DNA of 64,000 nt from Natronosalvus amylolyticus. GTDB taxonomy: Archaea > Halobacteriota > Halobacteria > Halobacteriales > Natrialbaceae. Positions 1 through 64,000 of this stretch are shown here, piece by piece (positions within the stretch are counted from its first letter, which is position 1; the number at the start of each line of letters is the position of its first letter). The notes under the pieces are model-generated. The model was not told where the DNA came from. It did not search any database and was given only the letters and a program-made list of their open reading frames with translations. The stretch spans positions 1-64,000 of the forward strand of contig NZ_CP101158.1 in NCBI RefSeq assembly GCF_024298845.1, in the 5' to 3' direction. The translations under genes were made by a program, and so were the position numbers.

Positions 1-61
1 CAGTTCACTGGCAAAGTCCTATGAACTACCAATAGAAGACCAAAACCAACCGACAGCAGTC

Positions 62-109
62 ATTACAGACAGTTGTAACAGACCCCTATTACAGATATCT
101 GTTACAGAT
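62..109. promoter_or_regulatory. iteron-like operator upstream of parA
   Basis: Four copies of an (A/G)T(T/A)ACAGA-type element occur at 62-69, 75-82, 88-96 and 101-109, the last two forming the perfect 12-bp palindrome ACAGATATCTGT (91-102). The array ends about 57 bp before the parA ATG, over the expected promoter. ParA-type operons are commonly autoregulated through such repeats, and centromere sites can also sit here, so an operator or parS-like role is inferred. Confidence 0.6.
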
Positions 110-165
110 ACCTGCCTGTATTGTCTGACACAGATTTATGTCACAGCGTTCTATACTACCTGCAT

Positions 166-1155
166 ATGATAACAGCGGTCGTCTACTCAGAATCGGGCGG
201 GACGTACAAAACGACAACCACAGCAAATCTCGCAGTGAGCCTCCAGCGGATGGGACTCGAGACCTGTGTGATCGACCTCGACCCACAAGAGGGAAACCTC
301 ACAAGCCTATTCGACGTAGGCGAATATCGAAGTGACCCAGACGCCGATAATCTCGTGAAGCACATCCTCGAGATGCCCGATGGGGATTTTCACGACCTAA
401 TTGAAACCTCAAGTGAAGGCGTCGACGTCGTTCCAAGTCACGATATGCTGGGGGATTTCACCTCGAATCTCGAGCAAAAGATTTCATATGAGTCGGGGAT
501 GCGAAACATCTCGAGAGACGATTACCCCCGGTATGAGCTACTCTATAACCTCCTTTGGCAGACAGCAGAGCTACAAGCGGAGTATGATGCGGTCTTAATC
601 GACCCGAACGCTCGAGCAGAGGACTTGCTATACAACGCTATCTACGCGATGCGAACACTCGTCGCACCAGTCAAGCCCGCTGGAAAAGGGAATCTCAGTC
701 TAGACGGGCTCGAGGAGATGGTCGAAAACATGGAGGAACAACTCGCGATCCAGGTCGGGCTCTCGTGTGTTGTCCCATCGGGGATCGGCCAGACGAACGC
801 TCACAATCATTACGCACAGCAGTTCAGAGAGAACGAAATGTACCCCACGCCCGTTTTCATTCCCGACAGAGAGAGTATGATGGACGATATGTGGGAAGCG
901 CGTGGATCGGCCTACAAAGTTGTCGAAGAGCGTTGGAAAACCCACCAGGCTGACGGCGAAATGGTGAGTGAGCCGGGGAAACGGGGTATTCGTGATCGTG
1001 AACTCGAAACGCTTCGCGATATCTATCAGCTCGCGGCGTTTGTCGCAACAGAGACCTTCGAAATGGACATCGAGCCAGTACTCGAGTTAGATATCGATGG
1101 GCACGGAACCGAGACGTTTGAAATCGATATTGAGCCACAGAGGGCAGCGCCATGA
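166..1155 (+). CDS. parA: ParA/MinD-family partition ATPase
   Basis: A 329-residue cytoplasmic P-loop ATPase of the ParA/Soj type, expected to segregate the replicon with a DNA-binding partner. The N-terminal motif SGGTYKTTTT (about residues 9-18) is in the place of the deviant Walker A box KGGxGKTT, and CVIDLDPQEGN is the Walker A' strand. The usual signature lysine is Ser here and the Gly before the catalytic Lys is Tyr, so nucleotide handling may be atypical. I chose the ATG at 166 because residues upstream of it lack family character and the operator lies just before. The stop overlaps the next start (ATGA), indicating translational coupling. The C-terminus repeats an acidic FEIDIEP-like phrase twice. 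Family call is solid; the partition role is inferred from context. Confidence 0.88.
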   Translation: MITAVVYSESGGTYKTTTTANLAVSLQRMGLETCVIDLDPQEGNLTSLFDVGEYRSDPDADNLVKHILEMPDGDFHDLIETSSEGVDVVPSHDMLGDFTSNLEQKISYESGMRNISRDDYPRYELLYNLLWQTAELQAEYDAVLIDPNARAEDLLYNAIYAMRTLVAPVKPAGKGNLSLDGLEEMVENMEEQLAIQVGLSCVVPSGIGQTNAHNHYAQQFRENEMYPTPVFIPDRESMMDDMWEARGSAYKVVEERWKTHQADGEMVSEPGKRGIRDRELETLRDIYQLAAFVATETFEMDIEPVLELDIDGHGTETFEIDIEPQRAAP

Positions 1156-1652
1156 GCCCGATGAAATCAGGGTCCGGAGATTTGGACTTTGGGCAACCCG
1201 ACAGCGAAAACGAGAGCGAAAGCGACAGTGAGAGTGAGAGCGAGACAACACCAGATGCAACTGAAGAGGCCGATTCCGCGACAGATTTTCCTCCCGATTC
1301 GACGACGGACGGCTCGAGTCCTGGGATAGAAAATCCAGATGACGACACAGTGTCGGAACCTGAACCCGAACAGGCTACAGCCGACGCTACCGACGACGTG
1401 GATGATGCGCAGTACCCCTATTTTGTCCGTCGACGGAATGTAATGGATGAACGCGACCAGCGAATTGAGTTGCATCTTCGAGAGTCGGTTGCAAACAAGG
1501 AGGTGGCGTTTCGAAATGCGCTTGCAAGCGAGCTCGGCGGGAACGAAGTGTCGAAAACCGATGCACGCGAGTTCGCACTCAAGCTGGCATTCCAGAATCC
1601 CGAGGGCGTTGCGAAGTTGATGAAAGAAGAAGGGTATCGAGCGGGCGATTAG
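1152..1652 (+). CDS. putative ParA partner / centromere-binding protein
   Basis: A 166-residue protein whose start overlaps the parA stop. Residues 1-90 are a low-complexity acidic Ser/Glu/Asp tail and the last 75 residues are a compact charged domain beginning YFVRRRN, with a helix around LHLRESVANKEVAFRNAL. I recognise no named family, but position and size match the small DNA-binding partners of haloarchaeal plasmid ParA proteins. The acidic tail could be the ParA-contacting segment. Function is inferred from position only. Confidence 0.6.
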   Translation: MSPMKSGSGDLDFGQPDSENESESDSESESETTPDATEEADSATDFPPDSTTDGSSPGIENPDDDTVSEPEPEQATADATDDVDDAQYPYFVRRRNVMDERDQRIELHLRESVANKEVAFRNALASELGGNEVSKTDAREFALKLAFQNPEGVAKLMKEEGYRAGD

Positions 1653-1680
1653 AGCTCAGGTTACGACTCAGTAATGTATT

Positions 1681-1759
1681 TTACAATAGTAATTATTAAG
1701 TGGTGAGCGATTGTAGTTGTTATTAGCGTCGGGGAAACCCGGCCACGGTGACCACGACA
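1681..1759 (+). promoter_or_regulatory. promoter-leader cassette, copy 1
   Basis: ACAATAGTAATTATTAAG (AT-rich TATA region at about 1690-1700) is followed by a leader ending GGTGACCACGACA just before the ATG at 1760. GGTGA is a plausible Shine-Dalgarno eight bases from the start. The same architecture recurs before 2471 and 6119. Confidence 0.6.
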
Positions 1760-2188
1760 ATGGACAAACGTAATCGAAACAGTGGGCGTGCTATAGCGCC
1801 CGTTATCGGTGTTGCACTGTTAGTTGGACTCGCTGTACTGTTGAGCGCTACAATCGGTGTGTTTGCCATCGAGATGGCCCAAAGCGACCCGGATACGGAC
1901 TTCCTCGAGACAGAGCAGATGGGTGATGAAACCGAACCCCAAACCCCAGATATCGACTGGGAAATCGAGCGTAGCGGGTCGTTCGTGACTGTAACTCACG
2001 CAGGCGGCGAGGCCGCCGACGCCTCGAGCGTCTCTGTACGCATTGATGGCGAGGAAATCGACGGCTTCGAGGGCACGATTGAAGCGGGCGATTCGACGAT
2101 GGAATATGCTGTGGGCGAGTCAACTGTCAAAGTGATATGGGTCGATGGCGAGGGCGATGGCCTAGTGCTCGAGCACGCGACGGTTTAA
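1760..2188 (+). CDS. type IV pilin-like protein
   Basis: A 142-residue secreted pilin-like protein. The N-terminus has the haloarchaeal type IV pilin signature: a basic leader, then RAIAPVIGVALLVG as prepilin-peptidase site and hydrophobic assembly helix (about residues 10-38). The rest is an acidic beta-rich domain. The ATG at 1760 is preferred over the GTG at 1748 because GGTGA then lies at ribosome-binding distance. No pilus ATPase or platform gene is nearby, so assembly must use chromosomal machinery. It may help in adhesion or donor-recipient contact; that is inference. Confidence 0.8.
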   Translation: MDKRNRNSGRAIAPVIGVALLVGLAVLLSATIGVFAIEMAQSDPDTDFLETEQMGDETEPQTPDIDWEIERSGSFVTVTHAGGEAADASSVSVRIDGEEIDGFEGTIEAGDSTMEYAVGESTVKVIWVDGEGDGLVLEHATV

Positions 2189-2420
2189 TTCCAATCCCCA
2201 TTTTCGGTGAGTAGACGAACACGGAACGGCCAACAAGTTCACAACCCACGACTCGAGAGTGTAAATCACACGAGGGCGGCCATTCATTCTGTCGTTGCCG
2301 ACAGTCCAACGTCTGGCCGGTCAGCTTCACCAACCACTACGATCACCCTCGTGTATTCTCATACCCTCGAGCCACGGCATTACACAGAGTGCGTACTCGA
2401 AATGGTCACCAAACGTAATA

Positions 2421-2507
2421 CACTATATTACAATAGTAATTTATTTAGTACTCGAGCATAGAGTATGGGTATGAACCGGGAAACCGGTCACGGTGACCAC
2501 GACGATC
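2421..2507 (+). promoter_or_regulatory. promoter-leader cassette, copy 2
   Basis: ATTACAATAGTAATTTATTT matches copy 1 and places a TATA element (2441-2447) about 27 bases before the ATG at 2471, ideal for a leaderless transcript. The GGTGACCACGAC leader element is still present at 2492-2503, but the following ATG of the other copies is ATC, so the element now lies inside the coding region. Confidence 0.55.
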
Positions 2508-2923
2508 AGTGTACAGACAGTAAAACACAGCACTTCGATATCGAGGTGTACCAGTTGCTTCGCGGTGATCGACGCGAGAACGACCGGGCTGCTCGAGCAG
2601 ACGATATTCGCTTTGAAATTCGCCATCGAGATCGGACCTGCATCGACACAGCCGACTTCGAGGCGTTGTACGAGTGTGTCGGCACAGAGACGGTGACACT
2701 CGAGGGCGACAACGACCGAACGGAAGACGATATTATCGCACGCGTGTTGAGCCGTGTCTGGCATGGCTGGAACGCCGGCAGTGGTCGTGAGTCACGGGCG
2801 TTCTATGCGGCTGAGACGCGAAGTCTCGAGGTGGCCGACGTCGTTTCCGTCGATAGTGAGCACTACCTCGTATTGCCCATTGGCTGGGAAGCCTTCGAAC
2901 TCGAGGTGAACACGGATGCGTAA
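2471..2923 (+). CDS. hypothetical acidic protein
   Basis: A 150-residue protein with no recognised family and no membrane segment; acidic, with alternating hydrophobic strands. Start 2471 is chosen because the TATA element lies about 27 bases upstream (leaderless); an in-frame ATG at 2465 is possible. The first residues (RETGHGDHDD) are encoded by the shared leader element, so they may be a recent N-terminal addition. It leads a chain of overlapping genes to 5752 and overlaps the next start by 8 bases. Confidence 0.65.
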   Translation: MNRETGHGDHDDQCTDSKTQHFDIEVYQLLRGDRRENDRAARADDIRFEIRHRDRTCIDTADFEALYECVGTETVTLEGDNDRTEDDIIARVLSRVWHGWNAGSGRESRAFYAAETRSLEVADVVSVDSEHYLVLPIGWEAFELEVNTDA

Positions 2924-3296
2924 CTCGAGTACCCCGAACGGGCGGTTCGTTGCCCTCGAGTCGGTCGATCGGTACGCTCGAGTGCGTGTTGAGGCGCTTG
3001 CCCTGGAGGTGACGGTCGTCGATACCGTTGGGTCGTACTTCGATACGCCAGGCGTCGGCATCGTTGGCGTTGACTCGAGGGACCGGCGGTATCTGTTCGC
3101 GAGCGACGACCGAAGCGGTGGCATCCGCGTGTCCGAATGGACCGGGATTACCTACCGTGAAATCCTTCGAGGTGACGGCCTCGAGCGCGTTGGTGAGACG
3201 TTGGTAATCAAAGACGGGGCAAGCGAGAGCGTGCAGCGAGAACAGCGGGTAGCCCTCAGTGGACGAACGCCAACGAAAGCTCGAGGTGAGCCGTAA
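2916..3296 (+). CDS. hypothetical protein
   Basis: A 126-residue soluble acidic protein with no recognised family. The pattern RYARVRVEALALEVTVVDTVG suggests a small beta-barrel. Its ATG overlaps the end of the preceding gene and the next gene starts one base after its stop, so it is in the same operon. CTCGAG is frequent, as in the element's older genes. Confidence 0.65.
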   Translation: MRNSSTPNGRFVALESVDRYARVRVEALALEVTVVDTVGSYFDTPGVGIVGVDSRDRRYLFASDDRSGGIRVSEWTGITYREILRGDGLERVGETLVIKDGASESVQREQRVALSGRTPTKARGEP

Positions 3297-3297
3297 G

Positions 3298-3840
3298 ATG
3301 GACCGACCGAAGGTCTGTGCGGTTGTCTCGTGTGGGGCGACCAAACGCGACCTCGAGCCCGGCGAGGCTATCGAAGCCCGCCTACTGTACGACTCGAGCG
3401 TCCACACCTGTAAGGACCGCTACGGGCGTCACTCCGATGGCTACTACATCATGAGCGCCGAGTTCGGTCTGGTTCATCACGCCACCGAAATTTCGACCTA
3501 CGATAAGACGCTCGAGAACATGACCGACTGTGAGCGTAAGGCGTGGGCCTCGAAAGTCACTCGAGCGCTGCAAGACGTTCTCAGTGACGGCGATTTCGAC
3601 GCCGTTGTGTTCATCGGCGGTAAGACGTACGTCGGTGCGCTTGAGCCCCATTTCGATAGGCTGCCCGTGGCTGTGTTGACGCCGTGGCAGACCGACGACT
3701 GGGTGACCGGTGTCGGGCGAGGGATGGCCTGGTGTAACGACGAATCCCATTGGCCCGAACACATCGACACGCTCGAAGAGATCGGCGAAATCGTCTCACC
3801 GGCATTCGAGAGTGACGCTGGGTCCGAACAGGGTGTGTGA
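3298..3840 (+). CDS. DUF6884/YaaA-like protein
   Basis: A 180-residue protein with the DUF6884 pattern: an N-terminal VSCGATKRD motif, then an A-x-LYDSS segment, KDRYG..SDGYYIMSAEFGLV and ISTYDKTLENM. The layout (Cys-x-x-x-Lys, then Ala-x-x-LY) resembles the YaaA fold, whose bacterial members protect DNA under oxidative stress. In mobile elements such proteins often sit near DNA-modification genes, and here a methylase-like gene lies two genes downstream. The ATG at 3298 directly follows the previous stop; a start at 3259 would create a long overlap. Activity is unknown. Confidence 0.7.
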   Translation: MDRPKVCAVVSCGATKRDLEPGEAIEARLLYDSSVHTCKDRYGRHSDGYYIMSAEFGLVHHATEISTYDKTLENMTDCERKAWASKVTRALQDVLSDGDFDAVVFIGGKTYVGALEPHFDRLPVAVLTPWQTDDWVTGVGRGMAWCNDESHWPEHIDTLEEIGEIVSPAFESDAGSEQGV

Positions 3841-3843
3841 TTG

Positions 3844-4590
3844 ATGCCGAAACCCCGGCTTTCCGACAGTCTCGAGGTTCCACAGTCGATCAACGGCTGG
3901 CATTACGACAGTGAGGATACTTCGAACGGCCACGTCTGGCGCTCGAGCGAGCATGACTGTTCTGTCGGTGTGTTCGATCCGCTAACGGCAGTCTGTGTTC
4001 GCGTTCGCGACGACCGAGTGCGTGGCTTCGGCGGGCAGGTCGACCTCGAGCGGCTTGCGTACGACGATGAACACGACCGCGTGGACGCTCTCGAGAGCGG
4101 TTTTGACAGAGCCCGCGAGTGGATGGCCGACACCCCACCCGAAGCGTGGACACACCCCGAAGTCTGTGAGGCTGTGTTCGATTCACCGCAGGGGTACGAA
4201 CTCGAGGCGTACTACCTCGGCGACCGCGAGAGCGAGGTGTACTACCGACGCCAGGACTTCGGTGAGGAAGTCCCACGGCGGGTTAAACTCGAGGGTCCAG
4301 AGTGTCTAACTGTCGAGAACGCACCCTACCTCTACCTGCATACGTGGAACGGCAGCGGAAACGCGACCGTCGCGCTTGCACCCTGGACGAACGCTCACGG
4401 CCCGAAATGTAAGCACCCGGAGGTTCGCGAAATTGTCGAAACGCCCGATGAGTGTGGACTCGAGGTGGCCGTGACAATTGCCCGCCAATGGGCTCGCGAG
4501 AATGGTTCGGGGACCGGTGAGGGTGTGGGTCAGCGTGATCTAACGCAGTATACGCCTCGAGCGGCGACCGATGGCGGTGATACAGTATGA
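3844..4590 (+). CDS. hypothetical protein
   Basis: A 248-residue acidic soluble protein of unknown family. Two repeated-looking modules are visible, each with an aromatic strand followed by a helix of the type DRAREWMADTP (about residues 95-110) and IARQWARENG (about 215-225). The ATG at 3844 follows the previous stop by three bases and the stop overlaps the methylase-like gene, so it is co-transcribed with it. Confidence 0.65.
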   Translation: MPKPRLSDSLEVPQSINGWHYDSEDTSNGHVWRSSEHDCSVGVFDPLTAVCVRVRDDRVRGFGGQVDLERLAYDDEHDRVDALESGFDRAREWMADTPPEAWTHPEVCEAVFDSPQGYELEAYYLGDRESEVYYRRQDFGEEVPRRVKLEGPECLTVENAPYLYLHTWNGSGNATVALAPWTNAHGPKCKHPEVREIVETPDECGLEVAVTIARQWARENGSGTGEGVGQRDLTQYTPRAATDGGDTV

Positions 4591-5381
4591 GCAACGATCA
4601 CGTACGGTCGGTTTTGGAGCCACTCGAGCGAATCGAACAGCGCGGGTTCACCCGATACGAGGTGTTTCGGGATTGGGTGCGATTAATGCTCGCAACACTC
4701 CAGCGAGACGATGGCCAATACCTCGAGGTACTCGATTCTTACAAGCGCGACGGGGGTGTCAACGGCAATTCTTGCAACGGCGGCGGTCACCGAGAACGCG
4801 GTGATCGGAACGCCGATCTGTTCGCGAAGGCCTTCGGCAAGCTGCAACAGGGAATGGGTGAGACTGGTCGGGATGTACTCGGTGAGACGTACGAGGCGTG
4901 GGGGATGCAATCCGATGCCTTCGGCCAGCACTTCACCCCGCATCCGGTGGCCCGGTCGATGGCTGCCATGCAGATGGGAGATTCTGGGGGCGTAGAACCG
5001 CCCGTGACGGTCTGTGATCCGGCCTGTGGAACCGGTCGGTTGCTCGTAATGGGTGCGCGGGAGTGTGAGCAAGCGACGTTCTGTTGGGGACAAGACAAAG
5101 ACCTGTTGTGCGCTCAGATGACCGCGTTGAATTTCTGTTTCTTCAATCTCGAGGGCGTTGTCGTGTACGGCGATACGCTCACGCTCGAGCGCAAGCGGGC
5201 GTGGCGAACTCACCACAGTTCCGTAGGCGGTTCCGTCGTGGAACTCGAAGAGCCCGAGGCGGTGCCAGTTCCTCAGTTGCTGGAAGAGCGAGACAGCGCC
5301 GAGAGGTCGAAGACAGACGCAAATCGGCTAGCGGTCGTCGGTCAATCCGAACAGGTAGCACTCACGGAGTGGTCGGCGTGA
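4587..5381 (+). CDS. N6-methylase-like SAM-binding protein lacking motif IV
   Basis: A 264-residue protein with type I/N6-adenine methylase features: an N-terminal helical part, FGQHFTPHPVARSMA, then the SAM-binding motif VCDPACGTGRLLV (about residues 143-155) and an acidic strand GQDKD. After GDTLTLER the usual catalytic NPPY/F box is absent and the protein ends within about 60 residues, so it has no target-recognition domain. It may be a SAM-dependent enzyme of another kind, a regulatory relic, or a subunit of a split enzyme. It is codon-coupled to both neighbours and carries no obvious frameshift, which suggests retained function. Confidence 0.75.
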   Translation: MSNDHVRSVLEPLERIEQRGFTRYEVFRDWVRLMLATLQRDDGQYLEVLDSYKRDGGVNGNSCNGGGHRERGDRNADLFAKAFGKLQQGMGETGRDVLGETYEAWGMQSDAFGQHFTPHPVARSMAAMQMGDSGGVEPPVTVCDPACGTGRLLVMGARECEQATFCWGQDKDLLCAQMTALNFCFFNLEGVVVYGDTLTLERKRAWRTHHSSVGGSVVELEEPEAVPVPQLLEERDSAERSKTDANRLAVVGQSEQVALTEWSA

Positions 5382-5752
5382 CGAACGATGATCAACTGAT
5401 GCTCTCGAAATTCGGGGCTGGAGACACGTCCAACGTCGACCTATCGATAGACGACTCCCAAGGCTACGATCTCGAGGGGCGCGAACGCGTTCGAGAGTAT
5501 GCTGAATCTGTCACGACCAGTGGGTGGGAACTCGCTCACGTCGGTGACGATAAAATCTGGTGGCAACACCCAGATCCGTCGCGTGCGAAGACCTACCGTA
5601 TAGAGAAGAAATCCGCTGGCTGGCACGGCAAACGCGCCGGTCGCGATACTCGACCAGGATACACGGAGGACTTACAGGACGCGCTCGACGGGGTCGGTGA
5701 GTGGCTAGCTGACCACCCGCTCGAGAAGGGAGACTCAGGCGCAGAAGAGTAG
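5378..5752 (+). CDS. hypothetical protein
   Basis: A 124-residue acidic soluble protein. The GTG at 5378 is preferred because it overlaps the upstream TGA (GTGA), the usual coupling seen here. The centre (SGWELAHVGDDKIWWQHPDP) resembles a small beta-sheet with aromatic residues. It is the last gene of the 2471-5752 operon. No family recognised. Confidence 0.6.
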   Translation: MTNDDQLMLSKFGAGDTSNVDLSIDDSQGYDLEGRERVREYAESVTTSGWELAHVGDDKIWWQHPDPSRAKTYRIEKKSAGWHGKRAGRDTRPGYTEDLQDALDGVGEWLADHPLEKGDSGAEE

Positions 5753-5875
5753 TTACGACTCATCGAGATTTTGGTTGTCGCTTGCTTTGCGGTATGTCAC
5801 CAATTGGGTTGGTGGTCCAAAGGTCGAATATAGTGCCTTCGTATGTACTAATTGGGCCGTTCACCTGCGGCCTGT

Positions 5876-5890
5876 GCAACGCCCCAAGCA
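5876..5890 (+). promoter_or_regulatory. GCAACACCCCAAGCA box (one mismatch)
   Basis: GCAACGCCCCAAGCA, one base from the element-wide box, about 230 bp upstream of the rightward gene at 6119. Confidence 0.5.
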
Positions 5891-6040
5891 CTGTTGCAAT
5901 CACGCCAGCATTCGATCATGGTTGGCGGGCCTGCACCTCCCGCCAGCGTAATCCGATCGAACGACACCAACCCCATCCTACCCTTTTCAACGTACTAATC
6001 GAGACAGAGAGACATTCGACCCTCGAGCGAGTAAGTTAGT

Positions 6041-6118
6041 TTGCAGTAGTAACTTTTATGCCACCCGTCCGTATAGTTGCACTCAGGTTGCGAAAGCAAA
6101 CACCTGGTGACCACGACA
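6041..6118 (+). promoter_or_regulatory. promoter-leader cassette, copy 3
   Basis: GCAGTAGTAACTTTTATG followed about 45 bases later by GGTGACCACGACA directly before the ATG at 6119. Spacing from AGTAA to the start (about 70 bases) matches copies 1 and 2. Confidence 0.6.
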
Positions 6119-6931
6119 ATGAGTATTCAACTACCTATGGGGACGCGTATATCATACAGCACCAACTATCGAACGACGTTCTCGAAATCCGTCGTTCGCG
6201 AAACTGGACTGTTAGACAGACTCGAGGGCGATACGAGCGACCGAGTATACCTACAGATTCACGTCCGGTGTGGGTCAGCAGTCGGCGTTGAGACGCCCAT
6301 TGCCCTCGAGATAGCCTTCGGGCCGGAGATCGATGGGGATGGAGCGAACGAGCGTCGACCGAACTTCACGGCGTCGACGGGACAGACTCAGATCAACTTC
6401 CCGAAATTCACGGGTGCTGCGTGGGGACTCGAGGACTGCACCGTCGAATGGGGTGACGCCGATATCGAAACGGAGGGTGAGACGACGACGGTCACCGCGC
6501 CGATCGACGGGTGGGAGAGTACGGTTCGAAAGCCGGGCGTGACCGACGTCGCCGCAGCTCGCTCGTATTCGTCGACGATCGTCCGGGCGGGTGACGAACG
6601 GGCCTACAACTATGCCATGTTGCCGATGGTCGCCATTGAGCGCCTCGGGGTCTCGCCGGGTGAGACAGCGTACGTGTCTCTCGAGTGTTTCTGTCTCGAT
6701 GGCACGCCAGCATTCGCGCTCGAGCGCACGAGCGACGACGATGATCGACCGAACGTTCGGAAGATCACCTGGAGCGGCCCATCGAACAGCCAGCCTCGAA
6801 TCGCGGTGGGCGGGTTGGTGACCGCACTGGGAGTCGCTGATGTAGTACTACATCTCGAGACCGGTGAGTCTGTCGGCCTGTCGTGGTTCGAACACGACGA
6901 TGGGTTGGTCGGATTCGTGAAATCGGAGTGA
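6119..6931 (+). CDS. hypothetical beta-rich protein
   Basis: A 270-residue acidic protein with no signal peptide or membrane segment and predicted mostly beta. A C-terminal module (RIAVGGLVTALGVADVV, then a short strand pair) resembles small swapped-hairpin barrels, but no family is assigned. Start 6119 is set by the shared GGTGA leader. The end is convergent with the leftward operon ending at 6981. One TGTAGTACTACA palindrome lies inside its coding sequence (6841-6852) and another just after its stop. Confidence 0.65.
   Translation: MSIQLPMGTRISYSTNYRTTFSKSVVRETGLLDRLEGDTSDRVYLQIHVRCGSAVGVETPIALEIAFGPEIDGDGANERRPNFTASTGQTQINFPKFTGAAWGLEDCTVEWGDADIETEGETTTVTAPIDGWESTVRKPGVTDVAAARSYSSTIVRAGDERAYNYAMLPMVAIERLGVSPGETAYVSLECFCLDGTPAFALERTSDDDDRPNVRKITWSGPSNSQPRIAVGGLVTALGVADVVLHLETGESVGLSWFEHDDGLVGFVKSE
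6841..6852. repeat. TGTAGTACTACA palindrome 1
   Basis: Perfect 12-bp palindrome, extended to 16 bp (6839-6854, GATGTAGTACTACATC), inside the 3' part of the preceding gene. Confidence 0.7.
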
Positions 6932-6956
6932 AAAGAGTTTTGCGACGGGTTTCCGG

Positions 6957-6968
6957 TGTAGTACTACA
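6957..6968. repeat. TGTAGTACTACA palindrome 2
   Basis: Perfect copy between two convergent genes, 116 bp from copy 1. Confidence 0.7.
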
Positions 6969-6980
6969 TTGGATTCGCGG

Positions 6981-7391
6981 CTAATCGACGGTTTCTTCAT
7001 CCGCTTCACCGAGTCTCTCGACGATAGCGTGGGCTTTCGACGGGCCAATATCGTTGATTGCCTCGAGATCGTCGACGCTCGCATTTCGAAGCGACTCGAG
7101 TGACTCGTATTCTTCGGCTATTGCCCGGCTGGTTTCCGGGCCGATACCAGGTATCGGTTCGATGCTACTGCGAATTTTCGTCTTCGCTGGGTTGTCGATC
7201 ACCTCGAGTCGCCGGACGAACTCTGCGTGGGTTAGCTCGCCTGTCGCGTAGGCCTCTTTGGCCGCCTCGAGTTCGCTCTGCTCGCTCGAGAGATACCGGT
7301 CATACGCTATCCACGCGAAAACAAGGGTGAGAAAAAGTAAGGTCAGCCAGTCCGGCGTCGAGGTTCCCGCTGCTGGAACGACGTCGATCAT
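6981..7391 (-). CDS. membrane-anchored SHOCT-helix-hairpin-helix protein
   Basis: A 136-residue protein with three parts: an N-terminal membrane helix (TLLFLTLVFAWIAYDRYL, about residues 16-34), a SHOCT-like module (AKEAYATGELTHAEFVRRLE) and a C-terminal double helix-hairpin-helix (IPGIGPETSRAIAEEY and INDIGPSKAHAIVERL). SHOCT is an oligomerisation domain and HhH pairs bind DNA non-specifically, so this may tether DNA at the membrane. Start 7391 overlaps the upstream stop (ATGA). It is the last gene of the 10371-6981 operon. Confidence 0.8.
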   Translation of the reverse strand: MIDVVPAAGTSTPDWLTLLFLTLVFAWIAYDRYLSSEQSELEAAKEAYATGELTHAEFVRRLEVIDNPAKTKIRSSIEPIPGIGPETSRAIAEEYESLESLRNASVDDLEAINDIGPSKAHAIVERLGEADEETVD

Positions 7392-7786
7392 CGAGCGTTT
7401 CGAATCGTCGAGACGCCACCGAACACTTTCCACGTTTTCAGCAGGAGTGTAGCGTATTCGAGATCCGAGATCCGACCCTCTTTCCACTCGATAATGGCTT
7501 TGCTGTTGACGTGAGCCGTCGCGAGGATAGACCCCGATCGGTCGGTCACGCGAATACTGAATCGGTGTCGGATCAGTTCGGGAAACTCTCGAGCGATAAT
7601 CCCCGCCGTTAGCAGAGAGACGGCCAGTGGGTCGTCATGGTCTGCAAGGGCCTGGATACGCAGTTGTGGGTCGCCACCCCGTTCGGTGAGGCCGTCGACG
7701 GGAACGTCGGCCATCCGAAGCCGTGTCTCGAGACGGGTGTACACGGCTGAATGCGCTGGATTGCCCGTATCGTCAGTCGAACTCAC
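7388..7786 (-). CDS. hypothetical protein
   Basis: A 132-residue soluble protein. A central strand-rich part (FSIRVTDRSGSILATAHVN) is followed by a C-terminal helix with WKEGRISDLEYATLLLKTW, which has a weak SHOCT-like turn. It overlaps both neighbours by 4 bases. No family recognised. It might partner the membrane SHOCT-HhH protein next door; that is inference. Confidence 0.6.
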   Translation of the reverse strand: MSSTDDTGNPAHSAVYTRLETRLRMADVPVDGLTERGGDPQLRIQALADHDDPLAVSLLTAGIIAREFPELIRHRFSIRVTDRSGSILATAHVNSKAIIEWKEGRISDLEYATLLLKTWKVFGGVSTIRNAR

Positions 7787-8367
7787 TGACCGTCACCTCC
7801 TGTAGTGTCGGCATCGGTATCGGTATCCAGCGCTGGCTGCTCGAGCAAGCCAGCCCCCAGTGCGTAGGCGGTGAACAGCGCTGCCGGAAGCCACGCAGTC
7901 GGCAGTGACAGAATAAGCCCAAACTCGAGGGACTGTCGAAGCGTCGGGATAGCCGGGTCGATAATCTCGATTGGTATGATACCGACGCTGAGGCCGATCA
8001 CGACGACCACGTACGTGACGGCGAACGTGACGACTGTCGCCTGTACGCGCTGGTATCCAGTTGTGAGACGGCTGGTGAACGCGGTGACCGACTCGATTCG
8101 GGCAGGCAAGAATTCTCGAGCGTAGAATGGATACGCAATCGCGAATACGAGCGCCGGGAGTGGCGCTATCCCAGCGTAGATCATCGTCGAGCCCAGCAGC
8201 CAGATCACGTCGAAAGACTCCAGTATGGTAGTGCCGAAAACGAGTGTGAACGCCAAGCCTCCGGTGCCTACCAGCACGGCATAGATGAGGACGAAACGGA
8301 TAGCGACCGGCTTCACGCCGTTCCAGGGAACCTCGAGTCGCGTTCGCAGCGTTTCAGTGACGCTCAT
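7783..8367 (-). CDS. four-helix integral membrane protein
   Basis: A 194-residue protein with four predicted membrane helices (about residues 21-45, 54-80, 108-130 and 148-172) and a hydrophilic Asp/Thr-rich C-terminal tail. A basic amphipathic stretch lies between helices 2 and 3. No transporter signature is recognised. It is translationally coupled on both sides. Confidence 0.7.
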   Translation of the reverse strand: MSVTETLRTRLEVPWNGVKPVAIRFVLIYAVLVGTGGLAFTLVFGTTILESFDVIWLLGSTMIYAGIAPLPALVFAIAYPFYAREFLPARIESVTAFTSRLTTGYQRVQATVVTFAVTYVVVVIGLSVGIIPIEIIDPAIPTLRQSLEFGLILSLPTAWLPAALFTAYALGAGLLEQPALDTDTDADTTGGDGQ

Positions 8368-8666
8368 CGGTCGACCCCCCGGTGTGTCGAGTGTTGTCTC
8401 GAGACAGGTTGCGGGCTTTCACCAGTCCATTCGCGGTCGCTCTCTGGGAGTGCGTCGGGGTTGCCGTGGTCGTCACACACGGCGAGTTGGTGCAGGCGAC
8501 CGGTGTACTCGATTGCAGTATGGGTAGCTGGGTCGCCACACTGTTCGATATCTTCCGGTGAGTCACCATCCCAGATTTGGCAGATGTCGTTGACGAGGCC
8601 TGAGTGGACACCGACGAACTCCGGTTCCTGTTCGACCGGGGCTGTCCTGTTTTGAGGCTGTGCCAT
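8364..8666 (-). CDS. small Cys/His protein
   Basis: A 100-residue protein with Cys and His pairs (DICQIW, EQCGDP and VCDDHGN) that could bind one zinc ion. The ATG at 8666 forms TGATG with the upstream stop and is preferred to a GTG three bases earlier. One of many small metal-binding-like proteins in the element. No function assigned. Confidence 0.6.
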   Translation of the reverse strand: MAQPQNRTAPVEQEPEFVGVHSGLVNDICQIWDGDSPEDIEQCGDPATHTAIEYTGRLHQLAVCDDHGNPDALPESDREWTGESPQPVSRQHSTHRGVDR

Positions 8667-9037
8667 CACGCATCCACCTCCGAGAGATCGGCGTCGATAT
8701 CCACTTCGCCGGGCTCGAGATACAGCGGATCATCAACGGATACCAGGACATCGGACTCGAGACGGTCGGCGGCCACGATCACGCCCGACCCTTCGACACC
8801 GCCGTCTGCGAGCGCAATGGCTAGATAGTCGGTCGCTTCGGATTCGGGGTTGGCGTCGGTGATCGTCTCTGCTTCGACCTCGGTGATCGTTCCCGTTCCA
8901 GTCCCAATTGGTAGCGCTAGCTCGAAGTTGCCGCCGTCGCGGGTGAAATCGAACGGCCCATCGAACGTATGGTTTGACCCATTCTCCGGGTCGACAATCA
9001 CGAACGCGTTGACCATCGAAGGGTAGTGTTCGGTCAT
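8666..9037 (-). CDS. hypothetical acidic beta protein
   Basis: A 123-residue very acidic protein, Gly/Asp-rich, with a strand pattern like a small beta-sandwich. No Cys, signal peptide or membrane helix. Its start is one base away from the end of the upstream gene. Unknown family. Confidence 0.6.
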   Translation of the reverse strand: MTEHYPSMVNAFVIVDPENGSNHTFDGPFDFTRDGGNFELALPIGTGTGTITEVEAETITDANPESEATDYLAIALADGGVEGSGVIVAADRLESDVLVSVDDPLYLEPGEVDIDADLSEVDA

Positions 9038-9336
9038 TAGGAACCACCTGCCTGTCGAAGCATCTCGAGATTCTTCGCGACGGCGTAGAACTGGCCCTCG
9101 AGGTACGTCTCGACACGTTCGGGGACATCCTCTCGTGGGACCGTCTCGATTGTGCCCTCGCGTTCTTTACGCTCGAGTTTCGACCGGTCGTACAGGATCG
9201 GATAGATCGTTCCATCCTCGTCGAAATCAGCGGCTTTGATGGCCGTTATGCCACGTCGAGCCACCCAGATAACGCCCTGCGTGTGCTCGAGTTTGAAGAA
9301 CTCATCTACCCGGTCGATTCCATCACGCTCACTCAT
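9037..9336 (-). CDS. hypothetical protein
   Basis: A 99-residue soluble protein with mixed charge. The phrase YPILYDRSKLERKEREGTIE suggests a beta strand followed by a helix. It overlaps the upstream zinc-finger gene by 4 bases. No family recognised. Confidence 0.6.
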   Translation of the reverse strand: MSERDGIDRVDEFFKLEHTQGVIWVARRGITAIKAADFDEDGTIYPILYDRSKLERKEREGTIETVPREDVPERVETYLEGQFYAVAKNLEMLRQAGGS

Positions 9337-9842
9337 GCTGGAACCTCATTTGCGTCGATTTCAGCCTCGAGATTCTCGGATTCGAACCACTCTAGGAGGC
9401 TTTCGCGGTCGAGCAACGGGACCCACCGACACTGTACACACGCGAACGGTCGGTCGGCGAAGTCTCGAGGGTCGCCTTTCATCACGTTCTTGTGGCCGTC
9501 TCGAGGGCAAATCCACGCCCAGTAGAACATCTCTGGGTCGTGTTTCTCGGATTCTTCGAGGCCGTGGTCGGTCGTGAATTCCGTACAGTAGGCTTCGCTG
9601 TTCTCGATTCGCTCACGATTCTTTTCGGGATAGGTCTCGGTAAGCCAGTCCCACAGTTTGCCCGTGGTTCGATTTCCGACGCCCGAAACATGGTCGAACC
9701 GGTCATCGGCGAGGAACGTCTCGAGGACCGATTCTCGAGTCGGGTATTCTTCAACCAGTGCGTTTGCTGGGCGTTTCGCAACCCCAATCTCTTCGCTTAG
9801 CGTTGTGAGGAAGCCGGTATCGGAGTCAGTATGCTCACTCAT
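9333..9842 (-). CDS. zinc-ribbon protein with N-terminal helical domain
   Basis: A 169-residue protein. The N-terminal half is helical and includes a single HhH-like phrase (DHVSGVGNRTTGKLW). The C-terminal half has CPRDG..CVQC with additional His, a likely zinc ribbon. This could be a small DNA- or RNA-binding protein. It is coupled to both neighbours. Confidence 0.65.
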   Translation of the reverse strand: MSEHTDSDTGFLTTLSEEIGVAKRPANALVEEYPTRESVLETFLADDRFDHVSGVGNRTTGKLWDWLTETYPEKNRERIENSEAYCTEFTTDHGLEESEKHDPEMFYWAWICPRDGHKNVMKGDPRDFADRPFACVQCRWVPLLDRESLLEWFESENLEAEIDANEVPA

Positions 9843-10371
9843 CGTCGCCCCCCTGGTCGCCAGTCGCTGTTTCGACGAGATTCACGACACAGCCAGGCCC
9901 ATCGGTGAACGCTTCCACGAGGTCCTGTTGAATCGCCTCGAGTTCGTTCTGGGTTTCGACGCCGACAGGGTGAATTGACTCGAGGCGGTTTTCGAGATTG
10001 ATCAGGAAGCGATTGTAACTCGAGCGGTTCTCGACGATAGTTGCAATCCACTGTTTCCGGTCGTAGGCCTCCCAGTCGATGGCTTCGAACGCCGAATGAT
10101 CGCGGTTTGCATCCACCCACTCGAATATCTCATCGACCGTCTTTGGCTCCTGAAATCCGATTACCTGAATCGGCTCGAAGCGACGGCGGGCGTAGATCGG
10201 CGTCTTGCCCTGGAGTTCCGGTTCCTCGAGTACTTCGGCGTCGTCGTATCGGCCCGCCCGAATAGACGTCGTATCGGCGTTGGTCGCCTGAAAGACGGTG
10301 ACGGCTTCGTACGCGTCAGGTGCGGATTCGGGTTCGACTGCCACCGTTCCGAGTCGCTCTTGGGTGCTCAT
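9835..10371 (-). CDS. hypothetical protein, first gene of leftward operon
   Basis: A 178-residue acidic protein; the second half is largely helical (NRFLINLENRLESI, LEAIQQDLVEAF). No known motif. The start has AGGTG in the leader and an ATGA-type context. A GCAACACCCCAAGCA box lies 67 bp upstream, so this operon (10371 to 6981) is part of the box-marked set. Confidence 0.65.
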   Translation of the reverse strand: MSTQERLGTVAVEPESAPDAYEAVTVFQATNADTTSIRAGRYDDAEVLEEPELQGKTPIYARRRFEPIQVIGFQEPKTVDEIFEWVDANRDHSAFEAIDWEAYDRKQWIATIVENRSSYNRFLINLENRLESIHPVGVETQNELEAIQQDLVEAFTDGPGCVVNLVETATGDQGGDDE

Positions 10372-10437
10372 CGAACCACCTGCAAGAGGGACGGTCCTCG
10401 AGTGTCGGTTCGATAGTCGTCAGTCGTTGCTACAGGG

Positions 10438-10452
10438 TGCTTGGGGTGTTGT
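10438..10452 (-). promoter_or_regulatory. GCAACACCCCAAGCA box
   Basis: On the minus strand ACAACACCCCAAGCA, 67 bases upstream of the operon start at 10371. Confidence 0.65.
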
Positions 10453-10601
10453 CGTTCGTTCATCGATCTCCGGCGGGTTTGACCGCCTTATCTCAATATT
10501 GACACCCTGTATAAAGGTCGTTCGGACCACCAAATTCTGTGATCCCCCACTCGAGTGGGTCAATTCAAATCTCAACTGTCGTCGTCGAACATATCAGCCT
10601 A

Positions 10602-10668
10602 TCAGCGGAAATAGTGGTGTCAGACACTTATATACAAACGTAAACATCGGAAACAGCGGAAGCAAAGG
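10602..10668 (+). repeat. two upstream origin-recognition-box-like elements
   Basis: TCAGCGGAAATAGTGGTG (10602-10619) and AACAGCGGAAGCAAAGG (10652-10668) match the core of the boxes downstream of the gene (AACAGCGGAAGYAGTGGGG), with the G-rich end degenerate. Their place in front of orc1 suggests autoregulation or part of the origin. Confidence 0.7.
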
Positions 10669-10699
10669 TTAATATTGTTGGCTGAGACACACCCTTTCA

Positions 10700-11887
10700 A
10701 TGTCGGATTTCAGTTTCCAACCTACAGGGGCAATCTTCAAAGAGCGTGAGGCGCTCCTCGAAGAGTGGACGCCCGGTGAATTGGTTGGCCGGGACGAGGA
10801 ACTGAGTAAGTATCACGCAGCCCTCCAGCCGGTGATCGAAGGGGAAACACCTTCGAATATCTTCCTCTACGGGAAAAGTGGTGTCGGGAAGACTGCCGCA
10901 ACTCGGTTTCTGTTACAACTCCTCAAGCGCGATGCAGACAAAGTAGACGATCTTGATTTGCACACAATCGAGATCAACTGTGACGGACTGAACTCGAGTT
11001 ACCAGACCGCCGTGGCGTTAGTCAACGAACTTCGCGAGCCGACGAACCAGATATCGAATACCGGCTACCCACAGGCGTCAGTCTATGAGTTTCTCTTCGA
11101 CGAACTGGATAAAGTCGGTGGCACCGTCCTGATCGTCCTCGACGAGGTTGACCATATCAAAGACGATAGTCTGCTGTACAAACTTCCACGGGCGCGTTCA
11201 AACGGAGATATATCTGAAACCCGACTCGGTGTCGTCGGCATTTCGAATGACCTGAACTTTCGGAATCAACTCAACTCGAAAGTTCGCTCGAGTCTCTGTG
11301 AGAAAGAGGTCTCGTTTAGCGCATACGATGCAAATGAGTTGTGTGAAGTCCTGCGCCAGCGCGAGACCGTAGCCTTCGAAGAAGGCGTCCTCGGTGACGG
11401 CGTTATCGAGATGTGTGCTGCATTCGGCGCGAAAGACTCCGGTGACGCTCGACAGGCTCTTGATCTGTTACTCGAGAGCGGCGACATTGCACGGGAGCGA
11501 AATGCCGATCAGGTCACCGAATCCCATGTTCGCGAAGCGAGAGAGCGATTGCAAACTGACCAGGTGGTTGAAGGAATTCGCAACTACTCGAGACACGGTC
11601 AACTCGTGTTGTGGGCGTTGACGTTGTTGGCAGAGCAGGGAGATACACCAGTCCGGACGCGGGATATTCGAGAGCCATACGAGATTTTGTGCGATCGTGA
11701 AGCGACTGACCCAGTATCAGACAGAGCTGTTCGTGAGTACTTGGCGGAGTTAGAGACCCTCGGGATTGTTTCTTCAACGCAGGTAAACCGTGGAAAGGGC
11801 GGTGGGAAGTACAAACAGCATGACCTGGATCAGACGGTTTCGAGTGTGAAAGCCGGGCTTTCGGAGTTATTGGGAACGACCCACTGA
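10700..11887 (+). CDS. Orc1/Cdc6 replication initiator (origin-linked)
   Basis: A 395-residue AAA+ initiator that should bind the adjacent origin boxes and load MCM. Walker A is YGKSGVGKTAATRF (about residues 58-71), Walker B is VLIVLDEVD (about 143-151), with a sensor-1 segment GVVGISNDLNF. A winged-helix domain fills the C-terminal third. It is leaderless: the ATG is about 26 bases below a TATA element. Boxes of the same sequence flank it on both sides, making it the most likely initiator of this replicon. The sequence here is lower in GC than the flanks. Two more family members lie at 39-45 kb. Confidence 0.93.
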   Translation: MSDFSFQPTGAIFKEREALLEEWTPGELVGRDEELSKYHAALQPVIEGETPSNIFLYGKSGVGKTAATRFLLQLLKRDADKVDDLDLHTIEINCDGLNSSYQTAVALVNELREPTNQISNTGYPQASVYEFLFDELDKVGGTVLIVLDEVDHIKDDSLLYKLPRARSNGDISETRLGVVGISNDLNFRNQLNSKVRSSLCEKEVSFSAYDANELCEVLRQRETVAFEEGVLGDGVIEMCAAFGAKDSGDARQALDLLLESGDIARERNADQVTESHVREARERLQTDQVVEGIRNYSRHGQLVLWALTLLAEQGDTPVRTRDIREPYEILCDREATDPVSDRAVREYLAELETLGIVSSTQVNRGKGGGKYKQHDLDQTVSSVKAGLSELLGTTH

Positions 11888-12082
11888 CCCCACTACTTCC
11901 GCTGTTAGAGTGAATGGTTCATTAAGAGTGAGTACCAGTCACCCACCCCACTGCTTCCGCTGTTAGCGAAGATGGATCAAGAAGAGTTGTTGGGTAGTAC
12001 CGACCCCACCAGTTCCGCTGTTAGCAGAGACTGTTCAATACGGGTGGGTCTGACGCACCCACCCCACTGCTTCCGCTGTTAG
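11888..12082 (-). repeat. four tandem origin boxes with an exact 58-bp period
   Basis: CCCCACTACTTCCGCTGTTAG (21 bases, written here with its variants as one motif class) begins at 11888, 11946, 12004 and 12062, spacing exactly 58 bp each. The core TTCCGCTGTTAG is invariant and the C-run corresponds to the G-string of haloarchaeal origin boxes on the other strand. The spacers also share a weak GGATCAAGAAGAG-like stretch. Confidence 0.9.
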
Positions 12083-12241
12083 CGTCAGCAATTGTACAGC
12101 GGTTAAGGTCGGTTCCGCCTGTTACCTTTCTAGTTCTCTAGGATAGTCTTAAGTAGTATTCGTAATAACCATAACCGTAGGTCGTTCTTCACCCAACTCA
12201 AATCACCCCTTCCCATGGGGGTGATGCAGTCGTTTGTATCT

Positions 12242-12262
12242 CTAACAGCGGAAGTAGTGGGG
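12242..12262 (+). repeat. inverted origin box
   Basis: CTAACAGCGGAAGTAGTGGG plus one G, the reverse complement of the 11888 box, closing the origin on its right side. Confidence 0.88.
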
Positions 12263-12289
12263 TGGGTGGGTCTTTCAGATTCTCTCTAA

Positions 12290-12301
12290 TGTAGTACTAC
12301 A
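12290..12301. repeat. TGTAGTACTACA palindrome 3
   Basis: Perfect copy 28 bp to the right of the inverted origin box and just beyond the end of the leftward operon. Confidence 0.7.
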
Positions 12302-12323
12302 CCGATCGGTCGAGATAGTCTGT

Positions 12324-12875
12324 TCAAACCTCCGTTTCCAGCCACTCCTTGACTTTCTGGACGTAGTTTCGGTGATCCTCTCGATACTCGAGTGCCCGTT
12401 GGCAAATCTCGGGCCACTCGTTTCGATGTACCGCTGGGTGACCGAGATAGGCTATCCGATCACGGTCAATCAAGTGTTCGTCCATCAATGCAACGGCATA
12501 GATCGAACAGTACTCTTCACTGGTAACGGGAACGTCTCGGCCCTGGTCGGATTGGGTGTATATCTCGAGATGGGCCAACTCGTGGAAGATAGTCAGATAC
12601 GATACTTCGTGAGCAGTGTCGAAGTACAGGATATTGTTATGTGGATCAGCTACCGCAATCGGATCTGAGAGAACGTACTCTTTCGAGGGTTTCAGATGAG
12701 CCACGGTCACGGTTTGTCCGGCCAGATCGTCGAAATACCGAAGGGCTCTCGAGAATTTTGGTTCGAACTGTTCCATCCACTGTGCAGACGCGCGGTCGGT
12801 AACCGACTCGAGAATCCGATACGTAGCTGGTGGCGTCGTCTCGAGATACGGCACTTGTGAGTCGTCAGTACTCAT
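12324..12875 (-). CDS. zincin-like metalloprotease-fold protein
   Basis: A 183-residue protein with the metallopeptidase motif HELAH (in TIFHELAHLEIY, about residues 103-114) followed about 20 residues later by EEYCSIYAVALMDE, which could supply the third zinc ligand. Similar compact zincins are found in ImmA/IrrE-type regulators that cleave repressors. Start 12875 forms ATGA with the upstream stop; the longer frame upstream lacks protein character. It is the last gene of the leftward methyltransferase operon. Substrate unknown. Confidence 0.75.
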   Translation of the reverse strand: MSTDDSQVPYLETTPPATYRILESVTDRASAQWMEQFEPKFSRALRYFDDLAGQTVTVAHLKPSKEYVLSDPIAVADPHNNILYFDTAHEVSYLTIFHELAHLEIYTQSDQGRDVPVTSEEYCSIYAVALMDEHLIDRDRIAYLGHPAVHRNEWPEICQRALEYREDHRNYVQKVKEWLETEV

Positions 12876-13684
12876 CGTTTCTCCTCGAGTTTCTGGTAGC
12901 GTTCGTCGATCTCCGCTTGAACTGACTGGGGAACGTTCGCGAGCGCCCGTTCGTTGAGCAACTGCCGCGTCGTGCCATCGGGAGGATGGACTGAATCGGC
13001 CCAAACGTGAATCTCAATATCGTTTCGATCGAGGCTCATCAGCCCGACGCCGGAATCGTGGAACTGTTTCTGTTCCTCGAGCGCGCCCCCTATCGCTCCG
13101 GCGTCCATGATAACCCATCGTGTATCGGCGTATGAATCCGCTCGAATCGCCTGTCGAAGCGCGGTTTCCCAGTCTCGAGGCTTGAGTTCGAACGCCTGAA
13201 TCGTCAGGATATCGGGATAGCGAACGGTGACCATCGGCGTGTGGTCGTCGATGATCGGTTGGGAATCGCAGTCGTTGAGTGGGAGGCGTTGTTGCCCGCC
13301 GAGTGATTCCTCGTGGATCGCTGTGAGATAGTTGTGTTCGACGAGCCAATCCCACACCTCACGGCAGGTTTGCTCGGTCGCGTACGTGCTGTCCTCGTGT
13401 ATCCAGTGCGCTCGAGTGACCGGCTCGAGGCGTTGCAGTGTGCGATACGAGCGCCGGTATTTGCGTTCATCCGGCAGTGGTGTGAGATGATCAAGAGCCA
13501 GCCGTCGACGGGCACACGCCCACGTATCGAAGCGAGCAGTGACGATATCCGTTCGGAAGCCAGCGTACGGAACTTCCTCGAAAACAACGTCGCCCTGCAC
13601 CCGCCACGGGAGATCGTTCTCGAGCAAGATTTCGGTCGCTGTCTCGGTCATATCGTACAGTTCGTTTTCGAAAACGAGACTCAC
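12872..13684 (-). CDS. PD-(D/E)XK nuclease-like protein
   Basis: A 270-residue protein. The C-terminal half has RYPDILTIQAFELKPRDWE, fitting a PD...ExK catalytic core, followed by a helix with ALRQAIRA and a strand WVIMDAGA. The middle has a winged-helix-like stretch (TCREVWDWLVEHNYL). The GTG at 13684 overlaps the upstream stop and is the likely start. With the DNA methyltransferase two genes upstream it could be the cutting partner of a modification system, but a housekeeping nuclease role is equally possible. Confidence 0.65.
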   Translation of the reverse strand: MSLVFENELYDMTETATEILLENDLPWRVQGDVVFEEVPYAGFRTDIVTARFDTWACARRRLALDHLTPLPDERKYRRSYRTLQRLEPVTRAHWIHEDSTYATEQTCREVWDWLVEHNYLTAIHEESLGGQQRLPLNDCDSQPIIDDHTPMVTVRYPDILTIQAFELKPRDWETALRQAIRADSYADTRWVIMDAGAIGGALEEQKQFHDSGVGLMSLDRNDIEIHVWADSVHPPDGTTRQLLNERALANVPQSVQAEIDERYQKLEEKR

Positions 13685-14022
13685 GCGTCGGTCACCTCCG
13701 GTAAATCCTCGATTTCGGCGTCGATATCGTGGCGCTCGAGGTAGGATCGGATATCCCTCGATGAATCCCAGAGAAAATACCCACCAACAGCGGTGATGAC
13801 GATGCCGATTGCACACAGAGCAGCGGGAACACCGTCAAAATACAGCCCGTTTTCGAATATTGATTGATAGATAGGCTGTCTGTTTATGAATGACCGTAAT
13901 ATCATCCAAATTAACGGGCTTGCTACCAGGAGTATCCCGATATACAAGAGGGCGTAGGCCAGCATGTAGCGGGTAAGCATCGAGGTCAATACCGGGTGTT
14001 TGTCCTCCAACGAGTCGCTCAC
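13681..14022 (-). CDS. two-helix membrane protein
   Basis: A 113-residue protein with two membrane helices (about residues 19-43 and 66-88) and an acidic C-terminal tail. Start is a GTG at 14022 within the GAGGTGACGAGCTGTGA junction sequence that also precedes the 15742 start. It is AT-richer than its neighbours in the middle. No family recognised. Confidence 0.65.
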   Translation of the reverse strand: MSDSLEDKHPVLTSMLTRYMLAYALLYIGILLVASPLIWMILRSFINRQPIYQSIFENGLYFDGVPAALCAIGIVITAVGGYFLWDSSRDIRSYLERHDIDAEIEDLPEVTDA

Positions 14023-14378
14023 AGCTCGTCACCTCGAAGAAACGACTGCATCGTCTCGAAATGCTCGACACACATCGGCACCCCGACCAGGTGATCGGCA
14101 TATCTCTCTCCCAACGGAACGCGTTCCGGGTCGGTCACCAACAGCGAGGTATAGGCTTCGCAGGGTTCGTGCATGGCCGCGTGGCACGGGACGCACAACT
14201 GTTCGGTGTCGTACGGTTCGAACGCGGTGTCCGTGATATCGTGATGGGTGAGCGCTGCTTCGCGAGCGCTTTCACTGCTCGAGGCCGCCACCTGGACTGT
14301 TCGATACTCCGTCTCGTCCTCGAGCGAGCGGCTGCACTTGACGCGCCACGGAGTTGTGGGTTGATCGGATTGGCTCAC
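14019..14378 (-). CDS. Cys-rich zinc-binding-like protein
   Basis: A 119-residue protein with CVPCHAAMH (HNH/zinc-knuckle-like spacing) and a later MCVEHF. The Cys/His layout suggests a single zinc site. It ends in RGDEL, the same five residues that end the protein encoded at 15739, because both junctions share the same DNA. Coupled on both sides; function unknown. Confidence 0.65.
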   Translation of the reverse strand: MSQSDQPTTPWRVKCSRSLEDETEYRTVQVAASSSESAREAALTHHDITDTAFEPYDTEQLCVPCHAAMHEPCEAYTSLLVTDPERVPLGERYADHLVGVPMCVEHFETMQSFLRGDEL

Positions 14379-15742
14379 TGTGGGTCACCCCCATCAGCGT
14401 AAGCCAAAAGTGAGGTTTCGCCGTCCTCGAGCAACCGTTCAGGTTCGTCGACAGTGATGCCGACTCGTTTCTGTGCGAGCGCGACGTACTCCGGGTTCAG
14501 ATCGATACCGACGAATCGACGATTCAGCCGTTTTGCCACGAGACAGGTTGTACCAGCACCCGCAAACGGGTCCAGCACGATTCCCGGTTCCGTGTATTCA
14601 CCTACAGTCGGGCAGTCACACGCCTGTTCGAAGTTGCCGGTGTCCTGGTATGCAGTGACGAATTCCCTGAAGTAGCCACCCAACGCTTCTTTGGCCTCTT
14701 TCGCGAGTGACTCTACCTCATCGGTGTTGTTCCCGGTCCCCGTTTGGCAGTTCTTTCCGTGACCGGCGTCGGCAAACCCGTACGAACGGATGGCCTCGAA
14801 GTGATCTTCGGTGAGCCCGGCGTCGTCGGCTATCTCGAGCGCACGTTTGAGCTGTGGTCGATCGGGATTCTCGAGTTCCCATACCGGGATTTCCTCATTC
14901 GAACGTTCGTACGGCGCTCCACAGACAGCACAGACTTTTGGTGGGCAACTCGCTTTGATCGGCGTTTCTACCAGCTCGGGAGGAAAGGTGGCGAAATGGG
15001 CCTTGGGGAATGGCCGAACAGCAACCTCGAGAATGTCGCCGGGATTCTTCCCGTTGGGGTGGCACGCTCTGTCGAAGTTGTGGATACGACCTTTGCCCTC
15101 ACGGCCTGGGTATGGATCGACATTCGTCGTTTTCTGACCGCCAGTATCGTCTCTTCCAATACTCGATTCTTGTGGTTGTTCGCGGATAGCGTCCAGGTCG
15201 AACCAATAATTTGGTTCCGCCGTCAAATGAAAGAAGAACTCTTTGTGTTCGTTTAGACGGTCTTTCACCGGGTGAGGCATTGGATTCTCTTTTTTCCATA
15301 CTGCATCAGATCGGACCACCCATTCGTTTGATTGTAGTGCGATAGCGACACGGTGAGGGACCATCATTTTGGACTTTCTCTGGAGATTTGTTGTGTGATG
15401 TGGCAAGTCCCCAACGTCTGGTGAGTAGCTTTCTTTGGGCTCTCCATTGTCCTCGTTCCATGAGCCACGATTACTTCCTGCAAACGAATCCCCCAGATTC
15501 AGCCACCAGCTCCCATCGTCTCGAAGGACGCGCCGGATTTCATGGCCGACGTCTACCATCGTTTCAACGTAGGCATCGAGTGAGTCTTCGAGCCCGATCT
15601 GACCGTCGACACCGTAATCTCTGAGGTTAAAATACGGAGGTGAAGTAACCACGAGATGGACTGAGGACTCGGGAAGGGCTCGAAGCGTCTCGAGAACGTC
15701 GCCCTCGTGAATATCGTTCACCCACTTATCGATTTCAGTCAC
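14375..15742 (-). CDS. DNA methyltransferase, beta-type (N4-cytosine or N6-adenine)
   Basis: A 455-residue SAM-dependent DNA methyltransferase. The catalytic motif TSPPYFNLRDYG (about residues 33-44) comes first and the SAM-binding motif DPFAGAGTTCLVAKRLNRRF near the C-terminus, the beta-class order. SPPY favours N4-cytosine. Between them lies the recognition region, which holds CPPKVCAVCGAPYER plus later Cys pairs, a likely zinc-ribbon insertion. Start is a GTG at 15742 behind GAGGTGA. A PD-(D/E)XK-like gene lies two genes downstream, so a restriction-modification role is possible. Confidence 0.9.
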   Translation of the reverse strand: MTEIDKWVNDIHEGDVLETLRALPESSVHLVVTSPPYFNLRDYGVDGQIGLEDSLDAYVETMVDVGHEIRRVLRDDGSWWLNLGDSFAGSNRGSWNEDNGEPKESYSPDVGDLPHHTTNLQRKSKMMVPHRVAIALQSNEWVVRSDAVWKKENPMPHPVKDRLNEHKEFFFHLTAEPNYWFDLDAIREQPQESSIGRDDTGGQKTTNVDPYPGREGKGRIHNFDRACHPNGKNPGDILEVAVRPFPKAHFATFPPELVETPIKASCPPKVCAVCGAPYERSNEEIPVWELENPDRPQLKRALEIADDAGLTEDHFEAIRSYGFADAGHGKNCQTGTGNNTDEVESLAKEAKEALGGYFREFVTAYQDTGNFEQACDCPTVGEYTEPGIVLDPFAGAGTTCLVAKRLNRRFVGIDLNPEYVALAQKRVGITVDEPERLLEDGETSLLAYADGGDPQ

Positions 15743-16260
15743 AGCTCGTCACCTCGCCCGATGTGTTCGACCACTTCGCTCGAGTCGATTTTCTTGCAGG
15801 CGTTCGAAGCCGTCTCTCTCGAGTAACAGAGAAACTTGTCGTCGTATTGGCGTTCGTATGGCAGTTCGACCACGCGATAGTGCGTGCCATCCAAATGCTC
15901 GAGGGTATCACCGAGTCGAACGGCGTCGGCGTCGATGCCCGGATTCAACACGACCAACTCCTCGATAGGACCGATCACCTGCCATTCGGTCCCCGATTTC
16001 CCGCTGTAGACGCGTTCGGTCGCCTCGAGTTGCGTCCATCCTGAGCCGGGTTTGAATTCTGCGCCGATATCGACGATCGTCCGACCAATCGAGATTGGTA
16101 GTGTCGTGTACCCGAAGCCAGTGTCCTCAAATTTCGTCGCGACGGCTTCATCGACAGTCCCGATTTCGGTCTCGCCATCGGCGGTGAAGCGAATCGTATC
16201 GCCTTTTTCGACGCCCTCGAGTACTGGGTGAGAGCGAGGCCGCTGTTGGGTTTTAGACAT
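15739..16260 (-). CDS. hypothetical protein, first gene of methyltransferase operon
   Basis: A 173-residue soluble protein with repeated small beta modules (GDTIRFTADGETEIGTV and LGDTLEHLDGTHYRVVELP), like short barrel domains. Its N-terminal coding region is duplicated in decayed form at about 17616-17710. It ends in RGDEL. A GCAACACCCCAAGCA-like box lies 78 bp upstream of its ATG. Confidence 0.65.
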   Translation of the reverse strand: MSKTQQRPRSHPVLEGVEKGDTIRFTADGETEIGTVDEAVATKFEDTGFGYTTLPISIGRTIVDIGAEFKPGSGWTQLEATERVYSGKSGTEWQVIGPIEELVVLNPGIDADAVRLGDTLEHLDGTHYRVVELPYERQYDDKFLCYSRETASNACKKIDSSEVVEHIGRGDEL

Positions 16261-16337
16261 GGCCGATCACCGACTCGAGACCACTGTTCCGAAAGTGCGT
16301 GGTTGCCGTACGATTCGTGTATATGGCGCTTACCGCG

Positions 16338-16351
16338 TGCTTGGGGTGTGC
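16338..16351 (-). promoter_or_regulatory. GCAACACCCCAAGCA-like box
   Basis: Minus strand GGCACACCCCAAGCA, differing from the consensus near its 5' end, 78 bases upstream of the methyltransferase operon. Confidence 0.55.
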
Positions 16352-16494
16352 CATACCCGTATTACTCAATTAATAGACATCGCCGTTAGGACCGGCAAGC
16401 GATCCGAGCACTCAATACGTCCCTCGAGACTGTCGGGGAGGCTACAATCCAGAGGCTTAGAAGCGTAAACGTGGAGAATTATAGTGGTTGTAGA

Positions 16495-17223
16495 TTAGAC
16501 CTCAACCACTTCACGATCCCCAAATGTGTTGGGTAGAGTTACGCCATAGCTATATTTTGCTCCCGACTGATCAACTAGTTCTAAAGATATGCTTTCTCCT
16601 GGCTCAAGGCCCGGCTTAACAATGGGGTCACTTAGATCGCCGTCAACCTGTTCTTCGATTGCTCGAGTTGAAATAGTAATTTTGACTCGGTCCGCTGTGT
16701 CAATTAGCATTTCATCGCTCTCACCATCAGTTTCGCTTGTTATGAACTCTTCCCAACCATTAGCAAAATCGGGATCTTCGTAGTTGGCGACCCGAGATGC
16801 ATTGCTATAAGTGAGTGTTTCAGAAACGCGATCGCTCGTATAATGAATAGTCATTGAGGTGAGATCGATTTCGTTTGATCCTGGTGATTTCATCACGGTT
16901 AAATTGAGCGTCTCTGCGTACGGGTCGTCGTAAGAATCGAGAAATTCTTCTGATTGATTGATACCGGCAATAGCATGGATCACCAGAACTTGATTTGAGA
17001 CGGCATCTTGTGTTTCAGTACCTGTATCCGAAGCTTGGCTCTGCAACGACCCCGCAGTATTGATTAAAACACCTGCCGCAATAGCTGCGACCAATACCAT
17101 TGCAATAAATACAATCAACGTCCCAATTCCGACTTGAGATCTGTCTCTACTGTCGGATTTCGAGTTGTTGAGTTGATTCCCTAAGACCTCCATGTTTGTT
17201 AGTGGACTGATGTTTCCGGCCAC
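16495..17223 (-). CDS. archaellin-like protein
   Basis: About 242 residues (232 if it starts at the ATG at 17193). The hydrophobic segment [20 protein letters not shown] is the archaellin signature, followed by [12 protein letters not shown] and a Thr/Ser/Asp-rich outer domain typical of archaella filaments. The leader before the cleavage point is unusually long (about 30 residues, ending SRDRSQV). No other archaella genes are visible, so it is a lone filament subunit and must use host machinery. AT-richer than the flanking operons, consistent with transfer. Confidence 0.88.
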
Positions 17224-17615
17224 AATTAATCAAATCCCTTGCTCTTTCAGGACTCGACTCGAATCTCGATATGAAAATATTACTATTAATTACCAAGACG
17301 GCGGCGTCGAATGTCGGAATTTGTTTCAGATGTCTTTGGTGTATCGCATACAGCGTCGGGATGTAGTGTCTCACTGTCTTACTGAGATCGGTCACTTGGT
17401 TGTTACCGCCGGGTTTCTCGAGGATGTAGTCGCGATTGTTCCAGCGTTCCGCCTCGAGGGTCGTGATTCTTTATACGACATCGTCGCAATCTAGTAATTC
17501 ATCAGGGCCTTTCAGATGAAATTGCAAATCCCCTGTCGAGAGTTTCGGTTATTGACTGCCAAATGTGGGGACCTCGAACGAACGGCCAGGTGTGGTGGTT
17601 CCATACTCCTTTCTC

Positions 17616-17710
17616 CCGATTTTCGTATCGCCATCGGGAGTGAAGCGAATCATATCGCCTGTTTCGACGCCCTTGGTTCTGGGTGGGTTAGAGGTCGCGT
17701 TAGATTTATA
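17616..17710 (-). pseudogene. decayed duplicate of the 5' end of the 15739-16260 gene
   Basis: Aligned by eye with 16160-16255, this stretch is clearly related: shared runs include ATCGCCATCGG, GTGAAGCGAATC and TTTCGACGCCCT. Substitutions and a small gap interrupt the frame. It marks an old duplication or rearrangement that placed the archaellin between the two copies. Confidence 0.75.
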
Positions 17711-17822
17711 TTGGGTAACACTGGCCCGAGGCCATCGTTTCGAGGATTAGATGCCGCGAAAGCTGTACTAGGTCATCGAGTGAGGACTGAAGGAGAATTA
17801 CTCAGGCAATTTTTTGCCTTGG

Positions 17823-17834
17823 TGTAGTACTACA
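17823..17834. repeat. TGTAGTACTACA palindrome 4
   Basis: Perfect copy in the non-coding region. Confidence 0.7.
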
Positions 17835-18098
17835 TTTACACGCAGGGATTTCGTTTCTATTTCCCCTTTCTAATTGAGTGTCATACAATGAATTTCAACC
17901 GGTACTAAGACGTCTGAGTTACATTGTTCGGTAATTATAGCGCTGCCTTCCCCTTCAGCTAGGTAATTTAACCTAACCTCGTTTTGACCAAGTATATATT
18001 TATAAATAATAATGCTCGAGAACTATTGAAAGATAAATTCAGTTGATGGTTATGGATGGTCGATTCTTCAATAGAATCTCGATCTTCTGTGATATCGG

Positions 18099-19160
18099 TC
18101 AGCGCAACTGCCAGAAGGTTTTGTCGCCGTCAATCCACATATCGAATTCGAAAACCCAATAGAGAGGACTCAAATCTTCTTCAACTTGGTAGGCCACCTG
18201 ACCACGGCGAGTTTCTCCATCTTCTAATGGACTCGTTTCATCGAAATTTTGACTCAGTGCAGCACCAGCCCCCCAATCTTCTTGGTAACTAAACCCATTT
18301 TCATCCTTTATTAACATTTGTAGGGCCGTTGAGATTCGCTGTTCCTCTCCCGTTTCGTTGGTGACCGATAGGTCCACTATGACATATTCATTTCCTGGAT
18401 CGGCCTCAGTAAATTGATCAAGGCTTTGTTCATATTCTACACTATTTATGACGATTTCTGTGCCTTCGTATTCGATTGCTTGTCCAACGTCATACACTTC
18501 GATTTGAAGGTCTTGCTCGAGGATGTGAACGTCGGTCTCATCCTCGAGATTGATATAAGCTCGATCTATTCCCCCGAATATCGAGACGTCGAAATCAAAT
18601 CGAAGCTCAAGTCCAGTTGCATCCTCTGGGACCTCAAAGACAACCGTGCCTCGTTCCACCTCGCCAGGAGCGAATTGTCCATCATTGAAAGTGGGTTCAT
18701 CGGTACCTCCGTATGTCATATTGTAGGAGTAATCCTCATCATCTACGACGCTCGCTTGGAGTAGATTTGAGACACCGAGGAACTCATCGGAAATATTTTT
18801 CATCGCCACGGAAACTATTACGAATTCATTTCCAGGGTCGGCCTCCAAAAATTCGCTTAACTGGGTGTCATAGCGAATATCTTCAACTACTAATTGCATT
18901 TGGTCGCCATCAATCAGTGCGCCGATTACTTCTTCAACGTCTTCGGGTTCAACCTCATCATTTTCTCCGCCGTCATCGCCGTCCCCATTCCCGTTGCCTC
19001 CGTTTGATTCATCTCCTTGATCGTCGCCGTTTCCAGTACCATCCCCGTTGGAATCATCCGTTGTGGGGCTCGGTCCAGAATCATCTTCAGTGGATGTGCA
19101 TCCAGCAATCATCAAGCCAAACGCGGTTGCACCAGTTGTAAGTAACTTTCTTCTCTCCAT
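18099..19160 (-). CDS. DUF4352-type lipoprotein
   Basis: A 353-residue exported protein. Residues 1-22 are a basic N-terminus, hydrophobic segment and lipobox (LMIAGC), so it should be lipid-anchored outside the cell. A long Asn/Gly/Asp linker follows. Two tandem DUF4352-like immunoglobulin folds come next; each contains TEADPGNEYVIV or LEADPGNEFVIV followed by V..KN and a charged pair. This domain is common in archaeal and bacterial surface lipoproteins of unknown function. AT-rich compared with the operons. Confidence 0.82.
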   Translation of the reverse strand: MERRKLLTTGATAFGLMIAGCTSTEDDSGPSPTTDDSNGDGTGNGDDQGDESNGGNGNGDGDDGGENDEVEPEDVEEVIGALIDGDQMQLVVEDIRYDTQLSEFLEADPGNEFVIVSVAMKNISDEFLGVSNLLQASVVDDEDYSYNMTYGGTDEPTFNDGQFAPGEVERGTVVFEVPEDATGLELRFDFDVSIFGGIDRAYINLEDETDVHILEQDLQIEVYDVGQAIEYEGTEIVINSVEYEQSLDQFTEADPGNEYVIVDLSVTNETGEEQRISTALQMLIKDENGFSYQEDWGAGAALSQNFDETSPLEDGETRRGQVAYQVEEDLSPLYWVFEFDMWIDGDKTFWQLR

Positions 19161-19205
19161 ACATATCCAAAAACTCCTAGTGTAATGACCTTTCTGGCTG
19201 ATAGT

Positions 19206-19400
19206 TCAAGATTTAGTATTTGATTCCAACTCGAGTTGTAGCGTTGCCTCGGCTGGGTCCAAACCATGCTGTTCGGCCAATTCGAACGCCATCTCGAGTG
19301 CCCGATCGGCAGTTCCGGGTTCGGCGTCCTCGAACTCTCGAGCGAAGACGGACAGTGCAACGACGACCAACAAATCATCTTGTGGATGATCGAACATCAA
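19206..19400 (-). CDS. small acidic protein
   Basis: A 64-residue (63 from the second Met) helical acidic protein, 24 bases downstream of the giant secreted-protein gene on the same strand, so probably co-transcribed. Typical haloarchaeal composition (REFEDAEPGTADRALEMAF). No family recognised. Confidence 0.55.
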   Translation of the reverse strand: MMFDHPQDDLLVVVALSVFAREFEDAEPGTADRALEMAFELAEQHGLDPAEATLQLELESNTKS

Positions 19401-19424
19401 ACCGGGTTGGCCCCGGCTTCCTAC

Positions 19425-22400
19425 TTAAACTCGAGGCACCGTGCGTTCGAGGCCCATCACCCAGATTTCGAGCGCCCACGCATCGAGCGTCGTGAATACG
19501 AACGCAAGCCACGACGGCCAGCTAATATCAGGTACACGCAGGTCAACCCAATGCTCGAGGCGGTCGCCCCACCCAGCGTCTTCGATCACTTCGACGGACT
19601 CGAGGCTACCTGTATCGTCAGTGTAGGTGACTACCACCTGCGAATCATCGTACTCGAGCACCTCACCGTGGCGAGTGTCGCCGTCGACGGTGAACGCAGC
19701 GCCGTTGCGCCAGTGGACACCTTCATCTGAGTCGTAGTTCTCGAGATGGATGAATACGGGAACGTGCCCCTCGAGTTCCTCGCCCGTTTCAGTCTCGAGC
19801 GTGACCGAAAACTCGTGGTCGGTGCCCGAAAGCACGCGCTCTGGTTGAACGTGAAACTCTCCGGGCGACTCATCGACGGTCGCTTGTACGTCGATCACCC
19901 CGCCACTGCGTTCGACGGTCGCGGCTTCGATGCCCTCAGTTGCTACCGCGTGCATACCGAGCGGGGATGCACCCACACGTAGCGTGGCCCTGTCTGCTCG
20001 AGAGCCCGCACCCACGCGAAGGCGTTCACTCACGACGAACTGGCCGCCATCGGTCGTCTCGAGCGTGACGCGCAGGTGATGGACGCTCTCACTTTCGGGT
20101 TCGAACGTGAGTCGATCATCGGTGATACTGACGGGCTGGGTGTCGCTATCGGCGTCGAACAATTCGGCGTCGACGACCGTCGCGGGTGCAGCTTCGGCGT
20201 CAGTGTTCACATCGATGGAGACGCGTTCGCCGGGTTCGGGCTCGAGCGTCGACACCAGCAGGGACTCGAGACCTGGCAAATCGCCATCGAAGCCGGGATT
20301 TCGCGCTTGCTCGCTTCCAGAGCCATAGCCATCGTCGCCCGTGACGTGAACCTCGAGCGTTACCACGCCCACGTTGTCGCCCTCGAAGGGGTTCTCCGTG
20401 AGCGTCACAACGTTGCCTGCAAGGAAGCCATCGGATTGCACTTCCCAGTAGGCGCTGTCGATCGGGACTGTCTCGCCACTCGAGGTATGAGTCAACACGA
20501 GTACGTCGTCAGTGTCGATATCGCTAGGCACCGGGAATTCGAGATCCAACAGGCCGGGCAGTTCGCCATCACTGATATCGGTATAACCGCCGTCGTCGAT
20601 TCCAGGGTCGACGGTGACCGATTCCTCGAGTTCATCCAGACGCTCGAGCAGCGTTTCGAGGTCCTCGTTATCGTCGCCGGTCAGTTCGGCTTCCAGATCC
20701 TCGAGTTCCGATTCGAGGAACGCCTCGAGTTCATCTACGAGATCGGCTTGTTGCTCGCCCGTGATCTCTTCGAGGCGTTGGACCCAGCCGTCCAGGTCCT
20801 CGAGCGATTCGTTGAAGAACGCCGCTTCAAGTTCTGAGAGCAGGTCATCGAACGCCTCGAGTTCTTCGTACGGCAGGGTTGGCGTCCGATAGACCGTAAG
20901 CTGAACGCCCTCATCGGGCGGTGCGTACGTCTGCATCGAGGTTTCAGGCGTCGGGACGAACAGGTCACTCTCGAGGCCGTGCAAATCCTCGAGTGACGGG
21001 TCGTCGGGCAGTTGGGTTTGATCCGGCGTAGCGACGGGATACAGCGACACAGTTTGGACGCGCTGGTCAATCTCGAGTGTGAATTCGCCGTTCTCGTCGG
21101 TCGTCGTGGTTTCGGTCACGAGCGTTTCCTCAGCGGTGAGTGATTGAATACGCTCTGCGCGCTCGGTGAGTTGGTCGGCCTCATCGCGAAGGTCGTCGAT
21201 CACCTGCTGGGCGAGTTCGTCCGGGTCGCCCACGGTGAACGTGACGCCAAGACCCTCGTTGCTTTCGGGATAGGTGTGATAGACGCCTGGTGGCAGGTTC
21301 GTCCGGACGGCGTGATGGTCGTTCGTCGTCAGTGGGTTGACGCCCGTGGACGTTGCCACGACGTGTGTCTCGAGGGTTCTCGAGTCGGTCGTCTCGCCCG
21401 TGGGTGCGAGTTGGTCGATTATGATGGTGCCTTCGACCGCAGCGCCGGGAAAGCTCTGGTCGACTTGATTCTCGAGTAGGCCGCCATCTTCGGTCGGGTC
21501 CCACAGCGAGATAACGACGTCGCGGTTCTGGTCAACCGTGACGCGTGGGTCGTCGATACTCGAGGCGAAGATCGTCGTCGTACCCACACCCCAGTCGCCG
21601 GGCTGATGAACCAGCGTGTAGGTGGCGTCGGCGTCAGTATGCGCGTCGAAATCGTAGTCGGCGTCGAAGCTATCGGGGAGCGGGTCCTCGAGTTCTTTCA
21701 GTAACGCGTTGGCTTCGGCCTCGAGTTCCGTTTCGTCCAGGCCATCGAAGCCAACGTCCGTGACGCCTGTCCCCGTGATTGTGGCGTTCGCGACGGGCTC
21801 GCCGCGCGTGTCCGTGAGCGTCCCTGAAAGCGTGGCCGTGGATGTGATCGAAGCGGGGAAGCGGTAGGCGTCACCGTCGCCTGCAAGATCATGGACGTAC
21901 CAGTTCCCATTGAACAGGTACATCGAGCGTGTCTGTTCTTCGTACGTTCCCGTCTCCGGTGTGGCCTGGTAGGTATCGATCTGCGTGCCATCGGTATCGA
22001 ATTCGTACACCGTATCGTCGGTGTTGGCTTCCATCACGAACACGCGGTCGTTGACGACGTGCAGCGGGTTGATCGGCTCGAGGCCCGTCGTGATCGTGTC
22101 GATCTGCTCGAGGTCGCTATCGTACACCTGGATATCGGAATCGTCAGTGACATACAGGCGGTCGCCATCGGCGTCGATATTCCACGGACTCTCGAAATCA
22201 TCGACGACATCGATAGGTGTGCTATCGAGTTGGGTGAAATCATCATCGTACGTGTGCAGGGTGTCGTCTTCCCAGTTGGCGATAATCCACTGCCCGTCGA
22301 AGCGCGTGATACCGCTTGCGCTATGGCTGAGCGTGTGTTCGTCGACGACTTCGAAGTCAGTTTTGTAGACGACGACTCGAGTAACCTGATCGGTGACGAC

Positions 22401-22673
22401 GTACAGTAGCCCATCCTTTTCGTGGCCGTCGTTATGGAACGGGTCGCCATCTTCGGTCGCGACGGGATCGCCACCGCCCTCGAAATTCTCGGTATCTGTG
22501 GTTTGTACGTGGGTTTTGGTCTCGAGTGAGGGATTCGAGGTTTCGAGATCGGTGTCTGTGGCCCCGCTCGAGAGACCGGTCGGTACAACAGCAATCGCTA
22601 GGATTGAGGCGACGAGGAGGGCAGACAGCGCAATAGCGCCGACGCTCTCCCGTCGCTCGAGGAGTGCGAACAT
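19425..22673 (-). CDS. giant secreted propeller/carboxypeptidase-regulatory-domain protein
   Basis: A 1082-residue surface protein. Residues 12-32 are a signal or anchor helix (GAIALSALLVASILAIAVV). Residues 85-275 have propeller-like repeats (DRLYVTDDSDIQVYDSDL is one). From 280 a carboxypeptidase-regulatory-like domain starts (SGTLTDTRGEPVANATITG), followed by a body with DWGVGTTTI, VDQSFPGAAVEGT and HHAVRTNLPPGVY. Residues 595-690 are Glu-rich coiled coil; a further beta region and a hydrophobic C-terminus follow. The body is paralogous to the protein at 49065, while the N-terminal head differs. A GCAACACCCCAAGCA box ends four bases before the ATG. Confidence 0.85.
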   Translation of the reverse strand: MFALLERRESVGAIALSALLVASILAIAVVPTGLSSGATDTDLETSNPSLETKTHVQTTDTENFEGGGDPVATEDGDPFHNDGHEKDGLLYVVTDQVTRVVVYKTDFEVVDEHTLSHSASGITRFDGQWIIANWEDDTLHTYDDDFTQLDSTPIDVVDDFESPWNIDADGDRLYVTDDSDIQVYDSDLEQIDTITTGLEPINPLHVVNDRVFVMEANTDDTVYEFDTDGTQIDTYQATPETGTYEEQTRSMYLFNGNWYVHDLAGDGDAYRFPASITSTATLSGTLTDTRGEPVANATITGTGVTDVGFDGLDETELEAEANALLKELEDPLPDSFDADYDFDAHTDADATYTLVHQPGDWGVGTTTIFASSIDDPRVTVDQNRDVVISLWDPTEDGGLLENQVDQSFPGAAVEGTIIIDQLAPTGETTDSRTLETHVVATSTGVNPLTTNDHHAVRTNLPPGVYHTYPESNEGLGVTFTVGDPDELAQQVIDDLRDEADQLTERAERIQSLTAEETLVTETTTTDENGEFTLEIDQRVQTVSLYPVATPDQTQLPDDPSLEDLHGLESDLFVPTPETSMQTYAPPDEGVQLTVYRTPTLPYEELEAFDDLLSELEAAFFNESLEDLDGWVQRLEEITGEQQADLVDELEAFLESELEDLEAELTGDDNEDLETLLERLDELEESVTVDPGIDDGGYTDISDGELPGLLDLEFPVPSDIDTDDVLVLTHTSSGETVPIDSAYWEVQSDGFLAGNVVTLTENPFEGDNVGVVTLEVHVTGDDGYGSGSEQARNPGFDGDLPGLESLLVSTLEPEPGERVSIDVNTDAEAAPATVVDAELFDADSDTQPVSITDDRLTFEPESESVHHLRVTLETTDGGQFVVSERLRVGAGSRADRATLRVGASPLGMHAVATEGIEAATVERSGGVIDVQATVDESPGEFHVQPERVLSGTDHEFSVTLETETGEELEGHVPVFIHLENYDSDEGVHWRNGAAFTVDGDTRHGEVLEYDDSQVVVTYTDDTGSLESVEVIEDAGWGDRLEHWVDLRVPDISWPSWLAFVFTTLDAWALEIWVMGLERTVPRV

Positions 22674-22676
22674 AGG

Positions 22677-22691
22677 TGCTTGGGGTGTTGC
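22677..22691 (-). promoter_or_regulatory. GCAACACCCCAAGCA box
   Basis: Exact 15-bp copy on the minus strand, four bases upstream of the ATG at 22673; it would be in the 5' leader or over the transcription start. Confidence 0.75.
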
Positions 22692-22816
22692 GGAGGGTGA
22701 CGCTTTCTGGGAGGAAGAACGTCAGTCTACAAGACTATCTGACCTGTAAAGAAGGTGTCGCCGTGTGTGGGTGAGTTGTGTTGAGAATACCAGCGAATTA
22801 CCGCACAAGGAGGGTG

Positions 22817-23362
22817 CTAGCTCGAGACGAGAGTATCGTCTTTGGCGACTACCTCGTCACGCTTGCGGTCTACGAACAGCGCATCATGCCATTGGAGTTC
22901 GTCAGTATCTGTCTCCGCAGATTCTGAATTATTTTCGAGTACCTCGAGCCTGGCTACCGTATCGAATTTGGCTGCCGATAATGATTTGTGAACCTGATTG
23001 CCAACCGTTTCGATTTTGTGACGCGCTCCTCCAGGAATGTAGACGAACTCCATTGGATCGAGTTCTAGCGTTTGGTGACTCCCGTCCTCCCGTTCGAGAG
23101 TGTATCTGACTCGTCCCTCGAGACAGAGATTCACTTCATCGAGTCCCGGAACATGCGTATGCCAGCCAATTTCTCCAGCGGGATCGAGTTCGAAGTAGAG
23201 TAGTCGAAACTCGTTCGTCCTGATTATCAGTGGCATTTGCCGAACTGACTCAGAATCCCCGCCGTTGTCCCCAGGAATCTGAACTTTGTACATTGTCTGC
23301 TCTGGCAGGTGCTTGTAATCCAACTCTTCTGGGGTTAGTTTTGCATCGTCTTTTTTAGACAT
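22817..23362 (-). CDS. cupin-domain protein
   Basis: A 181-residue protein with a single cupin barrel: GWHTHVPGLDEVNLCLEG is motif 1 and a later FVYIPGGARHKIETV is motif 2, with His/Glu metal ligands visible. Cupins of this size bind a metal and small ligand or act as sensors. The ATG at 23362 is preferred to a GTG at 23377. It stands alone between the giant surface gene and a small membrane gene. Substrate unknown. Confidence 0.82.
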   Translation of the reverse strand: MSKKDDAKLTPEELDYKHLPEQTMYKVQIPGDNGGDSESVRQMPLIIRTNEFRLLYFELDPAGEIGWHTHVPGLDEVNLCLEGRVRYTLEREDGSHQTLELDPMEFVYIPGGARHKIETVGNQVHKSLSAAKFDTVARLEVLENNSESAETDTDELQWHDALFVDRKRDEVVAKDDTLVSS

Positions 23363-23643
23363 GTGTATTGATGACACAAGACATGATTATAAGTTGTCGG
23401 GTCTTATCGTATCCTCCCCCAGTATACAGTACCGATTTTGATAAACAGCGAATTAGCATTGGTCGGCCTTGTTGAAATCCTCAATCGGTGATACTTTTCG
23501 CTCGTCGTGATGGATATAGAGGATAGATGCAGCAAGACGACACCCTTTATTTCACCCTATTCATCTTGGACTACCCGAAAGAGAGTTGCGAACCGAGTAC
23601 GGAGGTACAGAAAACACTTATACTATATTCCTAATATAGTTCT

Positions 23644-23874
23644 ATGATTCGAGGTGTCGTGATCAATGTACTCATGCTTTTTGGACTTTATGCTCTGTTT
23701 TGGATACCTGTAGATTTCTTGGTCGGGGTAATTCTCATTGATTTACTGGGGTGTCAAGGTATTATATGTGTGATTCCAGCAAATGCGATGGCGATTCTCT
23801 TTCCAGCGATCTTTGCAGGGATCGGGGTTGTTCTTATCAATAAGTTTTGGGCTTCACTCGGTAGTGAAAGCTGA
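23644..23874 (+). CDS. small membrane protein
   Basis: A 76-residue protein with two membrane helices (about residues 5-37 and 48-68). An AT-rich promoter-like stretch (TATACTATATTCCTAATATA) ends a few bases before the ATG. Its codon use is AT-rich and lacks CTCGAG, suggesting recent acquisition. No family recognised. Confidence 0.55.
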   Translation: MIRGVVINVLMLFGLYALFWIPVDFLVGVILIDLLGCQGIICVIPANAMAILFPAIFAGIGVVLINKFWASLGSES

Positions 23875-24003
23875 GTCCCTGTTCTGACCGATCACTACCG
23901 TCTCAGATTGAGTCGAATCGTGTGAGACATTCGCGCCCTGTATTCAGCAGTCGAATCTTATCCTTTAATAAGAGTTTCAACAAAATCAATTGGCCAATAT
24001 AAT

Positions 24004-24144
24004 CTAAGACCGGTCTTCCGGTGGTTCGATTTTGACTTTGTACCGGCAGTCCTGATTCGAGCAGTTGGTGTACGCCCCGATCGGCTTCGAACCGTTGTAT
24101 GTCCATGTGCGACCGCAGTTGTGACACGTCAATTCGATTCCCAT
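24004..24144 (-). CDS. zinc-ribbon mini-protein
   Basis: A 46-residue protein, essentially one zinc ribbon: LTCHNCGRTWTY and NCSNQDCRYKV give two Cys pairs. The ATG at 24144 is used because a TGTAGTACTACA palindrome ends immediately upstream (24149-24160), which would place an operator over its transcription start. Likely nucleic-acid binding or a regulator. Confidence 0.65.
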   Translation of the reverse strand: MGIELTCHNCGRTWTYNGSKPIGAYTNCSNQDCRYKVKIEPPEDRS

Positions 24145-24148
24145 TGTG

Positions 24149-24160
24149 TGTAGTACTACA
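24149..24160. repeat. TGTAGTACTACA palindrome 5
   Basis: Perfect copy four bases upstream of the zinc-ribbon gene start, the clearest operator-like position among the six. Confidence 0.75.
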
Positions 24161-24305
24161 TTGGCGCGGCTTAGGTTTTGGGGCCTCCCGCCCACTCGAG
24201 TTTAAGAATATCTGGATATATCTGGTCGGTGTTTGTGCGGTCCATTAGGAACAATTCTGGGAGTATTAACCCTTGGAGGGGACCTACAAAGTCTGTAAAG
24301 CCCTC

Positions 24306-24782
24306 TCACGCATACTTTATACCACGTCGAATTTGCAGGTTAGCTTCCCACATCAGACACCCTGCCAACAGCACTGTCAAAATCACGATCATCACAAAGA
24401 GATCTTCTAACGGGAATGCGAAGCCAGTAAAGGAATAGAATACGACAGCACCGCCCCAAACCGCCGACATAGATGTGATCTGTATGGTTGCCATTGAGAC
24501 AACAACGACCGTTCCTATGACACTCATTAGTATTGTCGCTGTTATATTCTGTGAGGAGGTTCTGGCATCGACAGTTGGAGCGAATTGATTTAGTAGTACA
24601 TCGACTGCAACCCGGATAGGATTTTTGAAGGTTCGAGGATTTGGTTGCTCACAGTGAAAGATGGGGGCCAGCTTTTGTGCCAGTTTGAAAATAACTAATG
24701 CTACACCAGAGGTGTGTAGGCCCGTCATCATGACTCCAAAGAGTGCTAGGACCAGCCTGATTACTATTTCCATATCTGCCAT
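24306..24782 (-). CDS. four-helix membrane protein
   Basis: A 158-residue protein with predicted helices at about residues 5-35, 84-102, 106-122 and 130-150. Low GC and no CTCGAG, unlike the operons on either side. No family recognised. Confidence 0.6.
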   Translation of the reverse strand: MADMEIVIRLVLALFGVMMTGLHTSGVALVIFKLAQKLAPIFHCEQPNPRTFKNPIRVAVDVLLNQFAPTVDARTSSQNITATILMSVIGTVVVVSMATIQITSMSAVWGGAVVFYSFTGFAFPLEDLFVMIVILTVLLAGCLMWEANLQIRRGIKYA

Positions 24783-24888
24783 GATTGTACGTTCAACGTC
24801 ATGATATATTATCTCTGCGGGTAGGTTAATATCGATATAAAAACAAGTATCAAACCCAACTTACCTTCTACCCTGATCAAGTGGGCGT

Positions 24889-25206
24889 CTATGCTGTCAA
24901 TCTAACTTCGTACAACCGTCTCTCGCCCGTCTCGACGTATTTCACCGTGAACTGGTTGTACTCGAGTTCCGGATTCATCGGTTCTGCATCCTCGCGTTTC
25001 CGGCACTTGTCGGAATGGAGGATAAACGGTGCGTGGCCGAGTCGGCCACCGTCCCAGCCGGGTTTTGTCCATCGCTGAATCGTTCCATACCGAGTCCGAA
25101 TTACGAGTTGCCCGTCGTAGTCGATAAACGCTCGAGGTGCCGGGATATTGCCATTGGGATAGCGTTCGATCACTTCGGGCTCGAGGTTGTCGATATCAGC
25201 GCTCAC
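24889..25206 (-). CDS. hypothetical protein, last gene of long leftward run
   Basis: A 105-residue soluble protein with strand-rich centre (YDGQLVIRTRYGTIQRW). Start is a GTG at 25206 overlapping the upstream stop within the 19-bp junction sequence CGCTCACCGTCGATCACCG, which is repeated exactly at 27190-27208. No family recognised. Confidence 0.6.
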   Translation of the reverse strand: MSADIDNLEPEVIERYPNGNIPAPRAFIDYDGQLVIRTRYGTIQRWTKPGWDGGRLGHAPFILHSDKCRKREDAEPMNPELEYNQFTVKYVETGERRLYEVRLTA

Positions 25207-25715
25207 CGTCGATCACCGTTCTGATCGAACTTTCGAAGTGAGGTATTCGAGAAATGCGAAGCGTACTGCAAGGAATTGGCGTCGTGTTCGAGTGGTTCGC
25301 CGTCGCTGAATCCTAGATAGATCGGGTACTCTGATCCGTCGCCCGTTGAATCCTCGAGTGCGCCCACCTGGACGTACTCGTCACCGTACCAGGGATTGGA
25401 ACTCACGGATACTTCGTCAAGGTGGTTTGCCAGCATATAGCGGTAGGCAGATTCGGTCGCGGACGAACGGGCTTCATACAACAGCGTGTAACCGATGTGT
25501 TCCCATTCGTCGCTAGTTTTGTCGATGATTCGGGCTCGCCAGAGTGCATCGTTGACCATCGGTTCTCGAGTCTTCCGGCGAGCAAACACCTCGAAGTCGT
25601 CGTCGACGTATCTCGAGAGAATCGCCGCGTGGCCGACCGCTTCGTGACGGGTATCGAACGTCGTTTCACCGAAGTACTCCGGTCGGTGAGCGACGTATTC
25701 GTATTCTCCAGTCAT
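25203..25715 (-). CDS. hypothetical protein
   Basis: A 170-residue acidic soluble protein of mixed alpha/beta pattern, aromatic-rich (YVAHRPEYFGETTFDTRHEA). Ends in GDRR, as does the protein encoded at 27193. Start 25715 overlaps the upstream stop. No family recognised. Confidence 0.6.
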   Translation of the reverse strand: MTGEYEYVAHRPEYFGETTFDTRHEAVGHAAILSRYVDDDFEVFARRKTREPMVNDALWRARIIDKTSDEWEHIGYTLLYEARSSATESAYRYMLANHLDEVSVSSNPWYGDEYVQVGALEDSTGDGSEYPIYLGFSDGEPLEHDANSLQYASHFSNTSLRKFDQNGDRR

Positions 25716-26275
25716 ACGTAATCCTCCAGCTTTGGCGTCGTATCCGGAACGCGTTCGTCGCGTTGCTCGCCACAGCGCTCGCACTGTGGAACGCCGTCGT
25801 GGATTTTGAACCGCGTGCAGCCACACTGCTCGCACTGGTCGCCATCCACGTCCGACGTCCGATCATGGGCGAGATCGTCGCGAATCCGAATCGTTCCTGG
25901 CGTGAACGGGCTTCGAAGCCCAGCGGTTACCCGCATCGAACAGCCGTGTTTGGCGATTTCGTGAACCACGGCATCAGGAATCGATATCGAAGGCAGTGGT
26001 CGGAACGGGATGGAAAGCGGCTCGAGTACCACTTCGTAACACGGTCGAGGGTCGCCGCCGTCAAAGGCTATCTCGCCCGCCTGGTGGATTGCAGCCGGTC
26101 GGAACGAGTACTGCTTGAGTTGCACGCATTCGCCCGTGTGCGTCCACTCCTCGCCCCGACGCGTGACCGTGAGTGCGTCCGAACCAGGGTAGTTCGCGCT
26201 CGGTTCGGCGTCGTAGGCCACACACGGCAGCGTGTTGATCGAATCGCGAACGTCGGCGGCTTTATCGGAGTTCAT
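25712..26275 (-). CDS. protein with C-terminal zinc ribbon
   Basis: A 187-residue protein. The C-terminal 40 residues contain QCEQCGCTRF and PQCERCGEQ, a classic two-pair zinc ribbon; the first 140 residues are unknown. ATG at 26275 overlaps the upstream stop. May bind nucleic acid. Confidence 0.65.
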   Translation of the reverse strand: MNSDKAADVRDSINTLPCVAYDAEPSANYPGSDALTVTRRGEEWTHTGECVQLKQYSFRPAAIHQAGEIAFDGGDPRPCYEVVLEPLSIPFRPLPSISIPDAVVHEIAKHGCSMRVTAGLRSPFTPGTIRIRDDLAHDRTSDVDGDQCEQCGCTRFKIHDGVPQCERCGEQRDERVPDTTPKLEDYV

Positions 26276-26763
26276 AGCTTCCCCCGCTCGCGAAGATCGA
26301 GGCCCTCTGCAAGTCGGTTGGTCTTCCGGAGTGCCGACTCTCGCATCGATTCGCCGTACCCCCTCCGATTCGACCACGAGCGTTCATCCCAACAAAACCA
26401 GCCATCGTCGGGATAGCAATCGACGATGTACGTGTTGCAATACCCTTTCGGGAAGGACTCGACGCCCGGAGCGTGAACGTAGCCCCGATAGTAGGTTTCC
26501 CACTCACTGTACCTGGAAGGCCCTCGAGTGAGTCGACCGTGTTCGAAGTACTCGGTGATCCGAACCAGCAAGCAGGTGAGCCCGCGTTCGGTCCACCGGT
26601 CCTCGAGTACGAAATCGAGGATACGGTTACGGTTCTCCCGGCTTCGAAAGCTAAAGCCTCGGATGGAACCGCTATCATCCCACGTTCCCGTTTTGGCGTC
26701 AGTCGTCGGTGGCGTGAACGTGGCATCTTCGAACACTGAGTCATCGATCTCACTCTGAGACAC
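26272..26763 (-). CDS. hypothetical aromatic-rich protein
   Basis: A 163-residue protein unusually rich in Trp, Tyr and Arg, with YCNTYIVDCYPDDGWFCWDE in the centre, where Cys residues might form a metal site. The GTG at 26763 is chosen because GGAGGTGAG sits four bases upstream; it overlaps the end of the upstream gene by 14 bases. No family recognised. Confidence 0.55.
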   Translation of the reverse strand: MSQSEIDDSVFEDATFTPPTTDAKTGTWDDSGSIRGFSFRSRENRNRILDFVLEDRWTERGLTCLLVRITEYFEHGRLTRGPSRYSEWETYYRGYVHAPGVESFPKGYCNTYIVDCYPDDGWFCWDERSWSNRRGYGESMRESALRKTNRLAEGLDLRERGKL

Positions 26764-27196
26764 GATACTCACCTCCGCGACTGTGCGTTGGGTGAAACGG
26801 CCCCAGTGGCGTGAATTTCTCGAGAAAACTCGAGCGTCGGATGTAGTTCCCAGCGCCGTCGTGATCGGTGAACAGCCGAGCTGTATCTGCGTGTTCGTAA
26901 CACCCGATGCAGGGTTCGAACAGTGCGAAGTCGTCGTCACTGAGTTTCTCGAGATTCAGGAATCGGACAACCTTTTCGTTGGCCCGCTCGTCGCTTTCGT
27001 CGAAGATATCGCCCCACGTCCGATCAGGAATATCCGTGATGATGACCCACGACCACTCGTCGACGTCGTAGCGACAGACAGTTCCCATCGTCGCGCCGTT
27101 CTCGAGTTTGGGATTCCGAACTGCTCGCATCTCCTCGAGCGGCAGGTGCGTGCGAACGCCCGCTTCGAGCATTCGCTCGATGGGTGTGGCGCTCAC
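26750..27196 (-). CDS. hypothetical protein
   Basis: A 148-residue acidic protein. GTG start at 27196 in the shared junction sequence. A Cys pair (PCIGCYEHAD) occurs near residue 95. Otherwise no recognisable motif. Part of the long coupled run. Confidence 0.6.
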   Translation of the reverse strand: MSATPIERMLEAGVRTHLPLEEMRAVRNPKLENGATMGTVCRYDVDEWSWVIITDIPDRTWGDIFDESDERANEKVVRFLNLEKLSDDDFALFEPCIGCYEHADTARLFTDHDGAGNYIRRSSFLEKFTPLGPFHPTHSRGGEYRVSE

Positions 27197-27387
27197 CGTC
27201 GATCACCGCCTGGATACTTGAGATCGGCCCCACAGCCCGGACACTCGTAAACCGCCTTTCGGTGGGCCTCGAGTGAGGTTTCAGAGCGCCAAGTCTGACA
27301 GCCACAGTCGTCACAGCAATATCGGATAGCGACCGGCTCGCTATCGGATGTGACCGGCCCGGTTTCGGAGATACAACAATCACTCAT
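27193..27387 (-). CDS. small zinc-finger protein
   Basis: A 64-residue protein with YCCDDCGCQTW, a His, and YECPGCGAD, consistent with a C2H2- or C4-like zinc site. ATG at 27387 overlaps the upstream stop (ATGA). Ends in GDRR. Confidence 0.65.
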   Translation of the reverse strand: MSDCCISETGPVTSDSEPVAIRYCCDDCGCQTWRSETSLEAHRKAVYECPGCGADLKYPGGDRR

Positions 27388-27769
27388 CGAACGCACCTCG
27401 TTCGTATCGAAACGATGCTAACTCCGCTGCTATAAGCGCCTCGAGATACGTCTCGCCTGCAATCGAGCAGGTTTTGAGGGCATCCTCGAGCGCGTCATCC
27501 ACGTTCTCATTGATTTCGTGAGCGTACCCCGGCTTCGGTGGCACGTCGTCTCGAGTGAGTCGATCAGGGTGACGTTCGACGATAGCGATGATCTGCTCGC
27601 GATCGATCGACTCGAGAGACCCACCCCTATCGATATGTAATCGCTCGTTTTCAGCCCCTTCGCTCGAGGTATCGGCGATTCGACCGGTTTCATGGTCGCC
27701 ATTATTTTGAGAGCGATACTCGACGACCGTCCCCAACTCGAGGCGTTTCGATTGTGGTTCAGTTGCCAT
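27380..27769 (-). CDS. hypothetical protein
   Basis: A 129-residue acidic protein. The N-terminal half looks like a small beta-barrel (ELGTVVEYRSQNNG...TGRIAD) and the C-terminal half is helical. Ends in FDE, as does the 28216 protein, because of a shared stop/start overlap. No family recognised. Confidence 0.6.
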   Translation of the reverse strand: MATEPQSKRLELGTVVEYRSQNNGDHETGRIADTSSEGAENERLHIDRGGSLESIDREQIIAIVERHPDRLTRDDVPPKPGYAHEINENVDDALEDALKTCSIAGETYLEALIAAELASFRYERGAFDE

Positions 27770-28223
27770 CGTAGGCCCTCCAGGCGTCTTGTAGTTCGTT
27801 CAGGTGGGAACGCTGATTCTCGGTGAGCCCGTGGCGTCGAACCTCGCGAGCGCCGTTCGTCTCCGGGTGTTCGTGCAGCCATTTACGCCGATTTTTCTCG
27901 AGCAGTTCGACTGCCAGATAGAACACCGGCCCAGAGTACTGTTCCTCGAGCCTTTCGGCGTGTTCGTCCGTGATCCGTCGTGGCGTCTCGTAGGTCGTAT
28001 CCAGTGAGCGAAGCGTCCGGTCGACTCGAGAGATGGTCTGAGACAGGTCACTCGAGAGCGACGTGAGCGCGTCGTGAGTCTGCCGGAGAGCCGTCGCAGG
28101 TAGTGGCGTCGATTGCAAACCACAGGCAGTCGAGACGGCTCCTGCCGTCGTCGCGTTGAGTTTAGCTACCTCCGCTTCGATGGACTCGAGTGTCTGTTTG
28201 TCGACGACCTGTTGGTCACTCAT
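27759..28223 (-). CDS. helical protein with coiled-coil character
   Basis: A 154-residue protein. Residues 1-75 are heptad-like helices (KQTLESIEAEVAKLNATT, LTSLSSDLSQTISRVDRTL). The C-terminal part is basic (LLEKNRRKWLHEHPET). Start 28223 overlaps the upstream gene by 8 bases. Possibly a DNA-associated structural protein; unconfirmed. Confidence 0.6.
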   Translation of the reverse strand: MSDQQVVDKQTLESIEAEVAKLNATTAGAVSTACGLQSTPLPATALRQTHDALTSLSSDLSQTISRVDRTLRSLDTTYETPRRITDEHAERLEEQYSGPVFYLAVELLEKNRRKWLHEHPETNGAREVRRHGLTENQRSHLNELQDAWRAYDGN

Positions 28224-28452
28224 CGAAGCCACCTCGAATCGGTTCGTCGAAATGCGCCTGGCAGTTCTCACAGCCGAAATCGGAGTCGGCGTCAGTCCAA
28301 CCACGCGGGTCGTCGCTAATTTGGTATACTCGAGTCGACCGGCACTCCGGACAGCGCCGCCGTTCGTCCAGTGGCGTCGTCGAGCGGGCTTTGTGGATTG
28401 CCTCGAAATCGAAATCCTCCGGCACGAGGCTTTCAGCCCCTGATTTAGTCAT
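28216..28452 (-). CDS. zinc-ribbon protein
   Basis: A 78-residue protein with RRCPECRSTRVY and FGCENCQAHF, a clean two-pair zinc ribbon. It immediately follows the C5-methyltransferase gene with an 8-base overlap. It may be an accessory DNA-binding subunit; inferred. Confidence 0.7.
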   Translation of the reverse strand: MTKSGAESLVPEDFDFEAIHKARSTTPLDERRRCPECRSTRVYQISDDPRGWTDADSDFGCENCQAHFDEPIRGGFDE

Positions 28453-30202
28453 CCGAAACCACCTCGTCGAAATCCGGTACTGAGGCATCTGGATTCTCTG
28501 CTATCCCGCCACCAAACGTAGACAGCGACGGTGTTTCGGCCGCCAGAAGGTGTCCGGCCAGCGCTCGAGCCAAATTCACGGGCACGGCGTTGCCGATCTG
28601 TTCAGTTACGTCGGCTTTCGTTGAGCCTGCGATATCGTACTCTGCCGGGAACCCCTGTGCCTGTTTGAGTTCTCGAGGTTGCAACATTCGGTAGCGAACG
28701 TCGAGACCCCACGGGAAGCACTCAGGAACGCACAGCGCGAAGCGGTCGCGCGTCGTCGCCGTTGGGAGTGGTGTGTCGATCGGTTGGGCCTGCCCGTTGC
28801 CGTAGTACTCGATGAGATACGGTGAAGCCAGGCCAGCCGGTGATTTCGAGGCCGTGACCGTCATCAGTGGCCGCTCGAGACTTCGGGTGCGTGGTCGTTG
28901 GCCCTCGAAGCTATTGTACAGCGGGCAGAGATACGGCGACGAAAGGCCGAACGCACCGCCGCGTTCGGTGGCGATTGTCGCCATCGGTCGGTCGACGGGT
29001 TTCAGCGCCCCGCCGTGAGAGTAGTGAACGATTTTCGGCGACACCAGGTGGCCGTCGTGATTCTTCGCGGTGACAGTGTGCAACGGTCTGTTTTCTGGGT
29101 CATACAGTGCGTTGCTGTGCAGGCCGCGACGGGCACCGTTTCGAGGTTTGACCAATGCCCGTGTTTCGGGTGTTGCCAGTCCAATTGCACCGCGCGTCGA
29201 AATCGTAGGCGTCGGTGCGTCAGTACTCGAGGGCACGCCCCCAGATTGCTGTCGAAGCAAGCACGGTGACGTAAGCCCGATATCGCCAGCGCCACCAGCC
29301 ACGAGGAACGGTTCATCGATAGCTTTGGCGACGATCGGTGCGTATTCCGCAGGTACGACGCGTTCGCGAAGCTCTCGGAGTTCGTCAGGTCCGATTTCTG
29401 CTAAGGCGTCTGCCAGCGGCTCGAGACGGTCGTCACAGTGTCGCCGAATGCCTTCGGCAATCCGGGCCATCGTCGTCTGTGCAAGCGGTTGCACGCGGGC
29501 GTTCTCGAGGTCGCGCGTGAAGATTGAGCCGCCTGTATCCGACCAGTCGATAATCTCGGCAGCGCTGCGCCACTGGTGTTTGTCTGATGTTGGCTCTTCG
29601 GCGTGAGTCGGATCGGGATAAGTCGGGCGTTTCGTTTTCGAGGCCGCGACGAATAGGCGTTCGCGCGTAGTTGGATCGCCATAGTCGGCAGCACACAGCA
29701 CGCGGTGATCGACGGTGTACCCCAGTGCCTCGAGCATTCCAACCCAGCGCCGGAATATCGAGCCATCCCGTGTTGGTTTGCCGTCCTCATCGACAGGCCC
29801 CCAACTACGGAACTCTCTGACGTTCTCGACCAGGAGGTGTTTCGGGCGAGCGAGTTCGACCCACTTGAGAACCGACCAGGCGCTCGAGCGTTTCTGTTCT
29901 TTGACGGGCTTGCCGCCTCGGGCACTCGAGAAATGCGTGCAACTCGGTCCCCCTACAATCAGGTCGACCTCGCCGGGCGTGATGATATCCGGTGGGTGTA
30001 CCTCCTCGATTTTGGCGTTGTAGTGTTCGGCCCACGGGTGATTTCGCCGATGCGTTTCGATGGCCGGGTCCCAGTGGTTGATAGCGTGCAGTTCCACGTC
30101 TGTTCCGGGCTCGAGGGCTAAGTCCTCGCAGGCTCTCGCCACGCCGGTTGAGAATCCTCCTGCGCCACAAAACAAGTCGACGATGGTTAGGGAGTCGCTC
30201 AT
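28445..30202 (-). CDS. C5-cytosine DNA methyltransferase
   Basis: A 585-residue enzyme, longer than typical family members. Motif I is DLFCGAGGFSTG (about residues 9-20). The catalytic loop reads GGPSCTHFSSA, with PSC in place of the usual PPC. ENV, a RERLF segment, the motif IX region RMLQPRELKQAQGFP and the motif X region QIGNAVPVNLARAL are all present. The target-recognition region is about 270 residues and holds several units of the form RPLxTxT followed by GL(A/S)SPYL, which suggests several recognition modules. It likely marks the element's own DNA. It is coupled to both neighbours. Confidence 0.93.
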   Translation of the reverse strand: MSDSLTIVDLFCGAGGFSTGVARACEDLALEPGTDVELHAINHWDPAIETHRRNHPWAEHYNAKIEEVHPPDIITPGEVDLIVGGPSCTHFSSARGGKPVKEQKRSSAWSVLKWVELARPKHLLVENVREFRSWGPVDEDGKPTRDGSIFRRWVGMLEALGYTVDHRVLCAADYGDPTTRERLFVAASKTKRPTYPDPTHAEEPTSDKHQWRSAAEIIDWSDTGGSIFTRDLENARVQPLAQTTMARIAEGIRRHCDDRLEPLADALAEIGPDELRELRERVVPAEYAPIVAKAIDEPFLVAGGAGDIGLTSPCLLRQQSGGVPSSTDAPTPTISTRGAIGLATPETRALVKPRNGARRGLHSNALYDPENRPLHTVTAKNHDGHLVSPKIVHYSHGGALKPVDRPMATIATERGGAFGLSSPYLCPLYNSFEGQRPRTRSLERPLMTVTASKSPAGLASPYLIEYYGNGQAQPIDTPLPTATTRDRFALCVPECFPWGLDVRYRMLQPRELKQAQGFPAEYDIAGSTKADVTEQIGNAVPVNLARALAGHLLAAETPSLSTFGGGIAENPDASVPDFDEVVSDD

Positions 30203-30489
30203 TGTCCCTCCAGATTGTAGCCGTGGGCTTCGGCAAGCCCGAACAGTATCTCAGTCGCTGTCTGTTGGGTAAACTCACCGATTTTCTCGTACTGTTCAAC
30301 TTCTTCGGGTTCGCCCGTCTCGAGGCTCCGATAGCACTCTCGAGACAGTCGGTAGACCTTGAGGAGTGTCTGGTCTTCCTCGTAGCCCTTCCGGACGGCC
30401 TGTTCGACTTTGACGCCCATCTGGCGGTCGTGCCACGTTTCTTCAACGGTATCGACGTGACCGTGAACGTCTGTACTCGAGGTTGTCAT
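30199..30489 (-). CDS. hypothetical helical protein
   Basis: A 96-residue acidic, fully helical protein (EQAVRKGYEEDQTLLKVYRL). It is directly upstream of the methyltransferase with a 4-base overlap. No family recognised. Confidence 0.6.
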   Translation of the reverse strand: MTTSSTDVHGHVDTVEETWHDRQMGVKVEQAVRKGYEEDQTLLKVYRLSRECYRSLETGEPEEVEQYEKIGEFTQQTATEILFGLAEAHGYNLEGQ

Positions 30490-30731
30490 TGACTGGTCTC
30501 CGTATTTCCAGTATCCGATTCGAAACTCCGATCGGTCTGTGACTCTGTGAGTATCTCTGTTTCAGTGAAATATCCCGGATCGCATTCACGCAGACGGTAC
30601 AGGTGTTCCCCCGTATCTACGTCGACCATCCGGTTCGTAATCTTCCACTCTGACGTGTCCATTTTCTCGAGTACCTCACCGACGTCGTGCTTGTGTTCAG
30701 AACCGTCTTCCTGCGTACCATTCTCGCTCAT
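30486..30731 (-). CDS. hypothetical protein
   Basis: An 81-residue acidic soluble protein with a short central beta hairpin (WKITNRMVDVDTGEHLYRL). No Cys except one. Coupled to its neighbours by 4-base overlaps. Confidence 0.6.
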   Translation of the reverse strand: MSENGTQEDGSEHKHDVGEVLEKMDTSEWKITNRMVDVDTGEHLYRLRECDPGYFTETEILTESQTDRSFESDTGNTETSQ

Positions 30732-31165
30732 TGTCCAGCCCCCTCGAGCGTCGTTTGTTCTGGGTCGCCGTTCGCCTCGAGAATTTCAGACGGTGCGTAG
30801 AAGGCCGCACTCCCCATGATGTTCGTGAGGAACGTCCGGCGATGTTCATGCACGGTCGCCAAATCCGGGTTGCGCTTGAGGATCGGCTTATCCTGGCGAA
30901 TGCGTCCGAGAATCGCATACCAGTCTCGAGCCGCCGTATACGCAATCTTGCGGTGTTCGAACCAGTGATCGGCGTCGTCGAATACCGGACTCCCCTCGTG
31001 GGCGTCGTTATCGACGAACTTTTCGAACGGTTTGACGAGTTGCTGGCTCCCCTGCTCGATTGCCAGACACGGGATACACCGGGTGACCGTTCCGCGCCCA
31101 GACTCGAGTTCGTACGCCAGATCGGTCGTTCCGCAGTAGTCGCACTCTGGGTCGTAGTCAGACAT
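30728..31165 (-). CDS. zinc-binding protein
   Basis: A 145-residue protein with N-terminal CDYCGTTDLAYE and TRCIPCLAIE (C-x2-C pairs, one zinc site), followed by a helical domain. Resembles small zinc-ribbon proteins common in haloarchaeal viruses and plasmids. Function unknown. Confidence 0.65.
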   Translation of the reverse strand: MSDYDPECDYCGTTDLAYELESGRGTVTRCIPCLAIEQGSQQLVKPFEKFVDNDAHEGSPVFDDADHWFEHRKIAYTAARDWYAILGRIRQDKPILKRNPDLATVHEHRRTFLTNIMGSAAFYAPSEILEANGDPEQTTLEGAGQ

Positions 31166-31388
31166 TGGACGGCCCTCCGTTCGTTTCTGTTGCTGGTGTA
31201 TCGTGCCAGTCGATATTGAGCGCCCGCTTACAGCCCGGACAAAGGTACTGGGTTTTGCGCTCGCTCTCTTTGATTATGGTCCTGGGTTTCAGGTACACAC
31301 ACGACCCATTCTTGCATCGGTATCGTGGCCCTCGGTCTGGGTTGATATCGTGTGGCGTTTCCTCGAGCCCAGAGGCGTTTTCACTCAT
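31158..31388 (-). CDS. zinc-ribbon protein
   Basis: A 76-residue protein; RCKNGSCVYLKPRTI and YLCPGCKRALNI give the two Cys pairs. Starts five bases after the PCNA stop and overlaps the next gene by 8 bases. Confidence 0.65.
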   Translation of the reverse strand: MSENASGLEETPHDINPDRGPRYRCKNGSCVYLKPRTIIKESERKTQYLCPGCKRALNIDWHDTPATETNGGPSNV

Positions 31389-31393
31389 CGGAA

Positions 31394-32290
31394 TCAGTCC
31401 TTGGCGATTCGCGGGGCCAGGAACTGTGTCACCTCCGCGTATGGCCCCTCCGCAGATTCATCGTCCCGATCGCCTCTATCCGAGCGCTCGATATGCTCGA
31501 ACTCGAGAATACACGGCATCTCCTCGCCCAGATGGATGGTCACCACAGCGTTCGTGGGGATGCCCTTAACCAGATCACTCAGATAATCCAGTGAGAACAG
31601 CGAATCTCCAGCCCCGCTTTCGAGGTCGACAAGCTCGTCGTCGGTCAACTCGAGATGCACGTCGTCGGTATCGCCCGACGCCGAAATGATGAACGTCGGT
31701 TCATCGTCGTCAGGGCCGGTTACCTGGAACCGAATATGGTCGGACACCATATCGGCGGCTTTCACACCGCGCTCGAGGGCCTTCCCTTCGATTTGGATGG
31801 TCGCTGGGAGGTCCAAATCGGGAACCTCAACCTCTTTCCGAACGCTTTCGGGGTCGATCAGTGACAGTGTGTACTCCATGCCGTCGATCTCAATCTCGAG
31901 TTTCCGCGTCTCTTGATCCAACTCGAGGGTCGCCTGGTCGCCATGCTCGGCGAGACTCAGCACGTCCGTAATCCGTCCAAGGTCCAGGCCGATCAGCCCG
32001 CCCGTACTCGAGTAGTGATCGAACGCGGCTTTCGGTAGCGTGTGTTCGATGCCAGCCACCTGTGCCGGGTCGACGCCCCCGGCCTCGAAGCCCTCCATCG
32101 TGATCTGCAATCGGAGTTCGTCGAGGATTTCGGTGAACTGTTCGAAGTACGCCTCGAGTACGTCCACGGGCGCTTCGCAGTAGAAGCCACCGCGCTCGGT
32201 CGTGAGGTCGGGCTGGGTTTCGTCCGTCTTTTCTGGTTCGGTTTCGGTTTCGGTGTCCGTCTCTGTCTCGGTTTCCACAGCGCTGCTCAT
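31394..32290 (-). CDS. pcn: PCNA-type DNA sliding clamp with acidic N-terminal extension
   Basis: A 298-residue clamp, about 50 longer than usual haloarchaeal PCNA. The first 30 residues are a Glu/Thr repeat (TETETDTETETEP), then a two-domain clamp fold with EAYFEQFTEILDELRLQI, GLIGLDLGRITDVLSL and, near the end, NAVVTIHLGEEMPCILEFEH. It should encircle DNA and tether polymerase or repair enzymes. With MCM and Orc1/Cdc6 on the same element it suggests partly self-supplied replication. It lies in the long leftward run, coupled to the upstream gene. Confidence 0.9.
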   Translation of the reverse strand: MSSAVETETETDTETETEPEKTDETQPDLTTERGGFYCEAPVDVLEAYFEQFTEILDELRLQITMEGFEAGGVDPAQVAGIEHTLPKAAFDHYSSTGGLIGLDLGRITDVLSLAEHGDQATLELDQETRKLEIEIDGMEYTLSLIDPESVRKEVEVPDLDLPATIQIEGKALERGVKAADMVSDHIRFQVTGPDDDEPTFIISASGDTDDVHLELTDDELVDLESGAGDSLFSLDYLSDLVKGIPTNAVVTIHLGEEMPCILEFEHIERSDRGDRDDESAEGPYAEVTQFLAPRIAKD

Positions 32291-32583
32291 TCAATCGTCA
32301 CCTCGATTTCGTGGCCGGTGATATTCTCGAGGGTCTGGCGTGGCGATTCAAAGGGGTCGCGCCACTCATCGTTGAGGTGGTGTTCACACTGATTTTTGGC
32401 CCCTTGGGCAGTGATCGTCACCCAAATGTCGCTTTCTGGATGGTCGATAGCCGCCTCGAGCGCCTCGAACACGGCTTCGATATCGTCGACCGTGACGCTC
32501 TCTTGCTCGAGTTTCGTCTCTGCGAGTTCGAACGCTTCGGACACCAGAGCGTGAGACTCGTTTTCTTCAGTCGTCGAACTCAT
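32287..32583 (-). CDS. hypothetical protein upstream of PCNA
   Basis: A 98-residue acidic protein; helix (SEAFELAETKLEQESV) followed by a strand/helix pair. ATG 32583 overlaps the stop of the 58-residue gene upstream. Unknown family. Confidence 0.6.
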   Translation of the reverse strand: MSSTTEENESHALVSEAFELAETKLEQESVTVDDIEAVFEALEAAIDHPESDIWVTITAQGAKNQCEHHLNDEWRDPFESPRQTLENITGHEIEVTIE

Positions 32584-32756
32584 TCGATCGTCACCCCCTC
32601 GAGTGACGTTTCGCGCCAATTTTCGGGCAGCGTGACGCGCTCGAGCGCCGCGCCGTCGCTGTTGATAGTCAGCTCCCGTCGTGGGAGGGTTTCGATACTC
32701 GGTTCCGTCTCGAGGGCCGCCAGCGCTTGTGGCCACCTTGGTGTCATCGTCATCAT
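32580..32756 (-). CDS. small protein, first gene of PCNA run
   Basis: A 58-residue protein. The start at 32756 is fixed by a GCAACACTCCAAGCA box directly touching its ATG (32756-32770), the arrangement also seen at 48271. It therefore heads the transcription unit through PCNA and the C5-methyltransferase. No family recognised. Confidence 0.65.
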   Translation of the reverse strand: MMTMTPRWPQALAALETEPSIETLPRRELTINSDGAALERVTLPENWRETSLEGVTIE

Positions 32757-32770
32757 GCTTGGAGTGTTGC
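32756..32770 (-). promoter_or_regulatory. GCAACACCCCAAGCA box (one mismatch)
   Basis: Minus strand GCAACACTCCAAGCA; its last base is the A of the ATG of the gene at 32756. Confidence 0.7.
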
Positions 32771-32880
32771 GGTTGCGCCAACCGTGACGCATGAACCTGT
32801 CCGGAATCGAACCGGGAACGCGAATGCGAACGCGAACGCAGCGTGCGTACCAACGCAGGCCTGGAGTCGGTCGATGGTCG

Positions 32881-33234
32881 TCACTCGAGTTGGTCGCCGT
32901 ATTTCTCGATCAGTTCCTCGAGCGAAGTCCACTGCTCGTCGTGCTGGTCGGCCAGCTCGCGTAGCTTGATCAGTTTCTGCGTTTCCGGGCTCGTCGGTGC
33001 CTCTGATTTCGCGCGGTCGTTCAGCCCGTGGCGATTCACCCACAGCCGAATCGTTTCATCCGAGATTTCTCCATCGAAGACGTCGTTCGCGATTTCTTTT
33101 GTCGAGAGGTCCTGCTCGACGTAGAGGTACTCGAGGATACCAACGTCCTGATAGTCCCTGTCCTCGGCTGAGAGCCCGTCTTTGACGCGTTGGGCAGGCG
33201 TTTTGGTGACCGGTAGGGATTGCTGGACCGACAT
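32881..33234 (-). CDS. helix-turn-helix-like protein
   Basis: A 117-residue protein with DLSTKEIANDVFDGEISDET (about residues 43-62) matching a helix-turn-helix, followed by IRLWVNRHGLNDR and a helical tail. The stop-start junction with the tiny upstream gene is TAATG. Candidate transcription regulator for the adjacent operons. Confidence 0.68.
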   Translation of the reverse strand: MSVQQSLPVTKTPAQRVKDGLSAEDRDYQDVGILEYLYVEQDLSTKEIANDVFDGEISDETIRLWVNRHGLNDRAKSEAPTSPETQKLIKLRELADQHDEQWTSLEELIEKYGDQLE

Positions 33235-33410
33235 TAGCTGTCAACCTCGTCAGTAACCGGCTGTAGCGTCCGGTCGATTACGTCCAGATCGACGCAATTC
33301 ATCGGCCAATTGCATTCAGGGCAACGTGGGGCCGAAGGGTAGCGTCCAGGTCCGTAATTTCGCTCCTCTAGGTGTCCACACTGAGGACACTCAGACGCCC
33401 ACGAAGTCAT
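33234..33410 (-). CDS. 58-residue zinc-ribbon protein
   Basis: Reading the minus strand from the ATG at 33410 gives a 58-residue protein with CPQCGHLEE and PRCPECNWPMNC, a two-pair zinc ribbon. Its stop overlaps the next start (TAATG) and its start overlaps the previous stop (ATGA). Short but well supported by this context. Confidence 0.7.
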   Translation of the reverse strand: MTSWASECPQCGHLEERNYGPGRYPSAPRCPECNWPMNCVDLDVIDRTLQPVTDEVDS

Positions 33411-33547
33411 TTTGTCACCTCTCGGAAGGTGCCGTCACAGCCCCATTTGTGACAGTCGTCACCTGGAAGACTGCTTCGAGACTTCCAATTGCAGGTGTCA
33501 CATTTCGACCGAAAGGTGCCACCCGAACAGCACCCCTCACTCGTCAT
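33407..33547 (-). CDS. 46-residue Cys-rich protein
   Basis: From the ATG at 33547: MTSEGCCSGGTFRS, KCDTCNWKS and DDCHKWGCDGTF, seven Cys in 46 residues, fitting one or two zinc sites. Overlaps the next gene by ATGA and the upstream gene by 11 bases. Confidence 0.65.
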   Translation of the reverse strand: MTSEGCCSGGTFRSKCDTCNWKSRSSLPGDDCHKWGCDGTFREVTK

Positions 33548-33776
33548 CCTGAATCACCTCGAATTCGGCCTCGTACGGCCTGAGTGAGACGCCACCTATC
33601 GAATCCCACGGCGGGTCGAAATACGCGGTCGGGCTCGAGCCCATCACGCCCTCACGGATGCGCGTGACTGTCGCCTCGAATTTGGCTTTGATCGGCCCGC
33701 TGGTGCCGTTCTCGCGAACCCGGACGAGTACGCGGTCGCCCGTCTCGAAATCGAACTCGAGGGCGTTCTGGCTCAT
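33537..33776 (-). CDS. hypothetical protein
   Basis: A 79-residue beta-rich protein (FETGDRVLVRVRENG, KFEATVTRI), like a small barrel. ATG 33776 overlaps the upstream stop. Unknown family. Confidence 0.6.
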   Translation of the reverse strand: MSQNALEFDFETGDRVLVRVRENGTSGPIKAKFEATVTRIREGVMGSSPTAYFDPPWDSIGGVSLRPYEAEFEVIQDDE

Positions 33777-34351
33777 AGCGCACCCCGTAGCTGGTCCGGT
33801 GCGTTCTCGAGGTGACACACTTCAATTGGCCCGTTCAGGCGGTGTTCGACATCCTTCGGTTCGAATTCGACCGGCCCCCAACAGTCGCCCACCTGTTTGA
33901 CAGTGACAGAGGCGAACGAATCCCAGTCATCGCTGAGGCCGATGTACTCGAGTTTGTCCTGGTAGTCGAATACGAGACACAGCTTGCCATCGGCCATCGC
34001 GAGCGCCCGCCGTATGAGGTCACCGTTGAGGTCTGACTCGCCCGTCGCGAGATGTTCACAGAGTTCGGCTACGCTCGCGTCGTAATGGAGTTCGTCGAGA
34101 AGTTCTCGAGCTTCCGAATCTGTTCGTTCCGTTGGCGGCATCAGCGAGCCGCCATCGGCTATCGGGACTCGAGACAATTGCCGCTGGGGCTCTTCAATAG
34201 GAACGCCCCAGGAACAGTTCTGGCACTCGAGACGGTACTCGTGGCCGTTTGCAGTCAGCGATGCTTTGTTCTCCAACCTGCCGTGACACGTCGGGCAGGC
34301 GTCTTGCGGTACGTCGTCGGTTTTATATGGACTGTAGTGTAATCCAATCAT
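33773..34351 (-). CDS. zinc-ribbon protein, head of upstream leftward unit
   Basis: A 192-residue protein. N-terminal CPTCHGRLEN and LECQNCSWGV form a zinc ribbon (about residues 19-47); the rest is helical then strand-rich. The ATG at 34351 is preferred; a TTG at 34378 would add nine residues encoded by a DNA block shared with 38179. It starts the chain of small genes down to 32881. Confidence 0.62.
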   Translation of the reverse strand: MIGLHYSPYKTDDVPQDACPTCHGRLENKASLTANGHEYRLECQNCSWGVPIEEPQRQLSRVPIADGGSLMPPTERTDSEARELLDELHYDASVAELCEHLATGESDLNGDLIRRALAMADGKLCLVFDYQDKLEYIGLSDDWDSFASVTVKQVGDCWGPVEFEPKDVEHRLNGPIEVCHLENAPDQLRGAL

Positions 34352-34363
34352 GGCTTGCGTGGG

Positions 34364-34402
34364 TATCCATCCGTGCAAGCACTCGCTCTGATGCCCTTAA
34401 CA
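34364..34402 (-). promoter_or_regulatory. shared upstream block, copy 1
   Basis: TATCCATCCGTGCAA (34364-34378) and TGCCCTTAACA (34392-34402) recur together at 38179-38234, with different spacing (13 versus 30 bp). On the minus strand TTAAGGGC could be the TATA-side element. Confidence 0.5.
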
Positions 34403-34530
34403 TCAGGGCGTTCTCGCGAAGATCACGCCAGTGAGTGCTTGCTATACCTGTTAACGTGATGGGTAATAATACTTTCCCTACTGAATGGTTATTCGGTAGG
34501 GTTAAACCAGTGGCTCACGCAGTATACGCC

Positions 34531-34761
34531 ATGACCAAGCGTTCGCGAGATTCCAAAGGCCGGTTCGATTCTTCAGCGGCCTACTCCGACCAGGAGTTCA
34601 TCGACGCCGTTGGGGAACTGGACCTGCCGACGACCGTTGACGTTGCCAACGTAGTGGGTTGTGGGCATTCGACGGCCCACGGGCGGTTAAAGTCGCTCGA
34701 GGACAGTGGCGACCTCGAGAGCCGGTCTGTCGGCTCCGCGTTAGTCTGGTCGGTCACGTAA
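34531..34761 (+). CDS. winged-helix regulator
   Basis: A 76-residue protein with a basic N-terminus (MTKRSRDSKGRF) and a winged helix (VDVANVVGCGHSTAHGRLKS, about residues 41-60). It is divergent from the small-gene unit and convergent with MCM, whose 3' end it overlaps by 8 bases. Probably a local transcription regulator. Confidence 0.7.
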   Translation: MTKRSRDSKGRFDSSAAYSDQEFIDAVGELDLPTTVDVANVVGCGHSTAHGRLKSLEDSGDLESRSVGSALVWSVT

Positions 34762-36823
34762 TCTGGAGTACTCCCGAAGACGGTTCGTACACCTCGCCTT
34801 TCTGTTTCAGTTTCTCGATTTCATGTGCGGCCTTGCCATTATCGATACCAGCGTCGGTGCAGCGCTCAAGGAGGATATCCATTGGTGCCCCTTCGTCGTA
34901 TTCGTCCTCGAGTTCGCCAATCATGTCCTTCACGTCCTTAATCCGCTCTCGCTGAGTTTTCGACGTTCCCGCTTCGATGATATCTGCGTCAAACTCACCC
35001 GTTTCGGGATCGATACCTACGTCATTCAGAGATTTCAATACGAGTGTAATCGCACGGTCGACGTCTTCTTGCTCAATCGTATCTGACAGCCGAGCTCTTG
35101 CTGAAGCTTCTGCTAACCGGAAAAACGCTTGTAGCTTTCGCGCCGTTACGGGAACCGGTGAATCTTCATCTGCACCTTCCAACCGAATATCAACGTAGCA
35201 ATCGACGATTTGCTGTTTCAGTGACTCATCTTCAAACACCGGTTTCACGCGCTCTCGAGCATATGCAACGTAAGACCGGAACACGTCTGTCGATACGGGT
35301 GCGTTCTGTTCGTCCGTCAGTTTCTCCCCACGGTAATCCTCTTTGGCAACGCCATCCCACGAATCTGCAACGTGTTCTGCAAGTTGCTGGTCACGATCTT
35401 CTTCGGGCGTATCGCTCATCATGAACATCAAATCAAACCGAGACATGAGCGACGGTTCGAGGTCTATCTGTTCCGATATCGGTTCATACTGATTGAATCT
35501 GCCATGTTTCGGATTACCGGCACCCAGCAGTGAGCAATTTGCCGGAAGTGTCGAATCAATTCCCGCTTTCATCACCGTCACTTCCTGACTCTCGAGTGCC
35601 CGATGCATCGCTGAAATTGCTTCAGGGTTGACTTTATCGATCTCATCAAGACAGGCGATGCCGTCGTTTGCGAGGACCAGGAGTCCGGCTTTCAAAACCC
35701 ATTGGTCGCCTGCGAAATCTTTCTCTTTTACAGCAGCAGCGGTAACGCCTGCCGTCGACAGCCCCTTTCCACTCGCAATTCGGCCAATTGGGGAAATCTC
35801 TTTCATGCGGTCCAATAGTTCGGACTTCCCCATTCCAGGGTCTGACAGAATGAGGATATGGAAATCGCCACGGTAACTCCGACCACTCTCTGTCGATTTT
35901 CGATCCGAACTCATGAGTTGCAACACCATTGCCGTCATGATCGTTCGCAACTCCTCATCGGCAAGCAAGTTGGGAGCAAGTGAATCAACGAGCATTCCGA
36001 CCGGATCGTCAGAGTTGCCAATCTCGAGAATCCGATCTTTGTGCTCTTCAATGTTGATCTCACCGTAGCCATCATCTTCGATTTCGAAGCCACCCCTGTC
36101 GACAGTCATGTGATAATCATACGGCGGTTTCTCATCATCAGAATCGTCAATCGAGAGCGTGCCGTTGGCGATAACCCGCTCGTTTCCTTCTAGGCAATTT
36201 CCTGCAATGTCTCCGCGAATTACTACGTCAATATCCGCGCCTTCGCCTTTCGAGTGTTCTGGTGGACGTGTGAGTCGAGCGAGTTGGAACTGCGTGAAAT
36301 CACACTCTTCTTTCACCAATTGGAATGGACCTTGCCGTTCACAACCTTTGCACTGATGCGGTTCTTGGAACTCACCGACTCGGTTATTTTGTCCAATCCA
36401 ATGCATTGTCCCACAAAGCAGGCATTCGAATGCGGCTTCTTTCAAATCCACTTTTTGTTTACTCAGTAGTTTTACCTGCCCTTTTACACCTACCAGCTTA
36501 TTGATGTCACGAGGTCTGTACTCCCCGATATGCCGGTGTCGCCCGGCATCCAGATTATACAATCGGGCGTTGGCGTCTGAAAGCGAGACATCGATAGGTA
36601 GGTCGTATTCAGCTATTGCCACCTCGAGATGTTCCTGCACCTTCTTGCCATTATCCCCCAGGATATCATCGGCTAGATTTGCGTCGAACTGGTAAATATC
36701 GAGCCAGTCGATATAGAGTGATCGTTGCTCTCGAGGGTATTTCTGAGCGAAGCTTAGCATATCTTCATGGTAGTAGTTCCGAAGGAATTTCTCAAAGGCA
36801 TCTACGAGGTCGGTGTTCATCAT
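34754..36823 (-). CDS. mcm: MCM replicative helicase
   Basis: A 689-residue AAA+ helicase. An N-terminal zinc site is visible (CLLCG at about residue 134 and CKGC at about 159). The Walker A motif reads LSDPGMGKSELLDR (about 328-341), Walker B reads GIACLDEIDK (about 390) and the arginine-finger segment is LMSRFDLMFM (about 461). A C-terminal winged-helix ends the protein. It contains no intein. It should unwind DNA after loading by Orc1/Cdc6. It overlaps its upstream partner by 4 bases. CTCGAG is rarer than in neighbours, suggesting a different history. Confidence 0.95.
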   Translation of the reverse strand: MMNTDLVDAFEKFLRNYYHEDMLSFAQKYPREQRSLYIDWLDIYQFDANLADDILGDNGKKVQEHLEVAIAEYDLPIDVSLSDANARLYNLDAGRHRHIGEYRPRDINKLVGVKGQVKLLSKQKVDLKEAAFECLLCGTMHWIGQNNRVGEFQEPHQCKGCERQGPFQLVKEECDFTQFQLARLTRPPEHSKGEGADIDVVIRGDIAGNCLEGNERVIANGTLSIDDSDDEKPPYDYHMTVDRGGFEIEDDGYGEINIEEHKDRILEIGNSDDPVGMLVDSLAPNLLADEELRTIMTAMVLQLMSSDRKSTESGRSYRGDFHILILSDPGMGKSELLDRMKEISPIGRIASGKGLSTAGVTAAAVKEKDFAGDQWVLKAGLLVLANDGIACLDEIDKVNPEAISAMHRALESQEVTVMKAGIDSTLPANCSLLGAGNPKHGRFNQYEPISEQIDLEPSLMSRFDLMFMMSDTPEEDRDQQLAEHVADSWDGVAKEDYRGEKLTDEQNAPVSTDVFRSYVAYARERVKPVFEDESLKQQIVDCYVDIRLEGADEDSPVPVTARKLQAFFRLAEASARARLSDTIEQEDVDRAITLVLKSLNDVGIDPETGEFDADIIEAGTSKTQRERIKDVKDMIGELEDEYDEGAPMDILLERCTDAGIDNGKAAHEIEKLKQKGEVYEPSSGVLQIT

Positions 36824-37428
36824 TGGTCATCACCCTCCGGGGACCACGAAATATCAAGTTCGCCAGAGCCATCGGCGGCAACAGGTTCTTCGGTCTTTAC
36901 TTTTGGAGATGTTCGCTTAAATTGGTGATCTGGGATTTCATACCCCCATTTATCACGCTTTGAGCGAAGGTCAGCAATCACTCGAGTGATATTCTTGTCC
37001 GTATCTCTTCCGTACTCTTCAACAGCCGCTTCGCGAACTTGGGGAATATAGGCCATGACAGTTTTATTGCGGTTGGATTGCAGGGATTCGAGGATTGACT
37101 CGAGTTGGTCACCGTACTCATCTTTCTTGTCTCGAATAGCTTCGAGTTGTTCAGAGACGAGTTCTGCTCGTTTCTCCAGTTCCTCACGCTCGTTCTCGAT
37201 ACGCTGTTGTTGTTCTCGAGACCGTCGGAGATCGATCTGTAACTCCTCGAGTTGTCGTTCTAACGCAGCCTCAGTTGAACCCTCGTCGAGTCCGAGGTAC
37301 ATTCGGAGTGCCTGATTGACGATCTTCCACATTGGAATGTCTGAATCAATCGACTCCTGCTTCAGCTCCTCTCGAGTTTCTATCGGGATTTCTCCAGACC
37401 ACAGTTTCCGGCCTTTACGAGACGCCAT
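36820..37428 (-). CDS. ribbon-helix-helix/coiled-coil partner of MCM
   Basis: A 202-residue protein. The N-terminus resembles a ribbon-helix-helix domain (KLWSGEIPIETREELKQES...NQALRMYL), followed by a long coiled coil (about residues 55-105, REQQQRIENEREELEKRAEL) and a basic C-terminal region. The ATG at 37428 is chosen for GGAGGTG six bases upstream and a TATA element (GGTATATAG, about 37470-37480). This resembles plasmid DNA-binding partners that polymerise on repeats. It may bind the TCTAGA array just upstream; inferred. Confidence 0.75.
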   Translation of the reverse strand: MASRKGRKLWSGEIPIETREELKQESIDSDIPMWKIVNQALRMYLGLDEGSTEAALERQLEELQIDLRRSREQQQRIENEREELEKRAELVSEQLEAIRDKKDEYGDQLESILESLQSNRNKTVMAYIPQVREAAVEEYGRDTDKNITRVIADLRSKRDKWGYEIPDHQFKRTSPKVKTEEPVAADGSGELDISWSPEGDDQ

Positions 37429-37496
37429 CACCGACACCTCCGTTTCCAGTGGATCAACTGGAGAAAAATCTCTCTATATACCTTTTCTTTATAGAA

Positions 37497-37770
37497 TCTA
37501 GAAGACCTTCTAGAATCTAGAAGACAGATGCATCTAGAGACTTTCTGAGAGTCCTCTTTATATATGGGTGTTCGTTCCATACCTGCAACTGTCTGAACTA
37601 TGTTGGATGCCCCTCGAAACACCTGTTTTATTATCCGGTTTCTGCCAGGTGTTCTAGAAAGCAACCATCCTTCTAGAAGCAGATGGGGTTCATCTAGATG
37701 ATCTTGCCTTCTAGAAAGGCCGGCCTTTTCTAGAAGATTGGCCTTTCTAGAAGACTCGAGTCTTTCTAGA
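37497..37770. repeat. array of eleven TCTAGA palindromes
   Basis: TCTAGA starts at 37497, 37509, 37516, 37533, 37653, 37672, 37693, 37710, 37729, 37746 and 37765, most inside a wider CTTCTAGAAG-like palindrome. Two clusters (four and seven copies) are separated by 115 bp containing TATATATG. CTAG is normally scarce in haloarchaea and this 274-bp stretch is the only such cluster in the window. It lies upstream of the MCM operon promoter. Confidence 0.9.
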
Positions 37771-37822
37771 AACCCGTTTGTTTTGCTGGTTTCGTCAATA
37801 CGGCTACGTCGTCGCTTCGAAG

Positions 37823-37837
37823 TGCTTGGGGTGTTGC
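37823..37837 (-). promoter_or_regulatory. GCAACACCCCAAGCA box
   Basis: Exact copy on the minus strand, at the upstream edge of the TCTAGA array and about 395 bp from the MCM-operon start. Confidence 0.65.
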
Positions 37838-37843
37838 TCATGT

Positions 37844-38185
37844 CTAACTGCAACTCGAGCGAGCCCAACGCCCAAAGGCGCTACTGGTATGGAAAACACC
37901 GGAAATCGGTTGCCGTCCGGTAGTTATAACTTGGTTTCCAGCGAAGAAATGAGTACAGGTTACGACAGAGACGAGGTGGTCTAAGCACCGATGACGTTTC
38001 TGTCGGCCCATTTCTTCGGGCTCTTGCGTTCTCTGTAGTGAAAACATCCGCCGGGCGTACGGTTTCGACTCGATAGTGACGTTCAATCCGGAGTCTTCGT
38101 CCACGTACGCGTATCTCTCGGTCAACTCGAGCGCGTTCGAGGCTGACCAGCAATCTATGTCGTGTCTTGAAATACCGTTATCCAT
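37844..38185 (-). CDS. uncertain small gene
   Basis: A 113-residue open frame from the ATG at 38185. The first 60 residues look protein-like (YAYVDEDSGLNVTIESKPYA), while the last 45 do not and the frame ends near the box at 37837. It may be a truncated gene whose 3' part was replaced. The start lies inside a DNA block shared with 34364-34402. Confidence 0.35.
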   Translation of the reverse strand: MDNGISRHDIDCWSASNALELTERYAYVDEDSGLNVTIESKPYARRMFSLQRTQEPEEMGRQKRHRCLDHLVSVVTCTHFFAGNQVITTGRQPISGVFHTSSAFGRWARSSCS

Positions 38186-38234
38186 CCGTGCAAATCCGTG
38201 AATTCGTGACACCCAGTGTGGCGTGCCCTTAACA
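38179..38234 (-). promoter_or_regulatory. shared upstream block, copy 2
   Basis: TATCCATCCGTGCAA (38179-38193) and TGCCCTTAACA (38224-38234), as at 34364-34402. Confidence 0.5.
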
Positions 38235-38270
38235 CGCTGACCACCAGGGAATCGGTTCTTCGTACCATGC

Positions 38271-38708
38271 CTAGATCGACACCTCGTCGATCCCGATATC
38301 GAGGTCGCACAGGACTAACTCGAGCCACCGTGGCACCGTTGCCGGAAGGTCGAGTGGCTGGCTTTCGTGATAGACACCCATTACGTGGGTGCTGTTGAGG
38401 TCGCCTTCGACGACCCATTTGTTCTTTCGAACGACGTCGATCCGGAATCTCGAAGCGTCACCCGTGATGGTCACCTGCGCGGCTCGCGCGGTGTCGGGTA
38501 ACTCAAGTGGGTACTGCGTGAGATCGACGGTTTTCTCAATGCCGCTGATTGCGTCTGGCTGTTGGTGGGTAACTCCCATGTCTGTCTGTAAGTCACCGCT
38601 ACTGATAAGGGAAAGAGGGGGTGTTTCCACCGCTTCCACCATTTCCACCCGGCGCTGGCTAGCGGTTTGGGCGTCCGAACGCTTTTTGGGTCGGTGTGCG
38701 TTGGTCAT
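38271..38708 (-). CDS. hypothetical protein
   Basis: A 145-residue protein. The basic N-terminus (RPKKRSDAQTASQRR) is followed by an acidic beta-rich domain (TARAAQVTITGDASRFRIDV). The ATG at 38708 is preferred to longer upstream starts, which translate non-acidic sequence. No family recognised. Confidence 0.55.
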   Translation of the reverse strand: MTNAHRPKKRSDAQTASQRRVEMVEAVETPPLSLISSGDLQTDMGVTHQQPDAISGIEKTVDLTQYPLELPDTARAAQVTITGDASRFRIDVVRKNKWVVEGDLNSTHVMGVYHESQPLDLPATVPRWLELVLCDLDIGIDEVSI

Positions 38709-38920
38709 GATACGGTCGTGCGGTCCCTGCGAGATTGCGCAGGGGTCAGTTTTTCTGACGGTCCAATCCGCCAAGCAGTGATTTCCACTGACAATCAGAA
38801 CTGTTAGGCCCTCAGTACTTATAATTATTGTATCGAGTAATACACTGGCTCGTATTCTACAATACACTCATGAATGTGGACCAATAAGACTAACCCAAGA
38901 ATGCTCAACACATTAGGTGA

Positions 38921-39214
38921 ATGTCGCGCCGACCGAGGGTGGATTGGATGACTCGAGCCGACGACGCTATCCTCGAGTTCCTACTCAACGAAGGCAACCA
39001 AGAGCTAATCTGTACGCCCTCTGTCTTGGAGATGAATATCGAATTCGGTATTTCGACGGTTCGATCACGGCTTCGCCGCTTGCACGAAGCTGGGCTGGTC
39101 GAATACTTCGACCCGGACAAAGGGGCCTACCAAATCTCTGAAAAGGGCAAGCAGTATCTCGCGGGCGAACTCGATGCCGACGCCCTCGAGCAATCAGCCG
39201 ATTCTGACTCTTAA
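38921..39214 (+). CDS. winged-helix transcription regulator
   Basis: A 97-residue protein beginning MSRRPRVDWMTRADDAILEF, a typical haloarchaeal winged-helix start, with the recognition part ISTVRSRLRRLHEAGLVEYF and a C-terminal acidic tail. Likely represses or activates a neighbouring promoter. Convergent with the orc1/cdc6 gene that ends at 39225. Confidence 0.82.
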   Translation: MSRRPRVDWMTRADDAILEFLLNEGNQELICTPSVLEMNIEFGISTVRSRLRRLHEAGLVEYFDPDKGAYQISEKGKQYLAGELDADALEQSADSDS

Positions 39215-39224
39215 ATCCTGATCT

Positions 39225-40271
39225 TTAGTTCGCAAGAAGCGATTCTCGAAGTTCCTTACCTACCATTTTCCGAAGTTGGTACTCTGGAACACTCGAGTCG
39301 GTCTTGTCCACCAATTCGTATTCGACGAACTTGCGCAACCAGTTTCGGAAGGTCCGATCACTCTTTGGCTCATCTACGCGCTCACAGTAGGCTTCGAACA
39401 ATGGCGTGCTCGTCGACGGCCCCACACTGCCGATCACCTCGAGGGCCACCCGCTGATCGGCAGACAGTGAGTCCAGCCTCGAGCGAACGATTTCGCGTTC
39501 GGCGTCACCGACCGACGCTTCGATCACATCTGAGCTCACTGTACCCAGTCGGTCTTTTCGCGTGCGTCGAACCGCCTGATTCAACAGCGAAATGGCCTTC
39601 CGCGCGTCTCCGTCTGCGTACGAGACAATCGTGCTGATTTCCTCGTTCCCGATCACGCCTGCATCAAGACCAGCGCGAACCCGCCGATCCAAAATAGAAG
39701 TGAGCTGTGATTCGGAGTAAGCACGAAAGGCGATCTGGGTGGCCGATCCCATGCGTGAGTCAATCCGTGGGTCTTCGAACTCGAGGTCGTGCCACGGCTG
39801 GTTGGCGATACAGACGGTCGAAACGCCGTTGAGGCCGTACAGTTGGTGCAACACGTTCCATGTCTCGAGTTGGTCCACCTCATCGAGGACAACAATCGTT
39901 CCATCGGGGGTGCTGGCTTTCACCTTCGAGTACAGCGAGCCCGTAGATTCCCCTCGCCGGAACGCCGATGGCCTCGCGCCCAGGCCCTCGAGCATGGCGT
40001 TGAGAATATCGTGTTGGGAGTGATGGGCCATGCAGTCGATGTAGATGATAGAGACGTCGTGGGCTTCCTCGAGTTGCTCGAGGACACAACGTGTGGTCGT
40101 CGTCTTGCCCGCCCCCGATGGGCCATACAGATACGCCGATGCTTCCCAGAATTCACCCGTTGGGAGCGGTTTCAACACCGAAATCAGGGAGTCGATTTCA
40201 GACTCCCGATGGACGATAATCTCGCGTTCGGGCTGGGTATTCGGCTCGAGAATAGCCGGATTTTGTATCAT
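39225..40271 (-). CDS. Orc1/Cdc6 family initiator, second copy
   Basis: A 348-residue AAA+ protein. Walker A reads LYGPSGAGKTTTTR, Walker B IVVLDEVDQLE and the sensor segment CIANQPWHD; a winged helix completes the C-terminus. The ATG at 40271 is used because family homology begins there (EREIIVHRESEID) and a TATA-like TTATTTAAT lies about 30 bases upstream. No origin-box repeats are seen next to it, so it may act at a distant origin or as a regulator. It resembles the 43951 copy more than the 10700 copy. Confidence 0.9.
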   Translation of the reverse strand: MIQNPAILEPNTQPEREIIVHRESEIDSLISVLKPLPTGEFWEASAYLYGPSGAGKTTTTRCVLEQLEEAHDVSIIYIDCMAHHSQHDILNAMLEGLGARPSAFRRGESTGSLYSKVKASTPDGTIVVLDEVDQLETWNVLHQLYGLNGVSTVCIANQPWHDLEFEDPRIDSRMGSATQIAFRAYSESQLTSILDRRVRAGLDAGVIGNEEISTIVSYADGDARKAISLLNQAVRRTRKDRLGTVSSDVIEASVGDAEREIVRSRLDSLSADQRVALEVIGSVGPSTSTPLFEAYCERVDEPKSDRTFRNWLRKFVEYELVDKTDSSVPEYQLRKMVGKELRESLLAN

Positions 40272-40353
40272 ATCCGTCTTGTTCACGGTGTGATTAAATA
40301 ACCGCTCTGGGGTGGTGTTCGGATATTCGGATAACTCTAAATCGGAACCTACA

Positions 40354-40899
40354 TCATATTTTATCATCTATTCTATCGAATTCATTTTCTATACCTTCTT
40401 GCAACAAATCTATAAATTTGCTAAATTGACGATCAACTTCTGGTGGACGAGATGTCCTTATTTCGATATTCTGTTTTCCAAATCCTGAGGAGAAAATTAT
40501 TCCATTGAAATCATCTTCTTCCCGAACCTTCTCTATAACCCGGCTTATTTCGATACCAACTAGATGGGGATAATCAGTAATATCTCCTTTCCATACTAGC
40601 GTCATTTTAAAAAATGTGTCACCATCACTTCCGAGTAAAGCCTTTTTAATATTATATCTCCAATTAGTCCTTGGTTCCTTGCACTTGATATAGTCAATTG
40701 AAATCAACAAAGTGTGGAATTTACCAAATTTATAAAAATTAATTGGTATTTCCTCATCTACGTGCTCTTCTCGTATGATTTTTTGTTGGGCAAATATACC
40801 ATTGGTCATAGATCCTCTCCAAATTAAGAGTGAAAAAATCGCTGCAAATAAAGAAAACACTAAGGTTAGGACTGAAATTATGATTGAAATCGATACCAT
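40354..40899 (-). CDS. AT-rich membrane-anchored ORFan
   Basis: A 181-residue protein with one N-terminal membrane helix (SIIISVLTLVFSLFAAIFSL) and a soluble Ile/Lys/Phe-rich domain. Composition is unlike haloarchaeal coding sequence: lysine-rich, much lower GC and no CTCGAG from about 40372 to 41110. It was probably acquired recently from a different donor. No family recognised. Confidence 0.65.
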   Translation of the reverse strand: MVSISIIISVLTLVFSLFAAIFSLLIWRGSMTNGIFAQQKIIREEHVDEEIPINFYKFGKFHTLLISIDYIKCKEPRTNWRYNIKKALLGSDGDTFFKMTLVWKGDITDYPHLVGIEISRVIEKVREEDDFNGIIFSSGFGKQNIEIRTSRPPEVDRQFSKFIDLLQEGIENEFDRIDDKI

Positions 40900-41080
40900 T
40901 AGCTATCTAATATGTGGCAGTTCTGTATATGTTCTCCGGAATTTAGTAATAATTGTACATTCTATTTTGAGTGCCCTTCTGTTATATGCTGATTAGCGAA
41001 AATATCCGTTTGATTAATTTAATCAAAATTATATTAATATTACCAAGGCGTGAGGTTTTGGTATTGAATTTTGGAATTTG

Positions 41081-41284
41081 TTACTCACTGTCCGTGATTG
41101 TCCCCTCCCCAACCTCGAGATCGGCCTCCAACTGCTCGACTATCGCTTTCCCCTCTACGTGCAACTCCTTCGCCCGCTCGAGGGACACCTCACCGTCTTC
41201 TAACTGCGTGATGATTTCCTCGAGTCGCGCGGTCTGTTCGCCAATCGACGGTTGTCCTGGTTCGGTGGTATCAGTCATGGTCAT
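41081..41284 (-). CDS. xseB: exonuclease VII small subunit
   Basis: A 67-residue three-helix protein with the XseB pattern LEEIITQLEDGEVSLERAKE. The ATG overlaps the xseA stop (ATGA). XseB subunits wrap the long coiled-coil arms of XseA to make a nuclease that degrades single-stranded DNA from both ends. Bacterial-type ExoVII is known in haloarchaea. Confidence 0.88.
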   Translation of the reverse strand: MTMTDTTEPGQPSIGEQTARLEEIITQLEDGEVSLERAKELHVEGKAIVEQLEADLEVGEGTITDSE

Positions 41285-42516
41285 AGGAGGAATATGTAGC
41301 CGAGCAAGCCGAGCAACAAGAGCACTAACACGGCAATTGCAATACGCTGTCGGCGTGTGTCGCGCTCGAACTCACGTTGGGCGTCGGCCTGGGCTTGCTC
41401 GTGGGCTTTCTGCTGTTCGAATTTCTCGAGGGCGCTGTCTAATCGGTTATCGTACGCCGAAAGGCGCTGGGTGACAGTCGCCTCGTAGGCGTGCTCGAGG
41501 TCGCGCTGGAACGCCCCCAACCGGGATTCGACGCGTAGGGCATACGTACTATCCAACTCGGTTTCGAGCGCTTCCAGCCGGTCAGACGTGACTCGAGCGT
41601 ACGCACTCTCGAGACGCTCCCCCTTTGCTTCGATTTCACTCTCGAGGGCGTCCTTTTCGGGGACGATCTCACCAGCGTGGGTGGGCGTCATTACCCGCCG
41701 GTCAGCCACTTCATCGGCCAGCGTTCGGTCGTTCTCGTGGCCGACACCCACCACTACCGGCGTGTCAGTATCGAAAATCACGCGACACAGGGGCGTTTCG
41801 TTGAACACCCGAAGGTCCTTTTCGGAGCCACCGCCTCGAGTGAGGATAATCACGTCGACGTGGGCCGTATCGTCGAGTCGGCCAATGGCACTCATCATCG
41901 AGAGCATGGCGTCCTCGCCCTGGACGGTCGAATGCTGGACGATGATATCGATATCCGGGTAGCGCCCATGCAGACTGGTCACGACGTCTTTTCGGGCGTC
42001 ACTATCCGCGCTGGTGACGACACCCACACACTGTGGTAACTCTGGCAGGGGTTGCTTCCCGGCTTCATCAAGCAAGCCATCGTCCTCGAGTATCGCTCGA
42101 TTCTCCCGGTAAATCTGTTCGTATTCGCCTTCACCCACGGGGACACACTGGCTGACGATCAGCGAGACACTCCCGTTGGCATCGTAGTACGAGAGATCGC
42201 CGTTGACAGCCATCTGTGTACCATCCTCGATATCGATATCCAGCCTGTTGAGCTGGTACTGGAAAATCACACAATGGATTTTCGAGCCGTTATGAACCAG
42301 ATCGAAGTGGGCGTGGCCGTTCCCAGAAACGCCGTAATCCGAAACGTCGCCCAGAACGTATTCGTACTGGAGATTGGGTATGTTCTCGAGGAGTTCGCTA
42401 ATCTGTTCGTTGAGCGAGTCGACGAACGCGACTGACTCGCTGTTGAGGGTTTCACGAAGTGACTCGAGGTTCTCGTTCCGGTCGCTGTCATCGTGTGGAC
42501 TCGAGTCAACACCCAT
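41281..42516 (-). CDS. xseA: exonuclease VII large subunit with C-terminal membrane anchor
   Basis: A 411-residue protein. An N-terminal OB fold (VLGDVSDYGVSGNGHAHFDL) binds single-stranded DNA. The catalytic region holds LTRGGGSEKDLRVFNE and VVVGVGHENDRTLADEVADR. A long coiled-coil arm follows and the protein ends in a clear membrane helix (IAIAVLVLLLLGLLGYIFLL). Such a tail anchor is not part of the standard bacterial enzyme and would place the nuclease at the membrane, for example to handle incoming or outgoing strands. Coupled to xseB. Confidence 0.9.
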   Translation of the reverse strand: MGVDSSPHDDSDRNENLESLRETLNSESVAFVDSLNEQISELLENIPNLQYEYVLGDVSDYGVSGNGHAHFDLVHNGSKIHCVIFQYQLNRLDIDIEDGTQMAVNGDLSYYDANGSVSLIVSQCVPVGEGEYEQIYRENRAILEDDGLLDEAGKQPLPELPQCVGVVTSADSDARKDVVTSLHGRYPDIDIIVQHSTVQGEDAMLSMMSAIGRLDDTAHVDVIILTRGGGSEKDLRVFNETPLCRVIFDTDTPVVVGVGHENDRTLADEVADRRVMTPTHAGEIVPEKDALESEIEAKGERLESAYARVTSDRLEALETELDSTYALRVESRLGAFQRDLEHAYEATVTQRLSAYDNRLDSALEKFEQQKAHEQAQADAQREFERDTRRQRIAIAVLVLLLLGLLGYIFLL

Positions 42517-42564
42517 CGGTTCTAATATGTAATTCAGTGTACAAAGGTTCTTCTGCCGACTTTT

Positions 42565-42825
42565 TCACTCGAGTTGTTCGATGGCTGTTTTGTGTTTCCC
42601 CACGGCTGTATCCAATGCTATTTCTATGGCTTGTTTATCGAGACCTGAAACCTGTCTGTATATGACGTTTCTTAGGCCGACTTTCCCAGCAGGCTTTCGA
42701 ACATCGGCGCTGGTTTCATAGCTGATCACCTCTTGACCCCCGGATAGCACAGTGTATGAATACGACTTCTTTTCACCGGATTCGACAACGACGGTAACGT
42801 CATCAGCAATTTTGAGTTCGACCAT
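42565..42825 (-). CDS. hypothetical protein
   Basis: An 86-residue soluble protein (VELKIADDVTVVVESGEKK) with a beta N-terminus and a helical end. ATG 42825 is preferred over overlapping GTGs. It follows the MOSC gene by two bases, so both are co-transcribed. No family recognised. Confidence 0.55.
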   Translation of the reverse strand: MVELKIADDVTVVVESGEKKSYSYTVLSGGQEVISYETSADVRKPAGKVGLRNVIYRQVSGLDKQAIEIALDTAVGKHKTAIEQLE

Positions 42826-42827
42826 TT

Positions 42828-43313
42828 TCACCACTGTATTTCATCGCCAACCGAAATCGTTCCCGAGGAAACCACTCGAGCGTTCAGCCCACCTCGATGA
42901 ACAAGCGCATCACTCAATCCATCCTCCCCAATCAGCGATTGCATATATCCACACGGCTCGCACAACTCGATCCCTTCACACGTGATTTCACCAACCGTAA
43001 ATCGTCTACCGACGAGATGGTTTAGTGGAACATCTCGAGTTCGAACGTTTCTCCGATGTGCACCTTCGCCAATCGAAATGCCAGCGTCTCGTTCAACGGC
43101 CTCGAGTGCTTCCGATTCTATGAACGTGATATCGCTTGCACCCTTTGTGTCACGGTCTGGGTCTTGATCGAGCAGATTCCACAACCCCTCCTTTTTGAAA
43201 TATCGATCACCACGAATGCCTTTGCTCTCAATAACTTCCCCACGTTCGATAGATTCCATTGGCTCACCACTTTCTGGCGAGAGAAAAACCGCCTCGACGT
43301 TGCCTGTACTCAT
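42828..43313 (-). CDS. MOSC-domain protein
   Basis: A 161-residue MOSC protein. The core RRNVRTRDVPLNHLVGRRFT and the Cys-containing GIELCEPCGYM are visible. MOSC domains bind molybdenum cofactor or carry sulfur on a conserved Cys. The start has GGAGG six bases upstream. Why a plasmid carries it is unclear; sulfur transfer to a nucleobase or protein is one possibility. Confidence 0.85.
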   Translation of the reverse strand: MSTGNVEAVFLSPESGEPMESIERGEVIESKGIRGDRYFKKEGLWNLLDQDPDRDTKGASDITFIESEALEAVERDAGISIGEGAHRRNVRTRDVPLNHLVGRRFTVGEITCEGIELCEPCGYMQSLIGEDGLSDALVHRGGLNARVVSSGTISVGDEIQW

Positions 43314-43470
43314 AGTGAGTCCTCCAACCGGTTGCGGTTAACAGTTATACCAATCTGGATACAGCTATTGCCTGCATTTGTCTTTCCTGTACTCTTCTCT
43401 GGAGTTAGTTTCCGTGGTTTTATATCGGACTACCTGAATCGTTCGAGTACATCTCGAGTGGCCCAAGACA

Positions 43471-43521
43471 GCCCACTGGTGTTTACACTTTCAATTGCTT
43501 GGGGTGTTGCCACCAGTGGGC
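43471..43521. other. 11-bp inverted repeat around a motif box
   Basis: GCCCACTGGTG (43471-43481) and CACCAGTGGGC (43511-43521) are perfect inverted repeats with a 29-base loop that contains the GCAACACCCCAAGCA box. Confidence 0.7.
43496..43510 (-). promoter_or_regulatory. GCAACACCCCAAGCA box
   Basis: Exact copy on the minus strand, 183 bases upstream of the MOSC start, inside a perfect inverted repeat. Confidence 0.65.
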
Positions 43522-43575
43522 CTTGAACGGCCATTTCACTCGAGTCTCTGTTTCCAAACCCACGAGCTACGCGTT

Positions 43576-43710
43576 TTAAGAAATGATGATATCGGATTCT
43601 GGCTCGCGATCCTCGAGTTGGGCTATCGCAGCATCCACTTCATCTTGTGAAGCCTCAGCTACGTCGTGGGAGGGCCGCTGATCGTCTTCGGTGGTTTCGT
43701 CTACTCCCAT
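43576..43710 (-). CDS. 44-residue acidic mini-protein
   Basis: From the ATG at 43710: starts MGVDETTEDD and ends EPESDIIIS, strongly acidic and helical in the middle (DEVDAAIAQLEDRE). Composition fits haloarchaeal coding sequence and the frame contains CTCGAG as Leu-Glu. No family recognised; could be a small regulator. Confidence 0.45.
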   Translation of the reverse strand: MGVDETTEDDQRPSHDVAEASQDEVDAAIAQLEDREPESDIIIS

Positions 43711-43814
43711 CCTTGCTCGATTCGTCACACCACATTGGCATAAGCTTTCTATCGCGGTTTCCGAGCGAGAAAGCCCGCTCTCGAGAATAGCTACGTTCGA
43801 TTTTGACCCTGAAA

Positions 43815-43887
43815 AAGCAGTTGTGGGGGAAACTGCTTCGGGTACACTACTTTCCTAAAGGTCGTCCAGCGATGGGGGAGTGTACCC
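43815..43887. other. two back-to-back hairpins
   Basis: AAGCAGTT (43815-43822) pairs with AACTGCTT (43831-43838), and GGGTACACT (43840-43848) pairs with AGTGTACCC (43879-43887). They lie in the gap beyond the 3' end of the third orc1/cdc6 gene and could act as a terminator, structured RNA or binding site. Otherwise the 43314-43950 gap holds only the box, inverted repeat and mini-gene listed. Confidence 0.55.
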
Positions 43888-43950
43888 TATCACAACAGAG
43901 TGCTGCCACACACAAAAACCCACGAAGGTGTTTTCTCACTGTGTAACTGC

Positions 43951-44979
43951 CTACTCGAGTACGTCCTCGAAATCCATCAACTGCGTCGTTGTCACCTCAT
44001 ACGTTCGCCCACGTTTCTGGCCGTGTAACTCAACGATATCGTAGTGCTCCATCTTCTGCAAGTAACCAGTCACCGTTCGTTTCACCACTGGATCGCGAAC
44101 CCGCTGCTCGTACTGCTCGTATATCTCACCGATGGATTGCTCGCCCCCTTCGACGAGGATTTGATACAGAACCCGCTGATCGGCGGTGAGTTTCGAAATC
44201 GTCGCGCGCAGTAACTCTTCGCGAGCGTCACCCAACACGGACTCGATATCTTCTTTTCTGACACGCTCGCCACCACGTCGGTCGGCGTGCTCGAGTGCGT
44301 TTTTCAAAATTGCAATCGCAAAGCGGGCGTCCCCTCCAACACGGTCGGCTATCACCTCCAGATGTGGCTCGCTGATCACCTCCCCACGGGTGGCCGCCTC
44401 AGTTCGCTTTCGGAGGATGGACACCAACTCATCCTGCGTGTACTTCTTGAACTCCACGGCGGGGTAGCCAGCCAGTCGGCTATGCACCCTCGAGTCCAGC
44501 CGTGAGTAGAGGTCTTCGCGCTCGTTTGCAATCAACAAGAGCGTGATGTGAGGCATTTCGTGCAGCGGTTTCAGTAGGCGGTCATCCTCGAGTTGGTCTA
44601 CTTCGTCGAGGACGACCACGTAGGGATGGTCGACTTCGGCTTTGAGCTTCGCAATTAGGTCGTCTTTGGGCTCGCCACGCCGTCTGAAAATGTCGTACCC
44701 CTCGAGAACACGCTTGAGGGTGGCTCCGTACTGGTAGTTCGCCCAACAGTCGATGAGGGTAGTTTCGATCTCTGGTGAGCTAGCTTCCAGCCGCTCGAGG
44801 AGGAACTGTGTCGTGTGGGTCTTCCCGACGCCCGTGGGTCCATGAATGAACGCACCGTCGACGCGCTGGTTGTCGGTGATTGGCTCGAGGACCTCCGAGA
44901 GATAGTTGATTTGATCGTGTCGATGGAGGATCTCCGCTGGCTGGAAGTCAGCCTGGAGGACCTCCGAATTGGTTATCAT
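43951..44979 (-). CDS. Orc1/Cdc6 family initiator, third copy
   Basis: A 342-residue AAA+ protein with Walker A IHGPTGVGKTHTTQF, Walker B VVVLDEVDQLEDD, sensor LLLIANERED and a C-terminal winged helix (VKRTVTGYLQKMEHYDIVEL). It shares LDEVDQLE with the 39225 copy, suggesting a common origin distinct from the origin-linked copy. The promoter region has GGTAATATTAAG about 20-30 bases upstream. No origin boxes seen nearby. Confidence 0.9.
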   Translation of the reverse strand: MITNSEVLQADFQPAEILHRHDQINYLSEVLEPITDNQRVDGAFIHGPTGVGKTHTTQFLLERLEASSPEIETTLIDCWANYQYGATLKRVLEGYDIFRRRGEPKDDLIAKLKAEVDHPYVVVLDEVDQLEDDRLLKPLHEMPHITLLLIANEREDLYSRLDSRVHSRLAGYPAVEFKKYTQDELVSILRKRTEAATRGEVISEPHLEVIADRVGGDARFAIAILKNALEHADRRGGERVRKEDIESVLGDAREELLRATISKLTADQRVLYQILVEGGEQSIGEIYEQYEQRVRDPVVKRTVTGYLQKMEHYDIVELHGQKRGRTYEVTTTQLMDFEDVLE

Positions 44980-45113
44980 TGGTTAAGTGTCGGATGGTAA
45001 TATTAAGACGGTTGCGAGTCAATTAGCTTACCGAGTTGAAAATTTTAGTTGTATATGCTGTGGACAGTCCACCCATTCGAGCGGAAAATAAAATAATGAG
45101 CTAAATCAGAGTT

Positions 45114-45581
45114 CTAATCCATGTCAACGGTGAATGTTGCAACTGTAGATTCGTCGTCCCCATCAATAGCTACGACTGATAGGTCGTATTCACCACTTGC
45201 ACTAGAATTAAACTCACCAGTATTTGAGTCACCAGCTGTTATCGTCTGTGATGACCCGGTTTGGGTGAGCGAACCAAGCTCTATCACACCATCGCCACTA
45301 CCGCCGAGTGCCTCAGCGTCTCCTCGAATCTCAAATTCTTCTGCATTGCCCATATCGGTGACTGTAAATTTAGCCTCAGCTGTGTCGCCTGATCCGGATA
45401 CATCGACACTCACGACGGCGTTCACGGGCGAACTCTGACTCTGGCCTATATCCAGCACGAAGGCAGCAATAACAGCGGCAAGAATTACCGTGATGGCTAC
45501 CATCAGGATGACACCTATCACAGGTGACACAGCCCTGTCTGTCGATTCATCGACTTCCGTCCGTTTACTTTGCATACGCAT
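45114..45581 (-). CDS. type IV pilin
   Basis: A 155-residue pilin. AVSPVIGVILMVAITVILAA is the classic haloarchaeal pilin signature (PF07790 type): cleavage before AVSPVIG and a hydrophobic assembly helix. A Ser/Thr/Asp/Gly-rich beta head follows. A second Met at 45575 is an alternative start. No pilus assembly genes nearby. Confidence 0.88.
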   Translation of the reverse strand: MRMQSKRTEVDESTDRAVSPVIGVILMVAITVILAAVIAAFVLDIGQSQSSPVNAVVSVDVSGSGDTAEAKFTVTDMGNAEEFEIRGDAEALGGSGDGVIELGSLTQTGSSQTITAGDSNTGEFNSSASGEYDLSVVAIDGDDESTVATFTVDMD

Positions 45582-45924
45582 TGTTGTATCACAGCCCGGT
45601 GTGAACGGTCAGAAACTTTATTCACTGACCCGACTTTGGGTCAGAGGACGGGATGGGATAGGGGGATGCACCACACCAATCCTCAACCGTCAGCTTCTTT
45701 CGCGAACCACCGATGCTGATAGTGAAACCAAACCCATCCGTAATAAAGACATTGGCCCGGTCCGAAAAAACGACATTCACCGTAGGTTGAAGGCTTTCAA
45801 GATTGATAATCAGCGTCTGACGGAAGCCTTACAGCGGGGCCTTGAAGCGCCCACGTCTTGCGATTTCCTAAAAACGGCTGAAAACCCAAAACAACTTACT
45901 CGAGGCAACACCTCGCTCTAAACA
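45582..45924. other. intergenic region
   Basis: Divergent promoter space between the pilin and the 45925 gene. An open frame ending at 45921 is basic and lacks the usual composition, so I do not call a gene. Nothing else noted. Confidence 0.45.
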
Positions 45925-46710
45925 ATGTCACAGCCGGTGTTTGTCACCGAAGCAGACCTCGCGCGCACCTTCGATGGCGGGTTCTATGACGACGCTTACG
46001 CGGTCGTCCAACAGTACCAAAAGGCCATGCGCTATGCGAGCAAGCATGACGTGAAATCGGGTGCGACCGCGACTGCGTTGGACCTCCCACGTGGGCGATT
46101 AGCACCCTGGATTGACGACGACTCAAAACCGGATGCCGTCCATGCGATAGATGCAGCCCGACGCTATGGCTGGCTGGATATCACCTACGCCGACACACAG
46201 TTCACGGCACTCAACGCCCTCGTGGCAAACGTGTTTTCGGGTGGCTCGATCGCCTCAGAGAACTATTCGCCTTCGTTCGCGCTCAACCACCGGAAAGAAG
46301 ACAGCCATGTATTCGACGCGCTGGATTTGGCGGGAATCGAGTACACGACTGTGGAGGGTCGCCACCGACGCGCTGATGAGGTGCGACCGAGCACAGACGC
46401 CACCGTACTGGGTCGGGTATTGGTGACGTTGGGGGCTCCCAAAGGCCCGAAAGCGAAACAGCGCCTCGAGTTACCTGCCTACCTCGAGTCGGCCCCCGAA
46501 GACGTGAAGCGCCTCTTCGTATCCTGTTATCTCGAGAATCGGGCTGTCGAAAAAGGCTCGATGCTCAAATTCCGCGAAGAGCGTAATGATGAGTACCTCC
46601 GTAGCCTCGCCTCGCTGATCGAAGCGGTGGCCGATGGGCCAGTCACTGTCTCTGAGAAGAACATCCATATCTCGAGTGCGGCCACCGAAAATCTTGGCGT
46701 CGTGATCTGA
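45925..46710 (+). CDS. HTH protein with possible LAGLIDADG-like domain
   Basis: A 261-residue protein. The N-terminal part contains a helix-turn-helix-like unit (ATALDLPRGRLAPWIDDDS). The rest has two similar halves, with ALNALVANVFSGGSI and LPAYLESAPEDVKRLFVSCY at matching places, resembling the homing-endonuclease/WhiA fold. Acidic catalytic residues in the first helix are not obvious, so it may be a DNA-binding regulator instead of a nuclease. Weak identification. Confidence 0.5.
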   Translation: MSQPVFVTEADLARTFDGGFYDDAYAVVQQYQKAMRYASKHDVKSGATATALDLPRGRLAPWIDDDSKPDAVHAIDAARRYGWLDITYADTQFTALNALVANVFSGGSIASENYSPSFALNHRKEDSHVFDALDLAGIEYTTVEGRHRRADEVRPSTDATVLGRVLVTLGAPKGPKAKQRLELPAYLESAPEDVKRLFVSCYLENRAVEKGSMLKFREERNDEYLRSLASLIEAVADGPVTVSEKNIHISSAATENLGVVI

Positions 46711-46780
46711 TCGCATACTCTCGAACCAAATCTGTTCGTTTGCAGAACGCTCATGAATCTGTACTATTCACTTAGACCAG

Positions 46781-47740
46781 ATGGACATTGAGGCGCTCTT
46801 GATCTGGCTCCGAGAGTGGGGGCCGTTGCTGTCGGCAATTGGATCGTTTACGCTCACTGGGGCACTGGTGTACCTGTACTACCAGCAACACTCCCTGTTA
46901 CGCTATGATTTGAATAGAGAACACCGAAGACAGCACTCAGAGACACTTCGAAAGCGAATCAGGGAATGGCATGGAAACATCGACCCGATAATCGACGAGG
47001 ATGCCACGTTTTTACCTGAAGAGGATAACCTCCCTCGAGTTGGGACTACTTCGGTAGAGTCTGCGAAAGAACAAGCGTACGTTTTTGGCGAGGATAGTAC
47101 GTTCCGCGTTGTGCCATACTCCCTGGAGAATGACCGCTACCTTGAGGATTTACTGGAGAATCATGCTCCAGAACTCCGAGAACTCAAAGCGGATCTTGAA
47201 TCACTCCATGCCGATTTCTTAGACTGTCGAGAGACTTTCTGTGACACATTCGAACCAGGTCCGTCACACGAGGCGGAGGCGTATGTCCTTGAACCAACGG
47301 AAAAATATTCGCGATGGGTGTTCGACTCCGCGCTACGCTTGCACCGGGAGGACTCGACCAGTAGTAAAGACCGATTGAAAGATATCGCCACTGATGCGGT
47401 CGAAAACCAGCGAATTGGTGCTAACCAAGAGAAGCAATTTTACAGTGCTGATTCTCGTGGTGATACATCCTATTACACGTACGAAGCCACTATCAAATCT
47501 GGCGACTACGAGGACTTCGCAGAGTTCGATGACGAACTCGAAGAGCGAGTATTAGATTTCTATATCGAAGCTATCGACGATATTGGAGACACAGGCGGTT
47601 ACGAGCCAACTGTCGAAGCGGCCAATATCCTCGATGAGATGGAGATTAAGGTCAAACAACTTCGAACAGAGCTAGTCGAATACGAAGGCCGACCATTGTA
47701 TATGGGTTCGTGTGAACACCTCGAGCGAATGTCTGTCTAG
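46781..47740 (+). CDS. membrane-anchored helical protein
   Basis: A 319-residue protein with an N-terminal membrane helix (GPLLSAIGSFTLTGALVYLY) and a long, mostly helical, charged cytoplasmic domain (RREHRR-type and LKADLESLHADFLDCRET stretches). GC is lower than in neighbours. No family recognised; possibly a membrane sensor or defence component. Confidence 0.62.
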   Translation: MDIEALLIWLREWGPLLSAIGSFTLTGALVYLYYQQHSLLRYDLNREHRRQHSETLRKRIREWHGNIDPIIDEDATFLPEEDNLPRVGTTSVESAKEQAYVFGEDSTFRVVPYSLENDRYLEDLLENHAPELRELKADLESLHADFLDCRETFCDTFEPGPSHEAEAYVLEPTEKYSRWVFDSALRLHREDSTSSKDRLKDIATDAVENQRIGANQEKQFYSADSRGDTSYYTYEATIKSGDYEDFAEFDDELEERVLDFYIEAIDDIGDTGGYEPTVEAANILDEMEIKVKQLRTELVEYEGRPLYMGSCEHLERMSV

Positions 47741-47742
47741 TC

Positions 47743-47946
47743 TCAGGACTCGTTCTCGATACTTTCTCGGTCAATCGTAATTTCAGAGGCGTTCGTAACC
47801 ATCCACACGGCTCGGCGAATCCGCTCTGGGTCACTGGGTGCGCCTTCGAACATATCCTCGAGATCGTCCAATTGCTGAGTACTGATTTTCGTGGTGACCG
47901 ATTTCCATTCGTCGTGTTCCACCTGACCGTTCCCGTCACTGCTCAT
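47743..47946 (-). CDS. ribbon-helix-helix-like regulator
   Basis: A 67-residue protein with VTTKISTQQLDDLEDMF and SDPERIRRAVWMVTNA, the strand-helix-helix pattern of CopG/Arc-type regulators. Convergent with the preceding gene, separated by two bases. Confidence 0.6.
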   Translation of the reverse strand: MSSDGNGQVEHDEWKSVTTKISTQQLDDLEDMFEGAPSDPERIRRAVWMVTNASEITIDRESIENES

Positions 47947-48270
47947 ACTCGAGGCTCACAACCGAGTGCTAAGAATGTGGGTTATTCCCGGCCTCGATGA
48001 TCGAACCATCTCCTCGCTCTTCACCCACTCAAATATTGCTTTACACAGTCTGAACAATTTTTGTGGTTGCTGGTGAACACTTATTTATACGAGCGGGAGA
48101 ATGTCAGTAGTAACTATAGCTCAGGTTCCAACGTGTCTCTGACACGGCTCACATCCCTTGGCGTCGACGCTTGATAGTGCTCGAGGCCCTCGAATGTGGG
48201 CTTGTTGGGCTTGAGCAGAATAGTACTAACAGTCACCAGCGCTTCTCGCGGCTCAGACAACACCCCAAGC
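47947..48270. other. promoter region of the surface block
   Basis: AT-rich TTATTTATA (about 48083-48091) and CAGTAGTAACTAT (48103-48115), the latter like promoter cassette 3, precede the 48257-48271 box that touches the ATG. This is the likely control point for the rightward envelope block. No reliable gene within. Confidence 0.5.
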
Positions 48271-48271
48271 A
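48257..48271 (+). promoter_or_regulatory. GCAACACCCCAAGCA box
   Basis: ACAACACCCCAAGCA (preceded by G) whose final A is the first base of the ATG at 48271. Confidence 0.72.
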
Positions 48272-48969
48272 TGACTACGAACACGAAATCCTCGAGAGCG
48301 ACAGCCAAAGCTTCAGCTTCAGCGTCGACCTCTTCATCGTCACAATCATCCTCCCCCTATCCACGCCGAAACTGGTGGGGTGAAGACGTCGATGGCACCG
48401 ACACTGACACGAATACGGAGACGAGCGAGCCACAGCCGGTCAACTACGAACGCGAACGAGCGGCCTGGATCGCCCACCGAATCCTGAAAGAGACGGCCAC
48501 GTTGGCCTGCCCGATTACGCTGAACGAACCGCCAAATAACCCGGCTGCACTGTGGCAGTGGCTCGAGCACGGCGAAGCCGACAGCGGGCATGACCCATCG
48601 GCGCTGCATCGGGCGAACGAAGTCATCGAGTTGACTGACGCCGAGTACTGGGTGCCCTGTGAGGATAGCGACGACCTCGCCAACGGGTATGGCCCACATC
48701 CCAGTCGGGTAAACCTCGAGTATGGCTACATTGCTGGCCCCCAGATTCTCGACCGGCCAACGGCGGCGTTCATGTCAGTTGTGAACGCGCTGTTAGACCA
48801 TTTCGAGTGGTCGCCAAAGGTTGGGTTGTCCTCGCGCGAGCGCGAGAAACTCGAGTGCCATGCCGAGCGCCTGAAACGCAACGGCGATTGGCGAGATACG
48901 GATGTCCTCGCTGAAATCGTGTATGAGGCGACGAGTGAGGGTGCAGTTTTGGGTGGTGATGACGAATGA
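48271..48969 (+). CDS. hypothetical protein, first gene of the surface block
   Basis: A 232-residue soluble protein. A Ser/Ala/Thr-rich N-terminal tail (about 60 residues) precedes an alpha/beta domain (ERAAWIAHRILKETATLA...LWQWLEHGE). Start 48271 is set by the box abutting the ATG; the frame extends upstream but without coding character. No family recognised. Confidence 0.62.
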   Translation: MTTNTKSSRATAKASASASTSSSSQSSSPYPRRNWWGEDVDGTDTDTNTETSEPQPVNYERERAAWIAHRILKETATLACPITLNEPPNNPAALWQWLEHGEADSGHDPSALHRANEVIELTDAEYWVPCEDSDDLANGYGPHPSRVNLEYGYIAGPQILDRPTAAFMSVVNALLDHFEWSPKVGLSSREREKLECHAERLKRNGDWRDTDVLAEIVYEATSEGAVLGGDDE

Positions 48970-49064
48970 GGGTTGTAGGTGGGTGTGGTCTTGAGAGGGT
49001 TGCGAGTCGGGTGAAACGAGCTGGCTGCAAGCCAGTGGTGACCAACTAAGGAGAATTTGTAATC

Positions 49065-52000
49065 ATGAGACAATCAGCGAACTCGAGAGACGAATCGCTC
49101 GCTACCAGACTTTGGAAATCGATCAACTCATCCATGCCGTCTATCACTTACAGTCAGATATTCACCATTTTGGTGGTGTTTTTGATGGTAACAAGTCTAA
49201 GTTTCTCCGCGATGGCAACAGGTGGAATGGATCGCGTGGAGGATCGGACTACCGAGTCCAGTTTATTAACACAAACTTTTTCCGAGGAGGAACCAACAGA
49301 GTACGCCGCCGTTTCTGACGGTCTTGGTAATGTAAGATTGATAGACACTTCTGATGGATCAACTATCTGGACGGCTGATGTAACGGGCTCTTTTACCGAG
49401 TCGGTCCAGATAGGACCGAATCGGGAATACGTATATATGGGTGATACTAATGGAAATGTCTATATCTTATCGTTTGATAATGGTGAAACGATCGATTCTT
49501 GGCAACCACATGCCGATACTGTGACAGATATACGAATTCCGTCAGATGGTGAAAATATGTACACTGTCGGGGACGATTCTTATTTAAGAGTGACTGATTT
49601 AAGCACTCAATCAGAGGAGTGGAGAATAAGTTTAGACGACTTTTATGTATGGTCGTTAGCTATTTCGGAGGAGCATAATTTAGCATTTGCTGGTACGTAT
49701 GGGGGAATGGTAAAGGCTGTAGACTTAGACACTCAAACTATTGAATGGCAAAGGGATGTTGGTTCCCGAACCCACGATTTATCAATATCTGACGATGAAT
49801 CGTCATTAGCAGCCGTTGCTAATCGTGAAAACATATATAATTTAGATCCAGAAACAGGGGATATTTTAACACAATATCATGATAGCAATAGTTATTTCCG
49901 AGGTGTTGGAATATCTCCCGAAGGTGACAAGACTGTTGCTGGTAATAATGACGGCTACCTCGTCGCTTTCGATAGTGACGGAAATGAACTTTGGTCAAAA
50001 ACCCCTCACACTGACTCCGTTCGAGCTGGCGCAATAACGCCAAATGGGATATATACCGCTAGCGGTGACAGTGATGTGAAAGGGTATGATAGTAGTGGGG
50101 GCGAGGAATGGACGAACTCAATGTCTAGTGAGATATGGTCGCTCGATTTGACATATGACACTGGTGAATCGATTACCGGCCAAGTAACCGATCAATCCGG
50201 CGACCCAGTTAATAACGCCACGGTCGAACACTGGGGCATCTCCGAAACCGTCTTTGACGAAAGCGCCATCGACGACCTCGAGTCAGAAATCACATCCCTA
50301 GAGCAGGACCTGAACGACCTCGAGCCCGAAGACTGGCAAACCTTCACCGACGACTTCGCCGATGCAGCGGGCTCACCGATGCTCGATCTCGAGGCCTACC
50401 GAGATGACATAGGCGACACTACGTACCCACTCGTACACGAGGAAGAGGACTGGGGCGTCGGCACCACAACCATCATCTCCTCGAGCGTCGACGACCCACG
50501 GATCACGACCGACGCCGACCAGCCAGTGATCATCTCGCTGTGGGACCCCGACGAAGGGGGCACGTTCATCGACAACCAGGTTGACCAGAGCTTCCCCGGC
50601 GCAACCACCGATGGCACCGTAGTTATCGAACAACTCGGACCCAGTGGCATCGAAGACACACGCACGGTGGACACCCGATCGATCTACGAAACCACGGGCG
50701 CTACGCCGTGGTCGACCAACGAACATCACGCTGTCCGAACCTCGCTTCCCGAAGGCGTCTACCGTGTCTACCCCGATGGCAATCCAGCAGCCAGCTACAC
50801 CTTCACGGTGGGCGAACCCGACGCAATCTTCGACTCATGGACCGCAGACCTCGAGAATCAACTGACGAATCTCGGGGACCGGGCAGACATCCTCTCGGAC
50901 GAAATCAACTTGCGCGAAAACGCCGACTTCGATCACCTCGTGAACGAAGGCATTGCCGTCAGAGAACGAACCACGACCAACGAAACGGGCCACTTCGAAC
51001 TCGAGGTCGACTCATCGGTTCGGACAGTGAACGTCCAGGCGTACAAGGCTGATGGCGAAATTCTCGAGATTATCGAATCCGCCGCCGATGGCGAGGACCC
51101 ATCACTCGATGACGTGTCGATACAAGACCTTCGTGAGTACCGTTTGGATGGCTACAACGGCTCCTTTTACCTTCCGATGGGGACCACTACGGTCGACACT
51201 ACACAGGAAGAAATCGACCCGATCGAAGTACAGGTCTACCGGTCGAACGGTTTGCCGCTTGATGATATTGACCGCTTCGAGGAACTGCAAGAGTGGCTCG
51301 AGAACGAGTTCTTCGATCAGAATCTCACCGACTTCGAAAACCAGTTTGAAGACTTGATTGAGGGCCTGGAGAACGAAGAACTGGATGAATTTTACGAACA
51401 ACTCGAGGGCTACGCCGAACACAATGACGAACTTCGCGAGCTGATCGAGGAGTTCGATGAGAACGACGACCTGGAAGACCGAATCATCGAACTGCAAGAG
51501 AAAATCGACGACTTGGAAACGATCACAGCCGCACCGGGTGACGGCGAAATCGACGACGGCCTCCTCGAGTTTTCACAGGTATTCCCAATGTCTATCGATG
51601 ACGCTATCGTGACCATCGTCTACGAGAACGGTGACGCCGAAACCGTTCCCGAAGAGTACGTCACGGTCCAATCAGCCGGGATTCTCAGCGGTGATGAAGT
51701 CGTCGTCGAGGGCTACGAAATCGACACTGACCGGGCCGTCGCAGACGTTCGCGTCCAGACGGTGGGCGAGAACCGAATCGCGACGGGCTCGAGTCCAATC
51801 CCGAATCCGGCATTCCAGGGGAGTGTCGCTGAATTGGATGCCGTCCAGTTCTCGACGCTCGCTCCCGGGCCGGACGAACGCCTCACGGTCGGCCTCACGC
51901 CTTCGGATGGCACGGAGTTCGAGCAGATCACGAGCGTCGAAGCGTTCAACGGCAACGACGAACAGATAGACGCCGAAATCACTGACGACGATCGCGTGTC

Positions 52001-52772
52001 CTTCCGGACTGACGGCGAAGGCGTCCATACGGTTCGGATGACCTACGAATCAGCTTCCGGTGACACCTTCCAGGTGACTGAACGCGTTCGCGCGGGCGAA
52101 GCACCGGGCACCGACCGGGCGGTTATCCGTGCAGGCAAGACCGCCGTTGGGCCACACGCAGTCGTGGGGGCAGACCTCGAGAGCGCCCGGATTACCGAAG
52201 CCGATGACGGCACGCTCGAGATTGACGCCATTATCGGGCAGGGAGAGAACCCACCGGGCGAACTCCACGTGATGCCCGAACGAATCCTGAGCGGCGACGT
52301 TCACGAACTCGAGATATCGATTTACGAGGGCGACCTGGAACGCCAACTCGAGGACAGCCACGTCGCCGTCCAAATTCACTTCGATAGCTACAGTGAAGAT
52401 GCTATCGCGTGGCGCGACGGTGACGCCATCTATCGCGGTGGGGATACTCGCCACGGCGAGGTACAAGAACGCGAGAGCGGCAACTCCATCTTGAGTTCCT
52501 ATACACACGATGACGGCACGATCACAATAACCGTCAACGCTGATCCGAATCGACGTGACCGGTTCCGTCACGCCATCGATCAGTACTGGCCGTCGTTCGA
52601 TTGGGACGACCTCTCGCCGCTGATGACTGACTTGCTCATGTTCCTCACGTACACGCTCGAGGCCACTGTCGAAACCACGGCTCTCGAAGCGCAGACGACG
52701 GCGACACTCGAGACGGCTACCCAACCCGTAACGACACCAGCCACCGCCGGAGCTACAGAGGTGATAGTATGA
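49065..52772 (+). CDS. giant secreted beta-propeller surface protein
   Basis: A 1235-residue protein. Residues 30-52 form a signal or anchor helix. Residues 76-365 are a WD40/PQQ-like propeller with repeated blades such as NVRLIDTSDGSTIWTADV and GNVYILSFDNGETIDSW. A carboxypeptidase-regulatory domain begins at about 366 (SITGQVTDQSGDPVNNATV). The conserved body (DWGVGTTTI, VDQSFPGATTDGT, HHAVRTSLPEGVY), a Glu-rich coiled coil (735-815) and a Thr/Ala tail follow. The first 1.1 kb is AT-rich without CTCGAG; from about 50.17-50.27 kb composition is like the flanks. AAGGAGAA precedes the ATG. The stop overlaps the subtilase start. Confidence 0.88.
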   Translation: MRQSANSRDESLATRLWKSINSSMPSITYSQIFTILVVFLMVTSLSFSAMATGGMDRVEDRTTESSLLTQTFSEEEPTEYAAVSDGLGNVRLIDTSDGSTIWTADVTGSFTESVQIGPNREYVYMGDTNGNVYILSFDNGETIDSWQPHADTVTDIRIPSDGENMYTVGDDSYLRVTDLSTQSEEWRISLDDFYVWSLAISEEHNLAFAGTYGGMVKAVDLDTQTIEWQRDVGSRTHDLSISDDESSLAAVANRENIYNLDPETGDILTQYHDSNSYFRGVGISPEGDKTVAGNNDGYLVAFDSDGNELWSKTPHTDSVRAGAITPNGIYTASGDSDVKGYDSSGGEEWTNSMSSEIWSLDLTYDTGESITGQVTDQSGDPVNNATVEHWGISETVFDESAIDDLESEITSLEQDLNDLEPEDWQTFTDDFADAAGSPMLDLEAYRDDIGDTTYPLVHEEEDWGVGTTTIISSSVDDPRITTDADQPVIISLWDPDEGGTFIDNQVDQSFPGATTDGTVVIEQLGPSGIEDTRTVDTRSIYETTGATPWSTNEHHAVRTSLPEGVYRVYPDGNPAASYTFTVGEPDAIFDSWTADLENQLTNLGDRADILSDEINLRENADFDHLVNEGIAVRERTTTNETGHFELEVDSSVRTVNVQAYKADGEILEIIESAADGEDPSLDDVSIQDLREYRLDGYNGSFYLPMGTTTVDTTQEEIDPIEVQVYRSNGLPLDDIDRFEELQEWLENEFFDQNLTDFENQFEDLIEGLENEELDEFYEQLEGYAEHNDELRELIEEFDENDDLEDRIIELQEKIDDLETITAAPGDGEIDDGLLEFSQVFPMSIDDAIVTIVYENGDAETVPEEYVTVQSAGILSGDEVVVEGYEIDTDRAVADVRVQTVGENRIATGSSPIPNPAFQGSVAELDAVQFSTLAPGPDERLTVGLTPSDGTEFEQITSVEAFNGNDEQIDAEITDDDRVSFRTDGEGVHTVRMTYESASGDTFQVTERVRAGEAPGTDRAVIRAGKTAVGPHAVVGADLESARITEADDGTLEIDAIIGQGENPPGELHVMPERILSGDVHELEISIYEGDLERQLEDSHVAVQIHFDSYSEDAIAWRDGDAIYRGGDTRHGEVQERESGNSILSSYTHDDGTITITVNADPNRRDRFRHAIDQYWPSFDWDDLSPLMTDLLMFLTYTLEATVETTALEAQTTATLETATQPVTTPATAGATEVIV

Positions 52773-54373
52773 GCCGACGCAACGAGCGACCGATTTCGAG
52801 ACGCCACTTCCTCAAAACCGGGCAGGCGCTCGCGGTCACCGTCGCCACGCTCTCACCGACTGCCTCGGCGCTTCGCTCGAGAGTCCGTGGCTGGTCACCG
52901 CCCTCGGATGCTGTCTCACACTCGAACGACCGCTATAGTTGGCTCTTCCACGTCGAGGAAGGCAAGATGGACCGTCTCGAGGACTGGATCGAACGCAAAG
53001 ACCACCGTCGCCTCGAGTCGCCCTACACGCACGCACCGACGAACCGCGTGATGGTCGTCGCCAAACCCGCCGATATCGGCGTTCGCAACCGCGACCAGTT
53101 GTTCGCGAGTGACGTACTCTCGGAAGCCTCGTGGGTACGCTCTGGCACAATCGAACTCAATCGCAAACGCCATCTGGCCGACCCAATCGACCTCGATTCT
53201 ACCCGCGACACGTCCATCCACGATACCTCGTGGGCACAACGGCGGTGGCTCAACTTCGCCGCCGAAGGCGTTCCATCGACGACGGGCGTGGCCTTCGAGG
53301 GCGATATGGAGGAGACGACGATGTTGGATTCCCGTCGCCACACAGGCGCGCTCACCAGCCACCTCGATGAATACGGCCTCGAGTGGCCCGACGCCTCGAA
53401 CGTCGCGCTCGCCGTATCGGATACTGGTATCAATGATGGCCCGACGTTCGAAGCCGACGATGGCACAACCCGGATTCTCGAGACCTCGAAAAACCACCTC
53501 GATAGCGAGACGGGCGTTGAGGCTATCACGGACGGTAACGGCCACGGGACTGCGGTGGCCTCTTACGCTGCGGCCAACTCCTCGAGAACCCACCGTGGGT
53601 ATGCACCCGACGCCCAACTGCTCGGACTGAAATCCCTGGATGATGGGGGCGCTGGTGAAACAGCCGATATCGCAGATTCGATCACCTACGCCGCCGATCA
53701 GGGCGCAGACGTACTCGTGATGAGCCTTGGATCGTTCGCCTACAGCGCAACCATCCAACGCGCACTCGAGTACGCTGTCGACTCCGGCACGATTCCGGTC
53801 GCCGCCGCCGGAAACGACCGCCAATTCTCTCGCTGGCTGGCAACGCCGGCCTCGAGCGACCACGCTATCGGCGTCGGGGCCACGACGGTCGAATCACCGG
53901 AAGACACTCTGAGTGCGTACTACTCAAATACGGGGCCACACGACGGCCTGATCGACACCTCTGGCGGGGAAACTGCCGGAGCAATGCCGACGATTGGCGC
54001 TCCGGGCTGTAAGACCGTCGCCGAAGTCGTTTCGACACGCGGCACTGTCGATCACGTCGATTACACGGGTACGAGCATGGCCGCCCCACACGTCGCGGGC
54101 GTCATTGCCCTGCTCGTAGCTCACGAGGGCCGCCTTGAGTACGAGGACGTGATAGATCGACTCCAGGCCGCCGCTTCGCCGGTTCCTAACGCCGCCGAAG
54201 AGGAAGTGGGCGCTGGCCTACCACACGTTGCCCGGACGCTCGCGGGTGTCGAAAGCGAGGAAACACAGGCTGAGGCGATGACGACCGAAGCTCGAGAGCG
54301 CGGGCTCGCGTACGACGCCCTGTCGAATTACCCGCTCACCCAGATTGCGGGCACACTCGAGTCCTGGTACTAA
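52769..54373 (+). CDS. Tat-exported subtilisin-like serine protease
   Basis: A 534-residue S8 protease. ISRRHFLKTG is a twin-arginine signal. Catalytic Asp is in ALAVSDTGIN (about residue 217), His in GNGHGTAVASYA (about 258), Asn in AAAGND and Ser in YTGTSMAAPHVAGV (about 436). The N-terminal 150 residues are likely a propeptide. It is coupled to the giant protein gene, which suggests that it matures or releases that protein, or processes recipient surface proteins; inferred. Confidence 0.93.
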   Translation: MSRRNERPISRRHFLKTGQALAVTVATLSPTASALRSRVRGWSPPSDAVSHSNDRYSWLFHVEEGKMDRLEDWIERKDHRRLESPYTHAPTNRVMVVAKPADIGVRNRDQLFASDVLSEASWVRSGTIELNRKRHLADPIDLDSTRDTSIHDTSWAQRRWLNFAAEGVPSTTGVAFEGDMEETTMLDSRRHTGALTSHLDEYGLEWPDASNVALAVSDTGINDGPTFEADDGTTRILETSKNHLDSETGVEAITDGNGHGTAVASYAAANSSRTHRGYAPDAQLLGLKSLDDGGAGETADIADSITYAADQGADVLVMSLGSFAYSATIQRALEYAVDSGTIPVAAAGNDRQFSRWLATPASSDHAIGVGATTVESPEDTLSAYYSNTGPHDGLIDTSGGETAGAMPTIGAPGCKTVAEVVSTRGTVDHVDYTGTSMAAPHVAGVIALLVAHEGRLEYEDVIDRLQAAASPVPNAAEEEVGAGLPHVARTLAGVESEETQAEAMTTEARERGLAYDALSNYPLTQIAGTLESWY

Positions 54374-54378
54374 TCCCT

Positions 54379-55242
54379 ATGACCGACAGCACACCCACCC
54401 AAATGAGCGCAAGCGACAGCCAACACCAGGGCTCTCGAAGCCGACGTGGCTTCCTCCGAACGCTCCCGACCTCGCTTACGCTGGGTACTATCGGGTCTGT
54501 CCAGTCAGCGACCGCCAACGAAGGCACCGAGTACGAGTGGGTCAATGACGGTGACTATATCGAGCGTACGTTCGACGAAGACACGCTCCTCGAGTGGGTA
54601 CCGTTCCTCAATATCTCGAGTGACGCCCGCCGCAAATTCATCGGCCTGTACGGGTTCACCGCCCGATCACCGGATCACGATACCGACGCCCACTGCTTTT
54701 GGGCGCGGTACACTCACCAAGAGTCGGCAGCCGATGATATGGGATTCTGGGACGAAGCCGCTGGCTGGATGAGCTCAGATTCTCACCTTTGGGATCACGA
54801 GCCATCTACGATTTTCACCGATAGCCAAACCGGTGAGTTCCGGAAGGCAATCGCCACGGGCTACCATCACTACCCACTCGAGATATCGGCGATGAACGCA
54901 CCACTGACACAGTTCTACGGCACTCGAGATAGCCACCTACACCTCAACGTCGTCGACCCGTGGCACCACTATACGGTTGACCATAATGAGCAGGGCCAGG
55001 ACCCAACTTATTTCGGGCGCTTTGAATCGTTCATCGCGAACCGCGATTCGTGGGAGGAGCAGAACATCTTCAAAAACTCGAACCCACTGGCAATCGACAA
55101 CCCGTGGGCGCTTGCAGATGGCCGGGCCGATTCCTGGTGGGACGAAAGCACTCGTGACGCGCGTGCAGCCCGCATCTGGGCCTACCTCGGCCTACGCGGG
55201 GCCGGTGACGTTGACTCGAGTGTCCTACCAGCCCTCTACTGA
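54379..55242 (+). CDS. Tat-exported protein
   Basis: A 287-residue secreted protein with twin-arginine signal (GSRSRRGFLRTLP) and mature domain rich in His, Trp and Asp (TDAHCFWARYTHQ, YHHYPLEIS, DPWHHYTVDHNE), suggesting metal binding. No family recognised. It starts five bases after the subtilase stop. Confidence 0.75.
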   Translation: MTDSTPTQMSASDSQHQGSRSRRGFLRTLPTSLTLGTIGSVQSATANEGTEYEWVNDGDYIERTFDEDTLLEWVPFLNISSDARRKFIGLYGFTARSPDHDTDAHCFWARYTHQESAADDMGFWDEAAGWMSSDSHLWDHEPSTIFTDSQTGEFRKAIATGYHHYPLEISAMNAPLTQFYGTRDSHLHLNVVDPWHHYTVDHNEQGQDPTYFGRFESFIANRDSWEEQNIFKNSNPLAIDNPWALADGRADSWWDESTRDARAARIWAYLGLRGAGDVDSSVLPALY

Positions 55243-55379
55243 AATCATGATCCAAACACTACATCCGAGATACTCAGCAGGCGGTGTACCCCCACCTCTG
55301 AGTGATCCAACCCCACACTCGAGTACAGCCCGCTAACCAACCTCCCGATCTCGTTCCTTTTAGGAACACTCCGAATCCA

Positions 55380-56483
55380 ATGAGACACTTCACCAAACTC
55401 ACTGCCGTGTTCATGCTGCTCGTCGTCGCGATGGCGGCCATGACCGGCTCCGTTGCAGCCGCAGAATCACCCGTAATCACTACCGAAAGCGACCTCGACG
55501 AAGGCGTTACCGTCCAGAACTTCAACGCCTCGAGTGAGCAAACCTCAACACTTCAGTTCGAGACGGACACGACCGTCGACACTAACTCCGTGTCGGTGAC
55601 GATCGAAGCCCAAAACGGTACTCACTACGACAAAGACGACAACTACGCCGACTACGAACTTGTCGAAGAGAATAACGTCGATGGCAACGACGTTCACGCG
55701 TTCAACATCGGCCACGACGACCTCGAGACGGTGCCGATCGACGCCAACGGCACGACCGATATCGACATCACGGTCGCACACACGTACACTGACACCGAAG
55801 GCAACACGGTCACCGACGAGACGACCATCACCGTAACGCTCGAGGCGACCAACGAGCGAACCGTACTCTTCGTGAACGAGGAAGCGCTCGAGAATGACGA
55901 CGTTGGCCCGGAGATCGACGTTGACGAGTACGAATCGCCGTGGTACTCAAGCGATGACGACACACCGGACACCTACCACATCGAAGACGATCTCGCCATC
56001 GACGGCGCGAACACGACGGTCTACGTGTTCTTCGACCACGATGACATGGCTGAGGCGTTCGACACCGAAGCCGATTCGGAGTCGTTCATCTCGGATCTGA
56101 CGTTCTTCGATACCGATGAGGAGACCGTCTACCGCGTCTACGCCGACTCGCCCGGTGACGCGACCGACGCCGACGAGGATACCTACATGCTGGTTCACAG
56201 CAACTCGCTGGAACTCGTCATCGGTGACGAGTACGACGGCGAAGAGTCCCTCGAGGGCCACGTTGGAAGCCACGCACCTGGCGACCTCGATGACGTTGGC
56301 TTCTGGGACCTCCAGAGTACGTACTTCGACCTGCAAGACATGAGCTTCCTGAGCCTGGACTTCGCGTCGACTGATTTCTGGGAGTCGCTCTGGGATGCGC
56401 GCTCGGCTAACGGCGGGCTGCTGCCCGTCCTGTCCGTGATGGCCGGTGGCATTGCCGTGACCCGTCGCCGTCCGGGGGCCTAA
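55380..56483 (+). CDS. secreted protein with C-terminal membrane anchor
   Basis: A 367-residue protein. Signal peptide TKLTAVFMLLVVAMAAMTG, an acidic Asp/Thr-rich extracellular part, and a C-terminal hydrophobic helix ending in basic residues (LPVLSVMAGGIAVTRRRPGA), like haloarchaeal surface proteins anchored at the C-terminus. ATG 55380 is chosen because the signal peptide starts there. Confidence 0.75.
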   Translation: MRHFTKLTAVFMLLVVAMAAMTGSVAAAESPVITTESDLDEGVTVQNFNASSEQTSTLQFETDTTVDTNSVSVTIEAQNGTHYDKDDNYADYELVEENNVDGNDVHAFNIGHDDLETVPIDANGTTDIDITVAHTYTDTEGNTVTDETTITVTLEATNERTVLFVNEEALENDDVGPEIDVDEYESPWYSSDDDTPDTYHIEDDLAIDGANTTVYVFFDHDDMAEAFDTEADSESFISDLTFFDTDEETVYRVYADSPGDATDADEDTYMLVHSNSLELVIGDEYDGEESLEGHVGSHAPGDLDDVGFWDLQSTYFDLQDMSFLSLDFASTDFWESLWDARSANGGLLPVLSVMAGGIAVTRRRPGA

Positions 56484-56490
56484 ACCTACG

Positions 56491-56757
56491 ATGAGCCAGC
56501 GAACACAGGCACTAGGCCGTGTGTGGTCGCTACTCTGGCAGTTCACAGTTGGGTACGTCCTCGCTTTGATCATCGGGATTATCGCGATGATTTGGGCGAT
56601 ACTCGACTTGCTGTGGCAACTGATCAGTGGCCGGAACGATTTCTCCGAAGACTCACTGCCCGCACAGTGGGTCTCGAGGACGATTTCGTGGAATGCTACC
56701 CAAACCATCTACGGTTTGACAGGCGGGGCCGATAGAAAATGGCGACCGCTGCCCTGA
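56491..56757 (+). CDS. small membrane protein
   Basis: An 88-residue protein with a membrane region (VGYVLALIIGIIAMIWAILD, about residues 22-45) and amphipathic flanks. It starts seven bases after the previous stop. Part of the series of small membrane proteins in this block. Confidence 0.62.
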   Translation: MSQRTQALGRVWSLLWQFTVGYVLALIIGIIAMIWAILDLLWQLISGRNDFSEDSLPAQWVSRTISWNATQTIYGLTGGADRKWRPLP

Positions 56758-56853
56758 CCTGACGAAACCAGTTTTCGCGGTTGCCCGTTTGGACACCACT
56801 CACCAGTCGTGAGCGTGAGTAGTGCGTCAGTTCGACTCTGACGGCGGGCACTT

Positions 56854-57294
56854 ATGGCAACGACCTCAAGCAATGCCAGTTCCAACCCATCCCAGACTGA
56901 CCGCCTACCTCAAGATGGCTTCGAGGCCACGCTCAAAGAGACGGGCGTCCGGCTGTCCGGTCTTACCCGACACGACGCCGTGACTCGGCGCTACAAACCG
57001 CTGGGCGGGTACACTCGCTTTTCGATGAGCGAACCGTTCGAGACGCTTCGGGATGCAATCCACCTCGAGTCTCGACTTCGACTCAAGCCACCGGGAGCGT
57101 TCAAACCCACGGCTTCAACCCGTAAAGCTCGCGTGTGGGAAGCCTACGGTCATACGGTCACGCTTCGAAAGCCGGACCTGTTCGGTTCGTGGACGCTCAC
57201 CGTCAACGGCCAGTCACGACTCGAGAGTGTCGAGCGACTCGAGGCGTTCGAAGCCGCCGCCGAAGCAATGTTCGAAATCGTCGAGCGACAGTGA
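56854..57294 (+). CDS. hypothetical protein
   Basis: A 146-residue soluble, basic-to-neutral protein (TRHDAVTRRYKPLGGYTRFS) of strand-rich pattern with a helical end. Probably cytoplasmic within the envelope block. No family recognised. Confidence 0.6.
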   Translation: MATTSSNASSNPSQTDRLPQDGFEATLKETGVRLSGLTRHDAVTRRYKPLGGYTRFSMSEPFETLRDAIHLESRLRLKPPGAFKPTASTRKARVWEAYGHTVTLRKPDLFGSWTLTVNGQSRLESVERLEAFEAAAEAMFEIVERQ

Positions 57295-57300
57295 CCGGCC

Positions 57301-57447
57301 ATGCCGGGCAAAGACAAAGGCGGCTGGTACGGCGACTCTCGAGGCCACTCGGATGCCGCCCACCAACGATACGAAAACCGAGTCCAAACGTGGCTTCGCC
57401 GTGTTCGCTGGAAACTCGGCGACCTCTTCGGGCGGCTCAAACCCTGA
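57301..57447 (+). CDS. 48-residue basic mini-protein
   Basis: From the ATG at 57301: starts MPGKDKGGWYGDSRGHSD and ends with a basic amphipathic helix (RVRWKLGDLFGRLKP). It fits neatly between coupled neighbours. The same opening style recurs at 63813 (MPDKDD). Possibly membrane-associated. Confidence 0.6.
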   Translation: MPGKDKGGWYGDSRGHSDAAHQRYENRVQTWLRRVRWKLGDLFGRLKP

Positions 57448-57460
57448 TCCAAATTCACCT

Positions 57461-58249
57461 ATGAGATACAACACACCCAAACACGTAGCCGTCGCTCTCT
57501 TACTCCTGGTTTCAGTGCTGACAGTCGCCATGCTCTTGGCGTCGGCACCCGCCGTTGCGGAGACGACCAACGAGAGTGACGGCTCGCTGTTCGACGACCT
57601 CTCCGATGGGGAAACACAGACTCTCGAGACGGGAGAGGATGAGGAACCGGAGGGCTTCGCGGCTGTCCAACAGACTATCGAGGATACCGTCATCACGACG
57701 TACACACTGTTTCGGGGCTCAACAGCGGGCCTCTATGACCGCGTGCAATACGAAGCCGGTCAGATCAATCCGTTCGCCGAACCCGTAGACGTCGGCCATC
57801 AGGCTAACGAGACGGTCATGCTTGTGAACGGCAACGACGACGCGATCGTTTCCTATCTGAACAACCAGACCAACGCCGCACCCGATGGCGACCTCGAGTA
57901 CCACCAGTTCACGCTCGTGGGCGAAAATAGCGATGGCGAACCCGTCGAAGAGACGTTCGATGTCGGCCTCGAGTACGATCACGACGCCGAAGAATACGTG
58001 ACGGTCGAAGCCGCTCGAGAGAGTACGCACGAACCGGATGAAGAACACGTCCATAAGGGCTTCCTCGCAGAAGAGACCGCTGGTGAAACCGTCTACCTCC
58101 TCGAGAACTTCGTCTACGATGACGAGCCAATCGATGAGGAATACATCGCCCGCTCGACAACGCGCTATGGTGGCCTTTTCGGGTCGTTCTTCGAAAGCAC
58201 GCTCCTCGGTGATGACCTCGAGTACATCGATGACGGTGATTTCGAATGA
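57461..58249 (+). CDS. secreted protein
   Basis: A 262-residue protein. Signal peptide VAVALLLLVSVLTVAMLLA, then a very acidic extracellular domain. It has phrases similar in spirit to the 55380 protein (TVMLVNGNDDAIVSY versus TYMLVHSNSLELVIG), so the two may be distant relatives. The ATG at 57461 is set by the signal peptide; the stop overlaps the next gene (ATGA). Confidence 0.72.
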   Translation: MRYNTPKHVAVALLLLVSVLTVAMLLASAPAVAETTNESDGSLFDDLSDGETQTLETGEDEEPEGFAAVQQTIEDTVITTYTLFRGSTAGLYDRVQYEAGQINPFAEPVDVGHQANETVMLVNGNDDAIVSYLNNQTNAAPDGDLEYHQFTLVGENSDGEPVEETFDVGLEYDHDAEEYVTVEAARESTHEPDEEHVHKGFLAEETAGETVYLLENFVYDDEPIDEEYIARSTTRYGGLFGSFFESTLLGDDLEYIDDGDFE

Positions 58250-58617
58250 GCCGTCTCAAATCCGCCGCTCGATGGCCGTTCGCAGTCACCCGACAGCACC
58301 TCGGAAACATCTGGGCCGTCTTACAAACTGTCTCACTGGGTGACCTACTCCCGCCGTGGCTTCGTGAAAATATCCGAGACACCTGGAAATGGCTGAAACA
58401 ACAGGTCCCGAACGTCGTCGGCTATCGGGCAACGCCGTACGAGCAGATGGTTGCCAGCGTTGCGCTAGCCCTTGTGATGGTCTTAGCTAGCCTCGGGATA
58501 CTGACGTGGTTGGCACTCGTGATGATCGTCCCGTTCCTCGTGGGTGCAGCCCGCCTCAATCCGGTGGTCGATCGGGCGTGGCCGCTCGCCGACACAAACG
58601 GAGGTGAGCCGGTCTAA
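58246..58617 (+). CDS. membrane protein
   Basis: A 123-residue protein. An amphipathic N-terminus (RQHLGNIWAVLQTVSLGDLL) precedes a hydrophobic stretch (MVASVALALVMVLASLGILT...LVMIVPFLVG) likely crossing the membrane twice. Coupled to both neighbours. Confidence 0.65.
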   Translation: MSRLKSAARWPFAVTRQHLGNIWAVLQTVSLGDLLPPWLRENIRDTWKWLKQQVPNVVGYRATPYEQMVASVALALVMVLASLGILTWLALVMIVPFLVGAARLNPVVDRAWPLADTNGGEPV

Positions 58618-58922
58618 TGCGCTGGGTTCCAAACCTCGAGTTACGTCGCCGGCTTCGGTCGGGCACACTGCTCACGTTCCGTGGGCTGTCGATCGTCGCC
58701 TTCGTCGTGATCATGGGATTGCTCGTGGCGCTCACGCTCCCAACCAGCCCCGTTTTCGCCGGCATTCTGGCGACGTTCATCCTGTTTTTCATGCTCCGAG
58801 CTATGATGCCCGTCGAGAAGATCGATGCCGCCGTGAACGCCCTGCTAACGGGCGAAGCGGGCGAACGCGCGTATCTCTGGCTCGAGAACCGAGTCTCGAG
58901 ACTCACTGGGTGGTTCCGATGA
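58617..58922 (+). CDS. two-helix membrane protein
   Basis: A 101-residue protein with two membrane helices (about residues 16-40 and 42-60) between basic ends. The start follows directly on the upstream stop (TAATG). No family recognised. Confidence 0.65.
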   Translation: MRWVPNLELRRRLRSGTLLTFRGLSIVAFVVIMGLLVALTLPTSPVFAGILATFILFFMLRAMMPVEKIDAAVNALLTGEAGERAYLWLENRVSRLTGWFR

Positions 58923-59947
58923 CAAAAGACACCAAAACCAACACACGCGCTCGAGTGCTTTCCGTCACGCTCGCTGCGTTACTCGTGGCCTCTCTGGTCA
59001 CGTTCGGCTTAGGACTCTCGAGTACGGCACTCGCAGACACCGACGCAGACGCCGTGTGTGAACCAGAGCGCTCAATCACCTACGATGAGTTCCGTACCGA
59101 CCAGGCGACCGTCGACGAAGCCAACCACACTGGGTCGACAGACGTGAGCAAAGACAACACGCTCGCGACCATTGAGGGGGGTGAGGCGTTCCACCGCGTC
59201 ACGCTCGAGAACCCTAACTCCTACTGTGTCGAATTCGAGTTGCAAATCTCTGAGGAGCTGGTAACGCCATCGACGATTGGCACGATATCGGGGAGCGAAC
59301 TCGAGGGGTTTGAGGATTACCCAACGCCCAAAGCGTACTGGGAGTCAACCCATAGCTTCGACCAAGACGAGACGTACACGCGGATCACGGTGACGATGCC
59401 TGCCGAAAGCCAGGCACTGTTCGCACCGTCGAAAGCTCGCGTCGAAGGCCTCTCGTGGATCGGTGAAGGCGCTGCTGCCGCCGAAGGCTTACAGGATCGA
59501 CTCGTTAGCTCACTCGGATTCGGGTCGGACCTCGAGACACGAGAGTACACACTCGAGGGCAACGATAGCGAGACGGTCACAATCGATCTGGTAAACCCAC
59601 AGACGGGTGAGCCACTCGAGGATTGGCACGCCACCTACACGGTCGATGGCAGTCACGATATTCCACTGGATAGTGGCTCTGACGAACCGGTGTACTACCG
59701 CGAACTGACTGACGACGATGGCGACGTCACGGCTATCGAGATCACGTTCAACGAAGCCGCCGAACTCGAGTTCACGGCTGATCCACGTGTTCGGGACACC
59801 CTGAGTTACGACCTCACGTCCTTCGAGGCTGACCTCCGGGCCTTAATGGGGAGTATCAACCTCCCGTTCATGGTCGTCGGTGAGCCAACCACCATGCCGC
59901 TGCCGACACTGACGGATGTTACAACCGGATTCGAGGTGAGTCCATGA
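58919..59947 (+). CDS. secreted surface protein
   Basis: A 342-residue protein. Signal peptide LSVTLAALLVASLVTFGLGL; the mature part is beta-rich and acidic, with two Cys (DAVCEPE and NSYCVEF) that might form a disulfide. C-terminal hydrophobic patch SINLPFMVVGEPT. Coupled to both neighbours. Confidence 0.72.
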   Translation: MTKDTKTNTRARVLSVTLAALLVASLVTFGLGLSSTALADTDADAVCEPERSITYDEFRTDQATVDEANHTGSTDVSKDNTLATIEGGEAFHRVTLENPNSYCVEFELQISEELVTPSTIGTISGSELEGFEDYPTPKAYWESTHSFDQDETYTRITVTMPAESQALFAPSKARVEGLSWIGEGAAAAEGLQDRLVSSLGFGSDLETREYTLEGNDSETVTIDLVNPQTGEPLEDWHATYTVDGSHDIPLDSGSDEPVYYRELTDDDGDVTAIEITFNEAAELEFTADPRVRDTLSYDLTSFEADLRALMGSINLPFMVVGEPTTMPLPTLTDVTTGFEVSP

Positions 59948-60183
59948 TCAGCGCCGATCACGTTATCTGGGGGATTGCCATAATCGCTGTTGGAATTACG
60001 TTCCTGAACCCTGGTGGCCTCATCATCGGCCTTGCTATCGCGCTGTTCGTACTCGGTGGCCGGTACGGACTCCCGTTTGCTCGAGACGTCTACACGGCCC
60101 GCCAGAGCGGTGTCTCGAGCGCGAAAGTTCGGCAGAAAGCTCGCGATATGGGCAGTGGCCGAAACCGTGAGGGTGAGCCCTAA
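59944..60183 (+). CDS. small membrane protein
   Basis: A 79-residue protein with two hydrophobic helices (WGIAIIAVGITFLNPGGLII and IALFVLGGRYGLPF) and a basic C-terminal tail. Coupled both sides. Confidence 0.65.
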   Translation: MISADHVIWGIAIIAVGITFLNPGGLIIGLAIALFVLGGRYGLPFARDVYTARQSGVSSAKVRQKARDMGSGRNREGEP

Positions 60184-60464
60184 TGGCGATGAACCAACTC
60201 CTGACCGTCTTACTCGCTATCGGCGTCGGCCTGGCGATTGGGCATCTGGCCTTCTCGTCTCGAGGCGATTCATCGGTGATCCTGTACAGCGCCTACGGCA
60301 CGCTTTCGATGACCTTCGGCATGGTGATCGGGGCGTTCCTCATCCTCGGCGGGTTTCACCGAACGGGCGTCGTTGTCCTTGCAGTGACGTACTTCCTCGC
60401 TCGAGGCAACTACGACCGATTCCAGAGCGAGCGAGATATGCGAGCAAAAGCTGCCAATCGGTGA
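60183..60464 (+). CDS. small membrane protein
   Basis: A 93-residue protein with hydrophobic segments at about residues 5-22, 40-58 and 62-72 and a charged C-terminal end (RFQSERDMRAKAANR). TAATG-type start overlap. A T6 run follows its stop (about 60470), a possible weak terminator. Confidence 0.65.
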   Translation: MAMNQLLTVLLAIGVGLAIGHLAFSSRGDSSVILYSAYGTLSMTFGMVIGAFLILGGFHRTGVVVLAVTYFLARGNYDRFQSERDMRAKAANR

Positions 60465-60571
60465 GCGGCTTTTTTCATCGACCGGATTTTCAAAATGCTT
60501 CCAAAGACATTCAAAACCCAGATTCATCGACCCAGAGCGCGCGAAACGCCAGATCCACAGCCACCGCCAGA

Positions 60572-60583
60572 TGTAGTACTACA
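60572..60583. repeat. TGTAGTACTACA palindrome 6
   Basis: Perfect copy, extended to 16 bp GATGTAGTACTACATC (60570-60585) exactly as copy 1, in the only sizeable gap of this part of the envelope block and 27 bases before the ATG at 60611. Confidence 0.72.
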
Positions 60584-60610
60584 TCGACAAGCCGGAGGGG
60601 GTGAGGCCTA

Positions 60611-60853
60611 ATGCTCCAGGCCCACTCGAGGGCCTCGGATGTGAACGACGGCATCCAGTTTTACGTGGCCGTTCGGGTTGCGACGGACTCCCAATTCCCG
60701 TTCGACCCCGGCGACCCGTGTGTGATACGCGTCGTCGACGACGCCCTCGTGATTTCGCCGCCGGATGACCCTCGAGACAGTATCGACTTGCCGCCAATCG
60801 ATGACGACATTCGCCGTGCAGCGACCCAATCCGAATCACAATCCCAATCCTGA
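60611..60853 (+). CDS. hypothetical small protein
   Basis: An 80-residue acidic protein (FYVAVRVATDSQFPFDPGD) with a Ser/Gln tail. The palindrome upstream suggests it begins a separately controlled sub-operon. Confidence 0.58.
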   Translation: MLQAHSRASDVNDGIQFYVAVRVATDSQFPFDPGDPCVIRVVDDALVISPPDDPRDSIDLPPIDDDIRRAATQSESQSQS

Positions 60854-60864
60854 TTCAAATTTCA

Positions 60865-61461
60865 ATGAGTACAACCACCAATCCCGATTCCACAGAACAC
60901 TCGCCGAAACAGAGTGAGAAACAACTTGACCGACTGCGAGACAAACTCGGTGACGCCGAGTTCATCAACGACCCCGAACTGACCGAACGCGTAAGGCAGT
61001 GGGAGAAACGCTCGTTCGAACTCCCAGCAGGCGACGTTGAAGAGCATATTGAGTCCCAGATCACGGACCTGAAAGCCAGCGGCTACGCTATGTTCGCTCG
61101 CGAGGGGCTCGAGGATGCGACCGACGAATTCCCCGATGCGTGTAGCAAATGCCCACACTACGGCGGGGGCTGTCCAATCGCCACCCAGCGTGTGGTTCGC
61201 CAGGAGGTGAGCCGTATCGTAACGCAGGCCGAGACGGATTCGGCGTTCCGACGCGAAATGCGCTCGCTTGCCGAAGACTATCGCTGCCACCGGATACCGG
61301 AGTGGCTTTCGGAGTGGTCGAATCGCTACACCGAAATCATCCAAGAGGGCCTCGAGTTACAGCGCGAAATCGACAAGCAAATCCAATCGATGGCGTCGAA
61401 AGGCGCACAGAAACGCGTCGACCTCCGGGCTGACGACGATGAGAACGGAGGCCACCGATGA
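60865..61461 (+). CDS. Cys-cluster helical protein
   Basis: A 198-residue cytoplasmic helical protein with CSKCPHYGGGC (about residues 93-103) and another Cys in DYRCHRI, which could ligate zinc or an iron-sulfur cluster. Coiled-coil ends (KQLDRLRDKLGD and GLELQREIDKQIQSM). Coupled to the next membrane protein. Confidence 0.65.
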   Translation: MSTTTNPDSTEHSPKQSEKQLDRLRDKLGDAEFINDPELTERVRQWEKRSFELPAGDVEEHIESQITDLKASGYAMFAREGLEDATDEFPDACSKCPHYGGGCPIATQRVVRQEVSRIVTQAETDSAFRREMRSLAEDYRCHRIPEWLSEWSNRYTEIIQEGLELQREIDKQIQSMASKGAQKRVDLRADDDENGGHR

Positions 61462-62501
61462 ACTGGGCGCTAATCGCCGTTGCGATCCTCGTTTCCGCCG
61501 CTATCGTATTCGCTGCTTGGTGGCTCTCGCGTTCGATGCGTGACGACACAACCGACGCTACAGAGCGCGTCCAACAGGACTCGAGCAATCCCGATCGGTC
61601 GGGTGACCCAGCCCACAAGAAGGGGTCAACGAGAGTCCCGATACGCGACCGGGCGAAGGCCACCTCGAGAACCGCAAAGGTGTTTTTCGGTTCACTCGCA
61701 CTGCTGGGAATCATCCTCGCTGTCTTCGCCTACCAGACGCTTCGGACGGGCTCACCTGCGGAGGTGATGTTCTCTGATCAACTGCTAACGGCGCTCAAAG
61801 TCGGTATCGGCGTCGTCGCGGGTATCATGATATCGAATATCGGCCAGCGGTATGAGGGCCAACTCATCAACGTCTACGAGGGTGACGATGGCAACACGCG
61901 CGAAGAGATTATCCCCATCGACGTTCGCAACGTCGGCAGTGACGAAGGTAACCCAATCGTTAAAGAGTACTCCCAAAGCCGTCTATTCGGCGTTTTCCGA
62001 CGCTACAAGCACTGTGCTGAAGAGCCAGAACTCGAGAACACCCATCGAGCGCCGGGGAAGGTGATCGAACACCAAATCCCCGATCACGCCTTCCAGGTCG
62101 ACTCGACGACGTGGGTTAACCTCACGACCAAACAAAACGATACCGAGAACCCCGATACGCGACCGGATTACGTCTACTCAAGCCCGGTCGAACTCTCCTA
62201 TGAGAAATATATCGACATGAAACAGAAGATTCGCCGTCAGGACACTAAAATGCGAGGGCTCGAGGCCACGCTCGCCACCGTCGAACGCGAATTCTCGAAA
62301 ATCGAGCGCCTCCTCCTGAGCGGTGACCACAAAACCGAACAGGACGTTCGCAACCAGATCAAAGAAATCGCTCAAATCCTGGGGAGCGTCTCTGGCTTCG
62401 GCGAGACGATGAACCAAGAGGCCCGGTCAACCTACGTCGATACTGGCGGGAACGGGCAACAACCCCAACAGGCTCACCCAGACGGGGGTGAGCGACGATG
62501 A
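61458..62501 (+). CDS. three-helix membrane protein with cytoplasmic coiled coil
   Basis: A 347-residue protein. Membrane helices at about residues 3-22, 73-95 and 108-126 are followed by a soluble domain and a coiled coil (MRGLEATLATVEREFSKIER, about 272-291). The layout could link membrane components to a cytoplasmic ATPase. No ATP-binding motif of its own. Confidence 0.68.
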   Translation: MNWALIAVAILVSAAIVFAAWWLSRSMRDDTTDATERVQQDSSNPDRSGDPAHKKGSTRVPIRDRAKATSRTAKVFFGSLALLGIILAVFAYQTLRTGSPAEVMFSDQLLTALKVGIGVVAGIMISNIGQRYEGQLINVYEGDDGNTREEIIPIDVRNVGSDEGNPIVKEYSQSRLFGVFRRYKHCAEEPELENTHRAPGKVIEHQIPDHAFQVDSTTWVNLTTKQNDTENPDTRPDYVYSSPVELSYEKYIDMKQKIRRQDTKMRGLEATLATVEREFSKIERLLLSGDHKTEQDVRNQIKEIAQILGSVSGFGETMNQEARSTYVDTGGNGQQPQQAHPDGGERR

Positions 62502-63811
62502 AGCCCGCCTGGACTCGAGCGCTTACGCTCGCACTCGTGGCTCTATTTCTGTGTTCGATGGCCGTTCCGCTGGCCGCCGCCGACACGAGTGCTGGCCCAT
62601 CGATCGATCACGCTCACAGCTCTGTTTTCGCTCAAGAAAACAACGAGACAGCGACGAACGAAAGTGACGCCGGTAACGATACAGAGACAGACACCGATTC
62701 GGACGAATTCGAGGATAGCAATGTCTCGGACGGCGAACCCGGCCTCGCTGATCGGGTACGCGTCTCGCCTGTCTCACTCGGTGACGAAGACTGGCTCGAG
62801 ACAACGACTGAGGATTCAGACGAAGCGTTCAACACCACTGGCCCGTTCGCTCTGTTCACGCTTTCAGAACCCGCTGAGAACGTTCGGATAGCCCAGAGTG
62901 ACGCCGAGGCCACACTGCTCGAGGGCGACACCACAATCCTCGTCGAGTACGAACCCGGCGCGGCTGGTTCCTCGAGTACGTTCTTCGAACTCGAGGTTTT
63001 CTTCCCCGATAGCTCTACCAGTTCGATCGATCTCTATGCGACGAGTACCGAAGTCTCGGCAGCAGCAGCGGAACTCGAGGCCTACGGCGGGCTTATCGAC
63101 GATATGCAAGACTCCGCCGAAGAGGAAGGCTACGACACCGACCCAAGCGGGCTCGAGGACTACTACGATTGGCGCGTCGAACGCGCTACGCTCGTTGATT
63201 CGTTCCTCGTCGAACGGGCGGCCCAACTCCTTATCTTGGCGATTATGGCCGCCGAGAACCCGCTCGTGTGGATTCTCATACTGCTCTCGATTGCCGTGGC
63301 CGCCTACCGCCGCGAACAGGCTCACGGCTGGATTCTCGACCGGATTGAGAACGATTCGGGTGAAACAGCGAGACAGCAAGAGCAACTTGAGGCAGAATAC
63401 CGCCGCGACAAGCAGACGGCCAATGAGGAATTCATCGGCGAACTCCCACAGATCAACGACCAACAGGCGGTGTACTGGAACGATAGCTTCGATATCCACA
63501 GCACGCTCCAACTCGCCGAACTCGCACTCCGTGGTCCGCGAGACCTCGAAATCTCTAGTGACGCGCAACCGGATGGCGGGCAACCGGAATCAGCAATCGC
63601 CGAACTCGAGGCTGAAACCATCCACAATTCGTGGCTGGCCGAAGTGTACACGACCAACCGTCTGAGCGGCCCGCGTGAGGCACTCTCCTGTCTCAAAGCC
63701 GCCCTGATCCGCATGGAAGCCACCTACTCGATGGGTCACCGCTACTCCGGAGTCAGAAACGACGTCGAACAGCTACTCGATGAGATCGACGAACTCGAGC
63801 GAGGATTCTGA
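62498..63811 (+). CDS. secreted/membrane protein with cytoplasmic helical domain
   Basis: A 437-residue protein. Signal peptide (LALVALFLCSMAVPLAAA), acidic extracellular domain (to about residue 240), a membrane helix (LLILAIMAAENPLVWILILL) and a charged cytoplasmic coiled-coil tail ending in a helical repeat-like region. A single-pass topology with both sides structured fits an envelope-spanning complex. Confidence 0.72.
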   Translation: MKPAWTRALTLALVALFLCSMAVPLAAADTSAGPSIDHAHSSVFAQENNETATNESDAGNDTETDTDSDEFEDSNVSDGEPGLADRVRVSPVSLGDEDWLETTTEDSDEAFNTTGPFALFTLSEPAENVRIAQSDAEATLLEGDTTILVEYEPGAAGSSSTFFELEVFFPDSSTSSIDLYATSTEVSAAAAELEAYGGLIDDMQDSAEEEGYDTDPSGLEDYYDWRVERATLVDSFLVERAAQLLILAIMAAENPLVWILILLSIAVAAYRREQAHGWILDRIENDSGETARQQEQLEAEYRRDKQTANEEFIGELPQINDQQAVYWNDSFDIHSTLQLAELALRGPRDLEISSDAQPDGGQPESAIAELEAETIHNSWLAEVYTTNRLSGPREALSCLKAALIRMEATYSMGHRYSGVRNDVEQLLDEIDELERGF

Positions 63812-63812
63812 A

Positions 63813-64000
63813 ATGCCAGACAAAGACGACACGAACGAAAGTGAGCGACCGCTCCCTGCTACCGTCACAGAAATCGACTCTCGAGACACACCTACAGAGG
63901 GGACACTCGAGGACACAGGGACGAACAACAGAGACGAAACCTCGAGTACATACGCAGACGGGCGCTCGTGGACAGGACGCGCTCGAGGCGGCCTCTCGAG
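63813..64000 (+). CDS. start of a further gene (incomplete)
   Basis: From the ATG at 63813, two bases after the previous stop, an open frame continues to the window end (at least 62 residues), beginning MPDKDDTNESE. Acidic, disordered N-terminus. Function cannot be judged. Confidence 0.55.
   Translation, partial: MPDKDDTNESERPLPATVTEIDSRDTPTEGTLEDTGTNNRDETSSTYADGRSWTGRARGGLS

Follow-up and report, generated by a model that had tools for sequence, protein, structure and literature searches.

A split array of TCTAGA palindromes flanks the predicted promoter of a ribbon-helix-helix/coiled-coil and MCM helicase operon on a haloarchaeal plasmid: a probable autoregulatory operator

The omega repressor of pSM19035, a small ribbon-helix-helix (RHH) protein (71-residue PDB chain), binds arrays of short repeats, the 7-bp heptads, and the repeats of the parC site of plasmid R1 are 11-bp direct repeats. 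In R1, the repeat clusters flank the promoter of the operon, and the RHH-fold protein on this split site loops it out and represses the promoter (PMC5016525). In bacterial iteron origins (RepA, RepE, Pi), the gene adjacent to the array encodes the protein that binds it, in these cases a winged-helix Rep. In haloarchaea, ORB/Cdc6 origins contain an inverted pair of ORB elements with G-strings around an A+T-rich region, with a cdc6 gene nearby, and two inverted ORBs on either side of the A+T-rich region are required in the minimal oriC1 of Haloarcula hispanica (PMC3936714).

The window analyzed here is a stretch of 64,000 nt from Natronosalvus amylolyticus, taken from the start of a contig of 104,885 bp. 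It harbors an array of 11 TCTAGA copies, all of them exactly at the positions given by the first-pass annotation (37497–37770), and a single further copy, at 699. The copies form two clusters. The distal cluster (37653–37770) comprises seven copies starting at 37653, 37672, 37693, 37710, 37729, 37746, and 37765, with spacings of 17 or 19 bp and one of 21 bp, and the proximal cluster (37490–37538) includes the four copies that start at 37497, 37509, 37516, and 37533. A twelfth box, which is degenerate (TATAGA at 37490–37495 on the plus strand, TTCTATAA on the minus strand), lengthens the latter; in minus-strand order, the proximal boxes thus begin at 37538, 37521, 37514, 37502, and, for the degenerate box, 37495, with spacings of 17, 7, 12, and 7 bp. 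The most common form of the box is the 8-bp palindrome TTCTAGAA, found in seven of the 11 boxes, and positions further out show a weak preference. The array is not due to chance, and it is conserved (see below). In 20,000 draws from a first-order Markov model of the local 501 bp, TCTAGA occurred 0.3 times on average and four times at most; shuffling of the whole window led to an expectation of 11.4 copies per 64 kb, a figure that ignores clustering. The claim that CTAG is rare in this DNA also holds, with 0.61 occurrences per kb of the window outside of the array versus about 3.8 per kb that would be expected, by simple arithmetic, from composition alone (55% GC).

The array precedes a minus-strand operon of two genes with a 4-bp overlap. 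The first gene (36820–37428, minus strand) encodes a protein of 202 aa (ATG start) with an RHH domain and a coiled coil, which is the proposed binder of the array, and the second encodes the plasmid MCM helicase (34754–36823, minus strand; Pfam MCM P-loop, 2.5e-68, as well as MCM_OB, MCM_lid, and the archaeal MCM winged helix). A TATA box, TATATAAAG, is predicted by consensus only at 37556–37564 on the minus strand, between the two clusters, with a conserved GAACGAAC upstream of it. Its distances to the nearest distal box (94 bp) and to the first proximal box (26 bp) are the same in this plasmid and in the related plasmid described below. The start of the first proximal box, 26 bp downstream from that of the TATA box, is at the predicted transcription start (about 37538); the proximal boxes would therefore extend over this start and the leader, and the distal ones over the region upstream of this consensus promoter. 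The first-pass annotation had placed both clusters next to the operon promoter; more precisely, they are located on either side of it. The sequence and its alignment with the related plasmid also revealed, between the clusters, a conserved GCAGAAACC element enclosed by the inverted repeat AACACCTG..CAGGTGTT (37618–37653). The layout resembles that of R1 parC/ParR, where split repeat clusters likewise surround an operon promoter and the operon encodes an RHH protein. However, the second gene of the R1 operon encodes the actin-like ParM and not an MCM helicase, and the boxes described here are palindromes on a 7/12/17–19 bp grid and not direct repeats.

Upstream of the array are a small conserved gene (38271–38867, minus strand; no family or domain match), a gene for a winged-helix-like regulator (38921–39214, plus strand), and a gene for an Orc1/Cdc6-type protein (39225–40367, minus strand; TIGR02928, 7.6e-43), the last of which is 1.5 kb beyond the array, with the two small genes in between. 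The order cdc6, opposite-strand regulator, small gene, array, RHH-coiled-coil gene, mcm is shared with a plasmid of Natronosalvus halobius, in which the small gene is found at 33391–33699 and an ArsR-like gene occupies the syntenic place of the regulator. The cdc6 gene is syntenic also in pHALXA03 of Halopiger, which has cdc6, the regulator, the small gene, a plain coiled-coil gene, and mcm, and lacks the array. Altogether, the contig encodes three Orc1/Cdc6-type proteins (10700–11887, 39225–40367, and 43951–44979), a PCNA-like protein (31394–32290), and, as judged by eye, a family-B DNA polymerase-like ORF (L031 3830–6025), which is a large replication set for a plasmid. This archaeal plasmid also encodes a convincing homologue of the exonuclease VII large subunit (41281–42516; Pfam 3.4e-57) with a C-terminal hydrophobic segment.

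The N-terminus of the RHH-coiled-coil protein matches Arc-like repressors in PHROGs (7.3e-5, residues 16–45). In its AlphaFold model, the RHH helices span residues 16–26 and 33–44, followed by a coiled-coil helix from 49 to 142, with pLDDT values above 90 in the middle of the helix, and by a helical C-terminal part with a short helix. The RHH part has a low confidence (pLDDT 41–71), as is expected because an obligate dimer was modelled as one chain from a five-row alignment. The PHROG match and the model support the RHH/coiled-coil architecture proposed for the product of this gene in the first-pass annotation. In a PDB search, the omega repressor was the only named RHH match, albeit a weak one (E 0.045–0.1). 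The protein would share with omega the binding of an RHH repressor to arrays of short repeats, and two of the boxes are also 7 bp apart. Unlike omega, it has an additional coiled-coil helix of about 94 residues and a C-terminal part, and its putative boxes are palindromic. No model in Pfam, NCBIfam, or PHROGs spans the whole protein, nor did these collections reveal a Rep domain in the protein or its relatives. The protein is the founder of an unnamed family that combines an RHH domain with a long coiled coil.

Among 391 genomes of Halobacteria, the triple-box pattern was found only in the N. amylolyticus genome and on the plasmid of N. halobius (NZ_CP099999.1, 47,551 bp). The same two genomes were the only ones with a close homologue of the RHH-coiled-coil protein (WP_253439080 in N. 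halobius, 48% identity), and the next-best matches have identities of 23–34%. The first-pass annotation had proposed to look for the array upstream of mcm in related plasmids and had named its absence from homologous loci as evidence against the idea; instead, the array is conserved at the homologous locus of this second plasmid. The N. halobius array consists of a distal part of six boxes (34190–34286) and a proximal part (34401–34450) that ends with a degenerate box. Toward the gene, the start-to-start spacings are 19, 17, 19, 17, 19 / 120 / 17, 7, 12 in N. halobius and 19, 17, 19, 17, 21, 19 / 120 / 17, 7, 12 in the window. In the alignment of the two arrays, the box columns are 93.7% identical and the spacers 54.0%, a contrast that is somewhat inflated in a box-anchored alignment. 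The TTCTAGAA pair is absent from six other Natronosalvus genomes, and no close homologues of the protein were found in IMG/VR, GTDB contigs, or phage records. As far as the searched genomes and IMG/VR are concerned, the TTCTAGAA spelling appears to be private to the two Natronosalvus plasmids, because the 78 stretches with a TTCTAGAA triple array in 84,980 genomes are bacterial by title, with no haloarchaeal match, and no MCM was detected in the three IMG/VR stretches with such an array. Repeats of TTCTAGAA with regular periods that are unrelated to this finding are present in Treponema MAGs (63 bp) and in Neobacillus/Bacillus (54 bp; L037, L039, L052, L054, L098, and others).

The family occurs in haloarchaeal viruses, plasmids, and integrated elements. 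Its genes are located directly upstream of mcm in the viruses HATV-3 (gp66), HRTV-29 (gp15), HSTV-1 (gp44), BLv36 (ORF21), and HFTV1 (gp55), as well as in eleven genomic elements (G267, G257, G036, G204, G279, G230, G121, G232, G039, G347, and G240). The MCM alignment was too divergent to serve as a seed for the scan of viral sequences, and single MCMs added few viral contigs. The HFTV1 record annotates gp56 as a DNA helicase. In the transcriptome of this virus, gp55 is a middle-down gene, and gp56 was grouped with gp55 for a hypothetical role in replication (PMC12542753), a grouping that fits a regulator or an initiator. No description of the gene family or of its arrays was found in the literature searched, which included few subscription papers.

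Box arrays are present at 8 of the 19 RHH-coiled-coil–mcm loci, mostly with other sequences, on a grid of 7–8, 11–12, and 19 bp. Thirteen TGTACA copies with steps of 7, 12 / 19 / 12, 7 bp occupy a 430-bp stretch of G267, 530–950 bp before the RHH gene. The same hexamer is repeated in G230, with steps of 8, 11, and 7 bp, 57–31 bp before the start codon, and GATATC is repeated in G039 with steps of 8, 11, and 8 bp. Units 19 bp apart are found in G257 and G036 (TGGCACC-GGTGCCA) and in G204 (CCCTATA-TATAGGG). Relative to the start codon, the arrays of G230, G039, and G204 lie at −70 to −25. A 19-bp repeat, defined as a 9-bp direct repeat at exactly 19 bp with one mismatch allowed, was detected within 200 bp upstream of 6 of the 19 mcm-linked genes, whereas its frequency in 238 control windows drawn from these loci was 2.1%; when G257 and G036 are counted once, the ratio is 5 of 18, with a binomial chance of about 4e-5 by arithmetic. 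The N. halobius locus is not among these matches, its proximal boxes being 17, 7, and 20 bp apart, and the array of G267 is too far upstream. Because a 19-bp repeat was found upstream of none of ten relatives or look-alikes for which no mcm neighbor was detected, the operator goes with the mcm-linked branch. In whole-genome searches, the cognate sites of G039, G230, G267, G257, and G036 were confined to their own elements: the site of G039 was found in one place even at three mismatches, the paired sites of G230 and G267 were restricted to their own arrays, and the sites of G257 and G036 were found in two and three places, respectively, within 5 kb. About half of the mcm-linked loci, including HRTV-29, HSTV-1, HFTV1, and G347, have no clear array, and HATV-3 and BLv36 have suggestive half-site clusters.

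Several further features of these loci were observed. The two-unit operator is dispersed in G257 (two copies, at −550 and −96 from the RHH start codon; L136) and in G036 (three copies, at −5032, −1116, and −97; L137), and each copy is followed by a portion of one and the same leader, which gives the impression that the operator had been duplicated together with the leader along the element. Upstream of the RHH-coiled-coil genes of HRTV-29, BLv36, HSTV-1, and HFTV1 there is a strong, weakly alignable hairpin of the type CCAAAAGAC...GTCTTTTGG (L125:2230–2365, L127:2040–2150, L126:2205–2340, L128:1575–1700), in some cases followed by CCGGTTAG-like repeats. In elements with a plain coiled-coil gene and MCM (Haloarcula CBA1115, pNATPE01, HJTV-4, Actinarchaeum, BJ1, and Humcor1), a TGTC-GRTTAGC-like motif is conserved in the gap before mcm (L115:4770–4990, L114:4740–4960, L119:1195–1435, L116:4720–4945, L120:4780–4972, L121:4783–4962). 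CGCTCGC repeats are present in four of these six elements, and the motif is flanked there by inverted repeats of 20–41 nt, the arms of which differ between elements yet stay complementary, with compensatory changes in 10 of 26 predicted pairs. This gap element has no match among the Rfam families and is a candidate origin or structured RNA.

From the computed features, namely, the array with its conservation and geometry, its position at the promoter, the co-occurrence with divergent motifs, and the local-only sites, we infer binding, looping, and repression, and we consider it probable that the main function is autoregulation of the RHH-mcm operon, with the array as the cognate operator of the RHH-coiled-coil protein. 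As expected of an RHH operator of the Arc/CopG/omega type, the protein has an N-terminal RHH domain and the sites overlap the consensus promoter of its own gene. This protein is most likely the binder, a prediction made because cognate, differently spelled arrays are found at related operons: where the geometry is constant and the letters change along with one protein family, that family is expected to bind the boxes. Each TTCTAGAA box would be occupied by one RHH dimer, and the box pairs 7 bp apart together with the 17–19 bp repeat would allow cooperative binding of dimers; one dimer per box, 7–8 bp pairs, and 19-bp repeats fit the known behavior of the RHH proteins omega and ParR (PMC5016525). 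The coiled coils might join the two clusters across the promoter, in a loop as in R1 parC, and filled boxes at or after the transcription start would block initiation. The loop is predicted because the layout is split, and repression is predicted because the proximal boxes sit at the transcription start. In this way, the protein would set its own level and that of the co-encoded MCM, so that the supply of helicase would be coupled to the copy number of the plasmid. Because simple autoregulation needs the proximal boxes alone, the distal cluster suggests a further job; in a second step, the same nucleoprotein complex may help to recruit MCM or limit replication at the locus. The initial interpretation of the array as bound repeats of the iteron or centromere type is thus supported in part, in that the repeats are real, conserved, and located at the promoter of the RHH/coiled-coil–MCM operon, but partition is disfavored (see below), and autoregulation, the simplest role, had not been named.

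A tentative second reading, which is possible but on balance rather unlikely, and which does not exclude autoregulation, is that the array is the core of a replication origin at which the RHH-coiled-coil protein, as an initiator of the iteron type, would remodel the adjacent A+T-rich stretch and load the co-encoded MCM, with or without the neighboring Cdc6. The tie between mcm and RHH-coiled-coil genes, which is seen in viruses as well as in plasmids and integrated elements, argues for this role, and the spacing of 17–21 bp next to the gene of the presumed binder, as well as the predicted self-repression, is shared with bacterial iteron origins, although the adjacent gene encodes an RHH-coiled-coil protein instead of a winged-helix Rep and the locus is a candidate origin only. 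As at the haloarchaeal origins, an ORB-like element with a G-string, GATCCACTGGAAACGGAGGTGT (37434–37455, minus strand), is present between the proximal cluster and the gene, beside the 60 bp with the highest A+T content in the region (70% at 37461); its G-string overlaps the ribosome-binding site of the RHH gene. This element has the best ORB matrix score of the window, 22.3 bits versus at most 15.3 bits in 12 shuffles, whereas the N. halobius counterpart is weak, with 11.4 bits, inside its shuffle range, and an A+T-rich stretch of this kind is missing from N. halobius (58%). By eye, the ORB-like element had been seen in both plasmids; the matrix test backs only the copy in the window. The matrix derives from five ORB-like sites on the chromosome of this genome, and these sites had themselves been identified by their similarity to the window element; the 1.5 kb examined on each side of them showed no cdc6. 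Near 2475453 on chromosome C1 (L189 1501–1950), three G-string-bearing ORB-like elements of mixed orientation lie between hemL-like and carbonic-anhydrase-like genes, with no cdc6 in the flanking 1.5 kb on each side. On the plasmid, the syntenic cdc6 gene at 39225–40367, 1.5 kb past the array, also resembles the setting of ORB/Cdc6 origins. In contrast to these, only one significant ORB-like site is found near the array instead of at least two inverted ORBs around an A+T-rich region, and the dominant repeats are not ORBs. Both replicons have their maximum of cumulative GC skew near the module, at about 30 kb, but GC skew is unreliable on small plasmids and too weak for placing an origin.

It is very unlikely that the array is a parS/parC-like centromere, with the RHH-coiled-coil protein as its binder in plasmid partition. 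The operon promoter lies between two clusters of repeats, the layout of R1 parC/ParR, a type II system, but the operon encodes neither ParA, ParM, nor TubZ, and the partner of the RHH gene is a helicase gene, mcm, where a motor NTPase gene would be expected. Also the ParA gene is not linked to the RHH gene, as it would be in a type Ib system, and is found elsewhere in both plasmids (121–1155 in the window, about 36 kb off; 75–905 in N. halobius). In addition, the same RHH-coiled-coil–mcm pair occurs in lytic tailed viruses, for example, HFTV1. The suggestion of a partition site in the first-pass annotation is therefore disfavored, because ParA is far away in both plasmids and the operon lacks a motor NTPase. 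That the repeats are a mutational or compositional artefact, or the sites of a restriction system (TCTAGA is the XbaI site) or another unrelated system, has a negligible probability: the rarity of CTAG in the rest of the replicon could mean that the cluster reflects foreign DNA, but the boxes were kept while the spacers drifted to 54% identity, the geometry is common to two species and is kept with different letters in other elements, and a restriction-site or CTAG-composition artefact is rejected on the basis of this conservation.

According to a wider proposal, which we regard as unlikely at present, the RHH-coiled-coil proteins would be dedicated initiators and loaders for the MCMs of haloarchaeal viruses and plasmids, and the box arrays would be the origins of an Orc1/Cdc6-independent type of replicon; if this were true, the initiator-iteron code would be specific to each element, and the 7/12/19 bp geometry would be common to all. 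Irrespective of this proposal, immediately upstream of many of the element-borne MCM genes examined is a gene for an uncharacterised protein, either of the RHH-coiled-coil type or a plain coiled coil. A prediction of the cognate site is available for each array-bearing element, and the combination of one protein family with variable palindromes on a fixed spacing makes the control and loading of virus-encoded MCMs that lack an Orc1/Cdc6 of their own directly testable, for example, with gp55–gp56 of the Haloferax virus HFTV1.

Follow-up and report, generated by a model that had tools for sequence, protein, structure and literature searches.

Gene content of the block

The stretch of DNA analysed here (the window) consists of the initial 64 kb of contig C3, a 104,885-bp contig in the 4.2-Mb, five-contig genome of a Natronosalvus strain (family Natrialbaceae). 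Codon-based gene calling across the whole contig revealed a near-unbroken series of rightward genes from 48271 to 65522. The first-pass annotation had described about 18 such genes between 48271 and 64000; the start, the series and the number were borne out, while the last gene runs on beyond the window to 65522. The total of 18 comprises 17 called genes and one, encoding an 88-aa protein with a single transmembrane (TM) segment (56491-56757), that was missed by the gene caller. It occupies the position of ORF10 in the plasmid pR1SE and was counted as a block gene because homologues lie directly after ORF9 in four other elements (L065, L067, L071 and L010). Every reading frame of the block is uninterrupted and, judged against its relatives, complete in length. 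Genes are named below by their pR1SE homologues, with the numbers of ORF6-9, 17, 21 and 23-25 fixed by the published survey (PMC10818511) and the intervening numbers counted along the annotated pR1SE record; unless stated otherwise they lie on the plus strand, and occurrences are given among 35 collinear loci described below.

The first part of the block encodes mainly exported proteins. It opens with a 232-aa protein (48271-48969; 28% identical to pR1SE RS00025, E 2e-11) whose homologues precede ORF6 in 15/35 loci and also in free cassettes, so that this gene moves with the ORF6-9 cassette. The ORF6 homologue (49065-52772; blastp E 8e-66) is the giant surface protein anticipated at first pass, with 1235 aa, a signal peptide and an N-terminal beta-propeller identified by propeller matches. 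The expected Tat-exported protease is the ORF7 homologue (52769-54373; E 2e-36), an S8 (subtilisin) enzyme (PF00082, E 2e-38) that carries the Tat motif SRRHFLKT and retains the catalytic motifs SDTG, GHGT and GTSM. Further exported proteins follow, as had also been noted, including a second Tat-type protein homologous to ORF8 (54379-55242; E 3e-22; motif SRRGFLRT) and the ORF9 homologue (55302-56483; E 2e-6), a predicted coat protein present in 32/35 loci. Beyond the 88-aa protein, a flexible stretch contains a gene for a 146-aa soluble protein (56854-57294) that is found in 12/35 loci, pR1SE not among them.

The second part is dominated by membrane proteins. It begins with homologues of ORF13 (RS00065; 57353-58249; one TM segment, E 6e-31, 32/35 loci), ORF14 (RS00070; 58246-58617; small membrane protein, 54% identity, E 1e-42), ORF15 (RS00075; 58617-58922; two TM segments, 50%, E 2e-24) and ORF17 (58919-59947; 45%, E 2e-82), the last an anchored ectodomain protein whose assignment is also supported by a tree. 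Next come the small membrane proteins ORF18 (59944-60183; 56%, E 3e-24, 33/35 loci) and ORF19 (60183-60464; 47%, E 3e-20), the small soluble protein ORF20 (60611-60853; 56%, E 7e-17) and ORF21 (60865-61461; E 9e-51), which has four invariant cysteines (C93, C96, C103 and C141). The series closes with ORF22 (61458-62501; E 3e-96), a membrane protein with a C-terminal coiled-coil-like region, ORF23 (62498-63811; 49%, E 4e-122), with an exported ectodomain, a TM segment and a cytoplasmic tail, and ORF24 (63780-65522; 48%, E 3e-162), which is cut by the window end at 64000. These last three are the larger membrane proteins of the block, in agreement with the earlier description. The small membrane proteins had been overcounted: five, rather than at least six, are under 130 aa (starting at 56491, 58246, 58617, 59944 and 60183).

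The window contains no ATPase gene downstream of the block's start, as reported, and the search beyond 64 kb for a HerA/FtsK/VirB4-type enzyme that had been proposed ends at the next rightward gene, an ORF25 ATPase homologue of 826 aa located 2.7 kb past the window (contig positions 66666-69146; 54% identity and E 0 to pR1SE). Between ORF24 and ORF25 lies an antisense gene for a PAS-HisKA-HATPase sensor histidine kinase (65533-66537, minus strand), which is absent from this position in pR1SE.

Several other features of the contig were recorded. A homologue of ORF26 (70652-72235, minus strand; 56% identical to that of pR1SE), a gene located beside ORF25 in several elements, has a weak PHROGs match to topoisomerase (TOPRIM-like) over residues 201-410, and two fragments of a further copy of this gene lie at 73304-73649. 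By sequence, 78029-83903 holds a minus-strand type I restriction-modification system in the order R, S, M, and 87830-89977 encodes a family B DNA polymerase. The leftward half of the plasmid (14375-42516), with two DNA methyltransferases, a PCNA-like clamp, MCM, two Cdc6-like ATPases and an exonuclease VII large-subunit protein, was read as a region of its own, devoted to replication and modification. Just before ORF6, a search for origin-like features gave neither tandem nor strong direct repeats.

The block matches the plasmid vesicle genes of pR1SE

In a translated search of plasmid records, the top matches for the ORF24 and ORF25 proteins were pR1SE (KX687704) and pR1SE2 (KX906370), at 48-49% and 54-57% identity, respectively, and each protein also matched 11-12 other haloarchaeal plasmids. 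pR1SE is a plasmid of Halorubrum lacusprofundi that spreads, without cell contact, in plasmid vesicles (PVs) that it encodes itself (PMC10818511). Sixteen of the 18 block genes, together with ORF25 and ORF26, match pR1SE one-to-one with order and strand kept (E 2e-6 to 0). The suggestion of virion or vesicle formation therefore pointed in the right direction, but the machine is not an undescribed one: according to the accounts given in PMC10818511 and PMC10117752, the PV system was described in 2017 by Erdmann et al., and a 2023 survey identified 40 further pR1SE-like elements, termed apHPVs (PMC10818511).

An element is assigned to the apHPVs if it has five or more of six markers, namely ORF6, 8, 17, 21, 23 and 24 (PMC10818511). 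The Natronosalvus plasmid has all six, arranged in the order that defines the class (E 3e-22 to 3e-162 against the pR1SE proteins), as well as the two syntenic clusters, ORF6-9 and ORF17, 21 and 23-25, with order and strand kept. Further sequence features of the class were also found. ORF7 is an S8 serine protease by domain and catalytic motifs; the clusters are separated by a flexible stretch (56484-57352) with genes common to few elements; a gene for a Cdc6-like ATPase, one of the replication genes (MCM or Cdc6/Orc1) that most members have near the core, lies five genes ahead of the block (43951-44979); and ORF25 is an ATPase of the HerA/VirB4/packaging type, with a fold assigned from a low-confidence model of a relative 43% identical to it. 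The element thus shares with the apHPVs its markers, clusters, flexible stretch, haloarchaeal replicon and Cdc6-like gene. Natronosalvus is not named among the apHPVs in the main text of the survey (PMC10818511).

Similarity to pR1SE and pR1SE2 is not uniform along the block. While ORF25 and ORF23-24 are 54-57% and 48-49% identical and ORF17 is 45% identical, ORF6-9 are only 24-31% identical to their pR1SE counterparts and are nearer to those of Natrialbaceae elements, which makes the function of this part less certain. The Natronosalvus plasmid further differs in the extra gene at 56854, the histidine-kinase gene before ORF25, and a second, solitary ORF6 homologue at 19425-22673 (minus strand). 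The latter encodes a 1082-aa protein with a signal peptide that is 33% identical to the main copy and has a different N-terminal region; two other genomes likewise have a solitary ORF6 and a full element on one contig (G009, L091, and G226, L092).

From these comparisons, we consider the block, with a probability of about 0.88, to be the region that directs PV production and transfer in a haloarchaeal plasmid of the apHPV type, most likely organized as two modules. By analogy with pR1SE, whose vesicles have been demonstrated, the Natronosalvus plasmid would be expected to produce vesicles as well, as judged here from its genes.

Conservation extends beyond the published core

To define the extent of the unit, profile hidden Markov models (HMMs) derived from the window's proteins were applied to ten annotated plasmids, seven genome loci and twenty genome stretches. 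The order ORF6-7-8-9-13-14-15-17-18-19-20-21-22-23-24-25 is kept in 35 loci representing 33 distinct elements, several of them cut by contig or locus ends. Collinear homologues on this scale place the block far beyond chance, and the proposal that the genes form one machine, which was to stand or fall on conserved synteny in other elements, survives. ORF21-24 occur in 35/35 loci, and ORF13, ORF14, ORF18, ORF19 and ORF20 each occur in 30-33. The core defined by the survey consists of ORF6-9, 17, 21 and 23-25 plus one unnamed gene (PMC10818511); more genes are thus conserved than this core contains, probably because clustering at 15% identity misses small membrane proteins. One Halorussus plasmid carries the element twice (L028 and L051; G383:C5:17421 and 119900), as in a dimer or duplication.

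Among 391 sampled Halobacteria genomes, ORF25 was detected in 27 and ORF6 in 40, including 26 of the 27 with ORF25. A sample of 393 genomes across the phylum gave three ORF25 matches, all within the order of the host, and so provided no evidence for spread beyond haloarchaea. Neither cassette exchange (see below) nor an enlarged core was reported in the main text of the survey (PMC10818511) or in the other open-access literature searched; these two points are what is new here, the system itself having been described already.

Protein features on the probable packaging side

A single gene covers both ORF15 and ORF17 in six distinct elements; it encodes the two-TM segment, a further hydrophobic segment and the outside domain of ORF17. 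This fusion came to light on inspection of iterated HMMs that, starting from the small ORF15, had strayed into ORF17. Proteins joined by such fusions generally function jointly, and the natural fusions suggest that ORF15 and ORF17 belong to one complex. The four cysteines of ORF21, in the pattern C-x2-C-x6-C followed by a more distant C, are invariant in 35/35 loci, and this sequence pattern suggests a zinc or iron-sulphur site.

ORF25 carries an invariant but atypical motif, A-x-PR-x-GKDST, at the expected position of Walker A in 11 sequences, with invariant R-E-L-K and S-T-Q-K motifs downstream. The best fold matches to a predicted model of the 43% identical relative (pLDDT 57) were the hexameric DNA translocases HerA and TrwB, in line with the published structure comparison (PMC10818511), and a winged helix was matched at the C terminus. 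ORF25 differs from these translocases in its own Walker A variant, in the C-terminal winged-helix match and in lacking a sequence match to solved structures; the HerA family profile (PF01935) found seven other proteins in the genome, but did not detect ORF25. Given the atypical Walker A and the low confidence of the model, hydrolysis by ORF25 is not assured. Two further candidate matches were discarded: the sole match of an ORF25 profile to solved structures was MotB-like and spurious, and the best match of an AlphaFold model of an ORF24 relative (pLDDT 55), a winged-helix protein at E 0.14, was not significant.

The two halves of the element have different histories

Gene-by-gene comparison of homologues indicated that the best match to each gene in 48271-56483 is always a Natrialbaceae element (from Haloterrigena turkmenica, Natronosalvus halobius or Natrinema DC36), whereas each gene from 57353 on finds its best match among the four elements of the Halorubrum pR1SE group. 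Between 56483 and 57353, one gene is nearest to elements of other families and one occurs mainly in Natrialbaceae. From these comparisons and the trees, we place the junction at 57295-57352, between upstream genes that are nearest mainly to Natrialbaceae elements and downstream genes nearest to the pR1SE group.

Trees of 28 elements were combined with AU tests of alternative groupings. For ORF6-9, the window falls in an 11-row clade (100/99) that does not include the pR1SE group, and uniting the two was rejected (p 0.001); for ORF21-25, the window and the pR1SE group are sisters (100/100), and pairing the window with N. halobius was rejected (p 1e-9). Separate trees of ORF7 and of ORF17, computed with a mixture model, give the same picture. 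The conflicting trees and the AU results thus reject a single shared history for the two halves: the element is a mosaic, with ORF6-9 belonging with Natrialbaceae elements and ORF13-25 with the Halorubrum pR1SE group. The plasmid of N. halobius (NZ_CP099999), from the same genus as the window's host, illustrates this. It contains an exact copy of the element of genome G250, which is grouped in one genus with the window's genome, and the host was assigned to Natronosalvus from that grouping. The plasmid has the same gene order, the nearest ORF6 (43%) and the second-nearest ORF7 (45%), but its downstream half is of another clade (27-42% over the large proteins), and its ORF15 and ORF17 are fused.

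Two further congeneric pairs exhibit a swap with a sharp boundary at about the end of ORF9. One same-genus pair (G089/G279, loci L068/L070) is 91-99% identical over ORF13-ORF25 vs 27-49% over ORF6-9, and the two DNAs begin to match again between ORF9 and ORF13; for Natrialba asiatica and N. aegyptia the values are 93-100% and 43-49%, and the match resumes 24 nt before the ORF9 stop. Another pair at equal identity in the downstream half (93%) retains 85% in ORF6-9. The origin of the surface half and the packaging half in two lineages suggests a surface half that can be exchanged as a module. Ten ORF6 loci from genomes lacking ORF25 were also examined. Nine of them hold a cassette in which ORF6 is joined by one or more other cluster 1 genes (two of these cassettes are partial), with sets of ORF6-8 or ORF6-9 among them, and the tenth is a solitary ORF6. 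Such ORF25-free cassettes could serve as a reservoir for exchange, while the survey regarded them as possible remnants (PMC10818511).

The mosaic might instead be an artefact of faster evolution in ORF6-9 with no exchange involved, and ORF6-9 identity is indeed generally below that of the downstream half. Faster change explains part of the low identities, but not the well-supported conflicting topologies, their AU rejection in both directions or the abrupt jumps in DNA identity in two congeneric pairs, and we regard this explanation as very improbable next to cassette exchange.

Alternative readings of the block

The first-pass annotation had also raised conjugation-like transfer. Plasmid movement through cell contact by a conjugation or type IV secretion-like apparatus, in which ORF25 would be the coupling protein, would account for the TrwB match of the ORF25 relative, which is as good as that to HerA, and for the resemblance of the published ORF23 model to pilus-assembly parts (PMC10818511). 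As regards VirD4/VirB4-type ATPases, ORF25 has this TrwB-like fold match, from a low-confidence model of a relative, and no family match at the sequence level. Against the conjugation reading, a search of the whole genome for the suggested relaxase with the PF03432 family found none, the block has no matches to conjugation-family Pfam entries, all homologous plasmids found in PLSDB are typed as non-mobilizable, and pR1SE transfer needs no cell contact (PMC10818511); we give this reading hardly any credence. The idea that the element is an enveloped virus, whose virion module the block would be, is only marginally less implausible. The particle-like lifestyle of pR1SE, the combination of surface proteins with a packaging ATPase and the fact that a HerA-like protein is the best match among viral models would all fit, but the ten block proteins tested gave no informative PHROGs matches, relatives of ORF24 were not found in phage records nor those of ORF25 in IMG/VR, and no capsid gene is known for the pR1SE group (PMC10818511). 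The difference between a PV element and a virus is in part one of definition.

It is also conceivable, although we consider it unlikely, that this is a decayed or domesticated copy in which the genes are intact but vesicles are no longer made. The histidine-kinase gene inserted between ORF24 and ORF25, the nearby fragments of a second ORF26 copy, and a plasmid far larger than the core might be taken as signs of this. The open, full-length frames of the block and the preserved motifs of the protease and of ORF25 argue against decay, and we retain the PV region as our interpretation.

A two-module model for plasmid vesicle production

In this PV region, module 1 (48271-56483; ORF6-9 and the preceding gene) would make the vesicle surface, exported via Sec or Tat and composed of the giant ORF6 protein, the ORF7 subtilisin, which probably matures other proteins, ORF8 and the coat protein ORF9. 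Module 2 (57353-69146; ORF13-ORF25) would build a conserved membrane assembly from the ORF15-ORF17 complex with its outside domain, the small membrane proteins, ORF22-24 and ORF25, and the HerA/TrwB-like ORF25 may recruit or pump plasmid DNA into the budding vesicle. We infer these roles from the homology, gene order, mosaic, fusion and fold match described above, with PV localisation and infectivity taken solely from the pR1SE literature. In purified pR1SE PVs, the core products were detected with the exception of ORF25 (PMC10818511).

Module 1 is exchanged as a cassette, and is therefore probably the host-facing, fast-changing part, with module 2 as the packaging machine; a role for the ORF6-9 cassette in host range may follow from this. 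Infection by pR1SE is equally efficient irrespective of host N-glycosylation, on which vesicle stability does depend (PMC10384203), a result that bears on the coat. The survey had suggested that the two gene clusters differ in function (PMC10818511), and the natural hybrid described here, along with the two swapped pairs, makes this split testable, with one half expected to determine surface and entry and the other packaging. First handles on the latter are offered by the fusion of ORF15 with ORF17 and by ORF21 with its four cysteines. More generally, and at slightly less than even odds, PV elements may be two-part machines in which a conserved packaging module acquires its whole ORF6-9 envelope cassette by exchange between lineages, including those of different haloarchaeal families, with extra solitary ORF6 genes of the same replicon providing alternative surface proteins. 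This would be the PV counterpart of host-range module exchange in phages, in elements that sit between plasmids and viruses.

A separate observation concerns pR1SE and pR1SE2, which are 98-100% identical in most block genes and 65% identical in ORF25 (L007 25251-27767 vs L008 22641-25139). The pR1SE2 ORF25 is 98% identical to the H. saccharovorum version, indicating that ORF25 is also exchanged singly.

Follow-up and report, generated by a model that had tools for sequence, protein, structure and literature searches.

ORF6 of pR1SE-like plasmids, a large putative vesicle-surface protein, has three parts: a membrane/signal segment at the N-terminus and a body, both conserved, and between them an exchangeable head. 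In the gene studied here the head is a WD40/PQQ-like beta-propeller. In related elements the head is swapped as a unit for unrelated domains, with one break directly past the hydrophobic N-terminal segment and the other shortly ahead of the first domain of the body, and in most of the family this cassette is AT-rich at synonymous sites, whatever its fold. The front domain probably helps to choose the next host cell.

The ORF6 gene of the window and its plasmid

The window, a 64,000-nucleotide stretch of Natronosalvus amylolyticus DNA, is part of a contig of 104,885 bases. Its open reading frame 49065-52772 (1235 aa) is homologous to ORF6 of pR1SE and belongs to a pR1SE-like plasmid-vesicle element (apHPV). 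pR1SE moves between cells in vesicles that hold plasmid proteins, and the apHPV family was surveyed in 2023; vesicle transfer has been demonstrated solely for pR1SE (PMC10818511). The body of the window protein (residue 367 onward) matches pR1SE of Halorubrum lacusprofundi (KX687704) and 16 other haloarchaeal plasmid records. As in pR1SE and the surveyed apHPVs (PMC10818511), the homologues of ORF5-9, 17 and 21-25 stand in the same order, ORF6 joins a conserved C-terminal part to a variable N-terminus, and a gene of an S8 protease adjoins it. The apHPV layout is present, with ORF6-9 at 49065-56483, cluster 2 from 58544 through G000:C3:69146 and a variable region between them; the second cluster extends past the window to G000:C3:72292. 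Identity to pR1SE products in blastp is 27% for ORF6, 30% for ORF8, 45% for ORF17 and 40-49% in the ORF21-24 region, the ORF numbers in cluster 2 being assigned by order. Replication genes, a common but not universal trait of apHPVs, are represented by MCM (34754-36823) and two Cdc6-like AAA proteins (39225-40367 and 43951-44979). The plasmid also encodes two DNA methyltransferases, of the N4/N6 and C5 type (14375-15742 and 28445-30202), which are possibly orphan or defence-linked.

Table 1. Features of the ORF6 gene, its neighbours and its paralogue in the window.
Feature	Position	Strand	Evidence
Homologue of the pR1SE gene immediately upstream of ORF6	48196..48969	+	blastp vs pR1SE genes, 28% identity, 224 aa
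ORF6 homologue: N-terminal anchor (hydrophobic signal/TM segment), GC3 0.60	49065..49184	+	hydrophobic maximum at residue 31; similar to L031 N-terminus
AT-rich head cassette, codons 40-384, GC3 0.36, beta-propeller	49185..50217	+	Pfam match at residues 78-311; WD40-like model, pLDDT 74
Conserved body, GC-rich; begins carboxypeptidase-regulatory-like, with Ig-like beta domains, coiled coils and a hydrophobic helix at the C-terminus	50163..52772	+	alignments, hmmsearch, low-confidence model
ORF7 homologue, subtilisin-like S8 protease	52769..54373	+	Pfam PF00082; 31% to pR1SE ORF7
ORF8 homologue	54379..55242	+	blastp vs pR1SE genes
ORF9 homologue	55302..56483	+	blastp vs pR1SE genes
ORF17 homologue	58544..59947	+	blastp, 45% over 294 aa; ORF number from gene order
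Three genes homologous to the ORF21-ORF23 region of pR1SE	60865..63811	+	blastp vs pR1SE genes
Second, stand-alone ORF6 paralogue	19425..22673	-	body 19428-21839; different propeller-type head 21840-22673

The window plasmid is unlike pR1SE in holding a second, stand-alone ORF6 with another head. ORF7-9 are absent beside this paralogue, and it shows little or no composition step. Its head belongs to a second propeller family, common to other stand-alone copies (L035, L099 and L106), which possibly form a domesticated subfamily.

The head of the window gene matches the Pfam families PF13570 (E 1e-31, under the gathering score of that model) and PF13360 (above the cut-off). Its predicted structure is a WD40-type propeller with a TM score of 0.75 to the WD40 domain of TLE1, and beta'-COP WD40 domains are among its many matches to WD40 proteins. 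The model of the body is poor (pTM 0.27), with only generic Ig-like matches, and suggests coiled coils and the C-terminal helix. A search for the donor of the head did not find one: its best relative among ORF6 heads is 30% identical, the nearest relatives outside ORF6 are chromosomal propeller proteins (26-29%), and phage matches are weak. No silent head cassettes were found elsewhere in the genome, where the best matches (27-28%) are generic propellers. Scans of viral contigs with the whole protein, the body alignment and the head revealed no relatives, and a 20-kb megablast query had no match among phages or plasmids.

Exchange of heads on a conserved body

We assembled 54 ORF6 homologues from about 400 class-level genomes and from plasmid records. 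The 17-row body alignment was too divergent for a pattern scan, and a narrower alignment led to three named genomes. The body can be aligned throughout the 54 homologues, while the heads are propellers, beta-sandwiches, kelch domains (kelch repeats occur in the L045 head) or unclassified. Iterated profiles assigned 30 heads as propeller-like, 12 as beta-sandwich-like, 4 as members of the second propeller family, 2 as mixed and 6 as unclassified; L092 is counted among the 30 only through its N-terminal membrane region, shared with pR1SE, its head being unrelated to that of pR1SE. At least 7 changes between sandwich and propeller are needed on the body tree, and of the 51 pairs whose bodies are at least 45% identical, 27 show no similarity of heads (E<1e-3). 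In two homologues (L096 6830-11620 and L118 6411-10640) the heads match both sandwich and propeller profiles, apparently as two head domains in series. ORF7-8 of L032 span the start of its record.

The most direct case of replacement is offered by pR1SE and L092. Their products are 90% identical in ORF5, 86-92% in ORF7, 87% in ORF8, 79% in ORF9 and 81% in the ORF6 body, and the N-terminal membrane region of ORF6 also matches closely, while the heads, about 330 and 200 aa long, are wholly unrelated. The edges of the heads are sharp ('...VSAQ' and 'PFPGWEDTAP'), DNA identity falling from 75-90% to about 48% across the heads and then rising again. Both heads are AT-rich, with GC3 of 0.13-0.53 in 30-codon windows as compared to mostly 0.67-0.9 outside. 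A second case is the tandem pair of ORF6 copies in L034 (Halosolutus, 6695-13558), whose bodies are 69% identical and whose heads have no similarity, with the edge at the junction. The two copies have similar N-termini, one carries a propeller head and the other a sandwich head, so that a single element may present two heads.

The break behind the N-terminal segment is seen again in a pair of Halomontanus rarus strains, whose identity is 84-86% in the upstream DNA and over the initial 78 nt of ORF6. Past nt 78 the head, the body (34%), ORF7 and most of ORF8 differ together; homology returns weakly in ORF8 (68%) and strongly (81%) in the genes past ORF9. Exchange is therefore not always confined to the head. 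The ORF6 bodies of L042 and L105 are mosaic, with the last ~700 nt about 80-93% identical and the remainder about 40-75%.

The RefSeq start of ORF6 in pR1SE (L046 5912-10228, KX687704), at 7502, drops the AT-rich head, while the open frame from 5912 takes in the membrane region and the propeller. The ORF6 annotations of H. rarus are similarly shortened, and automatic gene calls may miss AT-rich heads.

The expectation of the earlier note that different heads would be found on a conserved body is borne out, at the DNA level by the pR1SE/L092 and L034 pairs and more broadly by the repeated changes of fold on the body tree. The note had also named a pattern that would speak against exchange, namely a head and body that always co-evolve together with the same composition step in all homologues; the step is indeed nearly general, but co-evolution is not seen generally. 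Comparative sequence data thus establish head exchange as a process in the ORF6 family, and we infer a swap in the window gene itself solely from these relatives. The conserved C-terminus and variable N-terminus of ORF6, with a WD40 domain in ~56%, have been published, and the published apHPV work says nothing of a synonymous AT-rich cassette, of sharp breakpoints or of heads exchanged between nearly identical elements (PMC10818511). As far as we have found, the AT-rich cassette signature, the breakpoints and the demonstrated replacements are new, unlike the variability of ORF6 N-termini.

Base composition of the head cassette

In the window, GC content is about 0.59-0.61 upstream of ORF6 (48400-48999), falls to 0.40-0.45 at 49200-50000 and is back at 0.60 at 50200. 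Along the gene, GC3 stays at 0.25-0.43 over codons ~91-330 and reaches 0.63-0.85 right past codon 390. Maximum-likelihood segmentation delimits a low-GC3 segment (codons 40-384, nt ~49185-50217) with GC3 of 0.36 inside and 0.70 outside and a log-likelihood gain of 57.7, as compared to at most 7.1 in 30 shuffles. The AT-rich propeller stretch that the earlier note had described in this GC-rich surface gene is thus confirmed, and so is its placing of the switch at the junction of the propeller with the carboxypeptidase-regulatory-like start of the body, which falls at residue 367 (nt 50163), 18 codons before the right edge of the segment. Every other core-cluster gene in the window has GC3 of 0.64-0.77. 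Among 121 control genes on the fetched loci, one outscores the window gene, but its GC3 of 0.00 over 820 codons probably reflects masked bases; a gain above 20 is reached by 5 of these controls and by 33 of the 54 ORF6 homologues. Elsewhere in the window, the gene 40354-40899 (- strand), adjoining a Cdc6-like gene (39225-40367) and a gene of the exonuclease VII large subunit (41281-42516), has GC3 of 0.275, below that of the head.

The absence of CTCGAG between about 49,100 and 50,270, to which the earlier note had drawn attention, is real: the sites at 49082 and 50277 have none between them, and this is the longest gap among the 382 sites of the window. It carries no extra weight, however, because the codons and amino acids of the head predict nearly no sites anyway; synonymous-codon shuffles give 0.02 sites with the codons of the head and 0.07 with the codon usage of the body. 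The gap was therefore rejected as separate support, and the observation in the window rests on GC3. CTCGAG is a genome-wide word, with 17,566 copies in 4.2 Mb as compared to 560 of the reversed word GAGCTC. The window has 382 sites where dinucleotides predict 35, and the body of ORF6 has more than 3-fold the number in synonymous-codon shuffles (17 vs. 5), a strong word bias for which we offer no explanation here.

The composition step is a property of the family. Head minus body GC3 averages -0.19 in the 54 homologues (Wilcoxon p ~1e-9) and -0.21 at fourfold sites, and GC3 drops by more than 0.1 in 40 of the 54 as compared to 3 of 54 in a within-body control. The low segment scores above all shuffles in 42 of the 54; in these 42 its right end lies at a median of 5.5 codons from the start of the body, and within 25 codons in 24 of them. 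GC3 ahead of the segment is usually high again, and that of ORF7, 8 and 9 matches the body. The step persists in heads and bodies that seem to have been inherited together (L101/L102 and L041/L046). In L101 and L102 the heads, with GC3 of 0.58 and 0.49, are 46% identical and the bodies 51%. Divergence of this kind is well beyond the saturation of synonymous sites. AT-rich N-terminal segments occur also in other genes near ORF6 (L096 13504-14874, L117 13103-14737 and L094 15053-16438), with GC3 of 0.35-0.61 vs. 0.81-0.92, and are perhaps further variable heads of vesicle proteins.

Because the step is family-wide and is kept in heads inherited with their bodies, it marks the cassette and not a recent swap. 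The claim that the composition break by itself points to a swap in the window gene is accordingly unsupported in that form. Comparison across the family indicates that low GC3 is a lasting feature of an exchange cassette that is chronically AT-rich, and would not date any single recent swap in the window plasmid. Two explanations of low GC3 remain, and they may act singly or together: steady, repeated import of heads from an AT-rich pool of halophilic elements, or the lack, in a segment without a recombining homologue, of the GC-raising force that acts on the body.

The second of these is a serious possibility, although we would not call it the probable one. It supposes that non-homologous heads cannot recombine together, and that the recombining body is subject to a GC-raising force (codon selection or GC-biased conversion) by which the heads are missed, which makes import unnecessary as an explanation of composition. 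The independence of the step from the fold of the head, the persistence of low GC3 in co-inherited heads and the visible recombination of bodies are in agreement with it. So is the acidity of the heads, which equals that of the bodies, points to halophiles as their most likely source and argues against non-halophiles. Most stand-alone copies have no step (10 rows, Fisher 5e-4), as this explanation would have it, but with phylogeny taken into account the contrast comes down to about 5 independent pairs and loses significance. Moreover, biased conversion towards GC is unproven in haloarchaea, and a report that GC content is not decisive for the direction of conversion (PMC8223754) counts against it.

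A single recent import into the window plasmid, of which low GC3 would be the scar, could account for the sharp edges and low GC3 of the window gene and for the lack of a close relative of its head elsewhere (30% at best, in an ORF6 head). It is quite unlikely, and as a sufficient explanation it is largely refuted, as the step is present also in 40 of the 54 homologues, in the heads of both pR1SE and L092, and in co-inherited pairs past synonymous saturation, such as L101/L102. That low GC3 is intrinsic to the propeller fold or to the protein sequence is extremely improbable: propeller heads do have the largest mean step (-0.25 vs. -0.13 in sandwiches), but the step is seen as well in sandwich heads and in unclassified ones, the difference between head and body remains at fourfold-degenerate sites, and the explanation was rejected on the homologous heads of L032 and L107, which are 47% identical and have GC3 of 0.79 and 0.49.

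Possible role of the exchangeable head

A simple hydropathy scan detects an N-terminal hydrophobic segment in all 54 homologues and a C-terminal one in 33. ORF6 has been detected in vesicles by mass spectrometry (PMC10818511) and is among the vesicle proteins predicted to be glycosylated (PMC10384203). We propose that ORF6 stands on the vesicle as a membrane-anchored stalk with head and body outside the membrane, that the head attaches to some variable envelope structure of the recipient, and that heads are exchanged by homologous recombination in the conserved flanks, which would change the range of cells entered by plasmid vesicles. This modular ORF6 with cassette exchange and a host-choosing head is our best explanation and, taken as a whole, a fairly probable one. 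The term 'recognition head' of the earlier note has the same footing: that the head recognizes the host we infer from its exchangeability, with moderate confidence. Infection by vesicles is independent of host N-glycosylation (PMC10384203), and a glycan from that pathway is therefore an unlikely ligand for pR1SE.

Several observations weigh against the proposed explanation. The survey of the family leaves the role of ORF6 unresolved and tentatively proposes ORF17, not ORF6, for host recognition (PMC10818511). For the head of the window gene no donor was found; exchange is sometimes larger than the head (H. rarus) and bodies can be mosaic (L042/L105). In the lineage of L040, L114 and L124 head and body evolve together and show no step, and the likeness of WD40 heads on distant bodies may in part reflect convergence of repeats.

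It is unlikely that ORF6 serves the vesicle as a structural scaffold or as its coat, with a propeller acting like those of eukaryotic COP coats and with neutral variation of heads. This was the original proposal, cited in PMC10818511, and beta'-COP WD40 domains are indeed among the structural matches of the head, but COPI matches are generic for WD40, the predicted signal/TM topology would place the head outside, unlike the cytosolic COP coats, and one kept fold would be expected where unrelated folds occur on the same body. Use of the head for exclusion or kin discrimination among co-resident elements, and not for entry into new hosts, appears very unlikely. Co-resident ORF6 copies do bear different heads (two in the window plasmid, two in tandem in L034) and two hosts have been reported with co-existing apHPVs (PMC10818511); an exclusion phenotype is not known, however, and co-residence itself speaks against strong exclusion (PMC10818511).

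A host-choosing ORF6 head would have parallels in other systems. In phage tail fibres and receptor-binding proteins, a conserved shaft carries an exchangeable distal domain, with recombination in conserved flanks. The conserved body and exchangeable head of ORF6 may be seen as analogous, but no sequence relationship to tail fibres was found, ORF6 is encoded by an archaeal plasmid and is a vesicle protein with a predicted membrane anchor, the whole fold changes and the effect on host range is putative. Like the spikes of pleolipoviruses such as HRPV-6, which trigger fusion on the host S-layer (PMC8875312, PMC10384203), ORF6 would be a surface protein of a membrane particle released from haloarchaea; it is far larger and modular, and no homology was detected. 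Variable surface genes of hyperhalophiles, with atypically low GC in Salinibacter ruber and reshuffled by recombination in Haloquadratum walsbyi, are also known (PMC2800850, PMC4535781), but these form many-gene islands in host chromosomes, while the step described here lies inside one reading frame of a mobile element.

For the choice of recipient cells by plasmid vesicles, the ORF6 cassette offers a concrete and testable candidate recognition module. The low-GC3 cassette is at the same time a sequence signature for finding further heads, and it provides a clean natural case, within one reading frame, in which to ask if exchangeable specificity segments are AT-rich by import or by inability to recombine. 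A broader view, in which doubts still slightly outweigh confidence, is that ORF6 heads are host-range modules of the whole class of vesicle-borne plasmids and circulate between elements as AT-rich cassettes, recognizable as a low-GC3 segment in a GC-rich gene. If this is true, these plasmids would be virus-like in their choice of hosts, without having a capsid.
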